Shown here: positions 1-64,000 of the stretch, piece by piece
Position numbering within the stretch: position 1 is the first letter of the stretch
Layout: each line of letters begins with the position of its first letter
Source of the DNA: Schizochytrium sp. TIO01
Lineage: Eukaryota > Sar > Bigyra > Thraustochytrida > Thraustochytriidae
NCBI GenBank assembly: GCA_004764695.1
Contig: SMSO01000014.1
Coordinates: 6,066,029 to 6,130,028 of the forward strand
Length of the DNA: 64,000 nucleotides
Direction of reading: 5' to 3'
Made by a program: the position numbers and the translations under genes
Notes under the pieces: model-generated
Database searches by the model: none
What the model was told of the DNA's origin: nothing
Seen by the model: the letters and a program-made list of their open reading frames with translations, nothing else

Positions 1-1699
1 GTATGTTACTTCCTCGTGTAGATGGTTCTCGAGATCGTCGACGAGTCTCTGAAGATAGATCTGCTTCTCGTTTCAGCGATTTGGGGCGCTCAAAAGATTT
101 CGAGTACTGATGATGGGGAGTGGAATGAGGGTACCCTGATTTTTTGGCTGTCATATTGTGACGACCGTGGATCGCAGAGCTTGGATGAGGCCTTTTCTGT
201 TGAGCAGAACTGGTAATATTGTTGCTTCGTACCATTATACGGTTTGAGCAATGTGCGGACTGGGGTCGCCCTTTCGGCTTTTTATTTCTCTGTGGTTGTG
301 CAAAATGATTTTCTGACGATGAGTTGCTGCTCAAAGATGATAAGTTGCTGGTCTGCCCTGGTGAATATTGACATCGAGCTGTCTCCGGCCGCTTCCTTGA
401 CATTGACTCAGTTACTTTACGACATGGAGGCCGAGGTTGGTATACCTTTCGGATTTCGTGCTTACTGCTCATGATAGGGCTGAGCTCCTGATTGCCAGTG
501 CTCGGAGAATTTGACTCACTGGCACTGTTGCAGCTTTTAATAGTATCAGACTCGCAATAGGGTGAGGACGGCTGAGCCCCACATGGCCAAAATGCCCGGC
601 GGAGATGTGCTAAATCAGCCTCCATGGACGACGGCACACTGTCAAGAGTCATCTTGGCCGTCGCCCGCTGCAGTACACCTTGCACGCAGCTCTCCTGGCC
701 TTCAAATATTTATGACTGCTCACTTCCTTAACTTCAGTTTGAGCGACCGCTTCTTTACTAGCCTGTCACGATCAATAAAGGAGAAAAAGTTTCCTTAAGT
801 CGGTGTGTACCTTATAGAATACTTCTACTGAAATGTGTTTTGCCCTCCTGTTGCCTGCTTTCCATACTTCACATGGGCAATCTAGTAGTTGATCTATTTT
901 TTCCTTCGAATAAAATTTTGAGTAACATGAAGTATATGTATTTAGATAGGCAAACGACCTGTGTGACTGAAGTCTCAGATGAGTTCATGCAACATTTAAG
1001 TAAGCGCGAGGAGACATGATATGTAAACCAGGAAACAAAGGCAATGGGGAACGGTTGCACATATTTGATTAGGCATATTCGACAAACCACCAATTGGATA
1101 GTAAGAACTCAAGCTTAGTACACCAATCATCCTCACTTGAAGAGGTAGTAAAATTCTCTTGCACTTAAACCTAAAGACAGATTGAAAAGCGAACAATTTG
1201 AATCATATAACGGATCTCCGTAGTGAAGTACACACCTCATCTTTATTTGTTAGTCAAAGGTGACTGCACTAGTGATCATTAGAAATTCCCAATTACATTG
1301 TATACTATTTAGGATAATCAAGCTTTAAGTAGATATGTGTGGGAGGATGCGAGAGTGAGTATCAAGTGAGTGATAGTTCAATTGTGAGGGCAGCTGGTAG
1401 GGCAATAAAGTGATGGCATTTCTATAGTATATTTTCCCTGTGGCTAGGTAACTCGGCTATAAAATGAGCGGCAACGAAATACTCTATCAGAAGCAACTGG
1501 AAGTAGATAACAAGAGGTTCTGAGGGATACCATGATCTGTATTGTATTCGTCGCCCTATGGAATTGCATCAATACTTAATATACGTGAAGAAATAGCAGT
1601 TACAATGAGGTTTTTCCTTTTTGGAATAACTTGTGCAACTTCAAAACAAGCAATAAAGTAATCACGGCACATGACCTTAATTAAACAACAAACGAAGAA
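1..1699. other. No intact gene; possible eroded coding relic in 1-800
   Basis: No frame stays open across this stretch. Between about 3 and 480 bp, protein-like pieces appear in different + frames broken by stops. One piece near 320-400 reads like the leucine/lysine-rich lead-in to the zinc-binding domain of Ty3/gypsy integrases (LLLKDDKLLV), but no HHCC motif, RNase H or LTR follows. I therefore cannot call an element. From 800 to 1699 the DNA is AT-rich with no coding signal and probably includes the 3' flank of the IMPACT gene, which is on the - strand. Confidence 0.3.
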
Positions 1700-2656
1700 T
1701 TATGAAGAGGAGCCACTACTAGAGATAAAACCTTGCTGCAACAAGAGTTCACGGGCAACATTATTGATAACTTTGAAGCGCGAAGGACCCATCTGAATAC
1801 CACCGTACCAGCGACTAACAACTACCACGACATTCCGTGCATCTACAATATCGAGAAGTCCAGCAAGCTTTGAGCCAGCTGCGTTTTCACCATCGTCATC
1901 GTTATCACAAATGAAGCTGCCTGGTTTGTCCTGGCGCTCAATACGGTACGCCATCATGTTATGTGTGGCACGAAGAATTTTGCGATCCTGCTTGAGCGCG
2001 AAAATCACCTCAAGTGCCTCTTGAGCGCTGGTCACTTTGGCTACATGTGCCTGAAAAGATGACTTTTGTTGGGTGAATGGATCTCCACTAATAATCGTCA
2101 ACGGCTTTTCACGCTGCTGTGACCTCTTCTGGCGCGCTTTGTCCTCTTCATATGCCTTATATGCCTCCATGTCATAATTTTCCTCTTCAAAGCCATGATC
2201 TTCACTGGAATTTTGTCCAAAGCTGCTCCAGCCCGTCTTCATAGATTTGTCGTTCTCAAGGACATTTTCATCATCATGAACATCTTCTGAAGCGTTGTCA
2301 ACATCTATAATCTCATTGAGCTTTTCACGCAAGAATTCAACCCATGCAAAGACCACGACGTCCGGAGCTTGGTACAGCTCTAGCAACTCTTTGTGAAGGT
2401 CTTCGACCTGGTCTTTGCGAGGCCAGTTCCGAATGGTCGCAATGGGAGGCTCAGAACTAGGGTACCCAGTCGGAAGGTCCACGCGCAAAGCTGCGGGGTC
2501 TGTGTACTCTGGCACATCTGCAGCGTCCTGAAGTCGGATGCTCATGCTTGAGGCCCCATGGCGATCCAGCTCGCCCGCGTATATCTCCGAGAGCACCTCA
2601 AGCTCCTCAGCACGAGCTGCAGCGTCTTCCTCAGAGACGCCCTCGCTACTGCTCAT
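1700..2656 (-). CDS. IMPACT: IMPACT-family protein (RWD + IMPACT domains)
   Basis: Single-exon gene of 318 residues. The longer open frame begins with TTG at 2674, so I take the first in-frame ATG at 2656. Residues about 8-110 form an RWD domain, with the RAEELEVLSEIY opening and the YPSSEPP turn typical of that fold. An acidic linker follows. Residues about 188-310 form the IMPACT (UPF0029/YigZ-like) domain, including the SRWYGGIQMGPSRF segment. Known relatives (mouse IMPACT, yeast Yih1) bind GCN1 through the RWD domain, stop GCN2 activation and so limit eIF2-alpha phosphorylation under amino-acid shortage. By homology the same role in the cytosol is likely here. The length matches the family and the stop is TAA. 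It is divergently arranged with the gene starting at 3535. I am very sure of the family and infer the function. Confidence 0.93.
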   Translation of the reverse strand: MSSSEGVSEEDAAARAEELEVLSEIYAGELDRHGASSMSIRLQDAADVPEYTDPAALRVDLPTGYPSSEPPIATIRNWPRKDQVEDLHKELLELYQAPDVVVFAWVEFLREKLNEIIDVDNASEDVHDDENVLENDKSMKTGWSSFGQNSSEDHGFEEENYDMEAYKAYEEDKARQKRSQQREKPLTIISGDPFTQQKSSFQAHVAKVTSAQEALEVIFALKQDRKILRATHNMMAYRIERQDKPGSFICDNDDDGENAAGSKLAGLLDIVDARNVVVVVSRWYGGIQMGPSRFKVINNVARELLLQQGFISSSGSSS

Positions 2657-3534
2657 CGGCACAGGGTAGCTCAATCTCTAACAAAGAGTCCTTGAAGGAG
2701 TTGAAGTAATGTAGGAATAGTGCCAATGAATGAAGAAGAAAGAAAGTGAGAGAGAATAAATGGATGAATAAATCATTACATAATAAGAAGTTGGTTCATA
2801 CGTACAACACATGCAGAAATTCACAAGAGAAGATTTTCCGTGGGGTTTGGACGCTATTGACGAAGGTAGAGAAGTGAAGTGCAGCAAGACTTTCGAGAGA
2901 CCGGATGATTGGATAGAGAGTAACCAAAGCAAATAAACTTATTGAGCAAAACAATTTTTGTGGGGTAAGAAAAGTTTGATGCAAATTAACTAAGAATTTA
3001 TCAATTCTAGCCAAAGAAAACGCCACGGAAAGTCTAAGCAAGCTTTGGAGGCCATGCATGGTCGAAGGGAGCTATACCAATCAAACAGGAGATAATTTAG
3101 AAAGGCATGGTGAGCTAGGCTATGAAAAAAGTTCGGTTCTGAAAATATTGATTTTAGTAGGTACAAGAATTGAAAGCGATATTTATCATGATCACTACAA
3201 CAACACAAACACACCCTCCCCTCCCAACAAAGTTGAGTGAAATTCTGCATCCAATTGTTTTTGCAAACCAAGCACAAATGTTGAACTGTCTCATCCACGC
3301 CGATTTAATTGATTGGCACAGCTACATTGACTTAACAGGTGAGTTTATTCTGCTTCGTTTTATCTTGTTAGTTTCTTTTTTTAAGTGAAAAAAAAGTATT
3401 TTTCTTTCTTTGGTTCGATCGATCGTTCATAAGTTCAACCAACCTCTGTGAAGACGAACCCGGAGACAGACGGCACTGCAGTGACGTACAACGACAGGCG
3501 AGAAGAAACCCCTGAGCGATAACGAATCTTCCCA
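2657..3534. promoter_or_regulatory. Divergent intergenic region between IMPACT and the 3535 gene
   Basis: About 880 bp separate two genes transcribed outward, so it must hold both promoters. It is AT-rich and contains only short overlapping open frames without coding character. A GTGAGT at about 3341, just upstream of the + gene, could be the donor of a 5'-UTR intron, but no acceptor stands out. No clear TATA box was found. Confidence 0.4.
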
Positions 3535-5779
3535 ATGATCCGTCGATCTAAGCGAGGCGCTGCGCTCAAAGATGTGGTGCGCCTGGAGCGTGGGGATGAT
3601 GAGCATCGCGATAACGATGGAGCCGTGGACCACGGGCGTGACGACCAGGAATACTGGCGTAAGGGCGCCAATCTTGGAACAACTCGTGACGAAGAACTGG
3701 GTTCAAAGGAACTGCAGAGGCAAGAACAATCTTCCCAAGAACCTTTGGTTGCACAAGAAAAGATGGGCTTGCGGCGCACTGGAAGGAATCCGAAAATCAC
3801 TCGATCGGCACGTGCGAAAGCAATAAATAATAGCACCAAAAAGGTTAACCATCTTGGTAAAGAAGTTCACGAGAAAGGCTCCTCCAGGGACGAAGTGAAG
3901 GGAAATCCTGTCAAGACGAGAACTACCCGAAGAACTGCGACAATTCATAGCGAAGAAGGCGACAAGAGACGCAGTTCCGCGGATAAATCCAATATTGTTG
4001 ACCAAGGAACTGAGGATGACAAATACTCTACAGTGACGATAAGAATGAAAAAGGGAGCCAAGAAACCTGCAAGTTTAGCAGCTGCAAAGACTAAGGTTTC
4101 TAAAGAGTCACAATTATCCTCGATGGCTCCTAAGGACCTAGGTACGAAGCGCAACAAAAAGTCGCTAGCATCTACTTCATCTGCTGAAACTGAAGTTGCG
4201 AGCTGTGTAGAGACAATCATATCTAATGAACCTGTGGTTCAAGTGTCAAAACGTATGCGCAAGCCGACAAGACTTGGGGATGACTTTGTGACCGAAATCA
4301 TACCTGGTCAGTATCAGAATTCACGCTCACAAAAGCCGCAGCCAACGAAGAAGCGCAAGCCCAAGAAAACCAATCAAGTCGAAGCTACAGCAAAGAAAGC
4401 CAAGCTATCTGCCAGAAAATCTACTGTTGCAAGATCTTTACACTCAGAGGCGTCAACTAAAGGACTCCTCAAAGAAAGATACTCATCCACAACCCCAGAA
4501 CGATGGTATCTTAAGAAAGAAAGTAACTTCTGCTGATGTTGAGCCTGTCTTCACAACTTTATTCAGGACACAAGATCCCTCAACAAACCAAAGGAAATCA
4601 GGTAAAAATCCACGCAAGGCAAAGAAGCGGATTGCCTCTGACGAGACTTCTTCGTCTCAGGTGATTGGAAAGGAGTGCAACAGCTCTTATGACTCTGTAA
4701 CTATGGACGACAGTTTTCGCCAACCTGACTTAGTTTCTGCGGCCGTGTCACTTTCAAGCCACTCGAAACTTGTAAGAGAAGGCGATTTTCTTCAAGAGCA
4801 AATGTTGCAATTGCCTACAGAAACACTAGCATGTTTTGTGGAGGAGACTGAGCCTGAGGTTGCCAACGCAATTGAACTTCTTTCTCAGGCAAATGATGAT
4901 GTGATCCTCTCCAAAGAGATTGTCCCCTCCAAAGCAACCGATAATGCTGTCTTCTTTGATGATGTCAGGGAATCGGATGCGCTTCTAATGCTTTCTGTTA
5001 TGGCTGTTGAAAACAGTGGTTTGGCTCATGTGCACTTTGACCTTTCTGTGCCGAAGAATCTTGCATGCATCTATTCTGAGCCAGGCGTTTTATCCAGTGC
5101 TTGTTGCGACACATACAACTCCACCTTCGCTATTAGTGAAGTTTTGGACGACACTGTATTTTCGGCACAAGAAGACTTTGCTGGAGATGGCACTTCTAAT
5201 CAATTGGGGGCTGGAAAGACACAAGGGTTCTCGACAAGGTCTTTTACCAAGAAGGAGCGTAATGCGTACTTTCGTTTTTCACGTCACGATCTGAGCACAG
5301 CTTTGTTCTCTCATCTTGCTTTAGATAGAGAAAGCTCTCAGGGAAAAGAACGATTTAGCTTCTTTGTCAAGGAGCTTATACAGCGGGAAAACTGGAGCCC
5401 ACCTGAAATCGGTGAAGAGTTCAACATAGACTTCACTACTTTTTCAAAAGACACCTTGGCTTATTTTTGCCACCTATTTGGTATTAGACTTAAGCGCCGA
5501 CGCAAGTCTCAATCGAATGTGGAGAGTGGGAATGGCTCGAGCTCTGCAACGTACAACGAGGTTGCTCGCTCATCAGGGATTGACGAGGGGAATTTCACTG
5601 AGGAAGTAGAAGGAGTCTGCAGGGAAGAGATCTCTGGTCTTGGCACTTCAAATACGTCAATGCCTAGTGCTATACAAACTGTCGCATCTGTGACATCAAA
5701 GACTGTTATTAACAGTTCTGTGCAAGACATTCCAGTGACTCTTCGCTCACTTTCAGGAGTCAGTGTTGGAGTGCACTGA
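3535..5779 (+). CDS. Basic, low-complexity nuclear-type protein with a frame break
   Basis: Two overlapping open frames, 3535-4536 and about 4370-5779, look like one gene that changes frame by +1. Removing one base gives about 747 residues. Removing a candidate 61-nt GT-AG intron at 4506-4566 gives about 727. That candidate has a GTATCT donor and CTGAT instead of the CTAAC branch site seen elsewhere in the window, and the second frame looks coding straight through it, so a single-base indel is at least as likely. The ATG at 3535 opens a Lys/Arg/Ser-rich, probably disordered N-terminal half with several basic clusters that could be nuclear localisation signals, including one near residue 240 (KRMRKPTRLGDDF). 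The C-terminal part (about 5240-5500) has a more ordered aromatic/charged segment ending in RLKRRRK. I recognise no family. Nuclear location is inference from composition only. Confidence 0.6.
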
Positions 5780-7172
5780 ATTAAAATTACCAAGAAGATC
5801 ATTATTTAAAGTGAATGAGCAGGTGCACTGCAATTTTTACCTACAATATGCTGCAACAGCAATTTGGTGAAGAAAAGTTTTAAAGGCTGTTCAATCATTG
5901 CTATACATCTTTTGTGCATCGCAATTTACTATGGCAACATGTAGGTGGTTCATAAGCGAGGATATTGTATATCACCGCTCCTAAACACTCAGGAAAGCAT
6001 GGCCTCTTCAACTGTTAAGTGCATACTTCTGTTGAGTAGTTTGAAGTAGCTTAGGACTTTCCTTTTCCCGCTTCACATGCTCCTCGTCCAACTTCCGAAA
6101 CCCTAGTTTGTCTTGCCGTTTACTCGTTTACTGTACGAGGTGGATAGTTACTATATATCTCAGAATACCTACCTGGCCAGGGGTCAAACCAAACCTTAGC
6201 ACTGCCACATGGTGAGCAACTTGAAATTCTATCATTTAATCATTCATTATCTCCTTTTAAAATCAAACAATACCATTTGAAGTGAAAATTTGGATTCTAG
6301 GATATCAAAGTACTACCTTCATGAGTTAAAGCTAAGGTGTGGAACAAGACAAATTCAGGAATGTAGCCCTTTATGTTCTGGATTTTGACATTAACTTTCT
6401 CAAATTCCATTTCCTCAGTATAAAGTATGTCAAAAGCACGAAGAGTGCAACCTTTCTTTTCTAGATTGAAGGATTGCTACTTGCAACTCCCTGCCATATA
6501 TCTCTACAGTTTATTCCAACAGATGTGCAATCAAGTGACAATGCGATCTCGTTCATGATGAACGGCGTACCCACTAGGAAAATCCACTCCGAAACAAGCC
6601 ATGTTGCCTCCAATGATCTCATGAGCACCTACAGAATAAATTTGGCGATATTTGAGTGCTGGCCTGAGTGGTGACTTTTAGAATCAAAGAAAACATCAGG
6701 AACATTTCGACTTGGCACCTTACTGGTTCTATGGTTTATGATAGCTAAAAACTCTAGTATCCAGCTCTGGCTTTGCGACTTTGCTCGATGGTGCAAATCA
6801 ACTTTGCTTAAAACGCCTCACGTTCCGGGTTCTTCGGGAACCTGATAAACCCCAAACCATAGCAACGGGACTGTGGTAAACGCTTTAGTTGTGCTGCAGA
6901 TCAATCTCTAGTCTTTGGTATTTGACGAGCTGGAGCTTCTGGGAAACAGGGTCAGAATTGCCAGGTCTTCATGCGAGGCTGACGCAGACAGGCTAGTCTA
7001 TCCCTGATTCTTATGCCTCCGTGAAACCTCTGCACGTGAGATTTGAGAAATAGACTGATACAACTCATCGAAAATAAGGACAGACTTTGTCGGTGACTGT
7101 TTTGGGCACATACGTATCCCTCTTATCCCCACGAAAGAAGGTTTAACAAGAATAAAGTGACCCAATAAAACA
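5780..7172. other. Intergenic region, no gene seen
   Basis: About 1.4 kb between two + strand genes, holding the 3' flank of the 3535 gene and the promoter of the first LRR gene. Open frames are short and on both strands. I found no tRNA-like T-loop or other RNA gene signature. Confidence 0.4.
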
Positions 7173-9827
7173 ATGCTTAGCGAAAAAGTGGTCACGGCTG
7201 CAATTCAGAAGATTAACGAGGGCGCAAAAGAGGTTTCGTAAGTTCATGGCGTATCATAAAATAAAATGGGCCCAATTTACTAATACGAAGCTCAATTGTA
7301 ACCCCTTTTTTAGGCTTGAAGAAAATATTTTGGACCCTGAAGGAGTGGAGGCTGTCCTAGCCGCAGTCCGTAAAAGCAAAATATTGCGCTACCTTAGGTA
7401 CGTGTACAAGAAAAGACTTGGAATTGCCACGCTGATTTTCTCCTTACTGTCTTGCAGCACAATTATTAAAACTAACGTTTCTCAATCGAATGTGAGCTGA
7501 GTAGTTTCTGGAATTGCAAAATTGGGGATAAGGGAGCCCTATTGGTTGCGGAGGAGCTTCAACAGAACCGGACTCTATATGAAATTGCGTAAGTTCACCT
7601 ATAATATAATTTCTTCATGTCGTGTAAAAGGCCACACGCAATAGACTCGAAACTCACATATACATACAGTTTGACCGGAAATGTCATCACGGACATTGGA
7701 GCCAAAGCTCTTGCTGGGGCCCTTCAAAACAACACCTCCTTGATTGCATTGAGGATGGCTAATAATGAAGATATCACATCAGAGGGAGTCGTAGCCATTG
7801 CTGAAGTATTACAAAAGCACAATAATACCATTCGTGAGCTCAAGTAAGTTTTGTTTTCCACAATCGCTAACACAACCCTAGGACCACGTTCTGATTTTAA
7901 TTTTTTTTGGCGAATTTTTGAATGCTTGAAACAGTCTTGGATATTGTCGATGCGGAGACATTGGAGCTCGAGCATTCGCTGCTGCATTAGGGCACAACAA
8001 GGGCTTACAGGTTCTAGAGTAGGTTTATATAAAATTAAAAAAGTCGCCAACAGACAAAAGGACTAATGGAAGCTACACCATACCATTTCTAACAACACAG
8101 TCTTGATCAAAGTCAGATTAGCGAAAATGGAGCCACATCTCTTGCTCTATCTCTTAAGAACAATCGCTCATTGAAACTCCTGGAGTAAGTCGCAGAATAC
8201 GTAGAACTTGAGTGTAAGTACTTTTGGGGCTAACATTTTGATTTCTTGCGGTCTATATCAATAGTTTACGGTTCAACGACATCGGGGATCGTGCAGTTTT
8301 TGCGCTTGCTGTTGGCCTTCAACACAATCGTACCTTGGAGCACTTGGAGTAAGTCTTGTATTTTAGGGCACACCGCTGACTTGAAAGCTAACTATTTCAA
8401 TTCCTTCGCGTTCATCTTGCATTTGCATCAATATAGCCTCTCATGTTGTGGAGTGACAAGTCAAGGCATTCGGGCTCTGTCTGCAGTTCTCGAGGGCCAC
8501 CCCACGGTTACTGGCCTAAGGTAAGTCTATTGTAGCAACCATGTCTAACGCAACAAAGGCTAAAGTTAAGCTAACTTGAAACTTTCGGTTTTGTGCATAG
8601 CCTCGCATTCAACGAGGTTGGGACGGACGGGGCAATTGCTTTGGCTGAGGCTCTCAAGAAAAACACTCAAATCCAACTCCTCGGATTGTCACATAATCGA
8701 ATTGATGCCAGGGGTGCGGAAGCTCTTGCAAAAGCGCTCGAGGAAAACACCTCAGTGCTTCGACTAAAGTAAGTTGTCGTTAAATGAAAAGGAGCCTGTA
8801 AAATTCCAGTTTGCTAACTCTATGCAAATGTCTTGAATGTATAATGATATGAATAGTTTGGAGCGAAATCAGGTATGCGATGATGGTGCTCACGCTCTCG
8901 CGGCAATGCTCGAACAGAATCAAACACTCAAAGTTATATTGTACGTTAGATACCATTTTGTTCAAGAAAAATCTCGAGGGTTGAAATAACTTACATGAAA
9001 CCTTGGAATTTGACAGTCTTTATGACAATAACATTACCATGATCGGTGCAAGCTCGTTGGCAAAGTCTTTGATCCAAAACCAGGCATTGGAATCCTTGGA
9101 GTAAGTTGCGACTATAATTTGCTACAAATGTGTTTATATTGCACACAACTAACCTGAAAACCCCGATGTTGATTATTGTGCGTAGCCTAACATTAAATCA
9201 GATTGGAGATGAGGGTGCCCGCGCATTTGCAGAGGCATTGGGGAACAATGAAACGCTTGCGCGACTGAACTTGTTACAGTGCAAATTAACAGATGAAGGG
9301 GTACATTTCTTTGACGATGTACTCCAAAAAAACGAATCTTTAACACATTTGAAGTAGGTGAGCAATAAAATACCCGTGTTGGATGATTCTTTTGGACTAA
9401 CAATCTGTTGAATATGCACAGTTTTGACCCCCAAGCAAGCCCAGCTATTTCTGTCCATCTTGAAACAAACAAAGTTCTGCAAAGTCTTAATGTCGAGGTA
9501 GCCAATATGAGAAAGCTGGCGATAGAGCTGATCCTTTGCAATAGAATATTTGTGCACTATGGTTTGCCTGTAGGACGTAAACGAGCTCGCGAAGGATCAG
9601 AAGTAGAAAGATTCGACAACAGATTTAAGAGGAATTTGTCATCCAAGGATCTACGTTTGTGCAGATTGCGTGCACAACAAGTGTATTTACAATCACAGAT
9701 TGACCAACTTGCCGGAAACGTTCCGCTCATAGCTCCTTTCCTCCTGCCATGTGTAGAGGTTGTTCGAAATTTCAAAAGATGCGTTGATCGCCTTGCAACG
9801 CCGATGTCCGGCTTTTGTGTTTCCTAA
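7173..9827 (+). CDS. LRR protein, ribonuclease-inhibitor/NLRC3-like repeats, 13 exons
   Basis: Exons by reading splice sites: 7173-7237, 7314-7397, 7505-7588, 7670-7843, 7935-8018, 8101-8184, 8265-8348, 8437-8520, 8601-8768, 8857-8940, 9017-9100, 9186-9353, 9422-9827. Together they encode 550 residues. Every intron is phase 2 and falls at the same place, just before the LxL/N part of a repeat. Nine exons are exactly 84 nt (one 28-residue LRR), two are 168 nt and one 174 nt (two repeats each), giving about 14 repeats. The repeats follow the RI-like pattern, with IGDxGAxALAEAL helices and LxxLxLxxN strands. The last exon adds a non-LRR C-terminal region of about 100 residues (GLPVGRKR, then PLIAPFLLP) shared with the next gene. 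RI-like LRRs bind proteins, and the partner is unknown. No signal peptide, NACHT or kinase domain is present. Donors are GTAAGT-like. Splicing is inferred, but the repeat register confirms nearly every junction. Confidence 0.88.
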
Positions 9828-10469
9828 CATTTAATCGCAAATAATTAGTCCTTTAATTTTCACTTAGAAGGTTTTGTATACCTATGTACCTACTGTTGGC
9901 GCGAGGAACAAGATTTGACAATGTTAACAGATAGAGCCAAAAATATCCACATGGTCAGCTTTTCTGAGCCTTTATATACTACATAAATTGATTTATCCAG
10001 ACCTTGGCCTTCACATTCTAATCTGTTTTTGTTATCTCCATTGCGATCAACAATAGGCATGTTCCTACCCAAATGCATGATATAATTCTCAATTGATGTA
10101 CTAAGGAACATCTTAATGTAGCGTGGCGGAACGTGCAGCAGGACTAGCACTAGCCTAGAATTTACCAAATCCACTCTGATAGTGTTGGCCACTATCAGTA
10201 ATTATAGGATACTGCTACCCAGTAACACGAAAAATATTCATGAGTTCATTTTTCAGAGGTAATGGCCCTTGTTCTTCTGCAAAGAGTTTAGATCTGCACG
10301 TAGATTCAGGTTGAGTACAGGAGCACCACTTTCTGTTCTTTACTTCATCAACCAGTGGTTTTACCTGATTCTAAAGCGACTGCCTCTGTGCTGCGGTCTG
10401 CTGTTTTGTATCGCTTTCAGCCTCCCTGCTCACGCGGAGCTTGTTTTCGGAGCAAAGCGTTGTGACATC
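9828..10469. promoter_or_regulatory. Spacer between tandem LRR genes
   Basis: About 640 bp between the stop of the first LRR gene and the ATG of the second. It should contain the terminator of one and the promoter of the other. An open frame upstream of 10470 continues from a TTG at 10269 and encodes a hydrophobic stretch, but it has no ATG. Both genes have a 65-nt first coding exon if ATG 10470 is used, so I exclude the upstream part. Confidence 0.4.
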
Positions 10470-12951
10470 ATGGATCTTTATGCACTCAGAAAAAAATTAG
10501 CGCCTGGCGAGGAGCAACAACTACGAATTGTAAAGTAAGTATATGCGAACAGGTGATGAAAGCCATAGCCATCGACCTCAACGAAGGTACTAACTTCAAA
10601 AACGTTCGTGGGATACCTTCTCATCACTTAAACTAAATAGCCTTATGGGATATGACCTTGATGCAAATGCTCTCATGGTGTTATCACAAGCTCTCATGTC
10701 AAACTCTATAGTCGAGGAGCTCACGTAAGTTGCTCATGCATGTTACACCACCAATCTGGGCATTCCAACATCACAAGAATAAGGAACGTAAGTGTAAAAC
10801 AAGCGTACTTACTAACTCAACGCTTTCGCTTTGTTGACACGTGGGCAGCCTTGATATTCCAATTGTGACGAAGGAGAACGCCAAGTATCTGGCAGAGCTC
10901 TTGGATGCGCATGCTACAATTCGTGCGTTTCGGTGAGTTTGTTTAGACGTAGTAGGGATAAATATTTGTGGCGAAGAAGCTAACGATTTGGAAAGACTTG
11001 CAGACTTCGGAAATCAGAATTTGAAGAAGGAGCTATGGCAATTCTCGTTGCCAATTTCGGCAATTATGATAAGTTGCAGACCATCAGGTATGTATACAGT
11101 GTTTAGAATTCATTAAAGCTTTTCTTGTACTCACTGACGTTGTCTCGCTTATGTCTATTCCTGCAGTTTCTCTGGGTGTGAAATTGAAAATATTGCTGTC
11201 GAGCTATTAAGTCAAGCTATGATTAAATTACCGGATTTAACAAACCTTGTGTAAGTGCTTTATGAAACAATATTGATTCACAATTGATTGATCTAACGCA
11301 ACATTGTTTGTTCCTAAGAACAGGCTTTATGAAAATAAAATAAGTCATAATGGTTCCCATGCCCTTGGTATGATATTATCGAAAGCACCCAATCTTCGAA
11401 TCCTCGAGTAAGTTGTTCGTTTGCGCACTTATTTGGCACAGGTATCAGAGAAAATTGAGTCTGAAATATTTATTGGTCCATTTTCCTATTGTTAATTTTT
11501 TGCGCAACTTCAGAATGAAGGCATATCAGCTAACCTTTGCTTTTCTATTGTTGATTATGAAATTTCAAAAACAGTCTTGAGAATAATTATGTGGGAGCAA
11601 AAGGATTTGCGCAAGTTGCTGAAGGTCTTAAATACACTCGCTCTCTCTTATTGCTCAAGTAGGTTTTATTGCAGCATCTTTGACCCATGGCAGAAATAGT
11701 TTGTTAACTTTCTTCGTCTTTTAAACAGTCTTGAGAAAAATGGTCTTGATGATGGTGCTCTGGCAAGTCTAATCAATGCCGTGAAGCAATGCTCTTTGGA
11801 TAAACTATACGTGAAGTAAGTGTATTTTCTATGCCGCATACCCAGCTTGTTATAAATATTGATGTTAAAACTAACGCCATACTTCAAATAATAATTATTA
11901 TCGTACAGTTTACAAGACAACCAAATCAGTGACATTGGGGCAAAAGAGTTCGCAGAATTCCTATCACTTAATAGAGTTATCACACGAATCAAGTAAGTTC
12001 CAAGATAGAGTTGATGTTCAGTGGACATTGCTATAACGCAACTTTGTTCTCTAAAGAGGGTTTGTTTTCCCACTCACAAAACCTATATAAATCAGTTTTG
12101 CGTTCAACAAAATTACAGGTGAAGGGCTTGAGGCCATTGCTGAAAATCTCCTTAAAAACAATATACTGCGACGTATTAGGTAGGTATTTCGTGGTCTGGT
12201 ACAGATGTTTAAAGTCTACACAAAAACTAACTACTGTTGAGATTGAGAAACTGATTCAGTTTTGAGAGCAATCTGATCGATGATAGAGGTGCTTTGGCGA
12301 TGGCTAAGACATTGGCCATACACAAATATATTGCACGGGTAAAGTAAGTAGAGGAGGGAGTTTGTTTGGTGCGTCTAGTATAGCTAACAAGAGTTGCAAC
12401 ATTCAGTATGCAAGGCAATAAATTAATTACACAAGATGGCATGCAAGCCCTATGTGGGGCCCTGGAGCAAAACCGATCTTTAATTTTCTTCAAGTAAGTT
12501 CTTTCACATAGCAAAACCCAAAAGGGGGCTGGCGTTGTACTAACAAAATTGATTGTAAAGATTTCCTCACTCAGGAACTGCCGAAGGACAACGCATGTTT
12601 GTGCAAATTGAACTAAATGTATCCTTATCAAAGTTGCACATTCAATTTGATATCTTAAAGCACCTATATCAGGAGCTTATTTTTGCGAGGATTATTTGCC
12701 GACGAATTGGGCTTCCTGTATATAACAAAAGACCGCATCACTGCGTCAGTGACTCGGGCTACTTGCTATTAGAAAATAGAGAATTCAGCTCTGACAAACA
12801 TCGAGGCTTAGCCGTTCTGGAACACAGGCTTCAGAATACCCATCGAGATGTGTTAGAACTGTCGGTTGCCATGCCTCTCCTGGCTCCTTTCTTAATGTTA
12901 CGCCAAGATCAGCTTCTCCAGGTAGTGACGTCTAGATTTCGAGCTGTATAA
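10470..12951 (+). CDS. LRR protein, tandem paralogue of the 7173 gene, 13 exons
   Basis: Exons: 10470-10534, 10641-10724, 10849-10932, 11004-11087, 11167-11250, 11324-11407, 11575-11658, 11729-11815, 11909-11992, 12096-12179, 12260-12343, 12407-12493, 12561-12951. They encode 461 residues. The layout copies the neighbour: a 65-nt first exon, then eleven single-repeat exons (nine of 84 nt, two of 87 nt), all phase-2 introns, then a long last exon. The last acceptor at 12560 (GTAAAG) was chosen because it continues the frame and aligns with the paralogue. The nearby CAG at 12574-12576 would hit a stop. The C-terminal region matches the paralogue (RRIGLPVYNKR against VHYGLPVGRKR, then PLLAPFL), although the LRR part has diverged strongly. 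That suggests an old duplication. The function is probably protein binding and no partner can be named. The exon count differs because repeat pairs are fused in the other gene or split here. Confidence 0.86.
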
Positions 12952-13534
12952 TTTATAAATTGATCAAGGCTCCAATCCTTTTTTATAACATATGTTACAT
13001 ATATTTTTACGATAAGTCAGTGAGCCATCGTTCCTACGTTGTATTTCCTGGGAATTAGAATTCCTTCAACGGAGGTTATCAAATGCTGTCCAATAGGGCT
13101 CAAATGTTCGGATTGCATCCGTGTATGTGTTCATTGTAAATGTGTTCAGGATCCCTTAGATGAAATCCAAAAATAACATAAATTTAGTAGCATACGTAGC
13201 ATTAGGTACAGAAAGCGTACGTTTCTTCTATGTTAGGTTTTCCCGTAATAGCGGTTCATACGATTAACTTCGTTACCCAAATATCTAAGCACTAACACTT
13301 CAAAGATGTCTCGATGTCAACTCTTGCATTCAATTTTGAAGAAAAACCGCGTTTAAATTTTGTCCTGGCCTGCATGTTTTGTGTATCGGTGTGTGTGGGG
13401 GGGGGGGTTAACAAAAACAAGGATTATCTAAATCTGAAGTAAAGTTACATCGATGTAAAGGGTCGGTTGTGTATCATTCAAAATATAGTTATCATGATGT
13501 AATCCAAATATTTCCCAATTCCGAATTTATCCAT
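12952..13534. other. Convergent intergenic region
   Basis: Shared 3' flank of the second LRR gene (+) and the RCC1/BTB gene (-). It is AT-rich. A run of eleven G residues lies near 13397-13408 after a short GT stretch. No gene was seen. Confidence 0.4.
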
Positions 13535-16324
13535 TTATTCATTGATAGCAGGCGGAGTTGAAGATTGGTGCATTTGCCGGAAACGATGGCAGTAGTGGGC
13601 AAGCCTGGGTGAGTTAGTATCCTGGGCAAATTCATCGATATAATTTACCGACTCTTGGTCAATGTTTTCAATAATCATGGCTTCGCATACGCGTGCTAAA
13701 TCGTCAACTCCAAAGCAGCGCGCGCTAGCCAAAACTGACATGACGGTTTCTGGCTGGCAAATAGAGCGGTCTCCACAGTATACCCAATAAAGCAATGTTG
13801 AAAGTCCCCGAGGAGTCAGGTTGTGAAGCATGATACGAGCCTCCTTGTCTTGGGCATCTCTACTTTCCCTGAATTGGCCTGTGAGAAGTTTCTCAAAGAA
13901 GGGGTATCGGCAGAGAATATCCATGTTTGCACTACTTGCTAGGCCTGCAGAGGAGATGGTCTCCTGATCGTCTTCATCTGGATCAACTGCTCCTAGAAAA
14001 ATATTATGATCATGCGTATCAACAACTGCCCGACGCATGTCATTTGCAAAAGTTGACACAGGAAGCACAGGAGGCTCGCCAACAGACGACACTGAACCTT
14101 CTTCATTGACAATCATTCTCAGGGTACGTTGATGACGTGCAAGCTTGCAGAGGCCTTGCAGATGTTCCAGCTCTAGGAGCTCAGCAACTTGCTGTAAGTC
14201 AATCAGCCTGTGCGGTGGACATGAACGAAGATGATCAGTATACAAATACTCGACAAGAGCTCGGAGAACAAGGGGAGCGAGAACGAAGGATAGATGGACC
14301 TCTTCAGCAAAAGGTGAACCTGCGGGCATAGACTCAATGGAATCTCGTAGCTTTGGACAACGAGCAAAGAGCACAAAACGGTGAGCTGCTACAGTATATT
14401 TTCGCTCTTGATCGGATTCGGATTCCTTCGCCTGCGTTGCGGAAAGCTTTGAGCGAATCCGAATGTCAAAGTGATTTTCGTGGTCAGCTCTCAAGCCATG
14501 TCCAACCGAGGGAAGTGCGACTGTGTCCGAGGATTTTTCATTTACGGGCAAAAGTGGCGCGTATGACAGCGCAAATTGGCTACCCTGTTGTTCAACAGCT
14601 ACCAACACATGGTTCGGGCCAGCTGTAACATGGGTTACCCGCATACCTGCAATGGCTTCAATAACACGCGGTTGCGTATAGCGAGCACCGGGTCCATGGC
14701 CAAGAACTCCGGAACCATTCCAACCCCAGGACCACACAAGACCACTTTCATCGACAGCGAGACTGTAACGTGCAGCACTTGCAATAAACTTCACAGGAAC
14801 TTGCACAAGGGTATCAAGAGAGGTGGGGTCTATCTCGGGGTCAGCATCCAAAGCTAAGGTAGCTGGGCTACAAAACGGCTGGACAGGTCGAGGCTCATAA
14901 AAATGGCGCATCAAATGAGCATATTGCAAATCTCGACCTTCTTTGTTACTTCCACCATGCTGCCCATACTCTGCATGACCCCAAGAGTAAATTTCACCAG
15001 TAGAAGTCAGACACGTCGAGTGATACTCTCCAGCCGTGACCTGCACCACACGCACATTGTTCTGCGCCAGACGCTCAAGACGATTCGGAACCAATCGCTC
15101 GACAGTTGTCGCGCCAAGACCCAGTTGGCCGAACGTATTTACTCCAAACGCCCATATTTCACCAGAGAGCGTTAGAGCTAATGTGTGAGAGCTGCCACAA
15201 ACGACATCTGAGACCCTGATTGTAGATAAACTACCTATAACAGGGCCAAATTCTGCACGACTAAAACGATGGCCAGTGCCAAGTTGCCCTCTGTCATTGT
15301 ATCCCTTTGTTAAAATCTCTCCATGGATGGAGAGTGCTACAACGTGTGCAGCACCTAAGCTAACCTTTGCAACTTTAATATTTTTCAGGCTCTCTGCTAG
15401 CTGAGGAACTGCTACAACGCGTCGACGCGAGCGCAGATTCACCACACCCTCCTTTTGCGCAAGCTGCTGGGCAGGAGCAAGTTCTTTTTCACGTGCTTGA
15501 TGACGAGCCTCAACTGCGCGCTCCTCTTCGTTAAGCTCTTCGTACTTTTGCGCATGGAATGCTCGGCTTTCACGCTCAAACTCTGCATCCGAATCGCCAA
15601 TTGAGGAGGAGGCAGAGGCTCCAGTAGTGCCTGCGCTTGCTGAGGAGGCTGGGACCGTGGCGCCATCTTCTGCTTCCTCAGGTCGGACACCAGACTGAGA
15701 ACTTAGGTAGCGAATTGTCGATTCTTTCACGAGACGAATAATCCGCTCTGAGTGGTAACGATTAGGCTGCAAACCGTGAAGCTCGATGGTTGAAGCGCCG
15801 GAATCCTCGTGTGGAGGGCAGTAGTGCACAAGGCCCCATTCGAAGAGCTCTCCGTCCTCTGTGACTGCAGCTGCAGCAGTGTGCCCTGCCGCAACATGCA
15901 CAACACGACGTGCTGTGAGATCACCCCCAACAAGACCGGGTCCACCATCAGAGGTTGTTTTGCGTCCAAGCTGGCCTTGATTATTTACACCAAAACTATG
16001 TAAATTGCCAAATTCGTCCAGGACCAAAGAGAACCGCTCGCCTGCAGCAACCTGCACGACACCTTGGGCTTCAAAGGGCTCAATAATCCTAGGTTCACGC
16101 TCTTCGGGCTCTCGAGTCGGAATGCCAAGTTCGCGATTCACGTTTCTACCCCAGCCAACCAGCGTACCAGGCTCATTACTTTTAGAGCGTCGGACAACCG
16201 TAGACAAATCTTTCTGGCCCAAATCTACTTGTGCCTCTTTCTCGCTGCTAAGGTTATCATCCTCTGGCAAAGCTATAGCATTGATGCTTTCGTTTTCCTT
16301 GGCCGTCGCACTCATCTCTACCAT
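13535..16324 (-). CDS. RCC1-repeat protein with two BTB domains
   Basis: Single-exon gene of 929 residues. The open frame extends to a TTG at 16342, but the first ATG is at 16324 and a stop lies just upstream. Residues about 35-560 carry RCC1 repeats with the characteristic GxxHxxAL and WGxNxxGQLG motifs, forming a seven-bladed propeller interrupted by a charged, coiled stretch (about 215-300). Two BTB/POZ domains follow, at about 615-740 (AAHRFVLFARCPKLRDSI) and about 770-900 (HNIFLGAV, then LSTLLYWVYCGD). RCC1 plus BTB occurs in RCBTB1/2 and, with paired BTBs, in IBTK, which act as CUL3 ubiquitin-ligase adaptors. This protein lacks the ankyrin repeats of IBTK. A CUL3 adaptor role is inference from the domains. 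Confidence 0.9.
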   Translation of the reverse strand: MVEMSATAKENESINAIALPEDDNLSSEKEAQVDLGQKDLSTVVRRSKSNEPGTLVGWGRNVNRELGIPTREPEEREPRIIEPFEAQGVVQVAAGERFSLVLDEFGNLHSFGVNNQGQLGRKTTSDGGPGLVGGDLTARRVVHVAAGHTAAAAVTEDGELFEWGLVHYCPPHEDSGASTIELHGLQPNRYHSERIIRLVKESTIRYLSSQSGVRPEEAEDGATVPASSASAGTTGASASSSIGDSDAEFERESRAFHAQKYEELNEEERAVEARHQAREKELAPAQQLAQKEGVVNLRSRRRVVAVPQLAESLKNIKVAKVSLGAAHVVALSIHGEILTKGYNDRGQLGTGHRFSRAEFGPVIGSLSTIRVSDVVCGSSHTLALTLSGEIWAFGVNTFGQLGLGATTVERLVPNRLERLAQNNVRVVQVTAGEYHSTCLTSTGEIYSWGHAEYGQHGGSNKEGRDLQYAHLMRHFYEPRPVQPFCSPATLALDADPEIDPTSLDTLVQVPVKFIASAARYSLAVDESGLVWSWGWNGSGVLGHGPGARYTQPRVIEAIAGMRVTHVTAGPNHVLVAVEQQGSQFALSYAPLLPVNEKSSDTVALPSVGHGLRADHENHFDIRIRSKLSATQAKESESDQERKYTVAAHRFVLFARCPKLRDSIESMPAGSPFAEEVHLSFVLAPLVLRALVEYLYTDHLRSCPPHRLIDLQQVAELLELEHLQGLCKLARHQRTLRMIVNEEGSVSSVGEPPVLPVSTFANDMRRAVVDTHDHNIFLGAVDPDEDDQETISSAGLASSANMDILCRYPFFEKLLTGQFRESRDAQDKEARIMLHNLTPRGLSTLLYWVYCGDRSICQPETVMSVLASARCFGVDDLARVCEAMIIENIDQESVNYIDEFAQDTNSPRLAHYCHRFRQMHQSSTPPAINE

Positions 16325-18444
16325 GTTGTTTATCTGCGCCAATGCAATGTGTCAACTTCGATAGACCTTAGCTTTTTCGTCGAACTGTATTTTGTTTCTG
16401 TTGTGCAAAGTTTAGCTCAAGTTTTTGACCCGAGTCCAACTTTTAGATGCTTGCTGTGTCCTTATACGTCTGTTCTTCAGAAGCAAAGAAGATCCAAAGG
16501 TGCACTGATTGTTTGAGGAGACTTTCCTCAACGAGCAGGCTGTGTACACTGCCACACGAAAGCTCTACTACCTAGGTACCCTCCTGAGGATTCCACTAAT
16601 TCAACTTATGCACACCTCACTCGAACTCGGCAGCTTACGCTGCCTCACAAATCGCAGTAGCTTGAAAAGACACCTCTCCTACTCTTGAGTAGTGCAACTC
16701 TCGTGGATGTTCTTCTGTCTTTGATTTCACAGAGGCCACTCCACAGAGGTTTTGGGTTTGCACGAGGTACCTCGTAGAGCAGAGGACACATGTTCAATTT
16801 TCCAGTTTTGAAATGAAATGAAATTAAAAAAAAAAAAATCTTCACTAGAGTATACTTAGTATATTACTATGTATTGAGAGATACTCATTATTTTTCGCGC
16901 ACACACCCGGTTCTGTAAATGTTCCATTACCTTTTGGCGCAAGGACCGACTGTTTTCACTGTCATTGTATATGGGCGCTGACGTCTACAAAACGATCTAA
17001 TATGACACACAAGGATCTCTCCGGCTCTGCAATAAAGACCAATGTTTAAGCAAATGCTCAAAGTCGTTATTTCCTTGCTCCTTTTTCTTTGCTTTTTTGA
17101 TCTTGCACAAACAAACAAAAAATAGTGGCCTGGCAGCGCAATCAGAAAGAATTGAATTAGCTCTCCAAAAACAAACAGTTTAAGGACAAATTAGCATTTC
17201 GAAATTAAAAATTAACCAGATCTAATCAAGCAGAATCTCCCTTTGGTTTCCACTTTCTGAGTGTCTCTTTACTAATTATTAAGCATACGGTCTATGTCCA
17301 AAATACTTCATTATAGTGTGGCTTTTCAAAAACAAACAATCAGCAACCTCACTTTATCGACATAATTAATATCTCAATAACCTCTAGTGATGTATGTGAG
17401 TAGATTAGTTTAGATAGTAGCTTTGCATGCCTGCACGCGTATTGTGAACTAGATGCATACCACTTTTGCAGTTTGTTTGTTGATATGGAAGCTACTTACA
17501 CTTCTTTCTGGATCAAATCTACAAAATCAGCCATGTATTATTGAATAATAGAAACCCAGTTTATGTTCATTTTGTTGTATTAATTATGAAATTGCGATAA
17601 ACCGTTAAGGTAACTTCAGCAGCCAATGATTTGTGAACTGATGGTGCTAAAATTGACAGTAGGTCGGGAAATCGTGCATCTTATGAATAACGTGTTACAT
17701 CAAATCACACTGCTTCGAGTACGTATCTAGAGCCCAGAAAATACTACACGAAGCATACAAAAGGGTCTTCCTCAAAATTCTAAGTTTCACCCTGGAAAAG
17801 AGCGCAAAAACAACGCTCCAAAATAATTCCACAATCTCTGAAATACGCCCCCATTCTGCTCTCAATTATGCAGTGCTGTCTTAAACTTCACGGTTTGTTT
17901 TTGCTTCTAAGCACTTCGTTCTACACGAGTACAGAGTCTTGCCCACAATTAAACAATGTACAAGATCCATGTTTGCATTCGGTCTTTTTCAGACACTTAT
18001 AAGAATCAGTACTAAGTTCAGTACTCAAATTCAGTTTCTTGTCAAACCCTTGAGTTTTCCATGATTCTGTGAGACAATTTTTTACATACCACTAGTTTAA
18101 TCAGGCTACTGGTTACATGATTTACCAAAAGGTTAAGGAGATCTTTTTAAGTTTGTTCGTTCATGTATATATTGACTGCTTAAAGATACGTATGAAGGCG
18201 GGGAATATATTTCACGTTGAAAGCTTTCTGTAAAACATGTGCATCTGAGCCAGGAATCGAGGTGTTCTAGCACATGGGTTAAAAACATAAACAAGATTTG
18301 CATCAAAGACGGATAATTCATTGTAAAAGGGCTTCGTTTTGGTTGTTCAATAGGTAGGCATCGTTATCATTGATTGTATATTCGCAGCGAGATCTAGTTC
18401 GTGTCATTCGTGTGATCGAACAGGGTTTATACTTACTTACTTAC
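16325..18444. other. Intergenic region, no gene seen
   Basis: About 2.1 kb between two - strand genes. It should contain the promoter of the RCC1/BTB gene (near 16325-16600) and the 3' flank of SF1. It is AT-rich with only short open frames. A CTTA tetranucleotide run just before 18445 gives a TAAGTAAG series right after the SF1 stop. Confidence 0.4.
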
Positions 18445-20250
18445 TTATTTGGCCTTTTTGGACGGGGGAGGGGGCGGAGGCGGCCTTGGCGGAGGCGGGG
18501 GCGGGGCGCCAGGCGGTCTGGGTGGCATGGGTGGCATGGGAGGCCTTGCCTGGGGTTGTCCTTGTTGATCTTGCTGGCCAGGCCAGCTCGGAGGCATTCC
18601 ATAAGGCATACCAGGAGGCATGGGCATAGGCGGCGGGAATGGCATACCTTGCGGTGGCATTGTCATGTTCATTCCAGGAGGCATTGGCATGGGCGGTGGA
18701 GGTGCCGCCGGGCCTGTTTGGTGCTGATACTGCTGTTGTTGTTGAGGCGGTGCCACATATTGGTGCGACGATTGTGAAACAGGTAAAGACGAAGTAGAGA
18801 CAGCGTCTAATAGCGGTCCTCCAGATGCTGGAGCTGAGACAGGGGCAGGAGCAGAAACAGAATACTCGGAAGGAGGCGGCGCGGATGACGTTGGAGCAGG
18901 AGGAGGTGTTGGAGCTGAAGGAGCAGCAGGCTTATTGCTGCTAACCTTGACACCAAGGTCCTCCATGAACTCATCAAAGCCTTCCTCGATACGAGCACGC
19001 TCGTCGTCCTTGTCTTCGCCTTCATCGTGCATGTTGCGACGAGGACAATCGCTGGTCGGATGGGAAGCATCTCCACAAATTGCACAGCGAATCGTGGAAC
19101 GTGAGGCACCGCTCTCGGCTGCAGCCTTGGGACATTCCCAGTGACGATGACCTGGCAGTCCGCAATTTGTGCAATGCTGCGTCTCGCGGAGGGTACCGTT
19201 GATCATGGCAAGTTCACGAAGCTGATTTTGTTTGTGCGTATTGATACTATCGTCAAGTGGGCGCAAAAGATCCTCAACCATCTCGACAGCCTTGTCAACC
19301 TTATCAGCATCAAAACTTTGAATAAGCACATGAAGGTCATCGTTAAGGTCATCCTGATCGCGGCGATCCCGACGACCGCGGCCCTCCTTGACACTTCCTT
19401 TACCCCGAATGCATACCTTGGCGCCAGACTCTGATTCGAGACGCTTCTGGGTGTTGCCACGAGGGCCGAGAATGAGGCCGATGAAATTATAGTTGGGAAA
19501 GTCCTTGACAGGAACATAAACCTTGCGTTTGATCATCTGCTGCCGCACTCCAGATTGACGGGCAGTTGATGGGTTCAACGATACAAGCTCACCCTGAAGC
19601 TTAATCCGTTCGTTTTCGAGCTTTGCACGCATACGAGCCTCGCGGGTGTTAGTGCGTTTACCACTGCGGTCATATTGGGGTTCCGGTGACGGGCTACGAT
19701 TCGGGTTTTGCTCTTCCCGACGAGCATCTTCTGCGACAGTTTGAAGCCTCCTCATGACTGAGTCAATCTGGAGTCTCAACAGCATGGATTTCTCCTCGCG
19801 CAGTGTTGCCCCGGTGTTTTCTTTGGGTGGTCCCCACCTCGTGCGTCTTTTGCGCCCTCCCGTTGAATCTGCAGCTCGCGATGAAGAAGAAGAGGATGAT
19901 GCAGCATGCTGATGACTATTCGTACCATCGTCGTTTTCATCATCTTCAGCATCACCCCAGCGATTACGTTTGCGGGCTTCTTGGCTGGCCTTTGAGTTAT
20001 CATTGTGATCATCTCTGTGACCGATTTCGCTAACGTGACTATTCCCAGCGCGCTCAAAGGCCTTCCGGACCTTGCTAAAGTGCTCCCAGTCAGCAAGCTC
20101 TCTTGAGATAATGGGAAAATCTCCGCATTCGTTCTTCAGTGATGCAGCCTCGCCCTCATGTGCGTTATACCATTTCTTCAAAGGCACAAAAATCTGCCTC
20201 GCCAGAGCTTCGCGCTCCGCGGCTTCTTCTCTGCGACTTTGCTCATCCAT
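18445..20250 (-). CDS. SF1: Splicing factor 1 / branch-point-binding protein
   Basis: Single-exon gene of 601 residues starting at ATG 20250. A basic RTRWGPP segment near residue 135 resembles the U2AF-ligand motif of SF1, in which a Trp after basic residues docks on U2AF65. A helical region follows (about 140-235) with SPSP at about 180, the site phosphorylated in known SF1 proteins. Then come the KH domain with a QUA2 extension (about 250-345, FIGLILGPRGNTQKRLE), two CCHC zinc knuckles (about 357-371 and 387-401), and a long Pro/Gly/Met-rich tail ending in polyproline and KKAK. SF1 recognises the intron branch site during early spliceosome assembly. That fits the conserved CTAAC elements in the introns of this window. 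It is head-to-head with CWC15, another splicing gene. Identification is secure. Confidence 0.95.
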   Translation of the reverse strand: MDEQSRREEAAEREALARQIFVPLKKWYNAHEGEAASLKNECGDFPIISRELADWEHFSKVRKAFERAGNSHVSEIGHRDDHNDNSKASQEARKRNRWGDAEDDENDDGTNSHQHAASSSSSSSRAADSTGGRKRRTRWGPPKENTGATLREEKSMLLRLQIDSVMRRLQTVAEDARREEQNPNRSPSPEPQYDRSGKRTNTREARMRAKLENERIKLQGELVSLNPSTARQSGVRQQMIKRKVYVPVKDFPNYNFIGLILGPRGNTQKRLESESGAKVCIRGKGSVKEGRGRRDRRDQDDLNDDLHVLIQSFDADKVDKAVEMVEDLLRPLDDSINTHKQNQLRELAMINGTLRETQHCTNCGLPGHRHWECPKAAAESGASRSTIRCAICGDASHPTSDCPRRNMHDEGEDKDDERARIEEGFDEFMEDLGVKVSSNKPAAPSAPTPPPAPTSSAPPPSEYSVSAPAPVSAPASGGPLLDAVSTSSLPVSQSSHQYVAPPQQQQQYQHQTGPAAPPPPMPMPPGMNMTMPPQGMPFPPPMPMPPGMPYGMPPSWPGQQDQQGQPQARPPMPPMPPRPPGAPPPPPPRPPPPPPPSKKAK

Positions 20251-21133
20251 CTTATGTTGCTAGCAAGCTAAATTCAATCTTGACCCTTCTCTTGGGTATC
20301 AAGAGTAAAATGCTATCGTTTGATATATATTATAAGATCACACGGATACGAAGTTAACCTCAATCTTGCTGCTAACTTCGATAGTTAATCCCAAAACTAG
20401 AGCCAAAAAAGACCAATTCCTATGAGCCTCCAATCTTTATCGATATGAAACTTCTCGAATTGCAGCACGTGTTAACGCCCGCTCTCACCAGAAAGCCAAT
20501 ACCGGTTTTATGTGGCTGGTGATTGGCCGTAGCGGCCTTGAATGTCGCTCGGGATACCTCCTCGACCGTGACAAAGTTGGCCGTAGGCACCCCCCAGTGC
20601 CTTTCCTGCTGCAAGAGCCCTGCCTTAGCAGAAGCAGAAGACGTAGCGCGGGCCTGGCCCGCAAGCTTTTCGCAGCACCCGCGGCGCTGTGCAATAGCGG
20701 TCTACCGCTGCTCAAATAAACTGTAGGTAAATCAAATGAATGAATCGATCAGAAAAATTAATACTTTAAAAAATTAAATCCAAACTAAACAGTAAATGAA
20801 TGAATGAATGGAGAGGTTGGAAACTCTCTAATACTCCATTCTAATGCTCTGTATATACTACTTTCAATGGGATGATAGTTGACTTGTTCCAATAACACCC
20901 TGCGACTTCTTGTTCTGTTCTTTTATAGAAGTATGTTCTTCGATTTCGCTCACAACAGTACGCTACCAAGCGTGTTGCTGCTCTTGGCCAACAAGGCCGC
21001 CGGCATACCTCAAAGCAAGTGCGGTGCGGAAACGGTTTCGCTCACGCAAGTGGCGATCATTATCTAGTCAGCGTGCGAGCTCGCTTTCTAGCCAGACTTT
21101 GCGTGACTTTGCTAAGCTCTGGGCGTCTTCATC
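20251..21133. promoter_or_regulatory. Bidirectional promoter region SF1/CWC15
   Basis: About 880 bp between the divergent starts of SF1 and CWC15. It contains a GC-rich island at about 20470-20710 inside AT-rich flanks. On the - strand this island has a 90-residue open frame without ATG (VPTANFVTVEEVSRATFKAA) that reads like protein and could be a relic or a 5' exon. No partner exon was found. Shared control of the two splicing genes is inference from their arrangement. Confidence 0.4.
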
Positions 21134-21856
21134 ATGGCGCACTCGCACTTGGCGACATGGAAACCTGCACTGGCGACTGGAGATACCACTGATAAGGGCA
21201 ATTATCGTACGGGGGGTCTCGGAAGTATTCAGCGCAGCCGCAAGGATGCAACAGGCTTCACAAAGATCAAGCTCCGTACTGACCTTGGCACTGCAGAGAC
21301 CGCTGATGACCTCGACCGTCGCGAGCAACTTGAGGCAGGTCACCTTGAAGATGGCAACTTCGGAAGCACAACCGATACTCAAAACAAAGTCCTAATTGAG
21401 GACACTCTTGAACAAGATGTCAGCCAATCGGACTCCCCTGTGAAGATCATACCAAAATCTTTGGAGGACGATGAGGATGCAGAGCTGGCAAAGTATGATG
21501 ACAAGGATGATGATGTGTCTGAAGAATCTGATGACGATGATTCCGATGATTCCGATGATGACTCTGACGACGAGGCTGCTCTTGCCAGGGAACTTGCTAT
21601 TCTCCGGAAGGAGCCCAAGGATAAGGAACAACGAGAACAGGCAGAGCTTGAGGAGCTCGAAGCCAAGCTGCGTAAGCAAGAGGCCATGCTTGAGACTGCG
21701 TCCACAGCAACAGGAGCAACTATTAAGCGCCGGTGGGATGCTGATGTAGTTTTCCAAAACCAGGCGCGTAACGAGCCAGCTCCTAAGAAGCGTTTTATTA
21801 ACGATACACTCCGAAGTGATTTCCAACGCAAGTTTCTGAAGAAGTACATCCCGTAA
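21134..21856 (+). CDS. CWC15: CWC15 spliceosome-associated protein
   Basis: Single-exon gene of 240 residues. It has the family layout: a short basic N-terminal region with TKIKLR, a long Asp/Glu/Ser-rich centre (about 115-155), a charged helix (ALARELAILRKE onward), and the conserved C-terminal block KRRWDADVVFQN followed by KKRFINDTLRSDFQRKFLKKYIP. Relatives (yeast Cwc15, human CWC15/AD002) belong to the Prp19-associated (NineTeen) part of the active spliceosome and are largely disordered. Length agrees with human CWC15 (229 residues). The start is ATG 21134, which aligns with the family N-terminus. A nuclear role in splicing is assigned by homology with high confidence. Confidence 0.95.
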   Translation: MAHSHLATWKPALATGDTTDKGNYRTGGLGSIQRSRKDATGFTKIKLRTDLGTAETADDLDRREQLEAGHLEDGNFGSTTDTQNKVLIEDTLEQDVSQSDSPVKIIPKSLEDDEDAELAKYDDKDDDVSEESDDDDSDDSDDDSDDEAALARELAILRKEPKDKEQREQAELEELEAKLRKQEAMLETASTATGATIKRRWDADVVFQNQARNEPAPKKRFINDTLRSDFQRKFLKKYIP

Positions 21857-23019
21857 GGTACTTTTCAGCAAGATTTGTGTTGGAATGGTCTAAAGGCCTC
21901 CTGCATCCTTTCTTGAGTAAGCAACCCATCTGTTTTCCCGACAAAAACTGGAACCAAACAAATACAACGAACGTGAGGCAAACCGGTCAGAGCCTATTGA
22001 GACTAGTGATCTACCACAGGCGCATGCTCAACGCATGAGCTGTTCTGTGTGACGACTGTTTATATAAATGCATAATAATTTTGAGAAGACCAGGTGTTGC
22101 TTCCAACTATTGGAATAGATACAGCCTGAAAACGAAAAAATATTGCTATAGCTTTTCCAGCAATTTCGACTCATCACATCCAACTATGAAATCACGCACT
22201 TCACTATTTATACAATGGCATCTCTATGGCAACTGAGTCGATTTTGCCCATGATACAAATGACACCTTTTCAATTTAGTCGAAGTATCATCGTAATAGGA
22301 CTAAACCGGAGACTCGATCTGCTGCATGTAATTTTACTTTTCAGAGGTACACTCCATCTATCCATTCACTTTGATGAAAATTCATCTCAACGAGTTCTTA
22401 GGTTGCAGATCTTCTGGTGATAGCAGGGCCAAGCACTGTATCTCTCGATGGCACAACGAAAGATAAAGTTGCATCTATACATAATAGTAATTACAATTCA
22501 AAATATAAACTATGTTAATGAAATAGCCCAGTCAAGGGAAATCGGAAGGCTGAAGCATGATAATAATAGACAAGACAGGCGCAATCGATTGTGTATTCGC
22601 AAAAAAGTTTGGATCATGAGGAAAAGAATTTGATTGAAATAGTAAAAAGGTTCACAGATCGACCCTTTGAAAGAATTACATTCCATAAGCTAGCGAGCTA
22701 GAGAAGAAGACGATCATGGCGACAACAAAACAGTCGGGGATAAAGTAGAAGGGACGGCGAATCAGGTATCGCGATGATAAGAAGGAGAACAAGGGCAACA
22801 ACATGAACAATCACAGCCACAACTTATCATGGACACAACTGAGCATAATCCACTCATCCTCCATCACTTCAGTTATCGCAGGATGAAAAAAGACAATCAT
22901 GGACAAACGTCTTCCATTATACCGCCATCACAACCAATGCCACTATTATCATCATCGTCATCGACAACGACAGTGCCAGAAGCAAACAGAAGAGGAAAAA
23001 AAGCTGAAGAGATCAAGGA
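21857..23019. other. Convergent intergenic region
   Basis: Shared 3' flank of CWC15 (+) and the membrane-anchored gene (-). It is AT-rich, with a CAT/CGT-rich simple stretch near 22925-22975. No gene was seen. Short open frames near 22226-22633 lack coding character. Confidence 0.4.
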
Positions 23020-24592
23020 TTAGTTAGAATCCGAGAATCCAACCTTCTCAAGACGAGCGCGGTGGGTGTTGGAGATCTGCATGAGGGACTGCTGGAAGGC
23101 CGGCACCTGCTGGTACTTGAGAACAGCGGCGTGTAACAAATCCTGTGAATTCAAAATATGACGAGTCATTAAACAAAAAAAGGAAACGTTAGTACTCTGG
23201 ATACAAAATCCTTGACAACAAACTGCTGGCACAGGAAAACGCTCAAAGACAGACAAATCAATCCCCCTCTCTCACCCCCCGTTTAACATTTAACAAACAG
23301 AGCAATCGGATATAAGCCCGAGATCATACCAAAATAGTGTTGGAGGAACTACTCCGGTTCACAATGGGCCTAAATTACTATTACGCGCAGTAATTATAGA
23401 TGACACGTAAGAAAAAAGCGCGTCACCCATACTCAACTGGCGTGTGTGTGGAAAGCAGCGGATCAAAATCATTTTGCAAGCGCATCACCTATGACGCCAG
23501 GTTGTGCCCACTCAGATTTGATACTTGAAAAGTAATTTGCTCTGGATACCAATAACTCGGAATATGGAATGGGTCGGGATTGCAGAATTATTTGTCGTCA
23601 CAAAGAATCAGACAATTCAAAGTGTGTGTGTGTGTGAATGGTTTATCTTCATCCCCATTTCCTTGCGTCGCTAAAGGTCTCTTTCAAATACTCTTTTTTT
23701 TTTCGCTCCTCGTTTTTCATTGTTCCTCTTCCTCTTCCCCTCTCACTATCTCTATAATACAGCTACACTCTTCAACACGTTTTCCATATGTAACTAGCAG
23801 TTTCTGTTGTGTGCTCTTTGTGTCTCAACTCAACACTTTCACATTGCATCGGAGAGAAATAAGAAAGCTCTAAATCGATACACTTACCTCGCTGACACCG
23901 TGCTTGTTGTGAACCTCGTTGCGAACGTGGGGAACGCGCTCAAGGTAGCGCTGCTGCAATTCAGACTTAAAATCGTTCGACTCGGGAGTGAGGCCGGTCT
24001 CCTTGAGCTCGTTGTGGATAGTCTCGAGCACAACGTTGACACCCTCCATAGTCTCGGACATGATGGCAAGCACCTTCTCCATGGTGAAGTCCTCGGGGAC
24101 CTCAGGGAGCTGGGTCTGCTGCTGGCCAGTGACGGCCTTAAAGAGTCGCTTGAGCTTGTTGAGTGTCTTGTTAAAGTCCTCGTCGTCTTCGTAGAAAGCA
24201 GTGGCCTGGCGAACCTCGTCCTCGGTGGTGTTGTTTTCCCTGTACACAGTCTGCTCCACCTCAGCCATTGCCTGGCGGAACTGGCTCATAAGGTACTGTT
24301 CCATCTCCTCGTGAGAGATTTCCTTGCCACGGCTCTGGGCAGACATGCGGACCTTCTGCTCGTGCTCAGCGAGGTTCATCACGACGACCTGCATCATGCC
24401 AGTGATACGCTCGAAGATCTTGATCATGGTCTCCTTGGGGAGCTTGGCCTGACCAGCAGGGGCTCCAGCGGAGCTGCCCTCGGCCACCTTGGGGGCAGCA
24501 GATTGAGCAGGGCGGGTCAAAAGGTACAGAGCACCGGCGGCCAGGACGGCCACGCCGGCGGCGATGCCAACGGCAACAGCTTTGCTAGACAT
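23020..24592 (-). CDS. N-terminally anchored helical protein, family unknown, two exons
   Basis: Exon 1 is 24592 down to 23888 and exon 2 is 23142 down to 23020, joined in phase 0 to give 275 residues. The donor is GTAAGT and the acceptor is preceded by TACTAAC about 45 nt upstream, on the - strand. The protein opens with a 20-residue hydrophobic segment (about 5-25) followed by an Ala/Pro-rich hinge, which looks like a signal anchor. The rest is charged, mostly alpha-helical, with many Glu/Lys/Met, and ends in KVGFSDSN. Codon use is strongly biased to G/C-ending codons, unlike most neighbours and like the APS kinase and nitrile hydratase genes, which suggests high expression. I recognise no family. 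Attachment to an organelle outer membrane or the ER is a guess from the short N-terminal anchor. The 745-nt intron is far longer than the others here. Confidence 0.8.
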
Positions 24593-25284
24593 GTTTCTGT
24601 TCCGGTTTCGTGTCCCTGTTACACAGACCGCAGCAAATCAATCAATCGTTACATATCAAGGAATGATTGTTGTGCGATGTAGCGCCATGGCCACAAGTGA
24701 CATTTGGATCATTTGGGGTGAGATAGATATGCAAGAGGGCCGAGCCACGTTTGTGTTGGCAGGGCGGTAGCAATGTCATTTCAGAAGCCATTTCCATGAT
24801 ACATTCGCACAAGCAAGCAAGTAAGTAACCAATCATTATGATGTACAATCGTCAGTACTCTTCTCTGTTTCTCGCCCAGCCGCCTCGTACTCTCAAGTTT
24901 GAATCGCCAGCGGCATCCGCCAATCAATCAAATCAAATCAAATCGGACCAGCCAAATGACCCGATCAGCGACCGACCCGCCATCCGGCCTGCCGGCGGGC
25001 CTTGCTGCCGTAAGAGGTCACCTATCTCGGAGCCCTCTCGACGTCAGCGCCGACCCCCACGCCGCCTTGCGCCGCGCGCTCGTGCACCTACCTGCTCCGC
25101 GACAGAGTTGGATCTATCTATCGGACTCTGCTGCTCTGTGAATCATCGAAGTATTCAAATCTCCACTCATCACTCTCACGTCTTTTCCAAACATGCATAC
25201 ATTACATAGGCCCAACTACGCATTTGCATACATCCTCTACGACAAAGAAATACGTGGCATTCAAAGAGAAAGAGAGAAAGAAGA

Positions 25285-25360
25285 AAACAGAGAAAAACAG
25301 AGAAAAACAAAGAAAAACAAAGAAAAACAAAGAGAGAAAGAACTAAAGAAAGAACTAAAG
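25285..25360. repeat. Purine-rich tandem repeat, 10-nt unit
   Basis: Imperfect tandem copies of AGAAAAACAA, flanked by AGAGAGAAAG. It is strongly purine-rich on the + strand. Confidence 0.75.
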
Positions 25361-25630
25361 AGGAGGCTTCACTCCTTCGATCGTTCGTTCCCTCATCCAT
25401 TCCATTCCCGCATGGATTCGCCCATAAGGGATATGATGATGGCCTGAAAACAAACGCCATACAAACCAAGCGCCATTTGCTCGAAATGAGTGGAACGAGC
25501 GCTTCCCATTCAATCAGAAAGACAAAAAACAAATAAACATCAGTCCATGGTCCTCTGTTTCTCTTTCTCTCCTCTTTCCCTTAACTTCAAGTTACTTTTA
25601 TTTTTTTAAAGAACAGCTCAACCCATAACA

Positions 25631-25662
25631 AACATACATACATACATACATACATACATACG
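25631..25662. repeat. (CATA)n microsatellite
   Basis: About eight copies of CATA, immediately upstream of the (CAAA)n tract. Confidence 0.9.
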
Positions 25663-25673
25663 AAATGATGATC

Positions 25674-25780
25674 ATAAACAAACAAACAAACAAACAAACA
25701 AACAAACAAACAAACAAACAAACAAACAAACAAACAAACAGACAAATCATTGACAATAAGCAAACAAACAAACAAACAAA
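25674..25780. repeat. (CAAA)n microsatellite
   Basis: About sixteen copies of CAAA, a 20-nt interruption, then about five more. This is the complement of the (TTTG)n arrays at 28144 and 49533. Confidence 0.92.
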
Positions 25781-25997
25781 TAACAAGCGCATCATAAACA
25801 GCTCCAAATAAATAATTAAATAACAAATAAATAAACAAATAAATAAATAAAAACTCTCAGAAAACCAAGAAAGTGAATCGAGAAAAAACTGCGAAAATGC
25901 AGGAATCATCGAACAGCCGCACAAACATCGGCGCTCATGGCACTGCAGAAGAAGAAAGAAGAAAGAAGGAGAGAGAGCGGAGAGCAAACAGCTGCTC

Positions 25998-26023
25998 AAA
26001 GAAAGAAAGAAAGAAAGAAAGAG
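25998..26023. repeat. (GAAA)n microsatellite
   Basis: Six copies of the tetranucleotide GAAA within a purine-rich stretch. Confidence 0.8.
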
Positions 26024-26644
26024 GCAAAGACAGCGCTCCAGAAGAAGACAAAACTCACAGGAAAGCCAAAGCTCTGGAAGAAAGAGAGAATGGATGGCTG
26101 GAGTCTCTTCGCTCCCCAAAGCCTCCCCACTCGCATACAAGTTCTCCGCCCCCTCCCGCCGTCCCCATACTACCCACATCATACCATCCCAGCCACCTCG
26201 ATTCTTGTATTTACCCTCCCATAGCAAATCTTTTCACGCCACCTCCCTCCTTAACCCGTATTAGTTTATGAATCGCATAGAATGCTGCAGTTTTTCTCGC
26301 GCCCATATTGCAACTGCGCCTTTCTCCTCGTGCAGCGCCTTCGAATTTTCTTCCTGCCCCCGCGGCCCGCCTTGTTCACAGTAATCCCGCCTCATTAAAA
26401 CTTGTATCAGCCGCCGGCCCCTCGTGGCGCCAGCTTTCTTGCCACGCTCCCACCCCCGTTCTTCGCCAGTTTGGAACGGCCCCGGCAGAGAACGGGAGCT
26501 TCGAGAAGCCGCTCAGGGCCTCCTCAGGGCTCCTCGCGGGCTCTTCAGAGGCGCTGAGGCCGCCTCTCAGACCGCCTCTAAGGCTCCTTTGAAGGCAGCT
26601 CTCGACCAAAAGCCGCGTCTCTGCGAAGGTCTCAAGGTCTCCAA

Positions 26645-26775
26645 GGTCTTCTGTTTTCTGTTCTTTTCCACCTTGTTCTTCTCTTTTGTTCTTTTTGTTC
26701 TTTCTTTTCTTTTGTTCTTCTCCCTCTCTTTCTTATCTTTCTCCTCTTTCTCTTCTGCCCTTCCTTCTTTCTTTC
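26645..26775. repeat. Polypyrimidine tract
   Basis: About 130 nt of almost pure C/T on the + strand. It ends shortly before a GCCTCAG that could serve as a 3' splice acceptor for the island at about 26815. No CTAAC branch site was found, so an intron is only possible. Confidence 0.6.
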
Positions 26776-26928
26776 GAGCCGCCGGAACATTCTCCACTGC
26801 GGCGCCGCCTCAGTAGGCTATGCCGGGACCGCACAGTAGACAATGGGGCCCTCACAGTGGAGCAAACGTATAGGTCACTTTGCCGGCCTCCGTATAACTC
26901 ACTTGTCGATTCCGAGGATACCGCTGCG

Positions 26929-26977
26929 GCCCTGGACAGGGGAGCGCCAGAGGAGACTGGTGCTCGCTGTCCAGGGC
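26929..26977. other. 49-nt imperfect hairpin
   Basis: An 11-bp outer stem (26929-26939 with 26967-26977) encloses a 9-bp inner stem (26942-26950 with 26957-26965, one G-T pair) and a 6-nt loop. Two bases on one side and one on the other are unpaired between the stems. It could be a structured RNA or a chance palindrome in a GC-rich island. Confidence 0.6.
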
Positions 26978-28143
26978 AGAGGCGGCTGGTTTCCCCGCCA
27001 CCACGAATTTGCAGCCGCTGGGATTTGGGCAGAAGAAAGAAGAAGAGATCGCCTGAAATCGATCGGTGAGTCAGAGGGAAAGGGCTCATTCTTAGTTTGG
27101 CACTCACTCACTGACGAATGATTGACTTCAGGCGCTCTACTCCGCAAAAAAGCAGAGCTCAGATCGACGCCATTGGTCCTTCTCGATCGTCAATGATTTC
27201 CCTTGAGGCAGCAATTTTGACAGGCAGTCTTGATTCTACTACACAGTAGCACCTACCTAGCTAGGTAGTTAGGCAGCCGACACTGCTACCGACTCGCCTA
27301 ACGACTGTTACAGAGTGGGTGACATTTTACGCAAATGTCACGTCTTGGTAGGACTCAGCTATGCGTGGGTAGGAGTGGGCCCGGCTGCTGCAGCTGCGGT
27401 GGAGTGCTTAGGGCTATGGCTAGCTAGCTGCCTAGGAGGTCGTAGGTGCATAGCACTTGCATAGTCTGGACTAAAGAACCTGGGTACTGCAAAGGTTGCT
27501 TTGTAAAAGGATAATCTTCTGTGGTTGATTGGAGCATAGTTAAGATCGTCACCGCCGTCGTTTGCACAAAATGTAAAACTCAGCGGTGACGTCGGTCAGT
27601 CTTCTCTCTCCCTCTATGACATTCATACAGCGCAGCGAATAGATCAGAATATCTATCTATCACAGACGATGAATGACACTGGAGTCGTGAAGAGCGGTGC
27701 TGTGATTTTGCAGTGATCAACTACGTTTCATTCGCCTATAAATATATACGTATGTGTGTCAGGAATAACTCATGATTTATAAAGCAGCAGCGGCGAATTG
27801 GCGCCTCTGAGGACCGAGAAGGCTGTGGACGCAGGGCTTCTTTGAGCTGCAGCTGATGGCGGTTCAAGGATTCAAGAGTTGACCAGAATGCAACGATTTG
27901 GAATGGCGGGAGTTGAATCAATGCATCGCCGTGAAATTAATTTGGGCACTGGACCAGGTAATCTGTGGTAGAGTTACTAGTAGCCACTGCTAGCAGCGAT
28001 ATGAGATGAGATGCGCGTATCGTCTCCCCAGATTCCAGTGGTGACTTTTGGTTGTCTTGGTCTCGGTTTCCGCTATGTTGCGCAGCTGTTTCTTCGCCCC
28101 GTGATTTTGATTTCGGCCCACGGCGATTCAAGATTGCACAATC

Positions 28144-28189
28144 TGTTTGTTTGTTTGTTTGTTTGTTCGTTCGTTCGTTCGTTCGTTCA
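28144..28189. repeat. Compound (TTTG)n(TTCG)n microsatellite
   Basis: About six TTTG copies pass directly into about five TTCG copies, consistent with one T-to-C change spread by slippage. Confidence 0.9.
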
Positions 28190-29570
28190 TTTGCCATCCT
28201 GATCTCATAAACTGCGGCCGCTCATTGATTTTGATTCGTGCGCCGCAATTGATTAATCTCTTATAAGAAAGCTTGCAATTTTTTTTCTTTGCATGATACT
28301 TTATAGCGTCATCTTCAAAATAAAAACTGTGGCGGCCCATAATAGTTGAGCGAAAGTGGGAACGGTCTTGAAGATTGGCCACGACCATACTCCGCGCGAA
28401 GGTCACGCATGGCCAACCCTCATTACAGTGATATTCTGCGACAAAAATAGGCAACCAACACCATCTTTCGCTAAATTGCAGGAATGATTGAAACTTATAC
28501 TTCTTACCTATGATCTCGTTAGGTATAGTCAAACACAACTTCGATTGAAAACCCTTTCTTCCACCTGGCAGCTGCTATCCTCTATCTATTCTATACTCTA
28601 CCACCCGAATTAGAATGAGCGACGAAAGAAAAGAAACAGAAAGAAAATCCTCTTTCGCCAATTCCACACAGAATGAAACGAAAACTTCAATCACAAGAAC
28701 ACGCGCATAATCGGGAAACTGCCTACTTACTAGCACTAGTACTAGCTCTATCACTAATAGTACTACTACTGTGTATCTTAGCAGCAGAAGAAAGACAGTT
28801 CAAGCTTACATGATATCCTCCCAAAGACCGAGCTTGCACCTGAAACAAACCAACTCAAGCCACGCAACCTCTTCAAAACCCGACCATTATCTCAAACTTA
28901 ACTGGAATGACCATTATGCCTGCTTATCGCAAGCTACAGTTTCAAGCCATTTTGATAACTACAACTTATCCAACTGTGCAAGAATGCACTACTGCATAGT
29001 AGTTACCTAAATTACTTAGTACGCCCAATAAAACGCCGCCGACTTCCATCACTCGGTCTGCTATCATCCGCACCCCTCTCTCTTTTCCCAATGGAGTCGA
29101 TGGGCTTCTCCTTCGCAAGTGCATATTTCACTTTATGCAAGTGAACTATTCCCGCTATAACCTACTGTATATCAGCCTGGCAAGTCAAACACTCCGAAGC
29201 CTACTGCCGCGGAACCTGAGGAACGTTCCGGCCCTTTCAGCTGGATCTCTGACTACCAAAAACGCTACATCCAGCAGGAAGGGTGTAATATGAGGGAATG
29301 TGGGGAACAAGCTGTGCCAAGCCGATGAGACTGCACTCATTGAGGTCATCGGGCGATGCGCCAGACCAGATTGGAGCCAGGTAGGTGCGAGGCGACGGCG
29401 ATCGTGACGGTAGGGGCGAAGCAGGCACAGGTGCGAGGAGGTTTAGGCAGTGTCAATCAGATTGGGCACTACCTTTTGGCGTGTTAACCTGCTATGTAAG
29501 GGTCTGTGCGGCTGGATGCGGTGTTTTCCTCTCTGGTTGGTATATTGCTCTGCTATAGCAGTCTGCTCTG

Positions 29571-29605
29571 CTTCGCTTTGCTTTACTTTACTTTACTTTA
29601 CTTTG
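29571..29605. repeat. (CTTTA)n repeat
   Basis: Several copies of a five-base CTTTA unit, preceded by CTTTG variants. Confidence 0.7.
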
Positions 29606-30046
29606 TAGCTGATGAGCAGCAGCACGTGCTGGTATGTGTAATGGCACAATTGAGAGACTCTGTGAGTCTTTGCAACCGATAGACTTTGCTTTGCGTTGGA
29701 GCGAATTTCCGTATCATGCGTTGCCTGGATGACAAGGATTGATCGAAATCATCTCTTGTTGCGGAACGAACTCCAGCGATGATTGTGCGCGGACATTATA
29801 GCACCGGCTAGAGAGACTCAGCAGTTTACCTATGTTCCGCCAGAAAGCACCTAATTCGCAGAGTGATCTGTTCCTCTAAGTATTGGCTGTGCAGAATTTT
29901 GGACGTTTAGACCTTGTAGGGTGGTGCTACGAAGAAGCGATGACCGAGTTGGAATCCTGATTATTAACTAACGGATTACTCCCCATGTTTGCTGCATGAT
30001 GATAAACAGAAAGTACTTAGTACCTCAACCTCAAATCGTATCTATA

Positions 30047-31134
30047 ATGTTCAAGACTGTTGCTAACAAGGGTGTCTCCCTCGCTGCCCGCACCGAAGGC
30101 CTCCTCGGCCGCCGCGTCGGCGCCATGAGCATGTCCAGCAACGTCAAGGAGGAGACCCAGAAGGGCCACAAGGATGTTACCACCAACATCAAGAGCTCCC
30201 ACAACGAGAACGTCATCTGGTCTGATGCTCTCCTTGACCGTGAGGAGCGCCAGAAGTACCTCCAGTCCAAGCACATCGGCTGCACCCTCTACGTGACCGG
30301 TCTCTCCGGCAGTGGCAAGTCCACCGTTGGTGCTGCTCTCGAGCACAAGCTCCTCCAGATGGGTGTCCACGCCTACCGTCTTGAGTAAGTTAGCCTTGGA
30401 CCCAAGCAGTGTAAAAATACGCTGCCTTGCAGATTCCCCTTATGAAACAGTTCACTGACACACTTTCTCCTATTATTTCGTGCTGCAAAAATTGTGCTTT
30501 TGTCTAATCTTTTTGCCTCTGCGTTTTGCGATTGTCTAATTTGTATTTCTACTCAACAGCGGTGTAAGTTGATACACACATTCAAATCCTCACCACGAGA
30601 TCTTACCTGCTTTCCAGTGAGAGGTACTGTGTGATTACATGTATTTGGAACTGAGATCTAACAAGGTTCTATATTGCGCTATCTGCAAAATTTCTCGCAA
30701 ATCTACAGGACAACATCCGCTTCGGCCTCAACGCTGGCCTTGGCTTCAGCGCCGCTGACCGTGAGGAGAACCTCCGCCGTATCGGTGAGGTCGCCGCCCT
30801 CTTCGCCGACTCTGGTGTCGTTGCCATCACCTCTTTCATCAGCCCGTACAAGCGCAGCCGTGAGAACGCTCGCGAGATCCACAAGCGCATGGGTGTGCCC
30901 TTTTACGAGGTCTTCGCTGATGTGCCCCTCGAGGTCGCTGAGTCCCGCGACCCCAAGGGTCTCTACAAGAAGGCCCGTGCTGGTGAGATCAAGAACTTCA
31001 CCGGTATCTCTGACCCGTATGAGGCCCCGGACCACCCCGACCTCGTTCTCCCCACCCACCAGCTCAGTGTTGAGGAGTCTTGCGAGAAGACCATCCAGTT
31101 TCTCAAGGACCAGGGCATCATCCGCAGCAACTAA
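30047..31134 (+). CDS. Adenylylsulfate (APS) kinase with a 4-nt microexon
   Basis: Exons 30047-30384, 30560-30563 and 30709-31134 encode 255 residues. The P-loop GLSGSGKST (about residue 85-93), the LDGDN motif (about 111-116), the switch [10 protein letters not shown] and [14 protein letters not shown] are all present, so the enzyme should be active. It phosphorylates APS to PAPS, the sulfate donor for sulfation and, in some organisms, for reductive assimilation. It stands alone, without a fused ATP sulfurylase. The LDGDN motif can only be made if the 4-nt exon (C GGT) is included. The first 30 residues (MFKTVANKG...[13 protein letters not shown]) are rich in Arg/Lys/Ser/Ala with no acid until residue 18 and could be a mitochondrial presequence. 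In-frame ATGs at 29996 and 29999 exist, but codon use turns strongly biased only at ATG 30047. The codon bias suggests high expression. Confidence 0.93.
30560..30563 (+). other. 4-nt microexon of the APS kinase gene
   Basis: Flanked by ACTCAACAG on the left and GTAAGTTG on the right. It supplies the last base of Asp and a whole Gly codon of the invariant LDGDN motif. Both flanking introns (175 and 145 nt) carry a CTAAT or CTAAC branch site. Skipping it would shift the frame and destroy the enzyme. Confidence 0.88.
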
Positions 31135-32277
31135 GCTCTGCCCTCAAACATATTCTGTAGGGGTTGAACTCAATTATTCAACATACTAGATACACATGCA
31201 TTACACATTTTCCCTTTTTGTTGATCTGTAGTGATTGATTTTATTTGTCTAAGCCCTGTACCTATCACAGACTTCTATATCAAATCCATCTGTGTAACAT
31301 GGTTTGTCAAGACTACCAGGTGCACCTTGCCCTCAGTACGAGGGTACCAAAACAATTATGCACATAATGAATGATATAATCGACACATAAAGATCTTTGA
31401 CAGTCAAACAGTGAAGACTTTTGTCTCCACACTCACGAACACTACCAAAGTCCCAAATGCACTAAGCGTTATCTCCTCCACCAACCCTCTCGTTTCCTCT
31501 CTGTATTAAGCTTGCCATGGCGCGTGCAATTATACATAATTCATAAGCAATACGACCTCCACCCGGGTTCATTTCTACTCTCTTAACCCCAAACCAGCTG
31601 GAAGCCAAGCTTTCCCACTTCAGCCTTGAACGTAGGTACCAAAACCATATAACATATGCTTTAAGCTACACACTTGCTATTGTTCAAATCTGTACTAAAG
31701 ATTAAGCACTTACTCTGTGGACCCTGAGTCTTTTCTTAAATCACTAGTTCGTCTTGCTTGCATGTGCTCGTGGCCTCGCATCGATGGTATTTTGCCATAG
31801 CAGTGACCAATGAAAAGTAGAGATATTTCCTTTTACTTATGGCTTTGTTAGGTCTGTCTATTTGGTAGTAACCATCAGAGGATTCTGTCCGTCCCATGAA
31901 CCGTGGAAACCATCACCAGAACCGTCGCTCCAAAGCTGCAACATCAAGTTGCTCTGGAGCTTGTGACGCGACAACGGTGCCCCGTGCCCCGCTGTTGGAT
32001 TGGTGGAAGCCTCCTTGCTCCACAGTCGTGCTGTTCGTCTGGTTGTGATCTGAGATCAAACCATTCCTGTTAGGCATTCCGCCATTCCTGCCTTTGAGGG
32101 TTGCAAAAGCTTGCTTACTTGCGTGTGGTAGCATTTACAAAGATACTGAGTGCATGATCACAAGGCCTGAATACTAGGTTCTGAAGATCTTTGTGTTATT
32201 TATATTTGAGAAGAAGCTACGGATTTGTCAAGTGACAGAAAGCTTTTGAACGGACGACTTTGCATATAATATAAATC
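31135..32277. other. Intergenic region, no gene seen
   Basis: About 1.1 kb between APS kinase and the FYVE gene, both +. A 73-codon frame on the - strand at 31913-32134 begins with ATG and reads as plausible protein, but it has no partner or motif, so I do not call it. Confidence 0.4.
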
Positions 32278-33501
32278 ATGAGTAAGAAGGGGAATCGGGC
32301 AGAGCGGCGCAAATCCCGATCCACGGGAGGATCGTACACGCACACACCCAATGCAGAGCCTAAATCTAGCAAGGCAAACTCTACAAATTCCGTGGAAGCC
32401 GGTGCAACATCTACCACTTCGTTGCCTTCATCTGCAACTAGTAAACCTTCTGGAGAAGAATCTCAGCAAAAACAAAGTAGACAAAACCAAATACAAACGC
32501 AACTGGAGCAGCTACGACAAAGACAACAACAAATTCAGCAACAGAAACAAATGCAAAAAGAGCTCTTAAAAAAAACATGGATGCCCGATGAGGCGACTGA
32601 GGTTTGTCTCGCTTGCCAAACTCCTTTCAACGTTTTTACCCGACGACATCACTGTCGGCGTTGTTTGCGAATTTTTTGCTCAACTTGTTCTCCATTTCGA
32701 GCACACCTTGCAGCATACCCTAATGAATCCGTTCGGATTTGCATCTCCTGTTTTAAGGCCCTGGCTGACGAAGGTGACGAAGGGGCCGTTCGTCAAATTC
32801 GAGATTGGGCAGCAATGGCATTGTCTTCCTCCACAAACTCTTCCGCAGGATCATCCTCCGCTTCTCTCAGACAAGCACTAGAACATAGCTCAGAGCTCCG
32901 ATTTAACCCAGAGCCCACTGATGAACAACAACTACAACAGTCGGTAAATCTGCATGGTCGCGCTCGCAGGAGTAGTGCAGAAGGTATACAGAGTTTCATG
33001 TCCAATGCTACTCTTGGAACTAGTCTTGCGTCTCTATGGGCCCGCTCGTCCAAAGCTGCAGCTGCTTTAGGAGTAAGCTCCTCTGGACAGTCCAAAGGAG
33101 CAGCTCAGCAATACGCAGGACCTACCTCACCTAAGTTATCATTCACCGAAGTGACGGATGATACAACACTAGTTGATCACCGCGAAAGTTCTTTAGAACA
33201 TACGATATTATCCTCCGATGAACCCGTTAAACCTTCAATACTGCCAATACCCCCGCTAGCAACCTTGCCAGCTCGGCCGCTTCAAGCTGACCCAGTACCC
33301 CTAGCTCTTTCTTCGACTTCAGTTTCCCGGGTATCCACTGAGATATCCGCAGCGATCCCTCACCAGCAGTCAAAACCGAATGCCCCGTTTGGCTGGTATA
33401 AGTGGCTCAGCCGCGCCGCTATTGTTTTGGCCATCATGATGCTACTAAGACGATATGTTGCATCAAGAAGGGCTCTACCCACTTCCCCATCTGCATCATG
33501 A
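32278..33501 (+). CDS. FYVE zinc-finger protein with C-terminal membrane anchor
   Basis: Single-exon gene of 407 residues. After a basic, Ser/Gln-rich N-terminus (a Gln/Lys coiled stretch at about 60-100), a FYVE domain spans about residues 101-158. It has WMPDE, the CxxC pairs, RRHHCRRC and RICISC, the signature set that binds phosphatidylinositol 3-phosphate on endosomes. A Ser-rich, probably disordered middle follows. Near the end, about 375-394 is a hydrophobic segment (AAIVLAIMMLL) flanked by Arg, with about 15 residues after it, so it looks tail-anchored. The canonical Gly after RRHHCRxC is Leu here. The protein probably sits on or bridges PI3P-bearing membranes. Its partner is unknown. 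Confidence 0.9.
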   Translation: MSKKGNRAERRKSRSTGGSYTHTPNAEPKSSKANSTNSVEAGATSTTSLPSSATSKPSGEESQQKQSRQNQIQTQLEQLRQRQQQIQQQKQMQKELLKKTWMPDEATEVCLACQTPFNVFTRRHHCRRCLRIFCSTCSPFRAHLAAYPNESVRICISCFKALADEGDEGAVRQIRDWAAMALSSSTNSSAGSSSASLRQALEHSSELRFNPEPTDEQQLQQSVNLHGRARRSSAEGIQSFMSNATLGTSLASLWARSSKAAAALGVSSSGQSKGAAQQYAGPTSPKLSFTEVTDDTTLVDHRESSLEHTILSSDEPVKPSILPIPPLATLPARPLQADPVPLALSSTSVSRVSTEISAAIPHQQSKPNAPFGWYKWLSRAAIVLAIMMLLRRYVASRRALPTSPSAS

Positions 33502-36500
33502 TTATTGTCTTGCAACTCATAATAAACTCTTTGCTATCATCATACAGGCAACTTTAAAAAACCACACACAAAAATCAAGAAAGCCGCATTGTTTTACAAA
33601 GAAATTGCCTAAAACCTCACAGTCTCAAAACAATTTTCTAATGTAACACATGATCTATTATTTAAGCAAGTTACCTGCTGATTGCTATATTTCATTGCGA
33701 TGGCATTTGTAACTCATGTTTGTTTTACAAGAGAAGGCTAAGGCTTGAAATGCAAGTGTCATTAACAATTGCAAATATGTGCACCATTGGAGGCAGCTAA
33801 TTGCTAGCGCTCCTTTGATTAGAGTAAAGATCTTACGATCACTACTTGTAGAGCAACTTGACGATCACTACTTGAAGCTATTGATGAATCATTTTATATT
33901 GACTTAGGTGAGAGACTCAGGTGAAGAACTCAAAAAAAATATCTGATATTTGATCCTATAGCAACACCTCTCTCTCTTTCACACTCTTTGCGTAGTATAT
34001 ATTACAAATCACCAGACCTTTCAAAAATGCAAGAGCTTAAGCCTATCCATGCGCTCTTCTGCAAATGTCATACTGCTCTCATTAGACCGGTATTGTGATT
34101 AGGAATTTAAACATGGAAATGTGCGTTGGCAACCTATATTTGATTAAGGTTTGCCATGCTTTATATCCAATGACTACTACACATTGTGTTCTGAAAGAAT
34201 TGCGGGGCTAGAGATTAAGGTCTAACTGAGCCGACGCCACTTGAGCACGATTGAATGTTCCTTTTACAAAGTGACCAGGCTGCATGTCATATATTCTTCA
34301 CTTCAAAATGGAAAGGGACGTCGCGTTTGTGTCGACATGCGTAACTTTGACTCCACCAAAGCAAGAGAGCATACATACTAGCATAGTACCATGGTAGGTA
34401 ACAATTGCAAGGAGGTTCTTCACTTCATTTTCAACATAAATTGTCTGGAGATATTGGTTAGTACGGCATGCATGCGTCCTCAAGAGCAACTTGACGAAAC
34501 AACTTGTTCAGGAGCAAGAGCTATCTGAAGGGAGGATTGTGACCCGAAAGGTTATATAATATGTTGTCTTGATACCTTTTTGTCGGGGTTAGATGAATCA
34601 TAAATGAGAAGGCACATACAACAGAGAAAAGGGAATGAGTTTTGGGGAGGGGGTTCCCTTGAAAACAAGTTTCAATTAGATCTCGCGTAGCGCCCAGTTT
34701 GCTACAAAGTCTGCAAGCCAGGCATATTTTTGACAAAAGCAGATTTTAATTAGTCTGCAGGCATTGTGTATATGCAGCTTTGCTAAGTAAGAACCAGCCC
34801 GTAATAGTATTCAACATCAGCTTAGTTAGATCTTTAAGCCATATAGTTTCCATCTCAGATTTTGTTTGTAGGGGTCAAAACTTTCGATTTCAACAGAATT
34901 TGAGGGTAGTGTTTGGAACGAAATCAGCTTAGACGCACTCGCTATTTGCTTTGTGCACGTCTTTACTAGTTTCAAAGAACCATTGTCGTGGTTTAGCGCA
35001 TTAAGTCTGCATTTATTTAACAAAACTTGCTCCACCTGAGTACTTTGTGGTTACTTAGGCGTCAATAGTTTGCTCATCGGTCACTGCGCCAGAGCACTGT
35101 TGTTCGAGTTTGCACGCTCATGTATTGCGGAGAGACTAAAAGATGTTTTAAAGTGTGCACGTGAAGTTCTTTTTCTTGGATTGCAACTTTACACATGTTA
35201 TTTTACCTTTCTCATCGATCGAACCACTCGAAACTCCTCTACTAAAAAGAGGCGCATTCCCTTACAAGAGAAACTCACGTCGAAGGAAATCACTAAGTGC
35301 TTTCTTACAGGAAACAACTTGATATCAAGCTCCTCATTGCGTAGTTTCTTCGGCCGTATCTACATTAAGGAATGGACTCCATAAACCTGAGTTACCTTTC
35401 CTGGTATAGAGCATTTGTACAATATAGGAAATAAAGGAGCTAAACCTAATATTGAAGTCCTGAAAGATTTTCGAACGCAAATGAGCAGCTTTCGAAAGTT
35501 CTCCCATTTTTAATCAAGCTGTACCTATAAACTCTATTTTTTTTTTTTTTCAATTTTAAGACTGTGAAATTCGTTTCGTTTAGGCTAATACCTGAGAAAT
35601 AGTAAGTGTGGCACTTAAAGATACGAGGCAAACATTTTGCTTTGGCGTGACCCAAGCAGCCTCTGAAGAGCAAGTTTTACGGTACTTTTGTTTCAAGTCA
35701 TATCTTCTACTTGACCACGCGTGATACACATTGAGTCATTGCTGTCAGGGGTCCGTGTGAACGCCAAAATAAGTGTTGTTTCTCGAGTGTATTCAGCAAA
35801 GCTATATGTACTTATGTTTTGTTTTTATTTAATTCACTGAATAAAAAAGCATTAAGATGAAAAAATCGGTCTTTTAAAATTGTTCGCGAGGCCCATTTTC
35901 AGATGTTAGATGTCTTTTCACTGACAGAGACTCACACACAAAAAACACTAGTGCTGTCAGGTGCTGAATGGCTTTGGAAGTAAAGAGCCGTAATGCAAAC
36001 ACGTCTGCGCAAAATGCATTCACAGCTCTATCTATTAGGTTCTATGTTCTTCTTTTACTATCACGATGTTCTACCAAGAAGATCATTTTCGGGGCCGCTT
36101 TCGGAATCTACGTTCTCCTTCTCCGCAAAAGATTATTCTGAATAAATTTATACCTGATCTGACTGACCTCTTAGTCCTGATGTTTTTCTCCTTTACCAAT
36201 TCAACGCTGCTCAATGATTTTTTAAGTGTATTAACCTGCTCTCGGTAGGCTATATCTTGTAATATAAGTAAGTACCTGCTAGGTTTCCCGCAAAGTGTAG
36301 ATTTATTGTTCTTCCAATGGTATTTTCTTTTTAAAAAAGATACTCTGGTAGAAATCCTTGTATCAAAAAAAACTCTTAGAACTTTTACTGTCAAGCCTTT
36401 CGTACGTAGATAGGTACCTACTAGCTTAAGTGGCTTGGAAAAGTCGACCATAGCACTTTGACACCGACGTAGGATCACGTACCTTTTTTTACGGATCCCA

Positions 36501-38412
36501 CCCACTATGAAGATTAAAACTTTCAGAAAATTCAGGAGGAGGGCTCTTTTTTATTTTTGTTTCATCAGGATAAAATAGATGTTCAGATAGGCCATGCCCT
36601 TTATGATGAGATGGTCCTACTCAATTCTAGTAGTGCATGAATAATTCGAGTAAGTAATTTTTATGTTGAGTTTTCAGTCGCAGACGGACTCGGTCCGGAA
36701 TCTCTCAGCCGAGTCACGAAGAAACAGAATTTGCATGAGCTACTTCTAGTAGTATCATAAGGGATGTCCCGGAGTCACATATGGTACGAGCTGGAGAATC
36801 CGAATTAATTTTGATCTTGGCTAACCCCCTCAAATGTGCAAGCAATATCATCATATAGCATTCTACTATTCCAAGTTAGCTATCTATATATTTAATAGTT
36901 CCAGTATCAAAATATTTTTCTTGTCGTAGGCAAATAGGTGTATGATGATTTGCGATTGGGCTGTCGGACAAGGTTTGGGAGAGCCTTTTCTGCCAAAGCA
37001 AACAAGTTAGTAGGAATAGGAATAACCTCTGGCTACTTTTATCGTAATTCTGGGGGACCCGTAAGGGATTTAAGGTTTCTTACGTTTTAAGTTCTCCATA
37101 GAAACTAATTCTATTTTCTAGAACCAGAAATATAGAAGAAAAAAATGACTCAGGAATATCTCGGTCAAAACATTCCTTATTATGAGGTACAGGGTAAACT
37201 AGCAATATCCGAAGATTACATATGTTCAAGTCTAAAAGTCTATGTGCTTGGAGAAAGAAAAGAGCAACTTCTCGGCTCAATGAAGATGCATTTTTGACAC
37301 CACTGTCCCAGGTTCAGTTTTTGTAAAAAAGTAAAGAGTTGAATTTTACCTATGTTTGCGGAATAAGGTATCTGCTAGTGGAATTTCAAGAAAGCGATTC
37401 TGGTTGTTTAGTTCATGCTGGTAGTATTGCGGAAACGTCCCCATTTTCTTTTTAATGGTCTCGGACGCCCCAAATGGTCTGATCCTGGAAGAACCTCATT
37501 TGGAAATATACTCTTGATAAATGCAAGGCGTAATTTATGCGAAACACCAGAAAATATGCACAGGATGAACTATTTGGGAGGTTAAAAAAGGGGAGAAGCT
37601 TATCACTAAGATCATCTGCATAAAGGAAAACTTATTATGTACATTTACAAGCTCGAGAGGCTATAAGCTCAATGATGTAGCAATGGCAAGCGGTCAAGAG
37701 GTCAAGAGGTCGTGAGTTAATTCATTTATGACACTGCTTCCCTTTGCTTATCAAGTTTACTCTAGCACAAGTCGTTTCATGTGTCGACTCTGGATGTTCC
37801 TAGAGAAAATTTTTTAATGAATAATTCGCATTTATTACTATGACTATTCTTAACAACGAGATATTTTCTGTGTTTACACAGATGAATATTTAGTAACTTT
37901 AAATGGATGAATGAATGAGAGAGTGAACGCGAACAAAATCCTCAGATATTGAATCACAAACCAAGAAGAAACAAAGTAAGTTTGTATATTTCCAATGAGT
38001 TTTTAGAAGACAAGTTTAAACGCAGTTTTCTTCGTTATGAAGTGAAGCACCTAGGGCTAGTGTAACCTAATTTAGCAACTCATAAGTGATTAAAATTTAA
38101 ATATCTCTTGGTCAGATACCATTGGCAGATATGGATGGCCATATGTTAGTTAAGGACACAGGAGGTCAGTCGTTTTGTTATCGCCTGTCAAAGGATTCTA
38201 TGAGACCTTTTACTAAGGGTATAACTCAATTCCGAACATTTTCTACCCAGATCATTAGTACGAAGTAATATTTTTGATTGAGGTACTAATAGGTGAGGTG
38301 GCTGATAGTTCGAACTGGGCTTCTATAAAACAGAAACAATTCCCAAACAGCCAAGTGCCGAAAAACACTGTCATAACGAAGTAGAACGAGAGTAATACAG
38401 AAGCGAATTACA
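33502..38412. other. Long AT-rich gene-poor stretch
   Basis: About 4.9 kb with no supported gene. The longest frames (35070-35384 + from a TTG, and 36083-36505 -) show no family motif. The + frame has somewhat protein-like composition but no ATG or splice partners. I see no reverse transcriptase, transposase or terminal repeats. A TATA box for the next gene lies at its right edge. Confidence 0.4.
38324..38330 (+). promoter_or_regulatory. Candidate TATA box
   Basis: TATAAAA lies 83 nt upstream of the ATG of the Cys-rich gene, in a normal position for a core promoter with a short 5' leader. Confidence 0.45.
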
Positions 38413-39769
38413 ATGCAGGTTTTTCTGAATATAGTTCTTGTGGCAACTTTGCTCGAATTGGTGCAGAGTACTTCTCTGCGCGAAACAGTACAGCTCGCGC
38501 TTGACGAGGCAAATGACAGTACTCTCCGTGGATCCCTGCAGCAAGCTCTCCAAGAGGCTGGAACGAAATCATATGCACAGACTTGTGCGCAAAAGAGCGA
38601 CCCAGTCTGCTATGAACTTCTTGACACTTGGTGGAACACTCGCGAAGCACAGAAAGGACGTGCTGCATTGAGCGTGTTGGACGAGCAGTGTGATACTTTT
38701 ACTGATTTTGCAGATGCTTGCAATGATATGACTCAGCGCACACTTGCGAATACTAACACAACTATATACGCCAAGATTGTTGCTGACCCAGAGCTTCAAA
38801 CGATAGCGTGTACCATGGTTGGAGCACACAGCAAGCGATGCATTGGCAATCCGTGCAACCATTACAGTAAGTTCTGAGTAATGAAGGTTTTGAGTACCCG
38901 ATTGACATAATAATACTGACTAAATTCTTTCACACAAATGTCTCACGCAGATGTAAGTAAAGGGATGAGGAACAATCCGTGCCAGAGAAGGGATCTTTAT
39001 GCAAAGATAGCACAAGCTAACAAGCTGTAGCATGTTTAATGTAAGCAGTTGGGCAACTGTACGATTCAAGAGACTCAAGGACAGTGTTTCTGGTACACAA
39101 CAGCTATGGTGAAGCAAGTCAATAAATATTATGATGCTCACCCCGAAATTGATGCATCTAAAATTCCTGGCCATGGATGCTACCGCAACCCTTGTAATCT
39201 TCCTGGCGAAGGTAAGTTTTCAAGAAATTGAAATAATCTCTCTTAAATGTTTGACATTGTATGACTTACTATAGGTTACCACACAGGTTCAACAATTGAC
39301 AAGTGCCCAGGGCTGAGTACGGACATATTCACTTGCACCTATTGCAAAGGCCCTGGTGACAAGTGTCTTAAGGGAAGGGGTATGGGTTGCCAGTTGACTA
39401 CGCCAACAACCTCAGCAGAGTGTGCTTACGTAAACGATAACGATGTGGCAAAGGCGAGTATTTGGGAAAGGGTCGACCAGTAAGTCAATATCCTGTGAGA
39501 GGGTAGGTTGTTGATTTATAAAGTTGATACTAACTCTGACTGGTTTCGTTACAAAATCTAGACAGAACTGCCAGTGCTCGGACTTATTCACTCAATGCAA
39601 TAGCACTATATATGTAAGTTGCGTGCAACACTATGAAATTCATGAATATAATTGCAAGCTAACTCTTTGTGATTGATTTTAAAATGGATCGAACTTAAAT
39701 TTTCTCTGGAATTGTCGTGCGCAGCCTGATGGTACTAGGAGTGGTGCGTTTCAGCAGCGTTACGCTTAG
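38413..39769 (+). CDS. Secreted Cys-rich protein, unknown family, six exons
   Basis: Best model: 38413-38866, 38951-38952, 39049-39211, 39287-39479, 39562-39613, 39725-39769, giving 302 residues. It begins with a clear signal peptide (hydrophobic from about 4 to 18, then QSTS), so the protein should enter the secretory pathway. About 20 cysteines follow. Two modules can be seen, each ending in a Cys, two residues and NPCN (CIGNPCN and CYRNPCN), with the intron just after. The downstream part (DKCPGL to FTQCNSTIY) is also Cys-rich. I recognise no known fold. Such proteins are often extracellular or wall components, which is inference. The second exon would be only 2 nt, because no other choice keeps the frame. 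Retaining the second intron would instead end the protein about 28 residues after the first exon. The start of exon 3 could also be 39046, and exon 4 could start at 39275. Confidence 0.72.
38951..38952 (+). other. Candidate 2-nt microexon
   Basis: An AT dinucleotide lies between a good acceptor (CTCACGCAG) and a good donor (GTAAGT). The left intron (84 nt) contains CTGAC and the right one (96 nt) contains CTAAC. Inclusion completes an Asn codon and restores the Cys-rich frame in the next exon. Confidence 0.55.
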
Positions 39770-40504
39770 AAGAGTCAAGCCTAGAATAGCATTGCCAGAA
39801 AGGGCTGTCAGTTGGAGACGACCTACCTGGCAAGGACAACTATACCCCAAACTACTCTCAAACCAGTTTCTTAACTTTGATATTCTGAAATGCATAAATT
39901 GAGCTTTCTCTTATTTGCTTTCTGGACGCTCCTTCAGCTTCCGCTTATCTACCAGCCTACTTTTATCAGCTATACACACTTTATACGCTAACCTGTAAAG
40001 AAGCGAAGTGAAAGTAATTATCATATGGCAAACTAGCACTATTGCTACCATCTTAGAGTCTTACTTTTCCTATGGGCACTAGGTCTTTTGATGTTTTTTT
40101 TGAAAACATGTTTACCCGATATCGCACTGGAGAATATTATGGTCGACAAAATATCTAAAATATCTCGAGACATACTTTTTGCGAGCAATTTTTAAAAGTG
40201 TATTCAAAAGCTTTCCTCGACACAGTGCATTGAAGATAGGAAGAGAAAACACAAAACACATTATTCTCATCATCTTAATTTGAAAAGTGCAGTAGGTCGG
40301 CGAACTGAGATGAGTTGTCATGCTCTAGCAATCATATTGCTAATATTTCGTGAAGGAGATAGTGTTGAAGATTGGAGTAGCAAGATTTGGGAAATAGCAC
40401 TTAAACAAGGTTTAATAGATTTATAAGGGGAATAGAGACTCAATACGCTGCATCAGTTTTGATGTCGTTTTGAAAAAGTGAGCTTAGAAAAAGCTTAATA
40501 CACC
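39770..40504. other. Convergent intergenic region
   Basis: Shared 3' flank of the Cys-rich gene (+) and nitrile hydratase (-). No gene was seen. Confidence 0.4.
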
Positions 40505-41902
40505 TCAGAAGGTAGCTTTGGTGCCAATAAGATGCTCGCGAGTAATCATGTTAAGAATCTGAGCCTCTTCCTCGGGTGTTTCAGGGACCTTGAAGTCCTT
40601 GGGCTTCTGAGGAACCACCATGTAGCGCGCATCGGCGGTAGAATCATGTACACGGACCTGCTGATCATCAGGAATGTGTGTGCCAAACTCCTCAAGGAGC
40701 TTGCGAGGTTCACGCACAGCGCGTGCACGGTAAGAGCGAGCCTTGTACCAAGAAGGAGCAGGTCCCAAAAGACCGCCCGGGTAGCAGCTACAGAGAGTAC
40801 ATACAATAAGGTTGTGCACATTGTCATCGTTGGCAACGACAATTAGGCGGGTGGGTGCGTTCGGGTTCCCACCATCGAAACCAAGCTCGGCAACGGCTGC
40901 GTTACCATCCTTAAGGAGGCGTTCGAAGAAACCTTCGTCCTGCCATGCCTTGAGTACAACCTTGGCACCATTCATGACGCTACCTTTGGTCTCACCGCCT
41001 TCGACGACCTTTTGGAGGTCTTCCATGGTATAAACACCCTTTGCAACAAGAGCATCGATGAGACCATTGCCGAATTGCTCGTCAGCAGCGGCCGGGCCTT
41101 CCATATCTCCTTCGCGCTCGAGAGCGACCTTCTCAACGATGGTGCGTTCCTCGTGAACGTGGTCATGCTCTCCCTCACCGTGGCTGTGGCCATGGCTGTG
41201 GCTGTGGCCATGGTGATCGTGATCGTGATCGTGGGAGGTAGCGTTGGTGGGGCGAGATTCCTTTTGGGCCTTGAACTCGGCTTCAGTTGCAGGAATCAAC
41301 CAGGGCTCGTAGATATCCATGTCAAGAGTGTCGTTGTCGCCGCCGACAAAGTTGGTCCAAAGGTCTTTCTGGTTAAAGCGAACGCGGTAAAGGTCCTGGT
41401 CTGGGGCTTCACGACGGAAGGCCAAGAGCTCGGGGGCTTTGAATGAGCCGACAAGACGCTCGATCTGGCCGACAACACCGAAGATGTAGCCTGGGGTACG
41501 CAAGTGAGGGCGAATGAAGCTGGTTTTAAAGCTTTCGCTACGTACACGTACATAGTCTCCAGCCTTGTACTCGTTCTTGATAACTTCAGGAGGCTCCGGG
41601 AAGATAAACTTGCTCACATCCTCGTTGGTGAGCACGCCACGCTCGACCAGAATTGCAAGCATGGAGCGAGCCCACTTACCGTAGTAGGTGCAGTTCTTGT
41701 AAACTTGCTCAGGCAAGTTCTCGACACCACGACGCATTTCATCAGTTGTAATGTATCCACGCTGGGCCAAAATGCCAAGCGTGGCATGGACGCGGCGCTC
41801 CCAAAGGGCCATCGGGGAGTCAATGGCTTTGCCATCAAAGCACACAGTGTCATACGCTTCTTCGAGGCCACCGACATCGTGTTGTCCGATTCGAGAAGCC
41901 AT
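40505..41902 (-). CDS. Nitrile hydratase, beta-alpha fusion, cobalt type
   Basis: Single-exon gene of 465 residues. Residues 1 to about 215 form the beta subunit (HDVGG near the start, YYGKWARSMLAILVERGVLT, and the SH3-like PHLRTPGYIFGVVGQIE). Residues about 270-465 form the alpha subunit. The metal-binding motif VCTLCSC is at residues 367-373. Its Thr marks the cobalt rather than iron class. Two of the Cys are normally oxidised to sulfinic and sulfenic acids. The enzyme hydrates nitriles to amides. Bacterial enzymes have separate subunits with alpha usually first. The beta-first fusion with a His-rich linker (about 225-262, alternating His with Asp/Gly/Ser) matches the form known from the choanoflagellate Monosiga brevicollis. 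The linker may bind metal. The strong G/C-ending codon bias and lack of introns suggest high expression. No cobalt chaperone or amidase gene is nearby. Confidence 0.95.
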   Translation of the reverse strand: MASRIGQHDVGGLEEAYDTVCFDGKAIDSPMALWERRVHATLGILAQRGYITTDEMRRGVENLPEQVYKNCTYYGKWARSMLAILVERGVLTNEDVSKFIFPEPPEVIKNEYKAGDYVRVRSESFKTSFIRPHLRTPGYIFGVVGQIERLVGSFKAPELLAFRREAPDQDLYRVRFNQKDLWTNFVGGDNDTLDMDIYEPWLIPATEAEFKAQKESRPTNATSHDHDHDHHGHSHSHGHSHGEGEHDHVHEERTIVEKVALEREGDMEGPAAADEQFGNGLIDALVAKGVYTMEDLQKVVEGGETKGSVMNGAKVVLKAWQDEGFFERLLKDGNAAVAELGFDGGNPNAPTRLIVVANDDNVHNLIVCTLCSCYPGGLLGPAPSWYKARSYRARAVREPRKLLEEFGTHIPDDQQVRVHDSTADARYMVVPQKPKDFKVPETPEEEAQILNMITREHLIGTKATF

Positions 41903-43984
41903 TTTGCTTCTTTACCTTCGCGTTAAATTCTTACCGCGCCAGAGATAGTTCTCGCTCAAGATCCAGAGGGTTTCTTCAACGCACTGGAGTTACAGGTTTG
42001 CTTCAACTCGGCCCAAATCCTGTTCGTTTGGCTCATTATTACCTATTTCCATCTCAGATAACATTGACTAGTCTTAGGTACCTTCTATTCAATAATTTAT
42101 CATTATTGTTATCACAAAGTTTTAAAATAGAAAAAATCTATTCTAGTTATGATACGCGCTATCATGATTCTTACGTTTAAATGTATTATCTACCTGCTTA
42201 CTCATAAGTAAGTATAGGTAAGGTAGGTAAGGTAGGTGTGATAGGTAGTACCTTCCTACTGCTGCTCTTTAATCTCATTTAATTAAAACAAATAAAACAA
42301 AAAATAAAAAGGAAGGGTTTATTGAAAGCAGCTTATAAGCTTTGTTTTTCTTCTTTAAAAATAAAATAAAAATAATAATTAGTAGTAAATAAGACTAAAA
42401 TAGAGTGCAAGATGGAGTAGAAGCAAACTCGGAGGGAAAACTATGTCTTCGACAAAAATCTTGAAAGCAACGAACGCAGTTGCATAAAATAATTTTGATT
42501 CTTAACCATTCTTGCGGCCGAAGTCTAGTCTAGCTGCTTTAGAAGACCACTTTGGCTCATTGACTCACTCATGAATAAGAGCGTCGACGAATAAAGATAA
42601 AATAAAATGTGCAGAAGATGATAATTTTAGTGGCTCCAGACAATTTGTCATCACATACCTAGGCACCTCAGCCTTCGGGAAGGCAAGCACCGGCGAACTG
42701 CCAGTCTATCAACGAGCTTTGTCGTTGGAGTCGAGAGACGCATTAGTTAAGGAAGAGCTTGGCGTTTCTCCGAGTCACCTCAGGAAGCAAGCACGAACAG
42801 TCGAAGTTCTCGACCCATCGCCTCCGTTATTTAGTTTTAATACACTTTGCACATCATGGAAGACTTGGTAGACATGCCAAAGTATTCGCCACAGGTAGAA
42901 TTTATCACCAGAACCTGGCCTCGAAAATGACTGAGTCATAGTACGGCCTGGGTTCTTCTTGAATTCCATGCCTCGCAGCTTCCCTCTCGCACGGTTTCAT
43001 AAATCTTCGTCCAGCGAGATGAATTGGCGAATGCCGTCGAAAACAACGCCAAAAGAAACGAGAAGGAGAAGTGATGTAGTACTTAGATAAAGTTGAAGCC
43101 AAATAATGATAGATTCATCAAATGGAATCTCTCAAAGTACCACATTATCTGGTTTAGAGTTTCTACATCGCGCTGGCAGAGTAGCATTTCACTTTATTTA
43201 TGTACGCTGGAAACGCCTCGAAGCACTCGATAGACAGCGACTCTGCCGCCATCTCTGGCAGCACCGCAAATTCTAGTCGCAAATCTTGACCACCATCTAC
43301 ACTTCAACATCTGTTGTTGTACCTGAAACTTGAAGCAAAAACCACAATCATAGCGGAAGCATTCCTAGCAGCCACCTTCAAGTCGATCGCTTTAGTGAGG
43401 CCGCACAATGGAATCAAATCAATTAATTCACCAGGCTGGCGTTTTACAATCTTTTGTCGATGGTACAAAAGGTGATAAATGGCAGAAGTGACCCGACGTA
43501 CTGCGCAAAAAACTTCTTTCTTGAGAAAAAATTGTATTAGCTCTTGTTGCTTCTTGCCGGTGGGGGGAAAACTTCGCGCAAGCTCGCTTTCGCTTGGGAC
43601 TAAGGTTGGATTAATTTGTATCCAGTGCCAGCAACGTCGATGGGGGAAATGGTGGAAAACTGGGGCCCGAGTTTAATGCGCATGCCAGGCTCCCAGAGCT
43701 TGAAGGTAAGTTGGAGATCTTGAAGATCGTGAGTTTGAGCGAGCGCTAGGAGATGTGGTAGTGATGACCCTAGTGGTGTGCGCTTGTACTATTCTCACCA
43801 CTCCTTGGAATTGTATAAGTTGAACTCGGAGGTTAAACTGTTGTGCAAAGATATTGGTGTAGTTCTGGGAACGCAGCTGTCTGTTTCCAAGATCATTGAG
43901 CACGAGGCAGGCCGAGAGCAGGGCCTCGTGCGGGCATTGCGGATCCATGGCGAATTATTCAAGAAAGCCCGAAGGTCTCGAATG

Positions 43985-44023
43985 CCACTTAGAAGGCCCT
44001 GGCTCGCCAGGCCTTCTAAGTGG
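43985..44023. repeat. 39-nt near-perfect hairpin
   Basis: An 18-bp inverted repeat with one bulged C and a 2-nt loop (CCACTTAGAAGG near the left end pairs with CCTTCTAAGTGG at the right end). It could form a cruciform or an RNA hairpin. It lies inside a broken + strand frame. Confidence 0.8.
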
Positions 44024-44594
44024 ATTGTCAATTGCTGTGCACTGTAGACACCTGGGAACTGACTGACTGACACGCTCACAGATCATGTAGTGAAATGCAG
44101 GTGGTTCGCCAAGGTGTACATGAGCAAACCAAAGGCAATGCGAGTTCAAGGGCTTGAAGCAGCGGGCAGAAGGCACGACGACTTGAATTCTTGTCAACTT
44201 CACAATCGCTCCAGAGAACCAATTAGCAGATTGTACCTTGGTACTACCTTCTGTGTGGTATGGAGGGGTGCCACAAGACGAAATTGCATTCTCAAGATCG
44301 TCTGTAAGGTCGGGGCCGTCGTGGCGCTCTTGAGTCCTGCCAACGCCGCGACATTCACTGGCGCCAGCATCTTAATTTGAGGACCACAACTGATTTATGA
44401 ATTCAACAACTTTGAAGTTAACGAATCACAGCCACTCTTCCATAAGCTTGGATATCCTAGAATTACTTTTGGGAGTACGGACTTACGATGACTTTTCGTA
44501 GTACATAGCATTGTGCTCTCCAGAGGCAGCTATCTATGTTCGTAGCACCATCCAAGCCTATTATACTTAAACTCGTAACAAAAGCAGAATACAT

Positions 44595-44965
44595 TCAACT
44601 GGTGGTGATGTGATCAAGGGTTGTGGGGTTTCCAAGTCTCCAGAACCCGGCTCGGCTCTTCTTCTTTTGTCCTGGAGAGCTATCGGGAGGGTCGTAGACA
44701 CTTTCTAAGGCCCATGACTTTTTGATGGCAACAGCACTCAAATGAGAGCACATATTATAAGTACCTACGAGGGTTGCGCACAGCCAGTTTTTGGATTGAG
44801 CGAGCACTCTAAAAGGCAGTTTGCTTGCTTCCTCATGTGCAAGTTGCTTGACAAAGCCTCATGAGCATGCGCGGATTTGGACAGATATTTGATTCGTTGT
44901 GTTGAGAGGTCCGTCAAACTAGATGAAAGCTTGGTGCAACTCCAGAAGCATTTCGTCATCATGGA
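44595..44965 (-). pseudogene. Possible pseudogene fragment
   Basis: One - strand frame reads as plausible protein for about 120 codons but is interrupted by an in-frame TAG and TGA in its first third. The intact part includes LAQSKNWLCATLVGTYNM and ends at a normal stop. No family is recognised. A chance frame cannot be excluded. Confidence 0.28.
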
Positions 44966-45369
44966 AGGTACAATGATGTTAAATTTTAATTGGGGCCGTG
45001 ACCTTTAGAGTGAGTGTTCTTCAAGGACTTTCAGTTCTTATTTTGATCTTGGAGCATGTTCTTATGGGGCATCACGATAGGTACTAGTCAAGTAGTATCG
45101 CATCAAATCAAACACTACCAAGATCTCAGCGCTACGCTGCATTTCACCAATCCATAATCCATTACTTCATCCCCCCGAAGGAGGCAGCACGACTACTATT
45201 TTGAAGACTTTCCAAAAAAAATTCTCGAAGACGTGCGGTGTCAGTCGCGATGATCCCCAAGACCTCAAACGAATTGGAGATAGGATATTGCACAATGATA
45301 GGTAGGCTAGATAGCACCTTCAAGTTTACGAGCTTTGACTTTATGAGGAAACTTAGATACACATCAAGC

Positions 45370-45395
45370 ACACATCACACATCACACATCACACA
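45370..45395. repeat. Short tandem repeat, ACACATC unit
   Basis: About three to four copies of an 8-nt CACACATC-like unit. Confidence 0.6.
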
Positions 45396-46565
45396 ATCTA
45401 ATTCGCATCAAGAACATGAATCCGTCCAAAGCACCACCAGCACTGAAACAATAATCCAAGCCTTAATCACTGCTACTCGTGAGCTGAGGCGTTCTTCTTC
45501 TGAGCTCAGATTGAAATGAAACTAAAGATTTAGTTGTAATAGCCAGAGATTGACTCACAACTGTCTTGGAGCCGTAACATGCCTCGCAAGCCAGCCCCAA
45601 CTCCGATTCCAGTTCCAATTCCGCTCCAAAGCTCTGACGGCCTTGAGCGAAGTAACAGTCGTGAGCCATGGATCCTGAACCATAAATCCTGAATCATGAG
45701 GTATAAATAACGAATCATAAATCGTGATGATCTTAGTGCGACTTTTGTTTGATTGATTCAACTAAGGGAGCCTGAAGGTGTGCTTAAGGTTTACCGTAGC
45801 GGCCATTTCATTTTGCGTGCAATATACTTTCTTCTGCAGCGCAAGCTCCATCCCAAGAACAAGGGTAAAGCGCTACTGATGCTGTATCGACCAGTACAGT
45901 TTTAAACGGGTCCTGTAATATGGAAAACAAGAATGGCGCCAAGACACAAAAATTGCGAGTGCAAAGTGATCTGAGGCGTAGTTTATTTATTAGAGGAAGG
46001 AATAGGAATTCGGACTCCTAGCGGATGATTGCTTCCTAACCAGATACTTACTAGTTCCATAATCTTCGGAGCCAGTGCTGATGCGCTGCACTTTGTAAAC
46101 TTTGCTACTGTTTATTGATTTATTTATGCTAGTGTACCTATCCTGTTCGCCATGTCGCCGCGGGAATGCGAGCTTTTTCTGTTTGCACGAGGCTCAAGAC
46201 ACTAGGGGAGGTTTTGATGCATTTTTAGCAGCAAAATGATGCACTGCTGTGCGCAACGCATTTTCAAAGCGAAGCGATAGAAGTACACACCATCTAATCC
46301 CCGGAATCCTCCAAGTTCGAGTTAGCTCATCGATCGACGACATTGGAGTTGGCTCTGTCTGTTGAGAATTAGCAATCGCCAAGCTGACTTGGGGTGGAGA
46401 TGGGGATCCTCTCGCCACTGCTGTAGTCATTTTAGTGTAAATATTAGCGAGAAGTAGAGTTTCATTATTGGGGAGAACTTCGCACAAAGGCATCGATCGT
46501 AGGTGGATTGAGCTGTTATTTCTTCAGGTTGTACCTGAGGAAAGAAAGGACGAGAGAGGAGGTGA

Positions 46566-47990
46566 ATGTTTGCCAGCAGAAATGAACGCGATGCAACAAG
46601 AGCAATTTTACAAAAGTTAGGCGACGGAGCACCCTTTGCTGTGGTGCCCACGGCCATATTTGATGAAAGGGGCATCCTCATTGACTGGGTAGATGTAAAC
46701 CAACAGCCAAGAAGTACTACAAAGTCGGGCAAAAAAGCACCACATGCCAATCGATTCGATAGGGGCGAGGTAAGACACAAACAAAAGGAAGACGCAAAAA
46801 GAGCTCCGCAAGTTCGAATCAAGCGCAAGAAGTATGATGAGGTTAACCTCTTGAGCCTACTCGCAGCATGGGAAGATGACGCTCGTAAGGCAAATTCACG
46901 GGAGCGTGTTTGTATTGAAACAACTGGGGGCCGACAGGTTTGCCTGGATGTCAAGGCGTTTCGAGCGTGGGTTAGGCGGCGTGCATGGCAAGAAGCAGAG
47001 GTCCGTGCAGATACTTATGAAACTTCTCATAAAGATTTCCTTGCGGGACCTTTCTTTGCACAGGCCTTCATAAGAGCTGATGATGGTGTGCAATTCGACG
47101 TCGACTATTCCAGGGGCGGGGCGAGTAGGTTATCTGACGAGATCCAGATTAAATTTCGCGCGCGGCTACGCTCTTCTACTTACAGTATGTCGTCTGAGAG
47201 CTTGTCAAAATCCGACTCGAAATTAGATGATGACATTTTGGATAGCGTTAGTCCAATAGTCGAGCCAGGCTTACAAACTGCGCTTCGGAATCTTGTTGAA
47301 GATCTTATTCACTATCTAGAGTCTCGCCATGATATATGTGTTCATGTATTGTCACTTCATTTCATTCGGGACGTAACGCATGGCCATCTGGTATTGCTAC
47401 ATGCATCGACTGCTGTGTGGGGCCCAGCAGAGAATTATTCTCGAGAATCAAAAGAGGAAAAAAGTGGCGGGAAACATATTAGTAATTCGAAAGCAGATAA
47501 AAAACAGGCATCCTCTTTGTCATCACCTACCTCACCGCATGGAACCCTTGATCAAAGTATAAAAGACAATTCAAAGAAACAGGCTATTGAGAAAGCACCC
47601 CTCGGAATGCGTCCGGGCATGACGAAACTAGCCGAAGCTCACGCAAGAATTGAGTGTCTTCACCAAACGGTGGAGAATCTTCAACAAAATAAGAAACAGG
47701 ATGCCTTACGGCTTGCACAATCTGACAAGCTGGTTTCCTCCTTGCGCGAACAACTTGAGAAGCTCCGCGTGGAGCGAGACTTGAAGGAAATCAATCTTCG
47801 TGCTAATATTACTGAACAGGATCGTGAGCTTGTCGAGGTCAAGGATGAGCTTGCTGAGGTTCGCGCACATCTTGCTCTAGAGAGATCTCTTCGATCACAG
47901 GCTGAACAAGAATTGTACGATGCGAAGCAAATCCTTACCTCGCTCCAAACTCATGAAACGTTCTTGCAGAAAGGAAATTCCAACCCCTGA
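46566..47990 (+). CDS. Coiled-coil protein of unknown function
   Basis: Single-exon gene of 474 residues from ATG 46566. The N-terminal third is mixed and basic (RIKRKKYDEVNLLSLLAAWEDD). A middle segment (about 240-290, LVEDLIHYLESRHDICVHVLSLHF) looks folded. A Ser/Lys-rich linker follows. Residues about 350-465 form a long coiled coil with regular Leu/Glu/Lys heptads (RIECLHQTVENLQQNKKQD onward). I recognise no named family. The layout of a folded head plus coiled coil is common in cytoskeletal and ciliary scaffold proteins, but nothing here proves it. The frame has good coding character throughout and the stop is TGA. Confidence 0.75.
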   Translation: MFASRNERDATRAILQKLGDGAPFAVVPTAIFDERGILIDWVDVNQQPRSTTKSGKKAPHANRFDRGEVRHKQKEDAKRAPQVRIKRKKYDEVNLLSLLAAWEDDARKANSRERVCIETTGGRQVCLDVKAFRAWVRRRAWQEAEVRADTYETSHKDFLAGPFFAQAFIRADDGVQFDVDYSRGGASRLSDEIQIKFRARLRSSTYSMSSESLSKSDSKLDDDILDSVSPIVEPGLQTALRNLVEDLIHYLESRHDICVHVLSLHFIRDVTHGHLVLLHASTAVWGPAENYSRESKEEKSGGKHISNSKADKKQASSLSSPTSPHGTLDQSIKDNSKKQAIEKAPLGMRPGMTKLAEAHARIECLHQTVENLQQNKKQDALRLAQSDKLVSSLREQLEKLRVERDLKEINLRANITEQDRELVEVKDELAEVRAHLALERSLRSQAEQELYDAKQILTSLQTHETFLQKGNSNP

Positions 47991-49369
47991 TAGTCTCACG
48001 CTTGGTTGGTTTGCTGATTAAATCTATAATCAAAAGCGCATCTATGTGAATCTATTTTCATTGTTAACTCGAAATGTTATACTTTCATATCTCTTGATTT
48101 TATTCTCAGAACTCTCTCTTTTCCTTATCAAAATCAAGGGCGCTTTTCCAGAGTCCAAACTCGAGCAATCATAAATCAATTTACACGAGTGCGATGTTTC
48201 TTATTGGGTGTCTGCAATTGCTGGCTTTCTTTGCTCTGTTACCTCATGGGTCCTGCCCTGCCCTTATCTTGCTTGGAATCTGACTTGCAAGGTTCACTCC
48301 ACATGTTTTGTCATTCCTTTGTGGGCTGTGTGCGAGTGCAATAATTTCTTAAGGATGACAAAGGAGGGTTCTACGGACCACAGAGTAGGTCTTTCTCGAG
48401 GTCCACGACAAGCAACCTCGATACTGTTTGCTGCCTCCTTCTCGTGGCACTATCCGACCACCCTGAGTACCCAACGTTGGACTGGTTCTTATTTACCGGG
48501 TCAAATATGAATAAAAAACAACCTCAGTCCAACTCATTGCAAACCATATCTGCTATCCTGTAACCCATGTAACTGCTACCTAGATCGCCTCTGCTGCCAA
48601 CGTCATGGCGCAGTCCCCGTGTGTGTATGTATGCTCGTCTTTATGTATGCATGTACCATATGATGTATCTACGCGTGAGGAATCCAACATTCATTCAGGA
48701 ATTGAAGATCCTATCTGAAGTTTTGAGGTGAATGCGATGTTGCTAGCTTCGTTACTACCTAGAACCCTACTAGTACATGCATAAGTTTTCTTTTCTTTTC
48801 TCCCTCTCGCCAGAAAAATCATGACGAGAATATAGTACCTACGTATGTGACTCCTACTACACTAAATCATTCAATTTTTATTTACCATGTCTAAATCGTC
48901 TTATAAAGTTATAAAAAATAAAGTAAAAAATACTTCAGTTATATTCGATATATGATACACATAGAGAATCCTCTCTAATTTCTCTAATTAGAAGAAAGAA
49001 AGAGACTACAATTAATTGAAAAAGAGAAAACAATTAAAACCGCTGAGGTTTCTCCCGCACTCTTATCGTTCACCTACCCCAAACGATAGCAGTTTGCGCC
49101 AGTGTTCAGTCTCACCACCGTTTCCCGTATCGCTCGCAGCGCTGTCCATAGTACCAAGTCATGAATCGCAAGCACAGGACAGCAAACTATTCCGCTTGCG
49201 CACAAATAAGCGACGCAGAGCCGCGGGTAATAAATAATTCGACCTGAGACCCAGCGCATCGTCCTCTGCCGTCGGTATAGGCAGGCGTCTGTCTACCTGC
49301 GTTGGCCTCGTGGCTCCTCACTGCCTCAGTTCGATTGATACGGCTTTGCTTTGTTTATTTATTGATTGA

Positions 49370-49513
49370 TTTCTTTGTTTATTGATTGATTGATTTCTTT
49401 GTTTATTGATTGATTGATTTCTTTGTTTATTGATTGATTGATTTCTTTGTTTATTGATTGATTGATTTCTTTGTTTATTTATTAATTAGTTTCTTTGTTT
49501 ATTTATTAATTAG
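49370..49513. repeat. 24-nt minisatellite, six copies
   Basis: Four identical copies of a 24-nt unit (TTTCTTTGTTTATTG followed by ATTGATTGA) lie at 49370-49465. Two copies of a variant ending in TTTATTAATTAG follow. The array abuts the (TTTG)n tract. Confidence 0.93.
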
Positions 49514-49532
49514 TTTCTTTCTTTTTTCATAT

Positions 49533-49822
49533 TGTTTGTTTGTTTGTTTGTTTGTTTGTTTGTTTGTTTGTTTGTTTGTTTGTTTGTTTGTTTGTTTGTT
49601 TGTTTGTTTGTTTGTTTGTTTGTTTGTTTGTTTGTTTGTTTGTTTGTTTGTTTGTTTGTTTGTTTGTTTGTTTGTTTGTTTGTTTGTTTGTTTGTTTGTT
49701 TGTTTGTTTGTTTGTTTGTTTGTTTGTTTGTTTGTTTGTTTGTTTGTTTGTTTGTTTGTTTGTTTGTTTGTTTGTTTGTTTGTTTGTTTGTTTGTTTGTT
49801 TGTTTGTTTGTTTGTTTGTTTG
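49533..49822. repeat. (TTTG)n microsatellite, about 72 copies
   Basis: About 290 nt of uninterrupted TTTG. All three + frames are open through it (Val-Cys-Leu-Phe repeats), which explains the long but meaningless open frames here. Confidence 0.97.
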
Positions 49823-49971
49823 ACTGTTTCCTATTTTTCTCTCATTCTTTTACATTTCTTTCTTGAAATGTAACGCGATCGATCGATTCTCTGTGCGTAT
49901 ATATAAATAACATGGCATATTAAAAACAAACTAAGAACGTCTATCCAATGTAAAGCGATTCACTCATTCGT

Positions 49972-50412
49972 TCATCGCGATCGACGTTCGAGGAGTCCAC
50001 GAAAGGTCTCGACTGCCACGGTTGGAGGCTCTGCAGAGTGCAGTGCGCTGGTGTCAGGCAGCCGCAGGGCCTCGTTCTCGCCCACTCCTGTGTCTGATGC
50101 GCTTGCGAACGAAAGATTGGACGATTCGACGCATTCATTCAATCCTAACAATTGCAATGCAGGCGTTCCAAAACGTTGTTCTGTTCTGCCGCGATCTCAA
50201 ATTGATCGATTGACATCGAAAGTTGTTTCTCCTTCAATCTCATTCACTCACTCACTCACTCACTCACTCACTCCTCATCGTTTGGGCGATGGTCGTCGTG
50301 ATGTGATGGATGGCCTCGGAGATGCTCAAGTTTAGCTCGTCGTTGATGGCAATCGCTACGCTCGTGCTGATTCCGGGAGCGAGCTCGGCTGCGGTGCCTC
50401 GAGCAGTCCAGG
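49972..50412 (-). CDS. Possible 3' part of an unidentified spliced gene
   Basis: On the - strand, an exon at 50412-50272 (WTARGTAAELAPGISTSV...) can be joined in frame, in phase 1, to one at 50144-49972 (LNECVESSNLSFASAS...), ending in TGA. The 127-nt intron would begin with GTGAGT inside the (CTCA)n array and end in GTTAG. Both exons have protein-like composition and are GC-richer than the flanks. Against it, no CTAAC branch site is present and no 5' exon or family was found. The GC island upstream at 50690-50900 may hold more exons. Confidence 0.28.
50245..50272. repeat. (CTCA)n microsatellite
   Basis: Seven copies of CTCA. A related (TGAATGAG)n tract in the opposite sense lies at 50418-50452, so the two bracket the small GC-rich island. 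Confidence 0.85.
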
Positions 50413-50417
50413 CTGGA

Positions 50418-50452
50418 TGAGTGAATGAGTGAATGAGTGAATGAGTGAATGA
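50418..50452. repeat. (GAGTGAAT)n repeat
   Basis: About four copies of an 8-nt GAGTGAAT unit. Confidence 0.85.
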
Positions 50453-51504
50453 ATGCAAATGAGAGAGAATACACATCTTCGATAGAATGGAATACTTTGA
50501 TAAGTGAGAATTATGATTGTTGTTGAGAATTTTATTATCTTAAGAATGAGATTTGAAAGAAAATTGAGTATATGATATATGTATATAGATATATGTATAT
50601 GTATATGTATGTATGTCAATGTATGTCAAAGTTTGTATATGTATGAATAAAAAGACGTAAATAATTAGTTATCATCAGACAGAGTTGAGTTCGCTACGCC
50701 GCAAACTCCGTCTGCGCCGCCCTCGCGCGGGCAAGAGCAGAGGCACCGCTGCCCCGGGTCTCTGGGATATTGAGGACGCGGCACGCTGATCCAGGCAGCC
50801 AGTCAGCTCGGCGACGACGCGGCCGGCCAGAGCGCGCCAGCTAGCGCGCCAGCGAGCAGAGGGCAGAGCTCGCTAGCTCGAAACGTGGATTGTAGCAGGG
50901 CCTGCTCGGCAACTGCACTGTCGCTTTAATCCTGGCTCGCTTCGAATCCTTACGCACTGCTGTCTTATACGTCGAATCATTGGAAGTCATTGTGCTGCGT
51001 ATCTGTGCGAGGTCTCTCGCCTCATTCATTCTCATTGCGATAGTCTCTGTGCTCGATTTGCACATATTAATTATCATTGGGGATTTTAAATAGAGATTAG
51101 AGGATTAAGGCATCGCGAACTTGGCGTGAAACACAAGGAAAGATCTGATAGACACCAGTGACGCTTTGAATAGACTCTGTTTCACTGTGTCTTGTAAGCC
51201 TTTCGAAGCACATTACCCTTAATCAAGCAGGAATTTGCGCTCAGAGTCTTTACGCATTTTCACGAAAACGCTGTGGCTTTAATACAAATCTGATCAAGTG
51301 TGACTTCAACCCTATTCTGTATCTAGTTAGACTCTCACATTCACTAGATTGTGGGGTATATATTATTGAGGGGTTGGGACATTCCAACGAAACTTGTGTG
51401 CCACAGTTCCTCGATTTTAGTGGTTTGTTTGTTTTGGTCGGAGGTGACCTTTGGGACCCTGCAATTGGCTGTGTACGGAAGCTCTGCATTGCTGTGATAG
51501 AAAA

Positions 51505-51638
51505 ATGCCTCCTGCTAAGGGCAATCGTGTAGGACCACAGCAGCGTCGAAGGATGCAGCAAAATGGAAGCAATGGCAGCAACAACCACAACAGCAGCAGC
51601 AACGGCAGCAACGGCAACAACGGCAACAACGGCAGCAA

Positions 51639-51673
<35 letters not shown>

Positions 51674-54600
51674 GTATCAATATCAGTAATATGAACAACA
51701 TGGGCAACATGGGCAACATGGGCAACGCTATGCTTAATAATATGAGTGCTACGAATTTCAATGGAACCCAAAGCCACAACAACGGTGGGGTCAGTGGCAA
51801 CGATAATACCAATGCTCTGTTCATCAATGGAGTAATAACTCAATTAATCAGTATTGCTCAGGAGGATCCATTGGCTCTCGATTCTTTTTTAAAAACTCAT
51901 GAAGGACTTCAGATAATGACCACTATTCTCGACTGGACTAGGCAGAGTTTTCCTCCTGGTGTGGACTATGAGAAACCATGTTTTTTTGTGGCCCAGGGAC
52001 GCCCTATGCTTTTCGTACCGACCAAGCCAAGCTTCTTCGAATTGATTGCCATGAACGGACAAATTGGAGGACAAACAGAAGTGGGCTTTCTCACTGTGGA
52101 TCCTCAGGTTCTTCAACCGATCGACCCAAGTCAAGTGTATAGTTTTCTTCAACAGAATCTTTCATCTACTATGCAAGGAAGCAATAATACTCAAACCTCC
52201 ATGGATCAAAATACGGCCATGGCGCTTGCTGCAGCCGCGCTTGCAGCTCAACCTGCTCCAACTGCTGCTACAGCTACCACCAGTAGCAGCAATAATACCA
52301 GCTTAAATTCTAAAAGCACCAGCAGCAACAAAAGTAATACGAACAACAGTAAAAGTAACAAAACTAGCACCAGTTCCACCACGAGGATCAATAGTCGCAA
52401 CAGCAACACCGCAGTGACCAGGAACGAAGTGTCTAACACAGATCTCAACAGTGCAAAAAGCATCAAGAGTAAGTCTTTTGCTGTAAATCAAGAGGACGAA
52501 GAAAGCTCTGATGAAGAAGACGACATCGCGAATCAGACCCCATCTCCTTCGACAGATGGAGGACGCGGGCAGCCTAAGCGAAGTAGTGTCGCGCCGGCAC
52601 GAATATCTGCCCTTGACACACCTAGTGACGAAGATCAGGATGGAGAAGATGACGACGAGGAGGAAGATGACGACGAGGAAGATGACTTTGCAAAGAAGGC
52701 TCAAGAAAAGGCAAAGCTTGGCGCAGCACAGCCAAAACCGATTTTAGGGAAGCGTTCTTACATGTCTGGGCCACGGTCTTCACATCTTCCATATCCAAAA
52801 TCACATCAGCGCCAACGTGTTATAGTTGCGCTGAGTCCCGACGGATCTTCTGACGAGGAAAGCAGCGGGCATTCAAGTGGTTCGGACGATGAAGACGCGA
52901 GAGGAGATCGGCGACTTATTGTGGAGTTCTTCCAAGACAAGCAGAATAGCAACGATTCCCGTGCCACAACCACCTCTCAAGAAGACAATAAAGTATCCAC
53001 GAAATCGTCTAAACAGCCAGATTCCGTTGATAGCACACGAGGCGGAGCAGACAAAGATGGGAATGACAAGGATAGTTTTCTTTTTGAAGGAACATGGAGC
53101 GAGGTTCCAGAGGAGTATCGTAGTGCATTGCAAAAAATTGAGGATGATGTCAGAAATAGAGGTGGATCAGATCACGAAGTTAAGATCTTGCATGATAGAT
53201 GGAAAGTAAGGGTTGGAAAAACTCGCACGGGTCGCAGTACATATACATTTACCGATGAGGGTGGGTACACTTACAAGCAGGCAAGTAAGGTCCCGAGCTC
53301 TGGTCTCGCGCTTATCCCAGTGAACGTTGCTTGGTACCAAGCTTGTGAGGCAACTAGTGAAATGCTCAAGACTCCCGCTTTCAAAGATTTTAAAGAGACT
53401 GTTCTCTCTGATCAAGCCTTTAAACTGGAGAATTCTATGAAGTATCAAGTTGAGGCCTGTAAGCAATCTGGGTGGACTTCACAATACACAGACGAGCCAG
53501 ACCAAGATAAAAATAAGGCGAAGAAGGACACTGAAGTTGGGAGTGATAGCGGCGACTTCGAAAACGAGAACAAACTGAAGAAACAACCGTTGGAGAACTA
53601 TCTGAAGCTTTTCAAGCTTGTGCAGCCTTTTCCTCTGAGTGCTAAAAAGGAATCAAAAGAAGATGAAGTACCAGAAGTTTTACAGTTTGGCGTGCTCACA
53701 GATCACGCAACTGCGTGCCAAGGCAGTTTTTTGTTACCTGATGGATTTCGTAGCGTGCGGAAATGGGTTCGATGTGTGGGTCGTTTTCCAGAACCCAAGT
53801 GGCAAGAATGTCTTTATACAATAGAGATCCACAACGTAGGCTCTGGATCTATTGAGTTAATTCTTTACGAGCACATGAGTCTCGATAAATCTTCTCAGAC
53901 ACGTGTTATCCAACGTGCGCAAAGTCCCTTGGACCTTTGGCGCCCACTCATTAAAAGGTGGGTTAACATCATTGATGAGTCCTATCATCGTCACCTTGCG
54001 GCAGTAGAGGCCTCTGCGGAGGTAGTCGAAGCTCAAAAAGGTGGCTCGGCCGCCGGCTGCCGCCGCTGCTGTTGCCGCAACCAGCACGACAAACGATGCA
54101 GAGTCTGTGCATGGGTCCTGGCGCCTGTTGGAGGACACCCAAAACCGTGATACAGATGCCTATATTCGTAAACAATTGCCCGAAGCATCCGTACAAACTG
54201 ACAGGATCATAGAAGTACCTATGAGCTCTTGTGGTGGCTTTATTCTTAGCAAACACCAAGATAAATGGAAAATTGTTGGGTTCAATGGAGGATTCATAGG
54301 TACCGGTCTTCACCTTGCACATATTGGTGATGAAGTTCTTGGGGTGTCAACTTCGACACAAACGAAGGTCTGGTCGTCGCCGCAGGTCATACCAGACCTG
54401 CAGTCAGTAATTAATAGCTGTTCTTTTGTCCTTTTGCGTCGCGCTCAAGCAACCACTGCAACAAACTCAAACCTACCCCTCGCTATCCAGAGTCACGATC
54501 AAAAGATCAAATCTTTCTATGATCTCTTGCTGTGTGACCCGTTGGTGAGGGCAAAGGCAAGTGAAGATGCCAAACACCAGGCTGCACTTGCCGCAGCCAC

Positions 54601-56488
54601 ACTTTGTGGTCTTGCAGATGGAAATTGGCGGGTACAGACAATTATTAGTGCAATGCCCAACGGCGTATTGCATTCATGTGTGAACACCTATCGCTTACCG
54701 GAGCAAATTCCACGAGGACGTAAAAAGGTGGATCTGAAATTTATTGCGACGGTTGAGTCAGACATTGTTAAGTTTTATCGAGCTGTAGTGAATCCCAAAG
54801 CTCGATACTACGTCAAGCTTTTGAAGGACGTGTCGCGAGCAAACCAGCAGCAGTTTAAGCTGGAAGACCCCCTCTCTCAGAGACCATCCACTCGCAAAGA
54901 CGCCAGTGACGAGACCCTTCGTCACAAATGGCAATTGCTTGTCCAGGATCTTATTCCGGGTATTATTTTTGAAACTCCAGAGGCACCAGGGGTTGATGAG
55001 GCCAGTCGCGATTCAGTTGCTCGGGTCTTCCAGCTCCCTCCCGCGACTCTTTACAAGCAGCTGCACAGTTCTTTACCTTTCCAGTTAGAACCTTTATACA
55101 AGGCGCTGGAACCCTCCCACTCTGCAACGAACCCCAATTATAAAGCTGAGGACCCTGACCAAGAGGTTTCTCTTGTAATGGACTCAATGATTGGTGTTCT
55201 TGAACTCGGGTCATGGTCGAAGCAGCAAAAGGATGCGCTCTATCGCTCCATCATGTCCCGTGGATCTAATTTGCAAAACATTCTTCACGTTCCTGACTCA
55301 GCTGATGCTGAGCTACTGCGGAATGGTGGATTTACAGAGACAAGTCTGCACTGTAGGTGCATTCAAAAGCGTGTCTTCCAGGAAAAGGCGCCTTTCGAAC
55401 ACGCCGCACGAGCTCAAAAGGAACAAAGACTTTTATCAAATATTTTAAAGAAACTTGTTCGCGATGTAGAAAAGGAACATCGGGAGTGGAAAGCAGAGCA
55501 ACGGAGGAAGCGCAGCAGTCGAAAGAAATTACAGCAGGATCGTATTGCTGAAGCTGCTGCGCGCGGGCCTGCCCTGCTGCCTATGGAGTATGCATCTCTG
55601 TGTGCCTCTATCCGCCGTTTCGGGCGTGTAAGTTGGGCTGAGCTTTCAACTTCTCGTGAGCTCACTGGAAACTTAAATCCAGTTCAGCGTTCAGCTCATG
55701 CACTAGAACGAGCATGGGAGGAGCTTGCTTCGGTAATTTGTGTGCATGGCCACCACGGTTCGCTTTATCCATTAATGGGTTTTTATGTTCGCCTTGGTAA
55801 GCTCGCATCGTTTGCATGTAAAGACCGTCGTGAGATGCAACCATTCTGCTCACCCAAGACAGAGTCTCTAGATGGTACCGAAACTTTTGTATTTATCGGC
55901 CCTGGTGGAAACTCGGCATCAGCCCAACGGCTCATTGGCAAAGCTAAGCTTAAAATTAGTCTGGATCGAACAATTTGGATGATTCCAAATACAGCTCGTG
56001 GTTTCGAGGAGGATGCTGCTCACATATATGGCCAGTTAGATGATACCACCTTTCACTCATCAAATGTAAATGTGTCAGCTTCTAATTCTGACTCTCTAAA
56101 ACAGAAGAACTTCATTTACGACCATAAGACCAGGTCTTGGGTTGAAGACGAAGGTCTCAAACTAACTGTCGTAAAGTTCCATGAGGAAGCTACCGAGCTA
56201 CCAAAGATTGGTGATCTCGAGGGTATTACAGCTACAGATGCTGGACTTGTTGAGGAAATCGCGCGAGCATCATCTTCTTCGAAGCCTTCCACATCCAAAG
56301 ATAAGTCGCGCTCCAAAACTTCGTCGAATAAGTCAGAGGACATTCTTGAACCTCTGCCTGACACAGCTACTTCTGCAGAAATCCATGACCGTATTCGTGC
56401 AATTCGCAAGCACCGCACTGCTCTCGAAGCGTTTGAGCGGAAATTGCTTGCACGTTTGGACGAGAAAGCTCGCGAAAAACTGGAATAA
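51505..56488 (+). CDS. Large FYR-domain (FYRN/FYRC-like) chromatin-type protein with a frame break
   Basis: Two overlapping frames (51505-54150 and 54026-56488) form one gene of about 1,660 residues if one base is removed. The break lies near an A5 run at 54035-54039, and dropping one A joins the frames smoothly. A 61-nt GT-AG alternative (54041-54101) has a poor donor and no CTAAC. The ATG is 51505; the longer frame starts with TTG. Features in order: an Asn/Ser/Gly repeat tract (about 16-90), a folded segment (about 110-220), a second Asn/Ser/Thr tract, acidic runs (about 375-395), and a possible MBD/TAM-like piece (about 565-600, RWKVRVGK). Then comes an FYRN/FYRC-like block (about 740-815) with GFRSVRKW, CLYTIEI and SPLDLWRPL. 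The second half has a PDZ-like stretch with GDEVLGVS and a conserved-looking region at about 55580-56000. FYR domains occur in MLL, TBRG1 and related chromatin proteins. A nuclear role is inference. Confidence 0.68.
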
Positions 56489-57835
56489 TTTTTACCTTAT
56501 AGGCAAGGCCATAGACTTGACCCAAAATTGGATTTTCATCAGAACAAGCGCATTTCTTGTTGTCCCTTTTCAAGCTCAAGGTTCGCTATTTCCCTTAACT
56601 GTAGACCTTATTATTGCACATTTACTTTTTCATTTTCTATTGGTTTATTATTATTTAGCATTCATTGCGCTCGACCTCCTAGTTCTAAGCTCGCGCACTT
56701 ATTCTTTGTTGTCTAAAGCTAGTAGCCAAATATGAAATATGTTTGCTTTCTTTTTCTTTTCTTCAGAATTAAAATTTAGGAAAATCTGATGTGTTATGCA
56801 ATTGCCTGTGTTGTCCCTCATTTTACCGTGAATCTGAGGGTGTGCCCCTCTTTGGTAATTCCCAATTCATCACGAAACGCAGATATATAAAAGGTTTGTC
56901 CTTGTTCAGCTTTCCCCACCCGGTAGAAGTGGATAGGCCATATAGGTAGCGCTACCTACCACTACTTTCTCTGGATATCTGGCATCAAGAAGCAAGTTCT
57001 AACCTGGAGCATTGACCTCCATATAGTACATATCGGTGAGTTAACTTTCGGTTTTTATCATTCCTAGTTGTATCATGTTCTCGCATAAGCTCCCAAGCTT
57101 TGAGTATGTTCTGGTGAGAGGCAGGCAGCCCCAAACTAATCCAAAATAGCCAGTAGCTGCTGCGGTACATCTATTGCATAACCTCGTGGTGTGAGGCACC
57201 ACTAGATGCAATGGGTCTCTTTTGCAATTTCTTGAGCGCACTGGGAAGTCGGTGAAGAAGCTACCGTGGTGTGGCACCCTCAGAGAACAGAATAGTTCGA
57301 CTTGCAGAGTTTTTTTTCTTAATCAAAAATTAATATTATTAGTAAAAAAAAAACAATCTAGTGCTAGGTATGTATATAATATACTTCGGCATTATTTACA
57401 ACATTTCTTTAAAACAATCAAAATCAAAATCTATTTATTCCTCCGAGCATACTAACCATGCAACTCCGAGAAGCCTATTGAGTCCATATAATGATACTTG
57501 TTCCCAGGTCTCACATCTTCAACGAGTCAACCTCCGTTCGTTTTGAACACTAGCTTAACTAATGTATGATGAGACGCATAGAATCTTTGTCTGTCGCAAT
57601 TATGAGGGATCCAAGTGGGCCGTCCCTCATAAAATAGTCACGGCTTTCTTTAGTAAACTCGAAAACCTCGACCTGAGGTCTGAGCTGAGGTTTTGCTCTG
57701 AGCGTGCGGACTCCCGAGCCTGTTACACTGAGCGGGTGTGCCAGGGCTGCTCTCTTGGAGAGAGCTAGAGGCGTGACAAGCCTTTAAGAGTTGGTCGGAA
57801 GTTAGTTTTGGTTGCCAATCATCGCGTTTTGCGCC
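56489..57835. other. Intergenic region, no gene seen
   Basis: About 1.35 kb between two + genes. It is AT-rich, with a 16-nt perfect palindrome at 56943-56958 (TAGGTAGC and its complement). The right part should hold the promoter of the multicopper oxidase gene. Confidence 0.4.
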
Positions 57836-59860
57836 ATGGCAGACTATGGTTCTGTGCCGACGAGCGATCTGGACGCTGTCCGTCTCGAACCTGATCAATC
57901 TTACGCAGAGCAAGGACAGAAAAATGTTGTGAGACGCAAACAGAAGCTGCTCACAATGTTCGGTGGCATCCTTGTGTTAGCGGCGGTCCTAGGTCTAAGC
58001 TTTAGTGGGGCCACGACTGTGGCCACTAAAAAGTCCAATCTTGAAAGCATTGAAGATCTCGAGGGCACCAAGGATCTTGAGGATAGCGGCGAGAATGCCA
58101 CGTCTTATTCGGTAGTTTCTAATATGGTGTACTCGCCACATGCTCCGGCATTCTTTGAACCACCAAGGGTTTCGTCAAAGACAGATGAGCTAAATGTGCA
58201 CTTATACTTTGACGTGTCAAGAGTACAGATCGATAATGTTTCCTTGAATATGCGGCTCTTCAACGGCGCTTTGCCAGCACCTACGATGGTGGTAAGGCGA
58301 GGTCAGCGGCTCCGAATTCAGCTCTGGAACCATCTCAGCTCTGATCTCAAGGGCGGTCATGCCATGAACGCCTTCAGACGTCCAAACACCACTGTTCTGC
58401 ATACACACGGCCTCCATGTATCTCCAGCTGACGCAGACAACATCTACCGCGCGATCGAGCCACAAATGCATGCCCAGTTCTTATACCCTATCCCCAAGAA
58501 CCACCCAGTAGGCACTTTCTGGTTACACCCACACTTCCACGGCTCCACAACTCTCCAGAGCGCATACGGTGCTTTCGCGGCAATCATCATCGAAGAAGAG
58601 GCAGGCTCCGAGACAACTCCAGCAACACTTCCTGTTCCTTTAGACACGAACCATCAAGATGAAAAACAAAAGGATGATGACAAAGAGAAGGATAAAAAGA
58701 GGAAGAAGCGAAAGAGCAATAAAAAGGACGATGATAAGTCAGTAGGTAAGGGTGATGATGACTCTAATAGCAGCTCTAAGAGCGTAGGCCCTGTTCATAA
58801 AATTGAAGGGGATCACATCATGCTTGTCGGCTGGGTTGATATTGGCTCGGGTAAGCGTACCGATATCCTTGAGGACGAACGCTTATCAAAGAGCCAAATG
58901 AACGTAGATCTGCGCCCACGCGGTTATTCCACAAATGGCGGATTCCTTACCGTGAATGGTCGGCCTAACTCGACTCTTGCTATGAAAGCAGGTGAGTTGC
59001 AACGATGGCGAGTAATTAATGGTGTAGTTGACGGGTCCTTGCGTATTCTTTTCAATGAGTCTGCTTGCTCCGTGGCTGCTATTGCTGCTGATGGTGTCTC
59101 ATATCCCGCCCCTCGCCAGGTGTCACCCGAGCAGGGCGTACTTATTGTGCCAGGCTCACGCCGAGACCTATTAGTGCGATGCATCAGCGATTCGAAAATC
59201 TGGTCCGAGCTTGACCCAACCCGAGGTGAGGAGGACGAAAAAATATACAAGTATCTTGGTAAAAAATCCAAGATTGCATCCGGCTTAATGCTTCATGTTC
59301 ATGCCAAGGATCAGAGAAGCGACCTGAAACTTGAGAGTGCACACTCCGGAGTACAAGTACCTTCTGAGACAGGCTATACGGCCGAGCCACTGAAAGACCT
59401 TCGTGGAGCCAATGTTGATGTAAAAACTTTAGTAGAATACACCCAAGGTGGACCCAACACTGCAAAGGCGCGGCGAGAAGGTAACAACTACACCTACTAT
59501 GGCATCAATGGACAAGCTTATGACCCTGAGGTTATTGGCTTTACAGTAAAGCTTGACCAGGTTGTAGAGTGGACTGTTCGTAACGAGTATTGCATGGACG
59601 GAACCCCAGCGCTTGAGAGTCACCCGTTTCATCTTCACACAAATCATTACCAAATCGTGAATGTTTCGTCTCCAGAAACTGGCAATTACAGCCCAGACTT
59701 TGAAATTGGTGATTGGCGGGACACTGTAGCTGTGCCAGCTCCAGGTAACGTGACTATTCGTTGGGTTGCGCGTGACTTTACTGGGCGGTCACTCCTACAT
59801 TGTCACACCATTGCTCATCATGACACAGGCATGGCTGCTCGTGTTGATATTACACATTAA
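57836..59860 (+). CDS. Multicopper oxidase with N-terminal membrane anchor
   Basis: Single-exon gene of 674 residues. The frame extends to a TTG at 57812, but the first ATG is 57836. A 35-residue cytosolic tail is followed by one transmembrane segment (about 37-57), so it should be a type II membrane protein with the enzyme outside the cytosol. All four copper-ligand motifs are present: HTHG (about 188-191), WLHPHFHG (about 229-236), HPFHLH (about 595-600) and HCHTIAHHDTGM (about 654-665). The last supplies the type 1 Cys, His and an axial Met. The enzyme should couple one-electron oxidation of a substrate (phenol, metal ion or other) to reduction of oxygen to water. The substrate cannot be told from sequence. 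A Lys/Asp-rich insertion (about 270-320) interrupts the second cupredoxin domain. Several NxS/T sites fit an extracellular location. Confidence 0.92.
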   Translation: MADYGSVPTSDLDAVRLEPDQSYAEQGQKNVVRRKQKLLTMFGGILVLAAVLGLSFSGATTVATKKSNLESIEDLEGTKDLEDSGENATSYSVVSNMVYSPHAPAFFEPPRVSSKTDELNVHLYFDVSRVQIDNVSLNMRLFNGALPAPTMVVRRGQRLRIQLWNHLSSDLKGGHAMNAFRRPNTTVLHTHGLHVSPADADNIYRAIEPQMHAQFLYPIPKNHPVGTFWLHPHFHGSTTLQSAYGAFAAIIIEEEAGSETTPATLPVPLDTNHQDEKQKDDDKEKDKKRKKRKSNKKDDDKSVGKGDDDSNSSSKSVGPVHKIEGDHIMLVGWVDIGSGKRTDILEDERLSKSQMNVDLRPRGYSTNGGFLTVNGRPNSTLAMKAGELQRWRVINGVVDGSLRILFNESACSVAAIAADGVSYPAPRQVSPEQGVLIVPGSRRDLLVRCISDSKIWSELDPTRGEEDEKIYKYLGKKSKIASGLMLHVHAKDQRSDLKLESAHSGVQVPSETGYTAEPLKDLRGANVDVKTLVEYTQGGPNTAKARREGNNYTYYGINGQAYDPEVIGFTVKLDQVVEWTVRNEYCMDGTPALESHPFHLHTNHYQIVNVSSPETGNYSPDFEIGDWRDTVAVPAPGNVTIRWVARDFTGRSLLHCHTIAHHDTGMAARVDITH

Positions 59861-60266
59861 AATATATTTTCATCTTTGTTGAATGTCAGCATATATCGAG
59901 CAAACTGTTCATATCAGATGTTTTTGCGTTTGTTTTTTCTGTTCTTCTTTTTTTACTTTCAGGAATGGGCTATGAAAGGCGCCTGATTTCTAAATTCGAG
60001 CAGCTACGGATTATGGGGTTTCTTTTGAAGAAATAATGTAATTGCGAATTAACTATCAACTTTCACATAACTATCGTATTTCTTTCAAATATTTTACCTC
60101 CGCATAGATCAGTTGCCTTCGTTGCGGACTGTATTAACTTCAAGTGAACAAAAGAACTCCACATAGTACTTATAGTATTGTTGTTTAGAAAGACACACAA
60201 AGCAAAACAAGAAGTACTATCACCTTGAGAGTTTTAGTTGATGCTATTTTATTCATAATTAGTGCT
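59861..60266. other. Convergent 3' flanks
   Basis: About 400 bp between the stops of the multicopper oxidase (+) and MORN (-) genes. It is AT-rich and nothing else was seen. Confidence 0.4.
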
Positions 60267-61805
60267 TTAAATCCCTTTGGGCAAAACCTTTCTGCCTTGG
60301 CTACTTTTCTTTATACTCTTAGTAGCTTCATTTTGTTTCACATTGGTTTTTGATTCTTTGACTTTAAACAGGTGGCCATGTCTGAACACCGCTGTAAGCT
60401 TTCGTTGCCCACCTTCGTAAGATAAGGTGCCAACGCCGTGAAATAAACCTTCAGAAAATTCACCGAGGTAATGCTCAGCCCGATACATATGGGTAGACTT
60501 ATGATGCTCTTCATCAGGAATTAGCGTCTGGCTGCCCATACCATGGCGATTACCTCTGTAAAAGTCACCTTCATAGGTTGTTCCATCAGCACAATAATAC
60601 GCTCCTGGGCCATGCCAAAGCCCCCGGTACCAGGTTCCAATATATTTACAGCGGCCCGCTCGAATGATCTTTCCGTGACCTGTAAACAACTGCAAAGGGG
60701 CTTCGTAAGGTCGATTCTGGTCATTTCCGTACAACATTGAGCCATGGCCATGTCGAAGATTGTCCTCCCAGTAGCCTTCATATCTTCCGCCATCTGCATA
60801 TAGCATAATGCCATGGCCTTTCATCTTATCACTTTCCCAAAAACCTTCATAGCGATTGCCGTTGCTCCAGACACGGATTCCAAACCCATGTCGAAGTGCA
60901 TTTGGCGCTGGAACTTTTTTCCCATGTAAATAATGATCAGCTGTGGCAAGATATTCACCGTCATAATATCCACCATCTGCATATGTATACTTCCCCTTTC
61001 CGTATGGCACACCGTTGCGGTATTCACCTTCATACTTGTCACCATGGGCAAACATCATAACACCTTTACCATGATAACGATTGTCTTGCATGAGGCCAAC
61101 ATAAACATCTCCATTGTAGGTGGAGTAAACACCCTCGCCGTTCATTTTACCATGACAAAACTGGCCATCGTATCGACTTCCAGACGAATACACGCGTAGG
61201 CCGGAGCCATGGGGTTTGTCATTATGATAATCCCCAGCATATGACCCACCATCGTTTGCATAAGTATATTCCCCGTGACCTTCAAATCGTCCATTGTTGA
61301 AGTTGCCTTCGTATATGTCGCCGTTCGCCCGCTCGAGTCGACCAGATCCATGCCATTTTTCACGACGAAACAAACCTTCGTAGCGCTGCCCATTTGAGTA
61401 AACATAAACGCCCATACCATGAATGTGGTCAAGCTCGAATTCGCCGTCGTATGAATCACCATTTCCCATTACGTACAGGCCTCGACCATGTCGCTTGCCA
61501 TCTTTCCACATGCCTTCATATCGCTCAGAGTCCTGGTCACTTGGGTCTTTACGGATGTAAACACCAAATCCATGTCTTAATCCAAATTTGAAGTTGCCGA
61601 CGTATTTGTCTCCGTTTGCAGCAACGAAAGCCCCTTTGCCATGGCGCCTGTTATTAACAAGCTCGCCTTCATATAGGTCTCCATTGGGATATTTGATCTT
61701 GCCTCTTCTGTACGAAGCCTTTTCGGCCGCTGTGAGGTGTTGCTCTTCGTCCTGTGTGACCTGTTTTCGCCGGCGAACACCCTGTTCGACGCGTCCTTCA
61801 GTCAT
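60267..61805 (-). CDS. MORN-repeat protein
   Basis: Single-exon gene of 512 residues from ATG 61805. After about 35 basic residues, nearly the whole chain is MORN repeats of about 23 residues with the YxGxFxxGxxHGxGxYxxxNGdxY pattern, about 17-18 of them to about residue 480. Two are lengthened by insertions. The C-terminus is basic (SKTNVKQNEATKSIKKSSQGRK). MORN arrays form long beta-strand rods that scaffold membranes and the cytoskeleton, for example in flagella and in the apical structures of protists. Some, such as those of PIP5 kinases, are linked to lipid binding. No catalytic domain is present, so a structural role is likely. Confidence 0.92.
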   Translation of the reverse strand: MTEGRVEQGVRRRKQVTQDEEQHLTAAEKASYRRGKIKYPNGDLYEGELVNNRRHGKGAFVAANGDKYVGNFKFGLRHGFGVYIRKDPSDQDSERYEGMWKDGKRHGRGLYVMGNGDSYDGEFELDHIHGMGVYVYSNGQRYEGLFRREKWHGSGRLERANGDIYEGNFNNGRFEGHGEYTYANDGGSYAGDYHNDKPHGSGLRVYSSGSRYDGQFCHGKMNGEGVYSTYNGDVYVGLMQDNRYHGKGVMMFAHGDKYEGEYRNGVPYGKGKYTYADGGYYDGEYLATADHYLHGKKVPAPNALRHGFGIRVWSNGNRYEGFWESDKMKGHGIMLYADGGRYEGYWEDNLRHGHGSMLYGNDQNRPYEAPLQLFTGHGKIIRAGRCKYIGTWYRGLWHGPGAYYCADGTTYEGDFYRGNRHGMGSQTLIPDEEHHKSTHMYRAEHYLGEFSEGLFHGVGTLSYEGGQRKLTAVFRHGHLFKVKESKTNVKQNEATKSIKKSSQGRKVLPKGI

Positions 61806-64000
61806 TTCTGGTCAGAGTTTGCATACTTTTTTACGAACCTGTTTCGTTTCTTCCTTGGTAAATACTCGTGGTTGGCCTCAGCTCCAACGCAAACTAACTT
61901 GCCGGGTTTGTCTGGGCTGTGCTTGTGCCCTTGCTTTTCACTGCATATATGAAGCTCTATAAATTGCAAGACTCGGCAGAATAATCAGGTGCCAATTGGT
62001 ACCTTACAGTCTTCCTGCCAATCTCATACAATGGCCCCTTGAAAGTACCTGAACAACGTTAATGATATTATCAAGTTCAACGACTGCGGCCTTCACTGCA
62101 GGGTCTGTCTAGTTCCAATAGTCATACTCCGGGTGGTTTCGTCCTTTTCTCAAGTACAGAACACTAAAATCCATATCATCAAAAGCATTAGTTGAGTCTC
62201 TTTAGTTCAGGTCACACTCCTGCTCGTTGGTGCTTCTGCCATTTGTCATCGCGAATCTATTTCTGTGAACCTGCTGTGCTTCCAAATCTTATCCAGCAGC
62301 TATTGCAGGGCCATTTTCTCTAACAAACCAGAAACGTGCAATATCAGTAAAGAGAGTAAGAAGTAGTATGTTTGTCCTTCTGCCTATTTTAAACACCACC
62401 ATCGAGGTGGCCAATCTGTGGTGTGTACCAAACCACATCCGTCTTTAAGCATTTTTAACCCATATAAGAATGCGTTGTGCTTCATCATTGCTTTTTTCAT
62501 TGACGATATGAAGCAAAATAAAAATTTCGCAATTGCATAGTCGCAGGTGGGCGAATTTGGGTGAAGTGTTCTAGTCAGCATTGTCACCTTCAGAGCAAAT
62601 GAAACTGTTATTGTGCCTATGCATCTACGTAATGCGCACACTGGCCTGACTTTGAAAATGGCAGCGCTTCTACTGGTATCCCTTCATACTTGACATGGAG
62701 GAGTCTCGCCAAGGAAACTCTATTCGATAACGTTTCTGTTGAGATGTTTTTTTTTTCTTTTCTTTTTTCTTTTTTCTTTTTTCTTCTGTGAAAGTTGACA
62801 ACTCTATGAATTACTTCTGTCATAATACATAACATATTATTTTAAAATGGAGCAAATAAAACGAATATTTTATTTAAACTAATTCTTTTAGAAATAAAAA
62901 TATAAGATTGAAAGAAAGGTCGGTCAAGAGGGCACATAATATATCCGTTGATAATCATAGGAATCGCTCAAGGGAACTCCTACGAGTCCCTGGGGTGGGC
63001 GGGAACGCGCGGAAAACGGGCAAATGGCGCGGAAGGTCGTGAGCGTGGCACGGGCGCGAGCGAGGGTTTAGCTCGATTAAGGACAACGATTTGGTTTAAG
63101 AATGGTCATTGGTCCTTTTGCATGCGTCGCTGCGCTTTTAAAAAAATGTTTTATCTTCTAGGGATGAATGGGCGATGAAAATTTAGAGATGTTCATGACG
63201 AAGCAATCCAAGCGCTTCGAGCGGGAAAATGTGCTAACCCTTTCAGTCTCCCTGCTCCCTTTCGCTTCCAAAACCATCGCAGCTGAGTAATCCTGGAGCT
63301 TCAACGGTGTGCCTTATCAGCGAGCGATCATGCGCTTCCCATCGAGAAACAGAGACTTTTTCGAGTCCTTATTTCGTTGTGATGCTATTAGCCAGGGAGG
63401 CCAAAGAACCTCGCAGGGAACTAATTGTTAGTGACGTGAAACATCAAGAAAAACCACCCAAGTAGCCAAGAATCAGAAAACAACAGAAGCGGGGGTTGTG
63501 AGGCGAACGAGAATGGAAGCGCTTATATGGTTATGAAAAGTCGAAGACAAGGCCGACCGACGATCGCCCTGCCTTATAACTCGCCAAACGACAAGATCAC
63601 CCAAGATCGCATCGAAAGGTCCAATGACGATAGTCTTCGGGAGGTAAAGGTTTTCAATTTATGCGCGAACGCGAGTTCGTCTCACTTATAAAATTTTAAA
63701 GGTACTTTCACGAAGTATAGTTCTTGAAGGCAAAGAATAATAAGTTAGTCAATTCGAATTGAGGCCTGAGGTGAGCCATTCTACATATGCATATCAACCT
63801 CGTGGGGGTGCGTACCTGTTCCGCCCTTGAACTTATCAACCCAGCCGGCAACAGCTCCAATATACCGATTGTAAATAAGAACTCGCAGTGCGCACCCTTG
63901 TCACCCTTCACCTTGCAGGCGGGCAAAAGTAAAAAGAAAATAGAAAGAAAAGATTAAAGAAAAGAGAAAAGTAAAAAGAAGAACCGCTGTAACAGTGAAA
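61806..64000. other. Right-end region, no gene seen
   Basis: About 2.2 kb. The left part is the promoter region of the MORN gene. A polypyrimidine tract lies at about 62742-62787, and an A/G-rich stretch at 63925-63985. A GC-richer patch at 62990-63070 holds a short frame without motifs. The window may end inside the flank of another gene. Confidence 0.4.
62742..62787. repeat. Polypyrimidine (CTTTT)n tract
   Basis: About 46 nt of T/C with repeated CTTTTTT units. Confidence 0.8.

Follow-up and report, generated by a model that had tools for sequence, protein, structure and literature searches.

The one-repeat-per-exon LRR design has precedents in Tetrahymena (PMC6564038) and brown algae (PMC11378527) and is not unique to the protist described here. 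The available parts of these reports describe arrays of 90-bp phase-2 LRR exons in Tetrahymena, with near-identical exon-plus-intron units of ~347 bp in T. thermophila for which unequal crossing-over was proposed (PMC6564038), and 72-bp phase-2 LRR exons in the LRR-ROCO genes of brown algae (PMC11378527). In humans, the accessible portion of one account gives two LRRs per 171-bp exon for NLRP genes and one LRR per exon for NOD/NLRC genes (PMC6642158). A thraustochytrid transcriptome study names LRR proteins once in its accessible text, as relatively few compared with other species, and gives no exon structure there (PMC8917795). A literature search retrieved no account of the LRR exon family reported below.

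We analyzed a 64,000-nt stretch of the Schizochytrium sp. TIO01 genome (here, the window) that contains two adjacent LRR genes (Table 1). Exon borders of the predicted models were set by eye and checked by script; the acceptor of the last gene 2 exon was chosen, on reading by eye, to keep the frame open, as an alternative acceptor nearby leads to an early stop. Like RI-type LRR proteins, the predicted products carry tandem 28/29-residue repeats that match LRR_6 (E = 1.1e-50 for gene 1 and 5.2e-15 for gene 2), and gene 1 had its best PDB match in a ribonuclease inhibitor. At E ≤ 0.001, the Pfam scan of both genes returned LRR models alone, with no ROC-COR, NACHT, or NB-ARC domain.

Table 1 Predicted exon structure of genes 1 and 2 (positions are those of the window)
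Feature	Position	Strand	Length and content	Remark
Gene 1	7173..9827	+	13 exons, 14 RI-type LRRs, 550 aa	spliced model, frame intact
Gene 1 exon 1	7173..7237	+	65 nt, phase 2 at end	spliced model; same length as gene 2 exon 1
Gene 1 exon 2	7314..7397	+	84 nt, one LRR	spliced model
Gene 1 exon 3	7505..7588	+	84 nt, one LRR	spliced model
Gene 1 exon 4	7670..7843	+	174 nt, two LRRs	spliced model
Gene 1 exon 5	7935..8018	+	84 nt, one LRR	spliced model
Gene 1 exon 6	8101..8184	+	84 nt, one LRR	spliced model
Gene 1 exon 7	8265..8348	+	84 nt, one LRR	spliced model
Gene 1 exon 8	8437..8520	+	84 nt, one LRR	spliced model
Gene 1 exon 9	8601..8768	+	168 nt, two LRRs	spliced model
Gene 1 exon 10	8857..8940	+	84 nt, one LRR	spliced model
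Gene 1 exon 11	9017..9100	+	84 nt, one LRR	spliced model
Gene 1 exon 12	9186..9353	+	168 nt, two LRRs	spliced model
Gene 1 exon 13	9422..9827	+	406 nt, C-terminal domain	similar to genes 2 and 3; to array genes by profile
Gene 2	10470..12951	+	13 exons, 11 RI-type LRRs, 461 aa	spliced model, frame intact
Gene 2 exon 1	10470..10534	+	65 nt, phase 2 at end	spliced model
Gene 2 exon 2	10641..10724	+	84 nt, one LRR	spliced model
Gene 2 exon 3	10849..10932	+	84 nt, one LRR	spliced model
Gene 2 exon 4	11004..11087	+	84 nt, one LRR	spliced model
Gene 2 exon 5	11167..11250	+	84 nt, one LRR	spliced model
Gene 2 exon 6	11324..11407	+	84 nt, one LRR	spliced model
Gene 2 exon 7	11575..11658	+	84 nt, one LRR	spliced model
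Gene 2 exon 8	11729..11815	+	87 nt, one LRR	spliced model
Gene 2 exon 9	11909..11992	+	84 nt, one LRR	spliced model
Gene 2 exon 10	12096..12179	+	84 nt, one LRR	spliced model
Gene 2 exon 11	12260..12343	+	84 nt, one LRR	spliced model
Gene 2 exon 12	12407..12493	+	87 nt, one LRR	spliced model
Gene 2 exon 13	12561..12951	+	391 nt, C-terminal domain	spliced model; C-terminal similarity

In the predicted models, phase 2 was observed in all 24 introns of genes 1 and 2 and in 36/36 once gene 3, a third gene of the same design in this genome, was included, nearly all of them at one LRR position. The first-pass annotation had placed the same phase-2 break in every LRR; the phase stands, but three gene 1 exons hold two repeats each, so that the 25 repeats of genes 1 and 2 lie in 22 exons. 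Its count of at least 18 exons of exactly 84 nt has to be lowered to 17 (eight in gene 1 and nine in gene 2), while the remaining repeat exons are, as it stated, 87, 168, or 174 nt long. The splice signals of genes 1 to 3 look genuine, with a GTAAGT donor in 25 of the 36 introns and a CTNAC or TTAAC motif within the last 70 nt of 35, against a mean of 11.1 and a maximum of 20 over 500 shuffles. A strict scan of the window for 84-nt LRR exons, which recovers 7 of the 17 exact 84-nt exons, gave 7 on the plus strand, all within genes 1 and 2, and none on the minus strand or in any of 20 mononucleotide shuffles. The expectation that any module could be skipped without breaking the frame was borne out in the models of genes 1 and 2, where 132 of 132 contiguous internal skips stayed in frame with no stops.

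A search for further 84-nt phase-2 LRR genes with a similar C terminus, which had been suggested from the window alone, was productive: across 64 Mb and 37 contigs we found gene 3 and numerous arrays in which 84-nt phase-2 exons and their introns were copied together. The ten array loci that were read have the same LRR boundary as the window genes; they were picked from the top search matches and are therefore not a random sample. Exon-plus-intron units measured ~345 to 490 bp, and one complete, intact array gene consisted of a 62-nt exon, 20 consecutive 84-nt exons, and a 328-nt exon, with 21/21 introns in phase 2. Array clusters were enriched near contig ends, with 13 of the 23 testable clusters (on ten contigs >1 Mb) lying ≤100 kb from an end compared to 3.7% expected, as were the C-terminal exons (14 of 30; 3.9% expected). 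Telomere repeats were seen at 5 of the 12 contig ends inspected, one of which reads N. The window genes themselves lie ~1.38 Mb from the contig end.

The C-terminal domains of genes 1, 2, and 3 are similar to one another. Aligned by hhalign, a profile of three window sequences matched one of 14 hand-picked array sequences (13 of 20, plus one from array L046) over 101 columns with a probability of 89.1 (E = 2.3e-6); with just two array sequences the probability was 11.9%. Because of the value of 89.1, homology between the C-terminal domains of window and array genes is likely, not certain. The family features sought were all found, namely a short phase-2 first exon, 84-nt phase-2 LRR exons, and a C-terminal domain that contains an LP motif and ends in PLL.PF or LG.Y. 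At E ≤ 10 the array domain matched 56 rows in the genome, and no intronless gene was found among them, since the sole frame >193 aa (1763 aa, C35:20004), the candidate for an intronless homologue, is an artefact of an N stretch.

Within the arrays, diversity is position-specific. Across five homogeneous arrays, mean intron p-distance was 0.012 to 0.057 and pN was 0.000 to 0.037 for codons outside 2, 3, 5, and 8, whereas differences reached 0.37 to 0.73 at codons 2 and 3 (predicted to be exposed beta-strand positions), 0.10 to 0.56 at codon 5, and 0.44 to 0.63 at the split codon. The exposed residues formed 62 distinct combinations among 70 exons. Array L036 breaks this rule, with a codon 3 diversity of 0.07 and variation at codons 22 and 26 too, and diversity was low at codons 3 and 5 (0.20 and 0.13) in the five-exon array L040. 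Judging from these sequences, the family varies mainly a few residues that are expected to touch a partner molecule. The pS at the variable codons of the five homogeneous arrays (0.446 to 0.544) is inflated by multiple hits: pairs sharing an amino acid used different codons in 33/317 cases (10.4%) at codons 2, 3, and 5, 112/1979 (5.7%) at codons 1, 4, 6, and 7, and 589/9235 (6.4%) at codons 9 to 27, and the synonymous excess is therefore mostly artefactual. Targeted hypermutation at the variable codons, which this excess at first suggested, is not needed to account for it, though it may contribute.

We hold with reasonable confidence that genes 1 and 2 are aged, diverged members of a large, genome-wide family of RI-type LRR genes in which one 28-residue repeat corresponds to one 84-nt phase-2 exon, and which probably multiplies such blocks whole. 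Since the introns interrupt the beta strand at a common point and in phase 2, gaining or losing a unit should disturb neither reading frame nor fold, and unequal crossing-over or gene conversion between exon-plus-intron units may be the means by which repeats are gained, lost, and reshuffled. Young members would be the arrays whose units are nearly identical and which concentrate toward chromosome ends; in them the predicted exposed residues diversify, presumably under selection, while helices and introns stay homogeneous. With age, introns would shorten, diverge, and in part be lost (giving exons of 168, 174, and 252 nt), which would lead to genes of the window type. The pattern would fit receptor- or adaptor-like recognition proteins, putatively cytosolic, that are selected for new binding faces.

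The proposal that repeats were gained by exon duplication fared differently at its two levels. For the family, gain by duplication of exon plus intron is well supported by the near-identical arrays and the shared exon length, phase, and boundary. For genes 1 and 2 we infer it from their relatives, because their own introns and repeats lack convincing similarity and collinearity. Among the 36 introns of genes 1 to 3 there was no convincing homology in 38 blastn hits at E ≤ 1 (best hit, 22 bases, E = 0.002, no shuffled control). Repeat order was not collinear between genes 1 and 2 (P = 0.48, 5000 permutations), and the values for genes 1 and 3 (P = 0.046) and genes 2 and 3 (P = 0.056) give no firm one-to-one repeat homology. 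Dissimilar introns are also what one might see had they been inserted later into an intronless LRR gene, at the same spot in every repeat, and RI-type LRRs do occur in uninterrupted frames of ≥300 aa in 45 of 66 genomic rows (rows, not genes, some of whose frames may be lengthened by N stretches, as in one case). Such parallel gain is nonetheless highly improbable, as 36 phase-2 introns at nearly one LRR position demand many parallel events, introns were copied with the exons in relatives whose C-terminal domain is probably homologous, and no intronless gene was found among the 56 rows with that domain. Common inheritance of the 84-nt phase-2 design with vertebrate NOD/NLRC genes, instead of convergence, would agree with the single 28-aa LRR per exon of most human NOD and NLRC genes and with the fixed beta-sheet point of the exon border in most NLRs, as described in the available text (PMC6642158). 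We regard it as very unlikely, given that the Pfam scan of genes 1 and 2 showed no NACHT domain and that the design arises with other repeat lengths (90 bp in Tetrahymena and 72 bp in brown algae).

Function bears on two further explanations. If alternative splicing were the main reason for keeping the design, one gene would yield proteins of differing repeat number; for genes 1 and 2 the models make this possible. All 198 contiguous internal skips in genes 1 to 3 were free of stops, as were all 432 donor-acceptor junction codons, and LRR-exon isoforms are described, in the parts of the sources at hand, for brown-algal ROCO genes (PMC11378527) and human NLRP3 (PMC6642158). Frame-safe skipping is, however, largely entailed by uniform phase and so is no independent evidence, and the donors are mostly of one strong type; we consider splicing a doubtful main reason for the design. 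Family members could instead be structural or housekeeping LRR proteins, since both axonemal LRR proteins and ribonuclease inhibitors were among the PDB matches, with variability due to relaxed constraint plus concerted evolution. Relaxed constraint sits poorly with near-invariant codons interleaved with exposed codons differing at up to 0.73 while introns stay homogeneous, a family with dozens of copies that concentrate near contig ends would be atypical of housekeeping genes, and we judge this account unlikely.

Should the reading of genes 1 and 2 as aged members of a block-multiplying family be right, another protist genome, beside those of Tetrahymena and brown algae, has one-repeat-per-exon LRR arrays. 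It holds young arrays and old derived genes together, the copied introns can serve as a clock, and diversity is limited to a few codons. Such a genome allows direct tests of whether the arrays act as recognition repertoires and of the rate at which recombination rearranges them. For protein engineering, the arrays would also supply a naturally occurring LRR library that is fold-safe. A more speculative extension, to which we give rather low odds, is that arrays rapidly exchange exon-plus-intron cassettes, in which the backbone is fixed and the exposed residues are diversified, by recombination in meiosis or even mitosis. A single-celled eukaryote would in that case keep an evolving, partly subtelomeric LRR repertoire whose binding differs between individuals or clones, a modular form of immune or self-recognition outside animals that is driven by recombination.

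Lamprey variable lymphocyte receptors likewise consist of LRR cassettes with a diverse face; they are assembled by a gene-conversion-like process and occur in secreted or membrane form. Human NOD/NLRC/NLRP genes carry a NACHT domain, which was not found in genes 1 and 2. According to the available text, these human genes share the 28-aa RI-type repeat, the beta-sheet-fixed exon border, and frame-preserving exons, and near-identical arrays with copied introns are not reported in that text (PMC6642158). The brown-algal LRR-ROCO genes, as far as their description is available, are alike in devoting one phase-2 exon to each LRR, in exon shuffling, and in a concave face that holds positively selected sites; they differ in their 72-bp exons and ROC-COR GTPase domains, the latter absent from the Pfam matches of genes 1 and 2, and alternative splicing is reported for them (PMC11378527). 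The Tetrahymena arrays, on the available parts of their report, differ in exon length (90 bp compared to 84 nt here), in an association with the REP retrotransposon, and in Ka/Ks values indicating purifying selection (PMC6564038), in contrast to the hypervariable exposed residues here; the Schizochytrium family, in turn, has its own C-terminal domain. The two systems share LRR exons of a single fixed length in tandem, introns in phase 2 throughout, and near-identical units near chromosome ends, the last seen here in the genome relatives and not in the window genes. In Tetrahymena, too, young arrays are subtelomeric, the oldest genes lie mainly on chromosome arms, introns tend to shorten with age, and unequal crossing-over is the proposed mechanism (PMC6564038).

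In the predicted models of genes 1 and 2, two adjacent LRR genes, all 24 introns were phase 2, in agreement with the first-pass annotation, which had described the same phase-2 break throughout both genes (exon calls for all genes here were made from sequence alone). It had counted at least 18 exons of exactly 84 nt, one more than the 17 we found; the other lengths it listed were borne out (two repeat exons of 87 nt, two of 168 and one of 174). Its proposed design of one repeat per exon held for most repeat exons and failed for three in gene 1 that carry two repeats each, so that 22 repeat exons encode 25 repeats. Both proteins were open from start to stop and matched Pfam LRR_6, and the top PDB match of gene 1 was a ribonuclease inhibitor. 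Under strict criteria, scanning the window for LRR exons of 84 nt returned seven, all inside genes 1 or 2, and 0 in each of 20 shuffled controls. Across these genes and gene 3, a third such gene elsewhere in the genome, introns were short (60-167 nt) and diverged, and 35/36 had a branch-point-like motif within the last 70 nt (shuffle mean, 11.1; 500 shuffles).

Removal of modules without loss of frame, also claimed initially, was confirmed: 66/66 contiguous internal-exon skips stayed open in each of genes 1, 2, and 3, and none of the 144 donor-acceptor combinations per gene created a stop in the junction codon. All skips are in frame largely because intron phase is uniform. On sequence grounds, such frame-safe skips permit alternative repeat number as a possibility.

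Predicted features of the window, and gene 3
Feature	Location	Strand	Structure	Basis
Gene 1	7173-9827		13 exons: 65-nt first, 11 repeat exons, long last	Sequence-based model
Gene 2	10470-12951		13 exons: 65-nt first, 11 repeat exons, long last	Sequence-based model
Gene 3	C33, locus L035		Exons of 77, 252, 75, six of 84, 168, 84, 15, 370 nt	
RWD-UPF0029 protein	1700-2674	-	Single frame	Pfam
RCC1-BTB protein	13535-16342	-	Single frame	Pfam
SF1-like splicing factor	18445-20250	-	Single frame	Pfam
FYVE protein	32278-33501	+	Single frame	Pfam
Fused nitrile hydratase, beta + alpha chains	40505-41902	-	Single frame	Pfam NHase_beta_N, NHase_beta_C, NHase_alpha
Multicopper oxidase	57812-59860	+	Single frame	Pfam
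MORN-repeat protein	60267-61805	-	Single frame	Pfam

Among the other genes of the window, nitrile hydratase is an unusual enzyme in a eukaryote; here a His-rich stretch lies between its two chains. Two long frames, 51451-54150 and 54041-56488, had no Pfam match.

The search for further genes with 84-nt phase-2 exons that the first-pass annotation had recommended yielded gene 3 and array loci, ten of which were read. In gene 3, 12/12 introns were phase 2. The 168-, 174-, and 252-nt exons each span two or three repeat lengths and look like products of intron loss. Searching the genome with LRR_6 gave 617 first-look candidates, 150 of them scored, comprising long frames and many short ones clustered at regular spacing. 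With a 29-residue query there were 911; the top 150, the ones that were scored, sat in open frames of 31-77 aa and formed 39 clusters on 22 contigs (10-kb linkage). All such counts are lower bounds. In the ten loci read (L036-L045, chosen among the strongest matches), 130 exons of 84 nt passed the scan, all of them phase 2 and starting at the position within the LRR where the repeat exons of genes 1 and 2 start. Of 120 gaps between them, 111 of 150-450 nt were counted as introns; the other nine, which may contain exons missed by the scan, for example of other length, were excluded from divergence figures. For one array gene the whole coding sequence could be assembled, with its first exon and last acceptor picked by eye: a 62-nt exon, then twenty 84-nt exons and a final one of 328 nt, which together encode 689 residues without an internal stop; 21/21 of its introns were phase 2. 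The first exon in L043, also read by eye, was 65 nt, as in genes 1 and 2. In L041, a homogeneous array faces an old-style gene head to head; that gene has twelve accepted 84-nt exons, with gaps of 58-108 nt plus one of 198. Upstream of the array on contig C3, a frame at L043 2-340 resembled by eye part of a von Willebrand factor A-type domain. Long runs of a CTTG/CAAG-type four-base repeat occurred in or near first introns of array genes (L042 intron 1; L041 ~2370-2860), with a comparable run at one end of C24.

Diversity within the arrays was strongly position specific. Across five homogeneous arrays (L037, L041 minus strand, L042, L043, and L045; 70 exons), mean intron p-distance was 0.012-0.057, and differences, with codons numbered within the 84-nt exon, reached 0.50-0.73 at codon 2, 0.37-0.60 at codon 3, 0.10-0.56 at codon 5, 0.33-0.50 at codon 8 (Asp or Ser only), and 0.44-0.63 at the split codon cut by the exon borders. 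At codons other than 2, 3, 5, and 8, pS was 0.041-0.101 and pN 0.000-0.037. The base-by-base profile showed sharp peaks separated by near-invariant codons; the third base of codon 27, adjoining the split codon, also varied. The 70 exons held 62 distinct combinations. From the LRR pattern x-L-x-x-N-x, we presume that the variable residues, codon 8 excepted, lie on the concave side. The remaining five arrays had mean intron distances of 0.086-0.183; L038, L039, and L044 had the same peaks, L036 lacked those at codons 3 and 8, and L040 (5 exons) had low diversity at codons 3 and 5. The codon 8 alternatives, Asp GAC/GAT and Ser TCA, agree at none of the three bases, and none of the 70 exons carries an intermediate; of 52 codon 2-3 words in seven arrays (105 exons), 6 were shared between arrays. 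Both patterns fit old variants exchanged between units of one exon plus intron.

The last exons of genes 1, 2, and 3 shared 27-29% identity. The array C-terminal exon had 56 matching rows in the genome at E <= 10, fragments among them. When 14 array sequences (13 picked by hand from a set of 20, plus one from L046) were combined in a profile, hhalign aligned 101 columns of it to the C-terminal profile of the window genes, at a probability of 89.1 and an E value of 2.3e-6; a profile made from just two array sequences reached 11.9%. The two domains are probably homologous, which would place genes 1 and 2 in the same family as the array genes. L036 differs: read by eye, its array appears to run on into a long frame that encodes a protein kinase domain (PF00069, E 3.2e-30). 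L036 and L049 (C30:994800-1005400) also have a Cys-rich tail like a RING-type ligase by eye, not called by Pfam.

Arrays were concentrated near contig ends, and the window genes are internal, ~1.38 Mb from theirs. Of the 23 clusters that fell on ten known-length contigs >1 Mb, 13 were no more than 100 kb from an end, against an expected 3.7%. The first 49 rows of the C-terminal search included 30 on eleven known-length contigs, and 14 of these 30 were equally close to an end (3.9% expected); the 19 rows on other contigs did not enter the count. Binomial P values (~2e-13 and ~1.5e-12, respectively) assume independent copies, which these are not. TTAGG telomere repeats were present at 5/12 contig ends inspected (C3 and C33, both ends; C32, start) and missing at six; one further end reads N. 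An rRNA small-subunit site had four exact matches (C13:7159396, confirmed as an rRNA operon, C27:10924, C28:9046, and C29:10341), three of them within 6 kb of an array C-terminal exon match (C13:7153737, C27:5229, and C29:15689). Paired matches at near-constant offset (e.g., C14:78934 and C31:33275) suggest that C14 is a duplicate of the start of C31 or the other haplotype of that end.

The best reading is that exon-plus-intron units multiply and are exchanged through unequal crossing-over or conversion, with selection diversifying the binding face. Exchange would be aided by the length and near-identity of the introns and, for many arrays, by a subtelomeric location, and uniform phase with a strand-centred border would make each exchange safe. 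Old members such as genes 1-3 would have retained the exon plan while their introns became short and diverged. That these genes encode recognition proteins has, in our judgment, about an even chance of being correct.

A literature search of partial coverage found no published account of this genome's 84-nt arrays or their C-terminal domain, nor of the contrast between hypervariable exposed codons and near-identical introns. The exon plan itself is already known from three precedents. Most human NOD/NLRC genes have a single 28-aa LRR per exon (PMC6642158). In brown algae, the LRR exons of ROCO genes are 72 bp long and phase 2; shuffling and isoforms are described as well, and positively selected sites were reported on the concave side (PMC11378527). 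Tetrahymena has arrays of phase-2 LRR exons of 90 bp, and in T. thermophila, exon-plus-intron units measure ~347 bp (PMC6564038), compared with ~345-490 bp in most arrays here.
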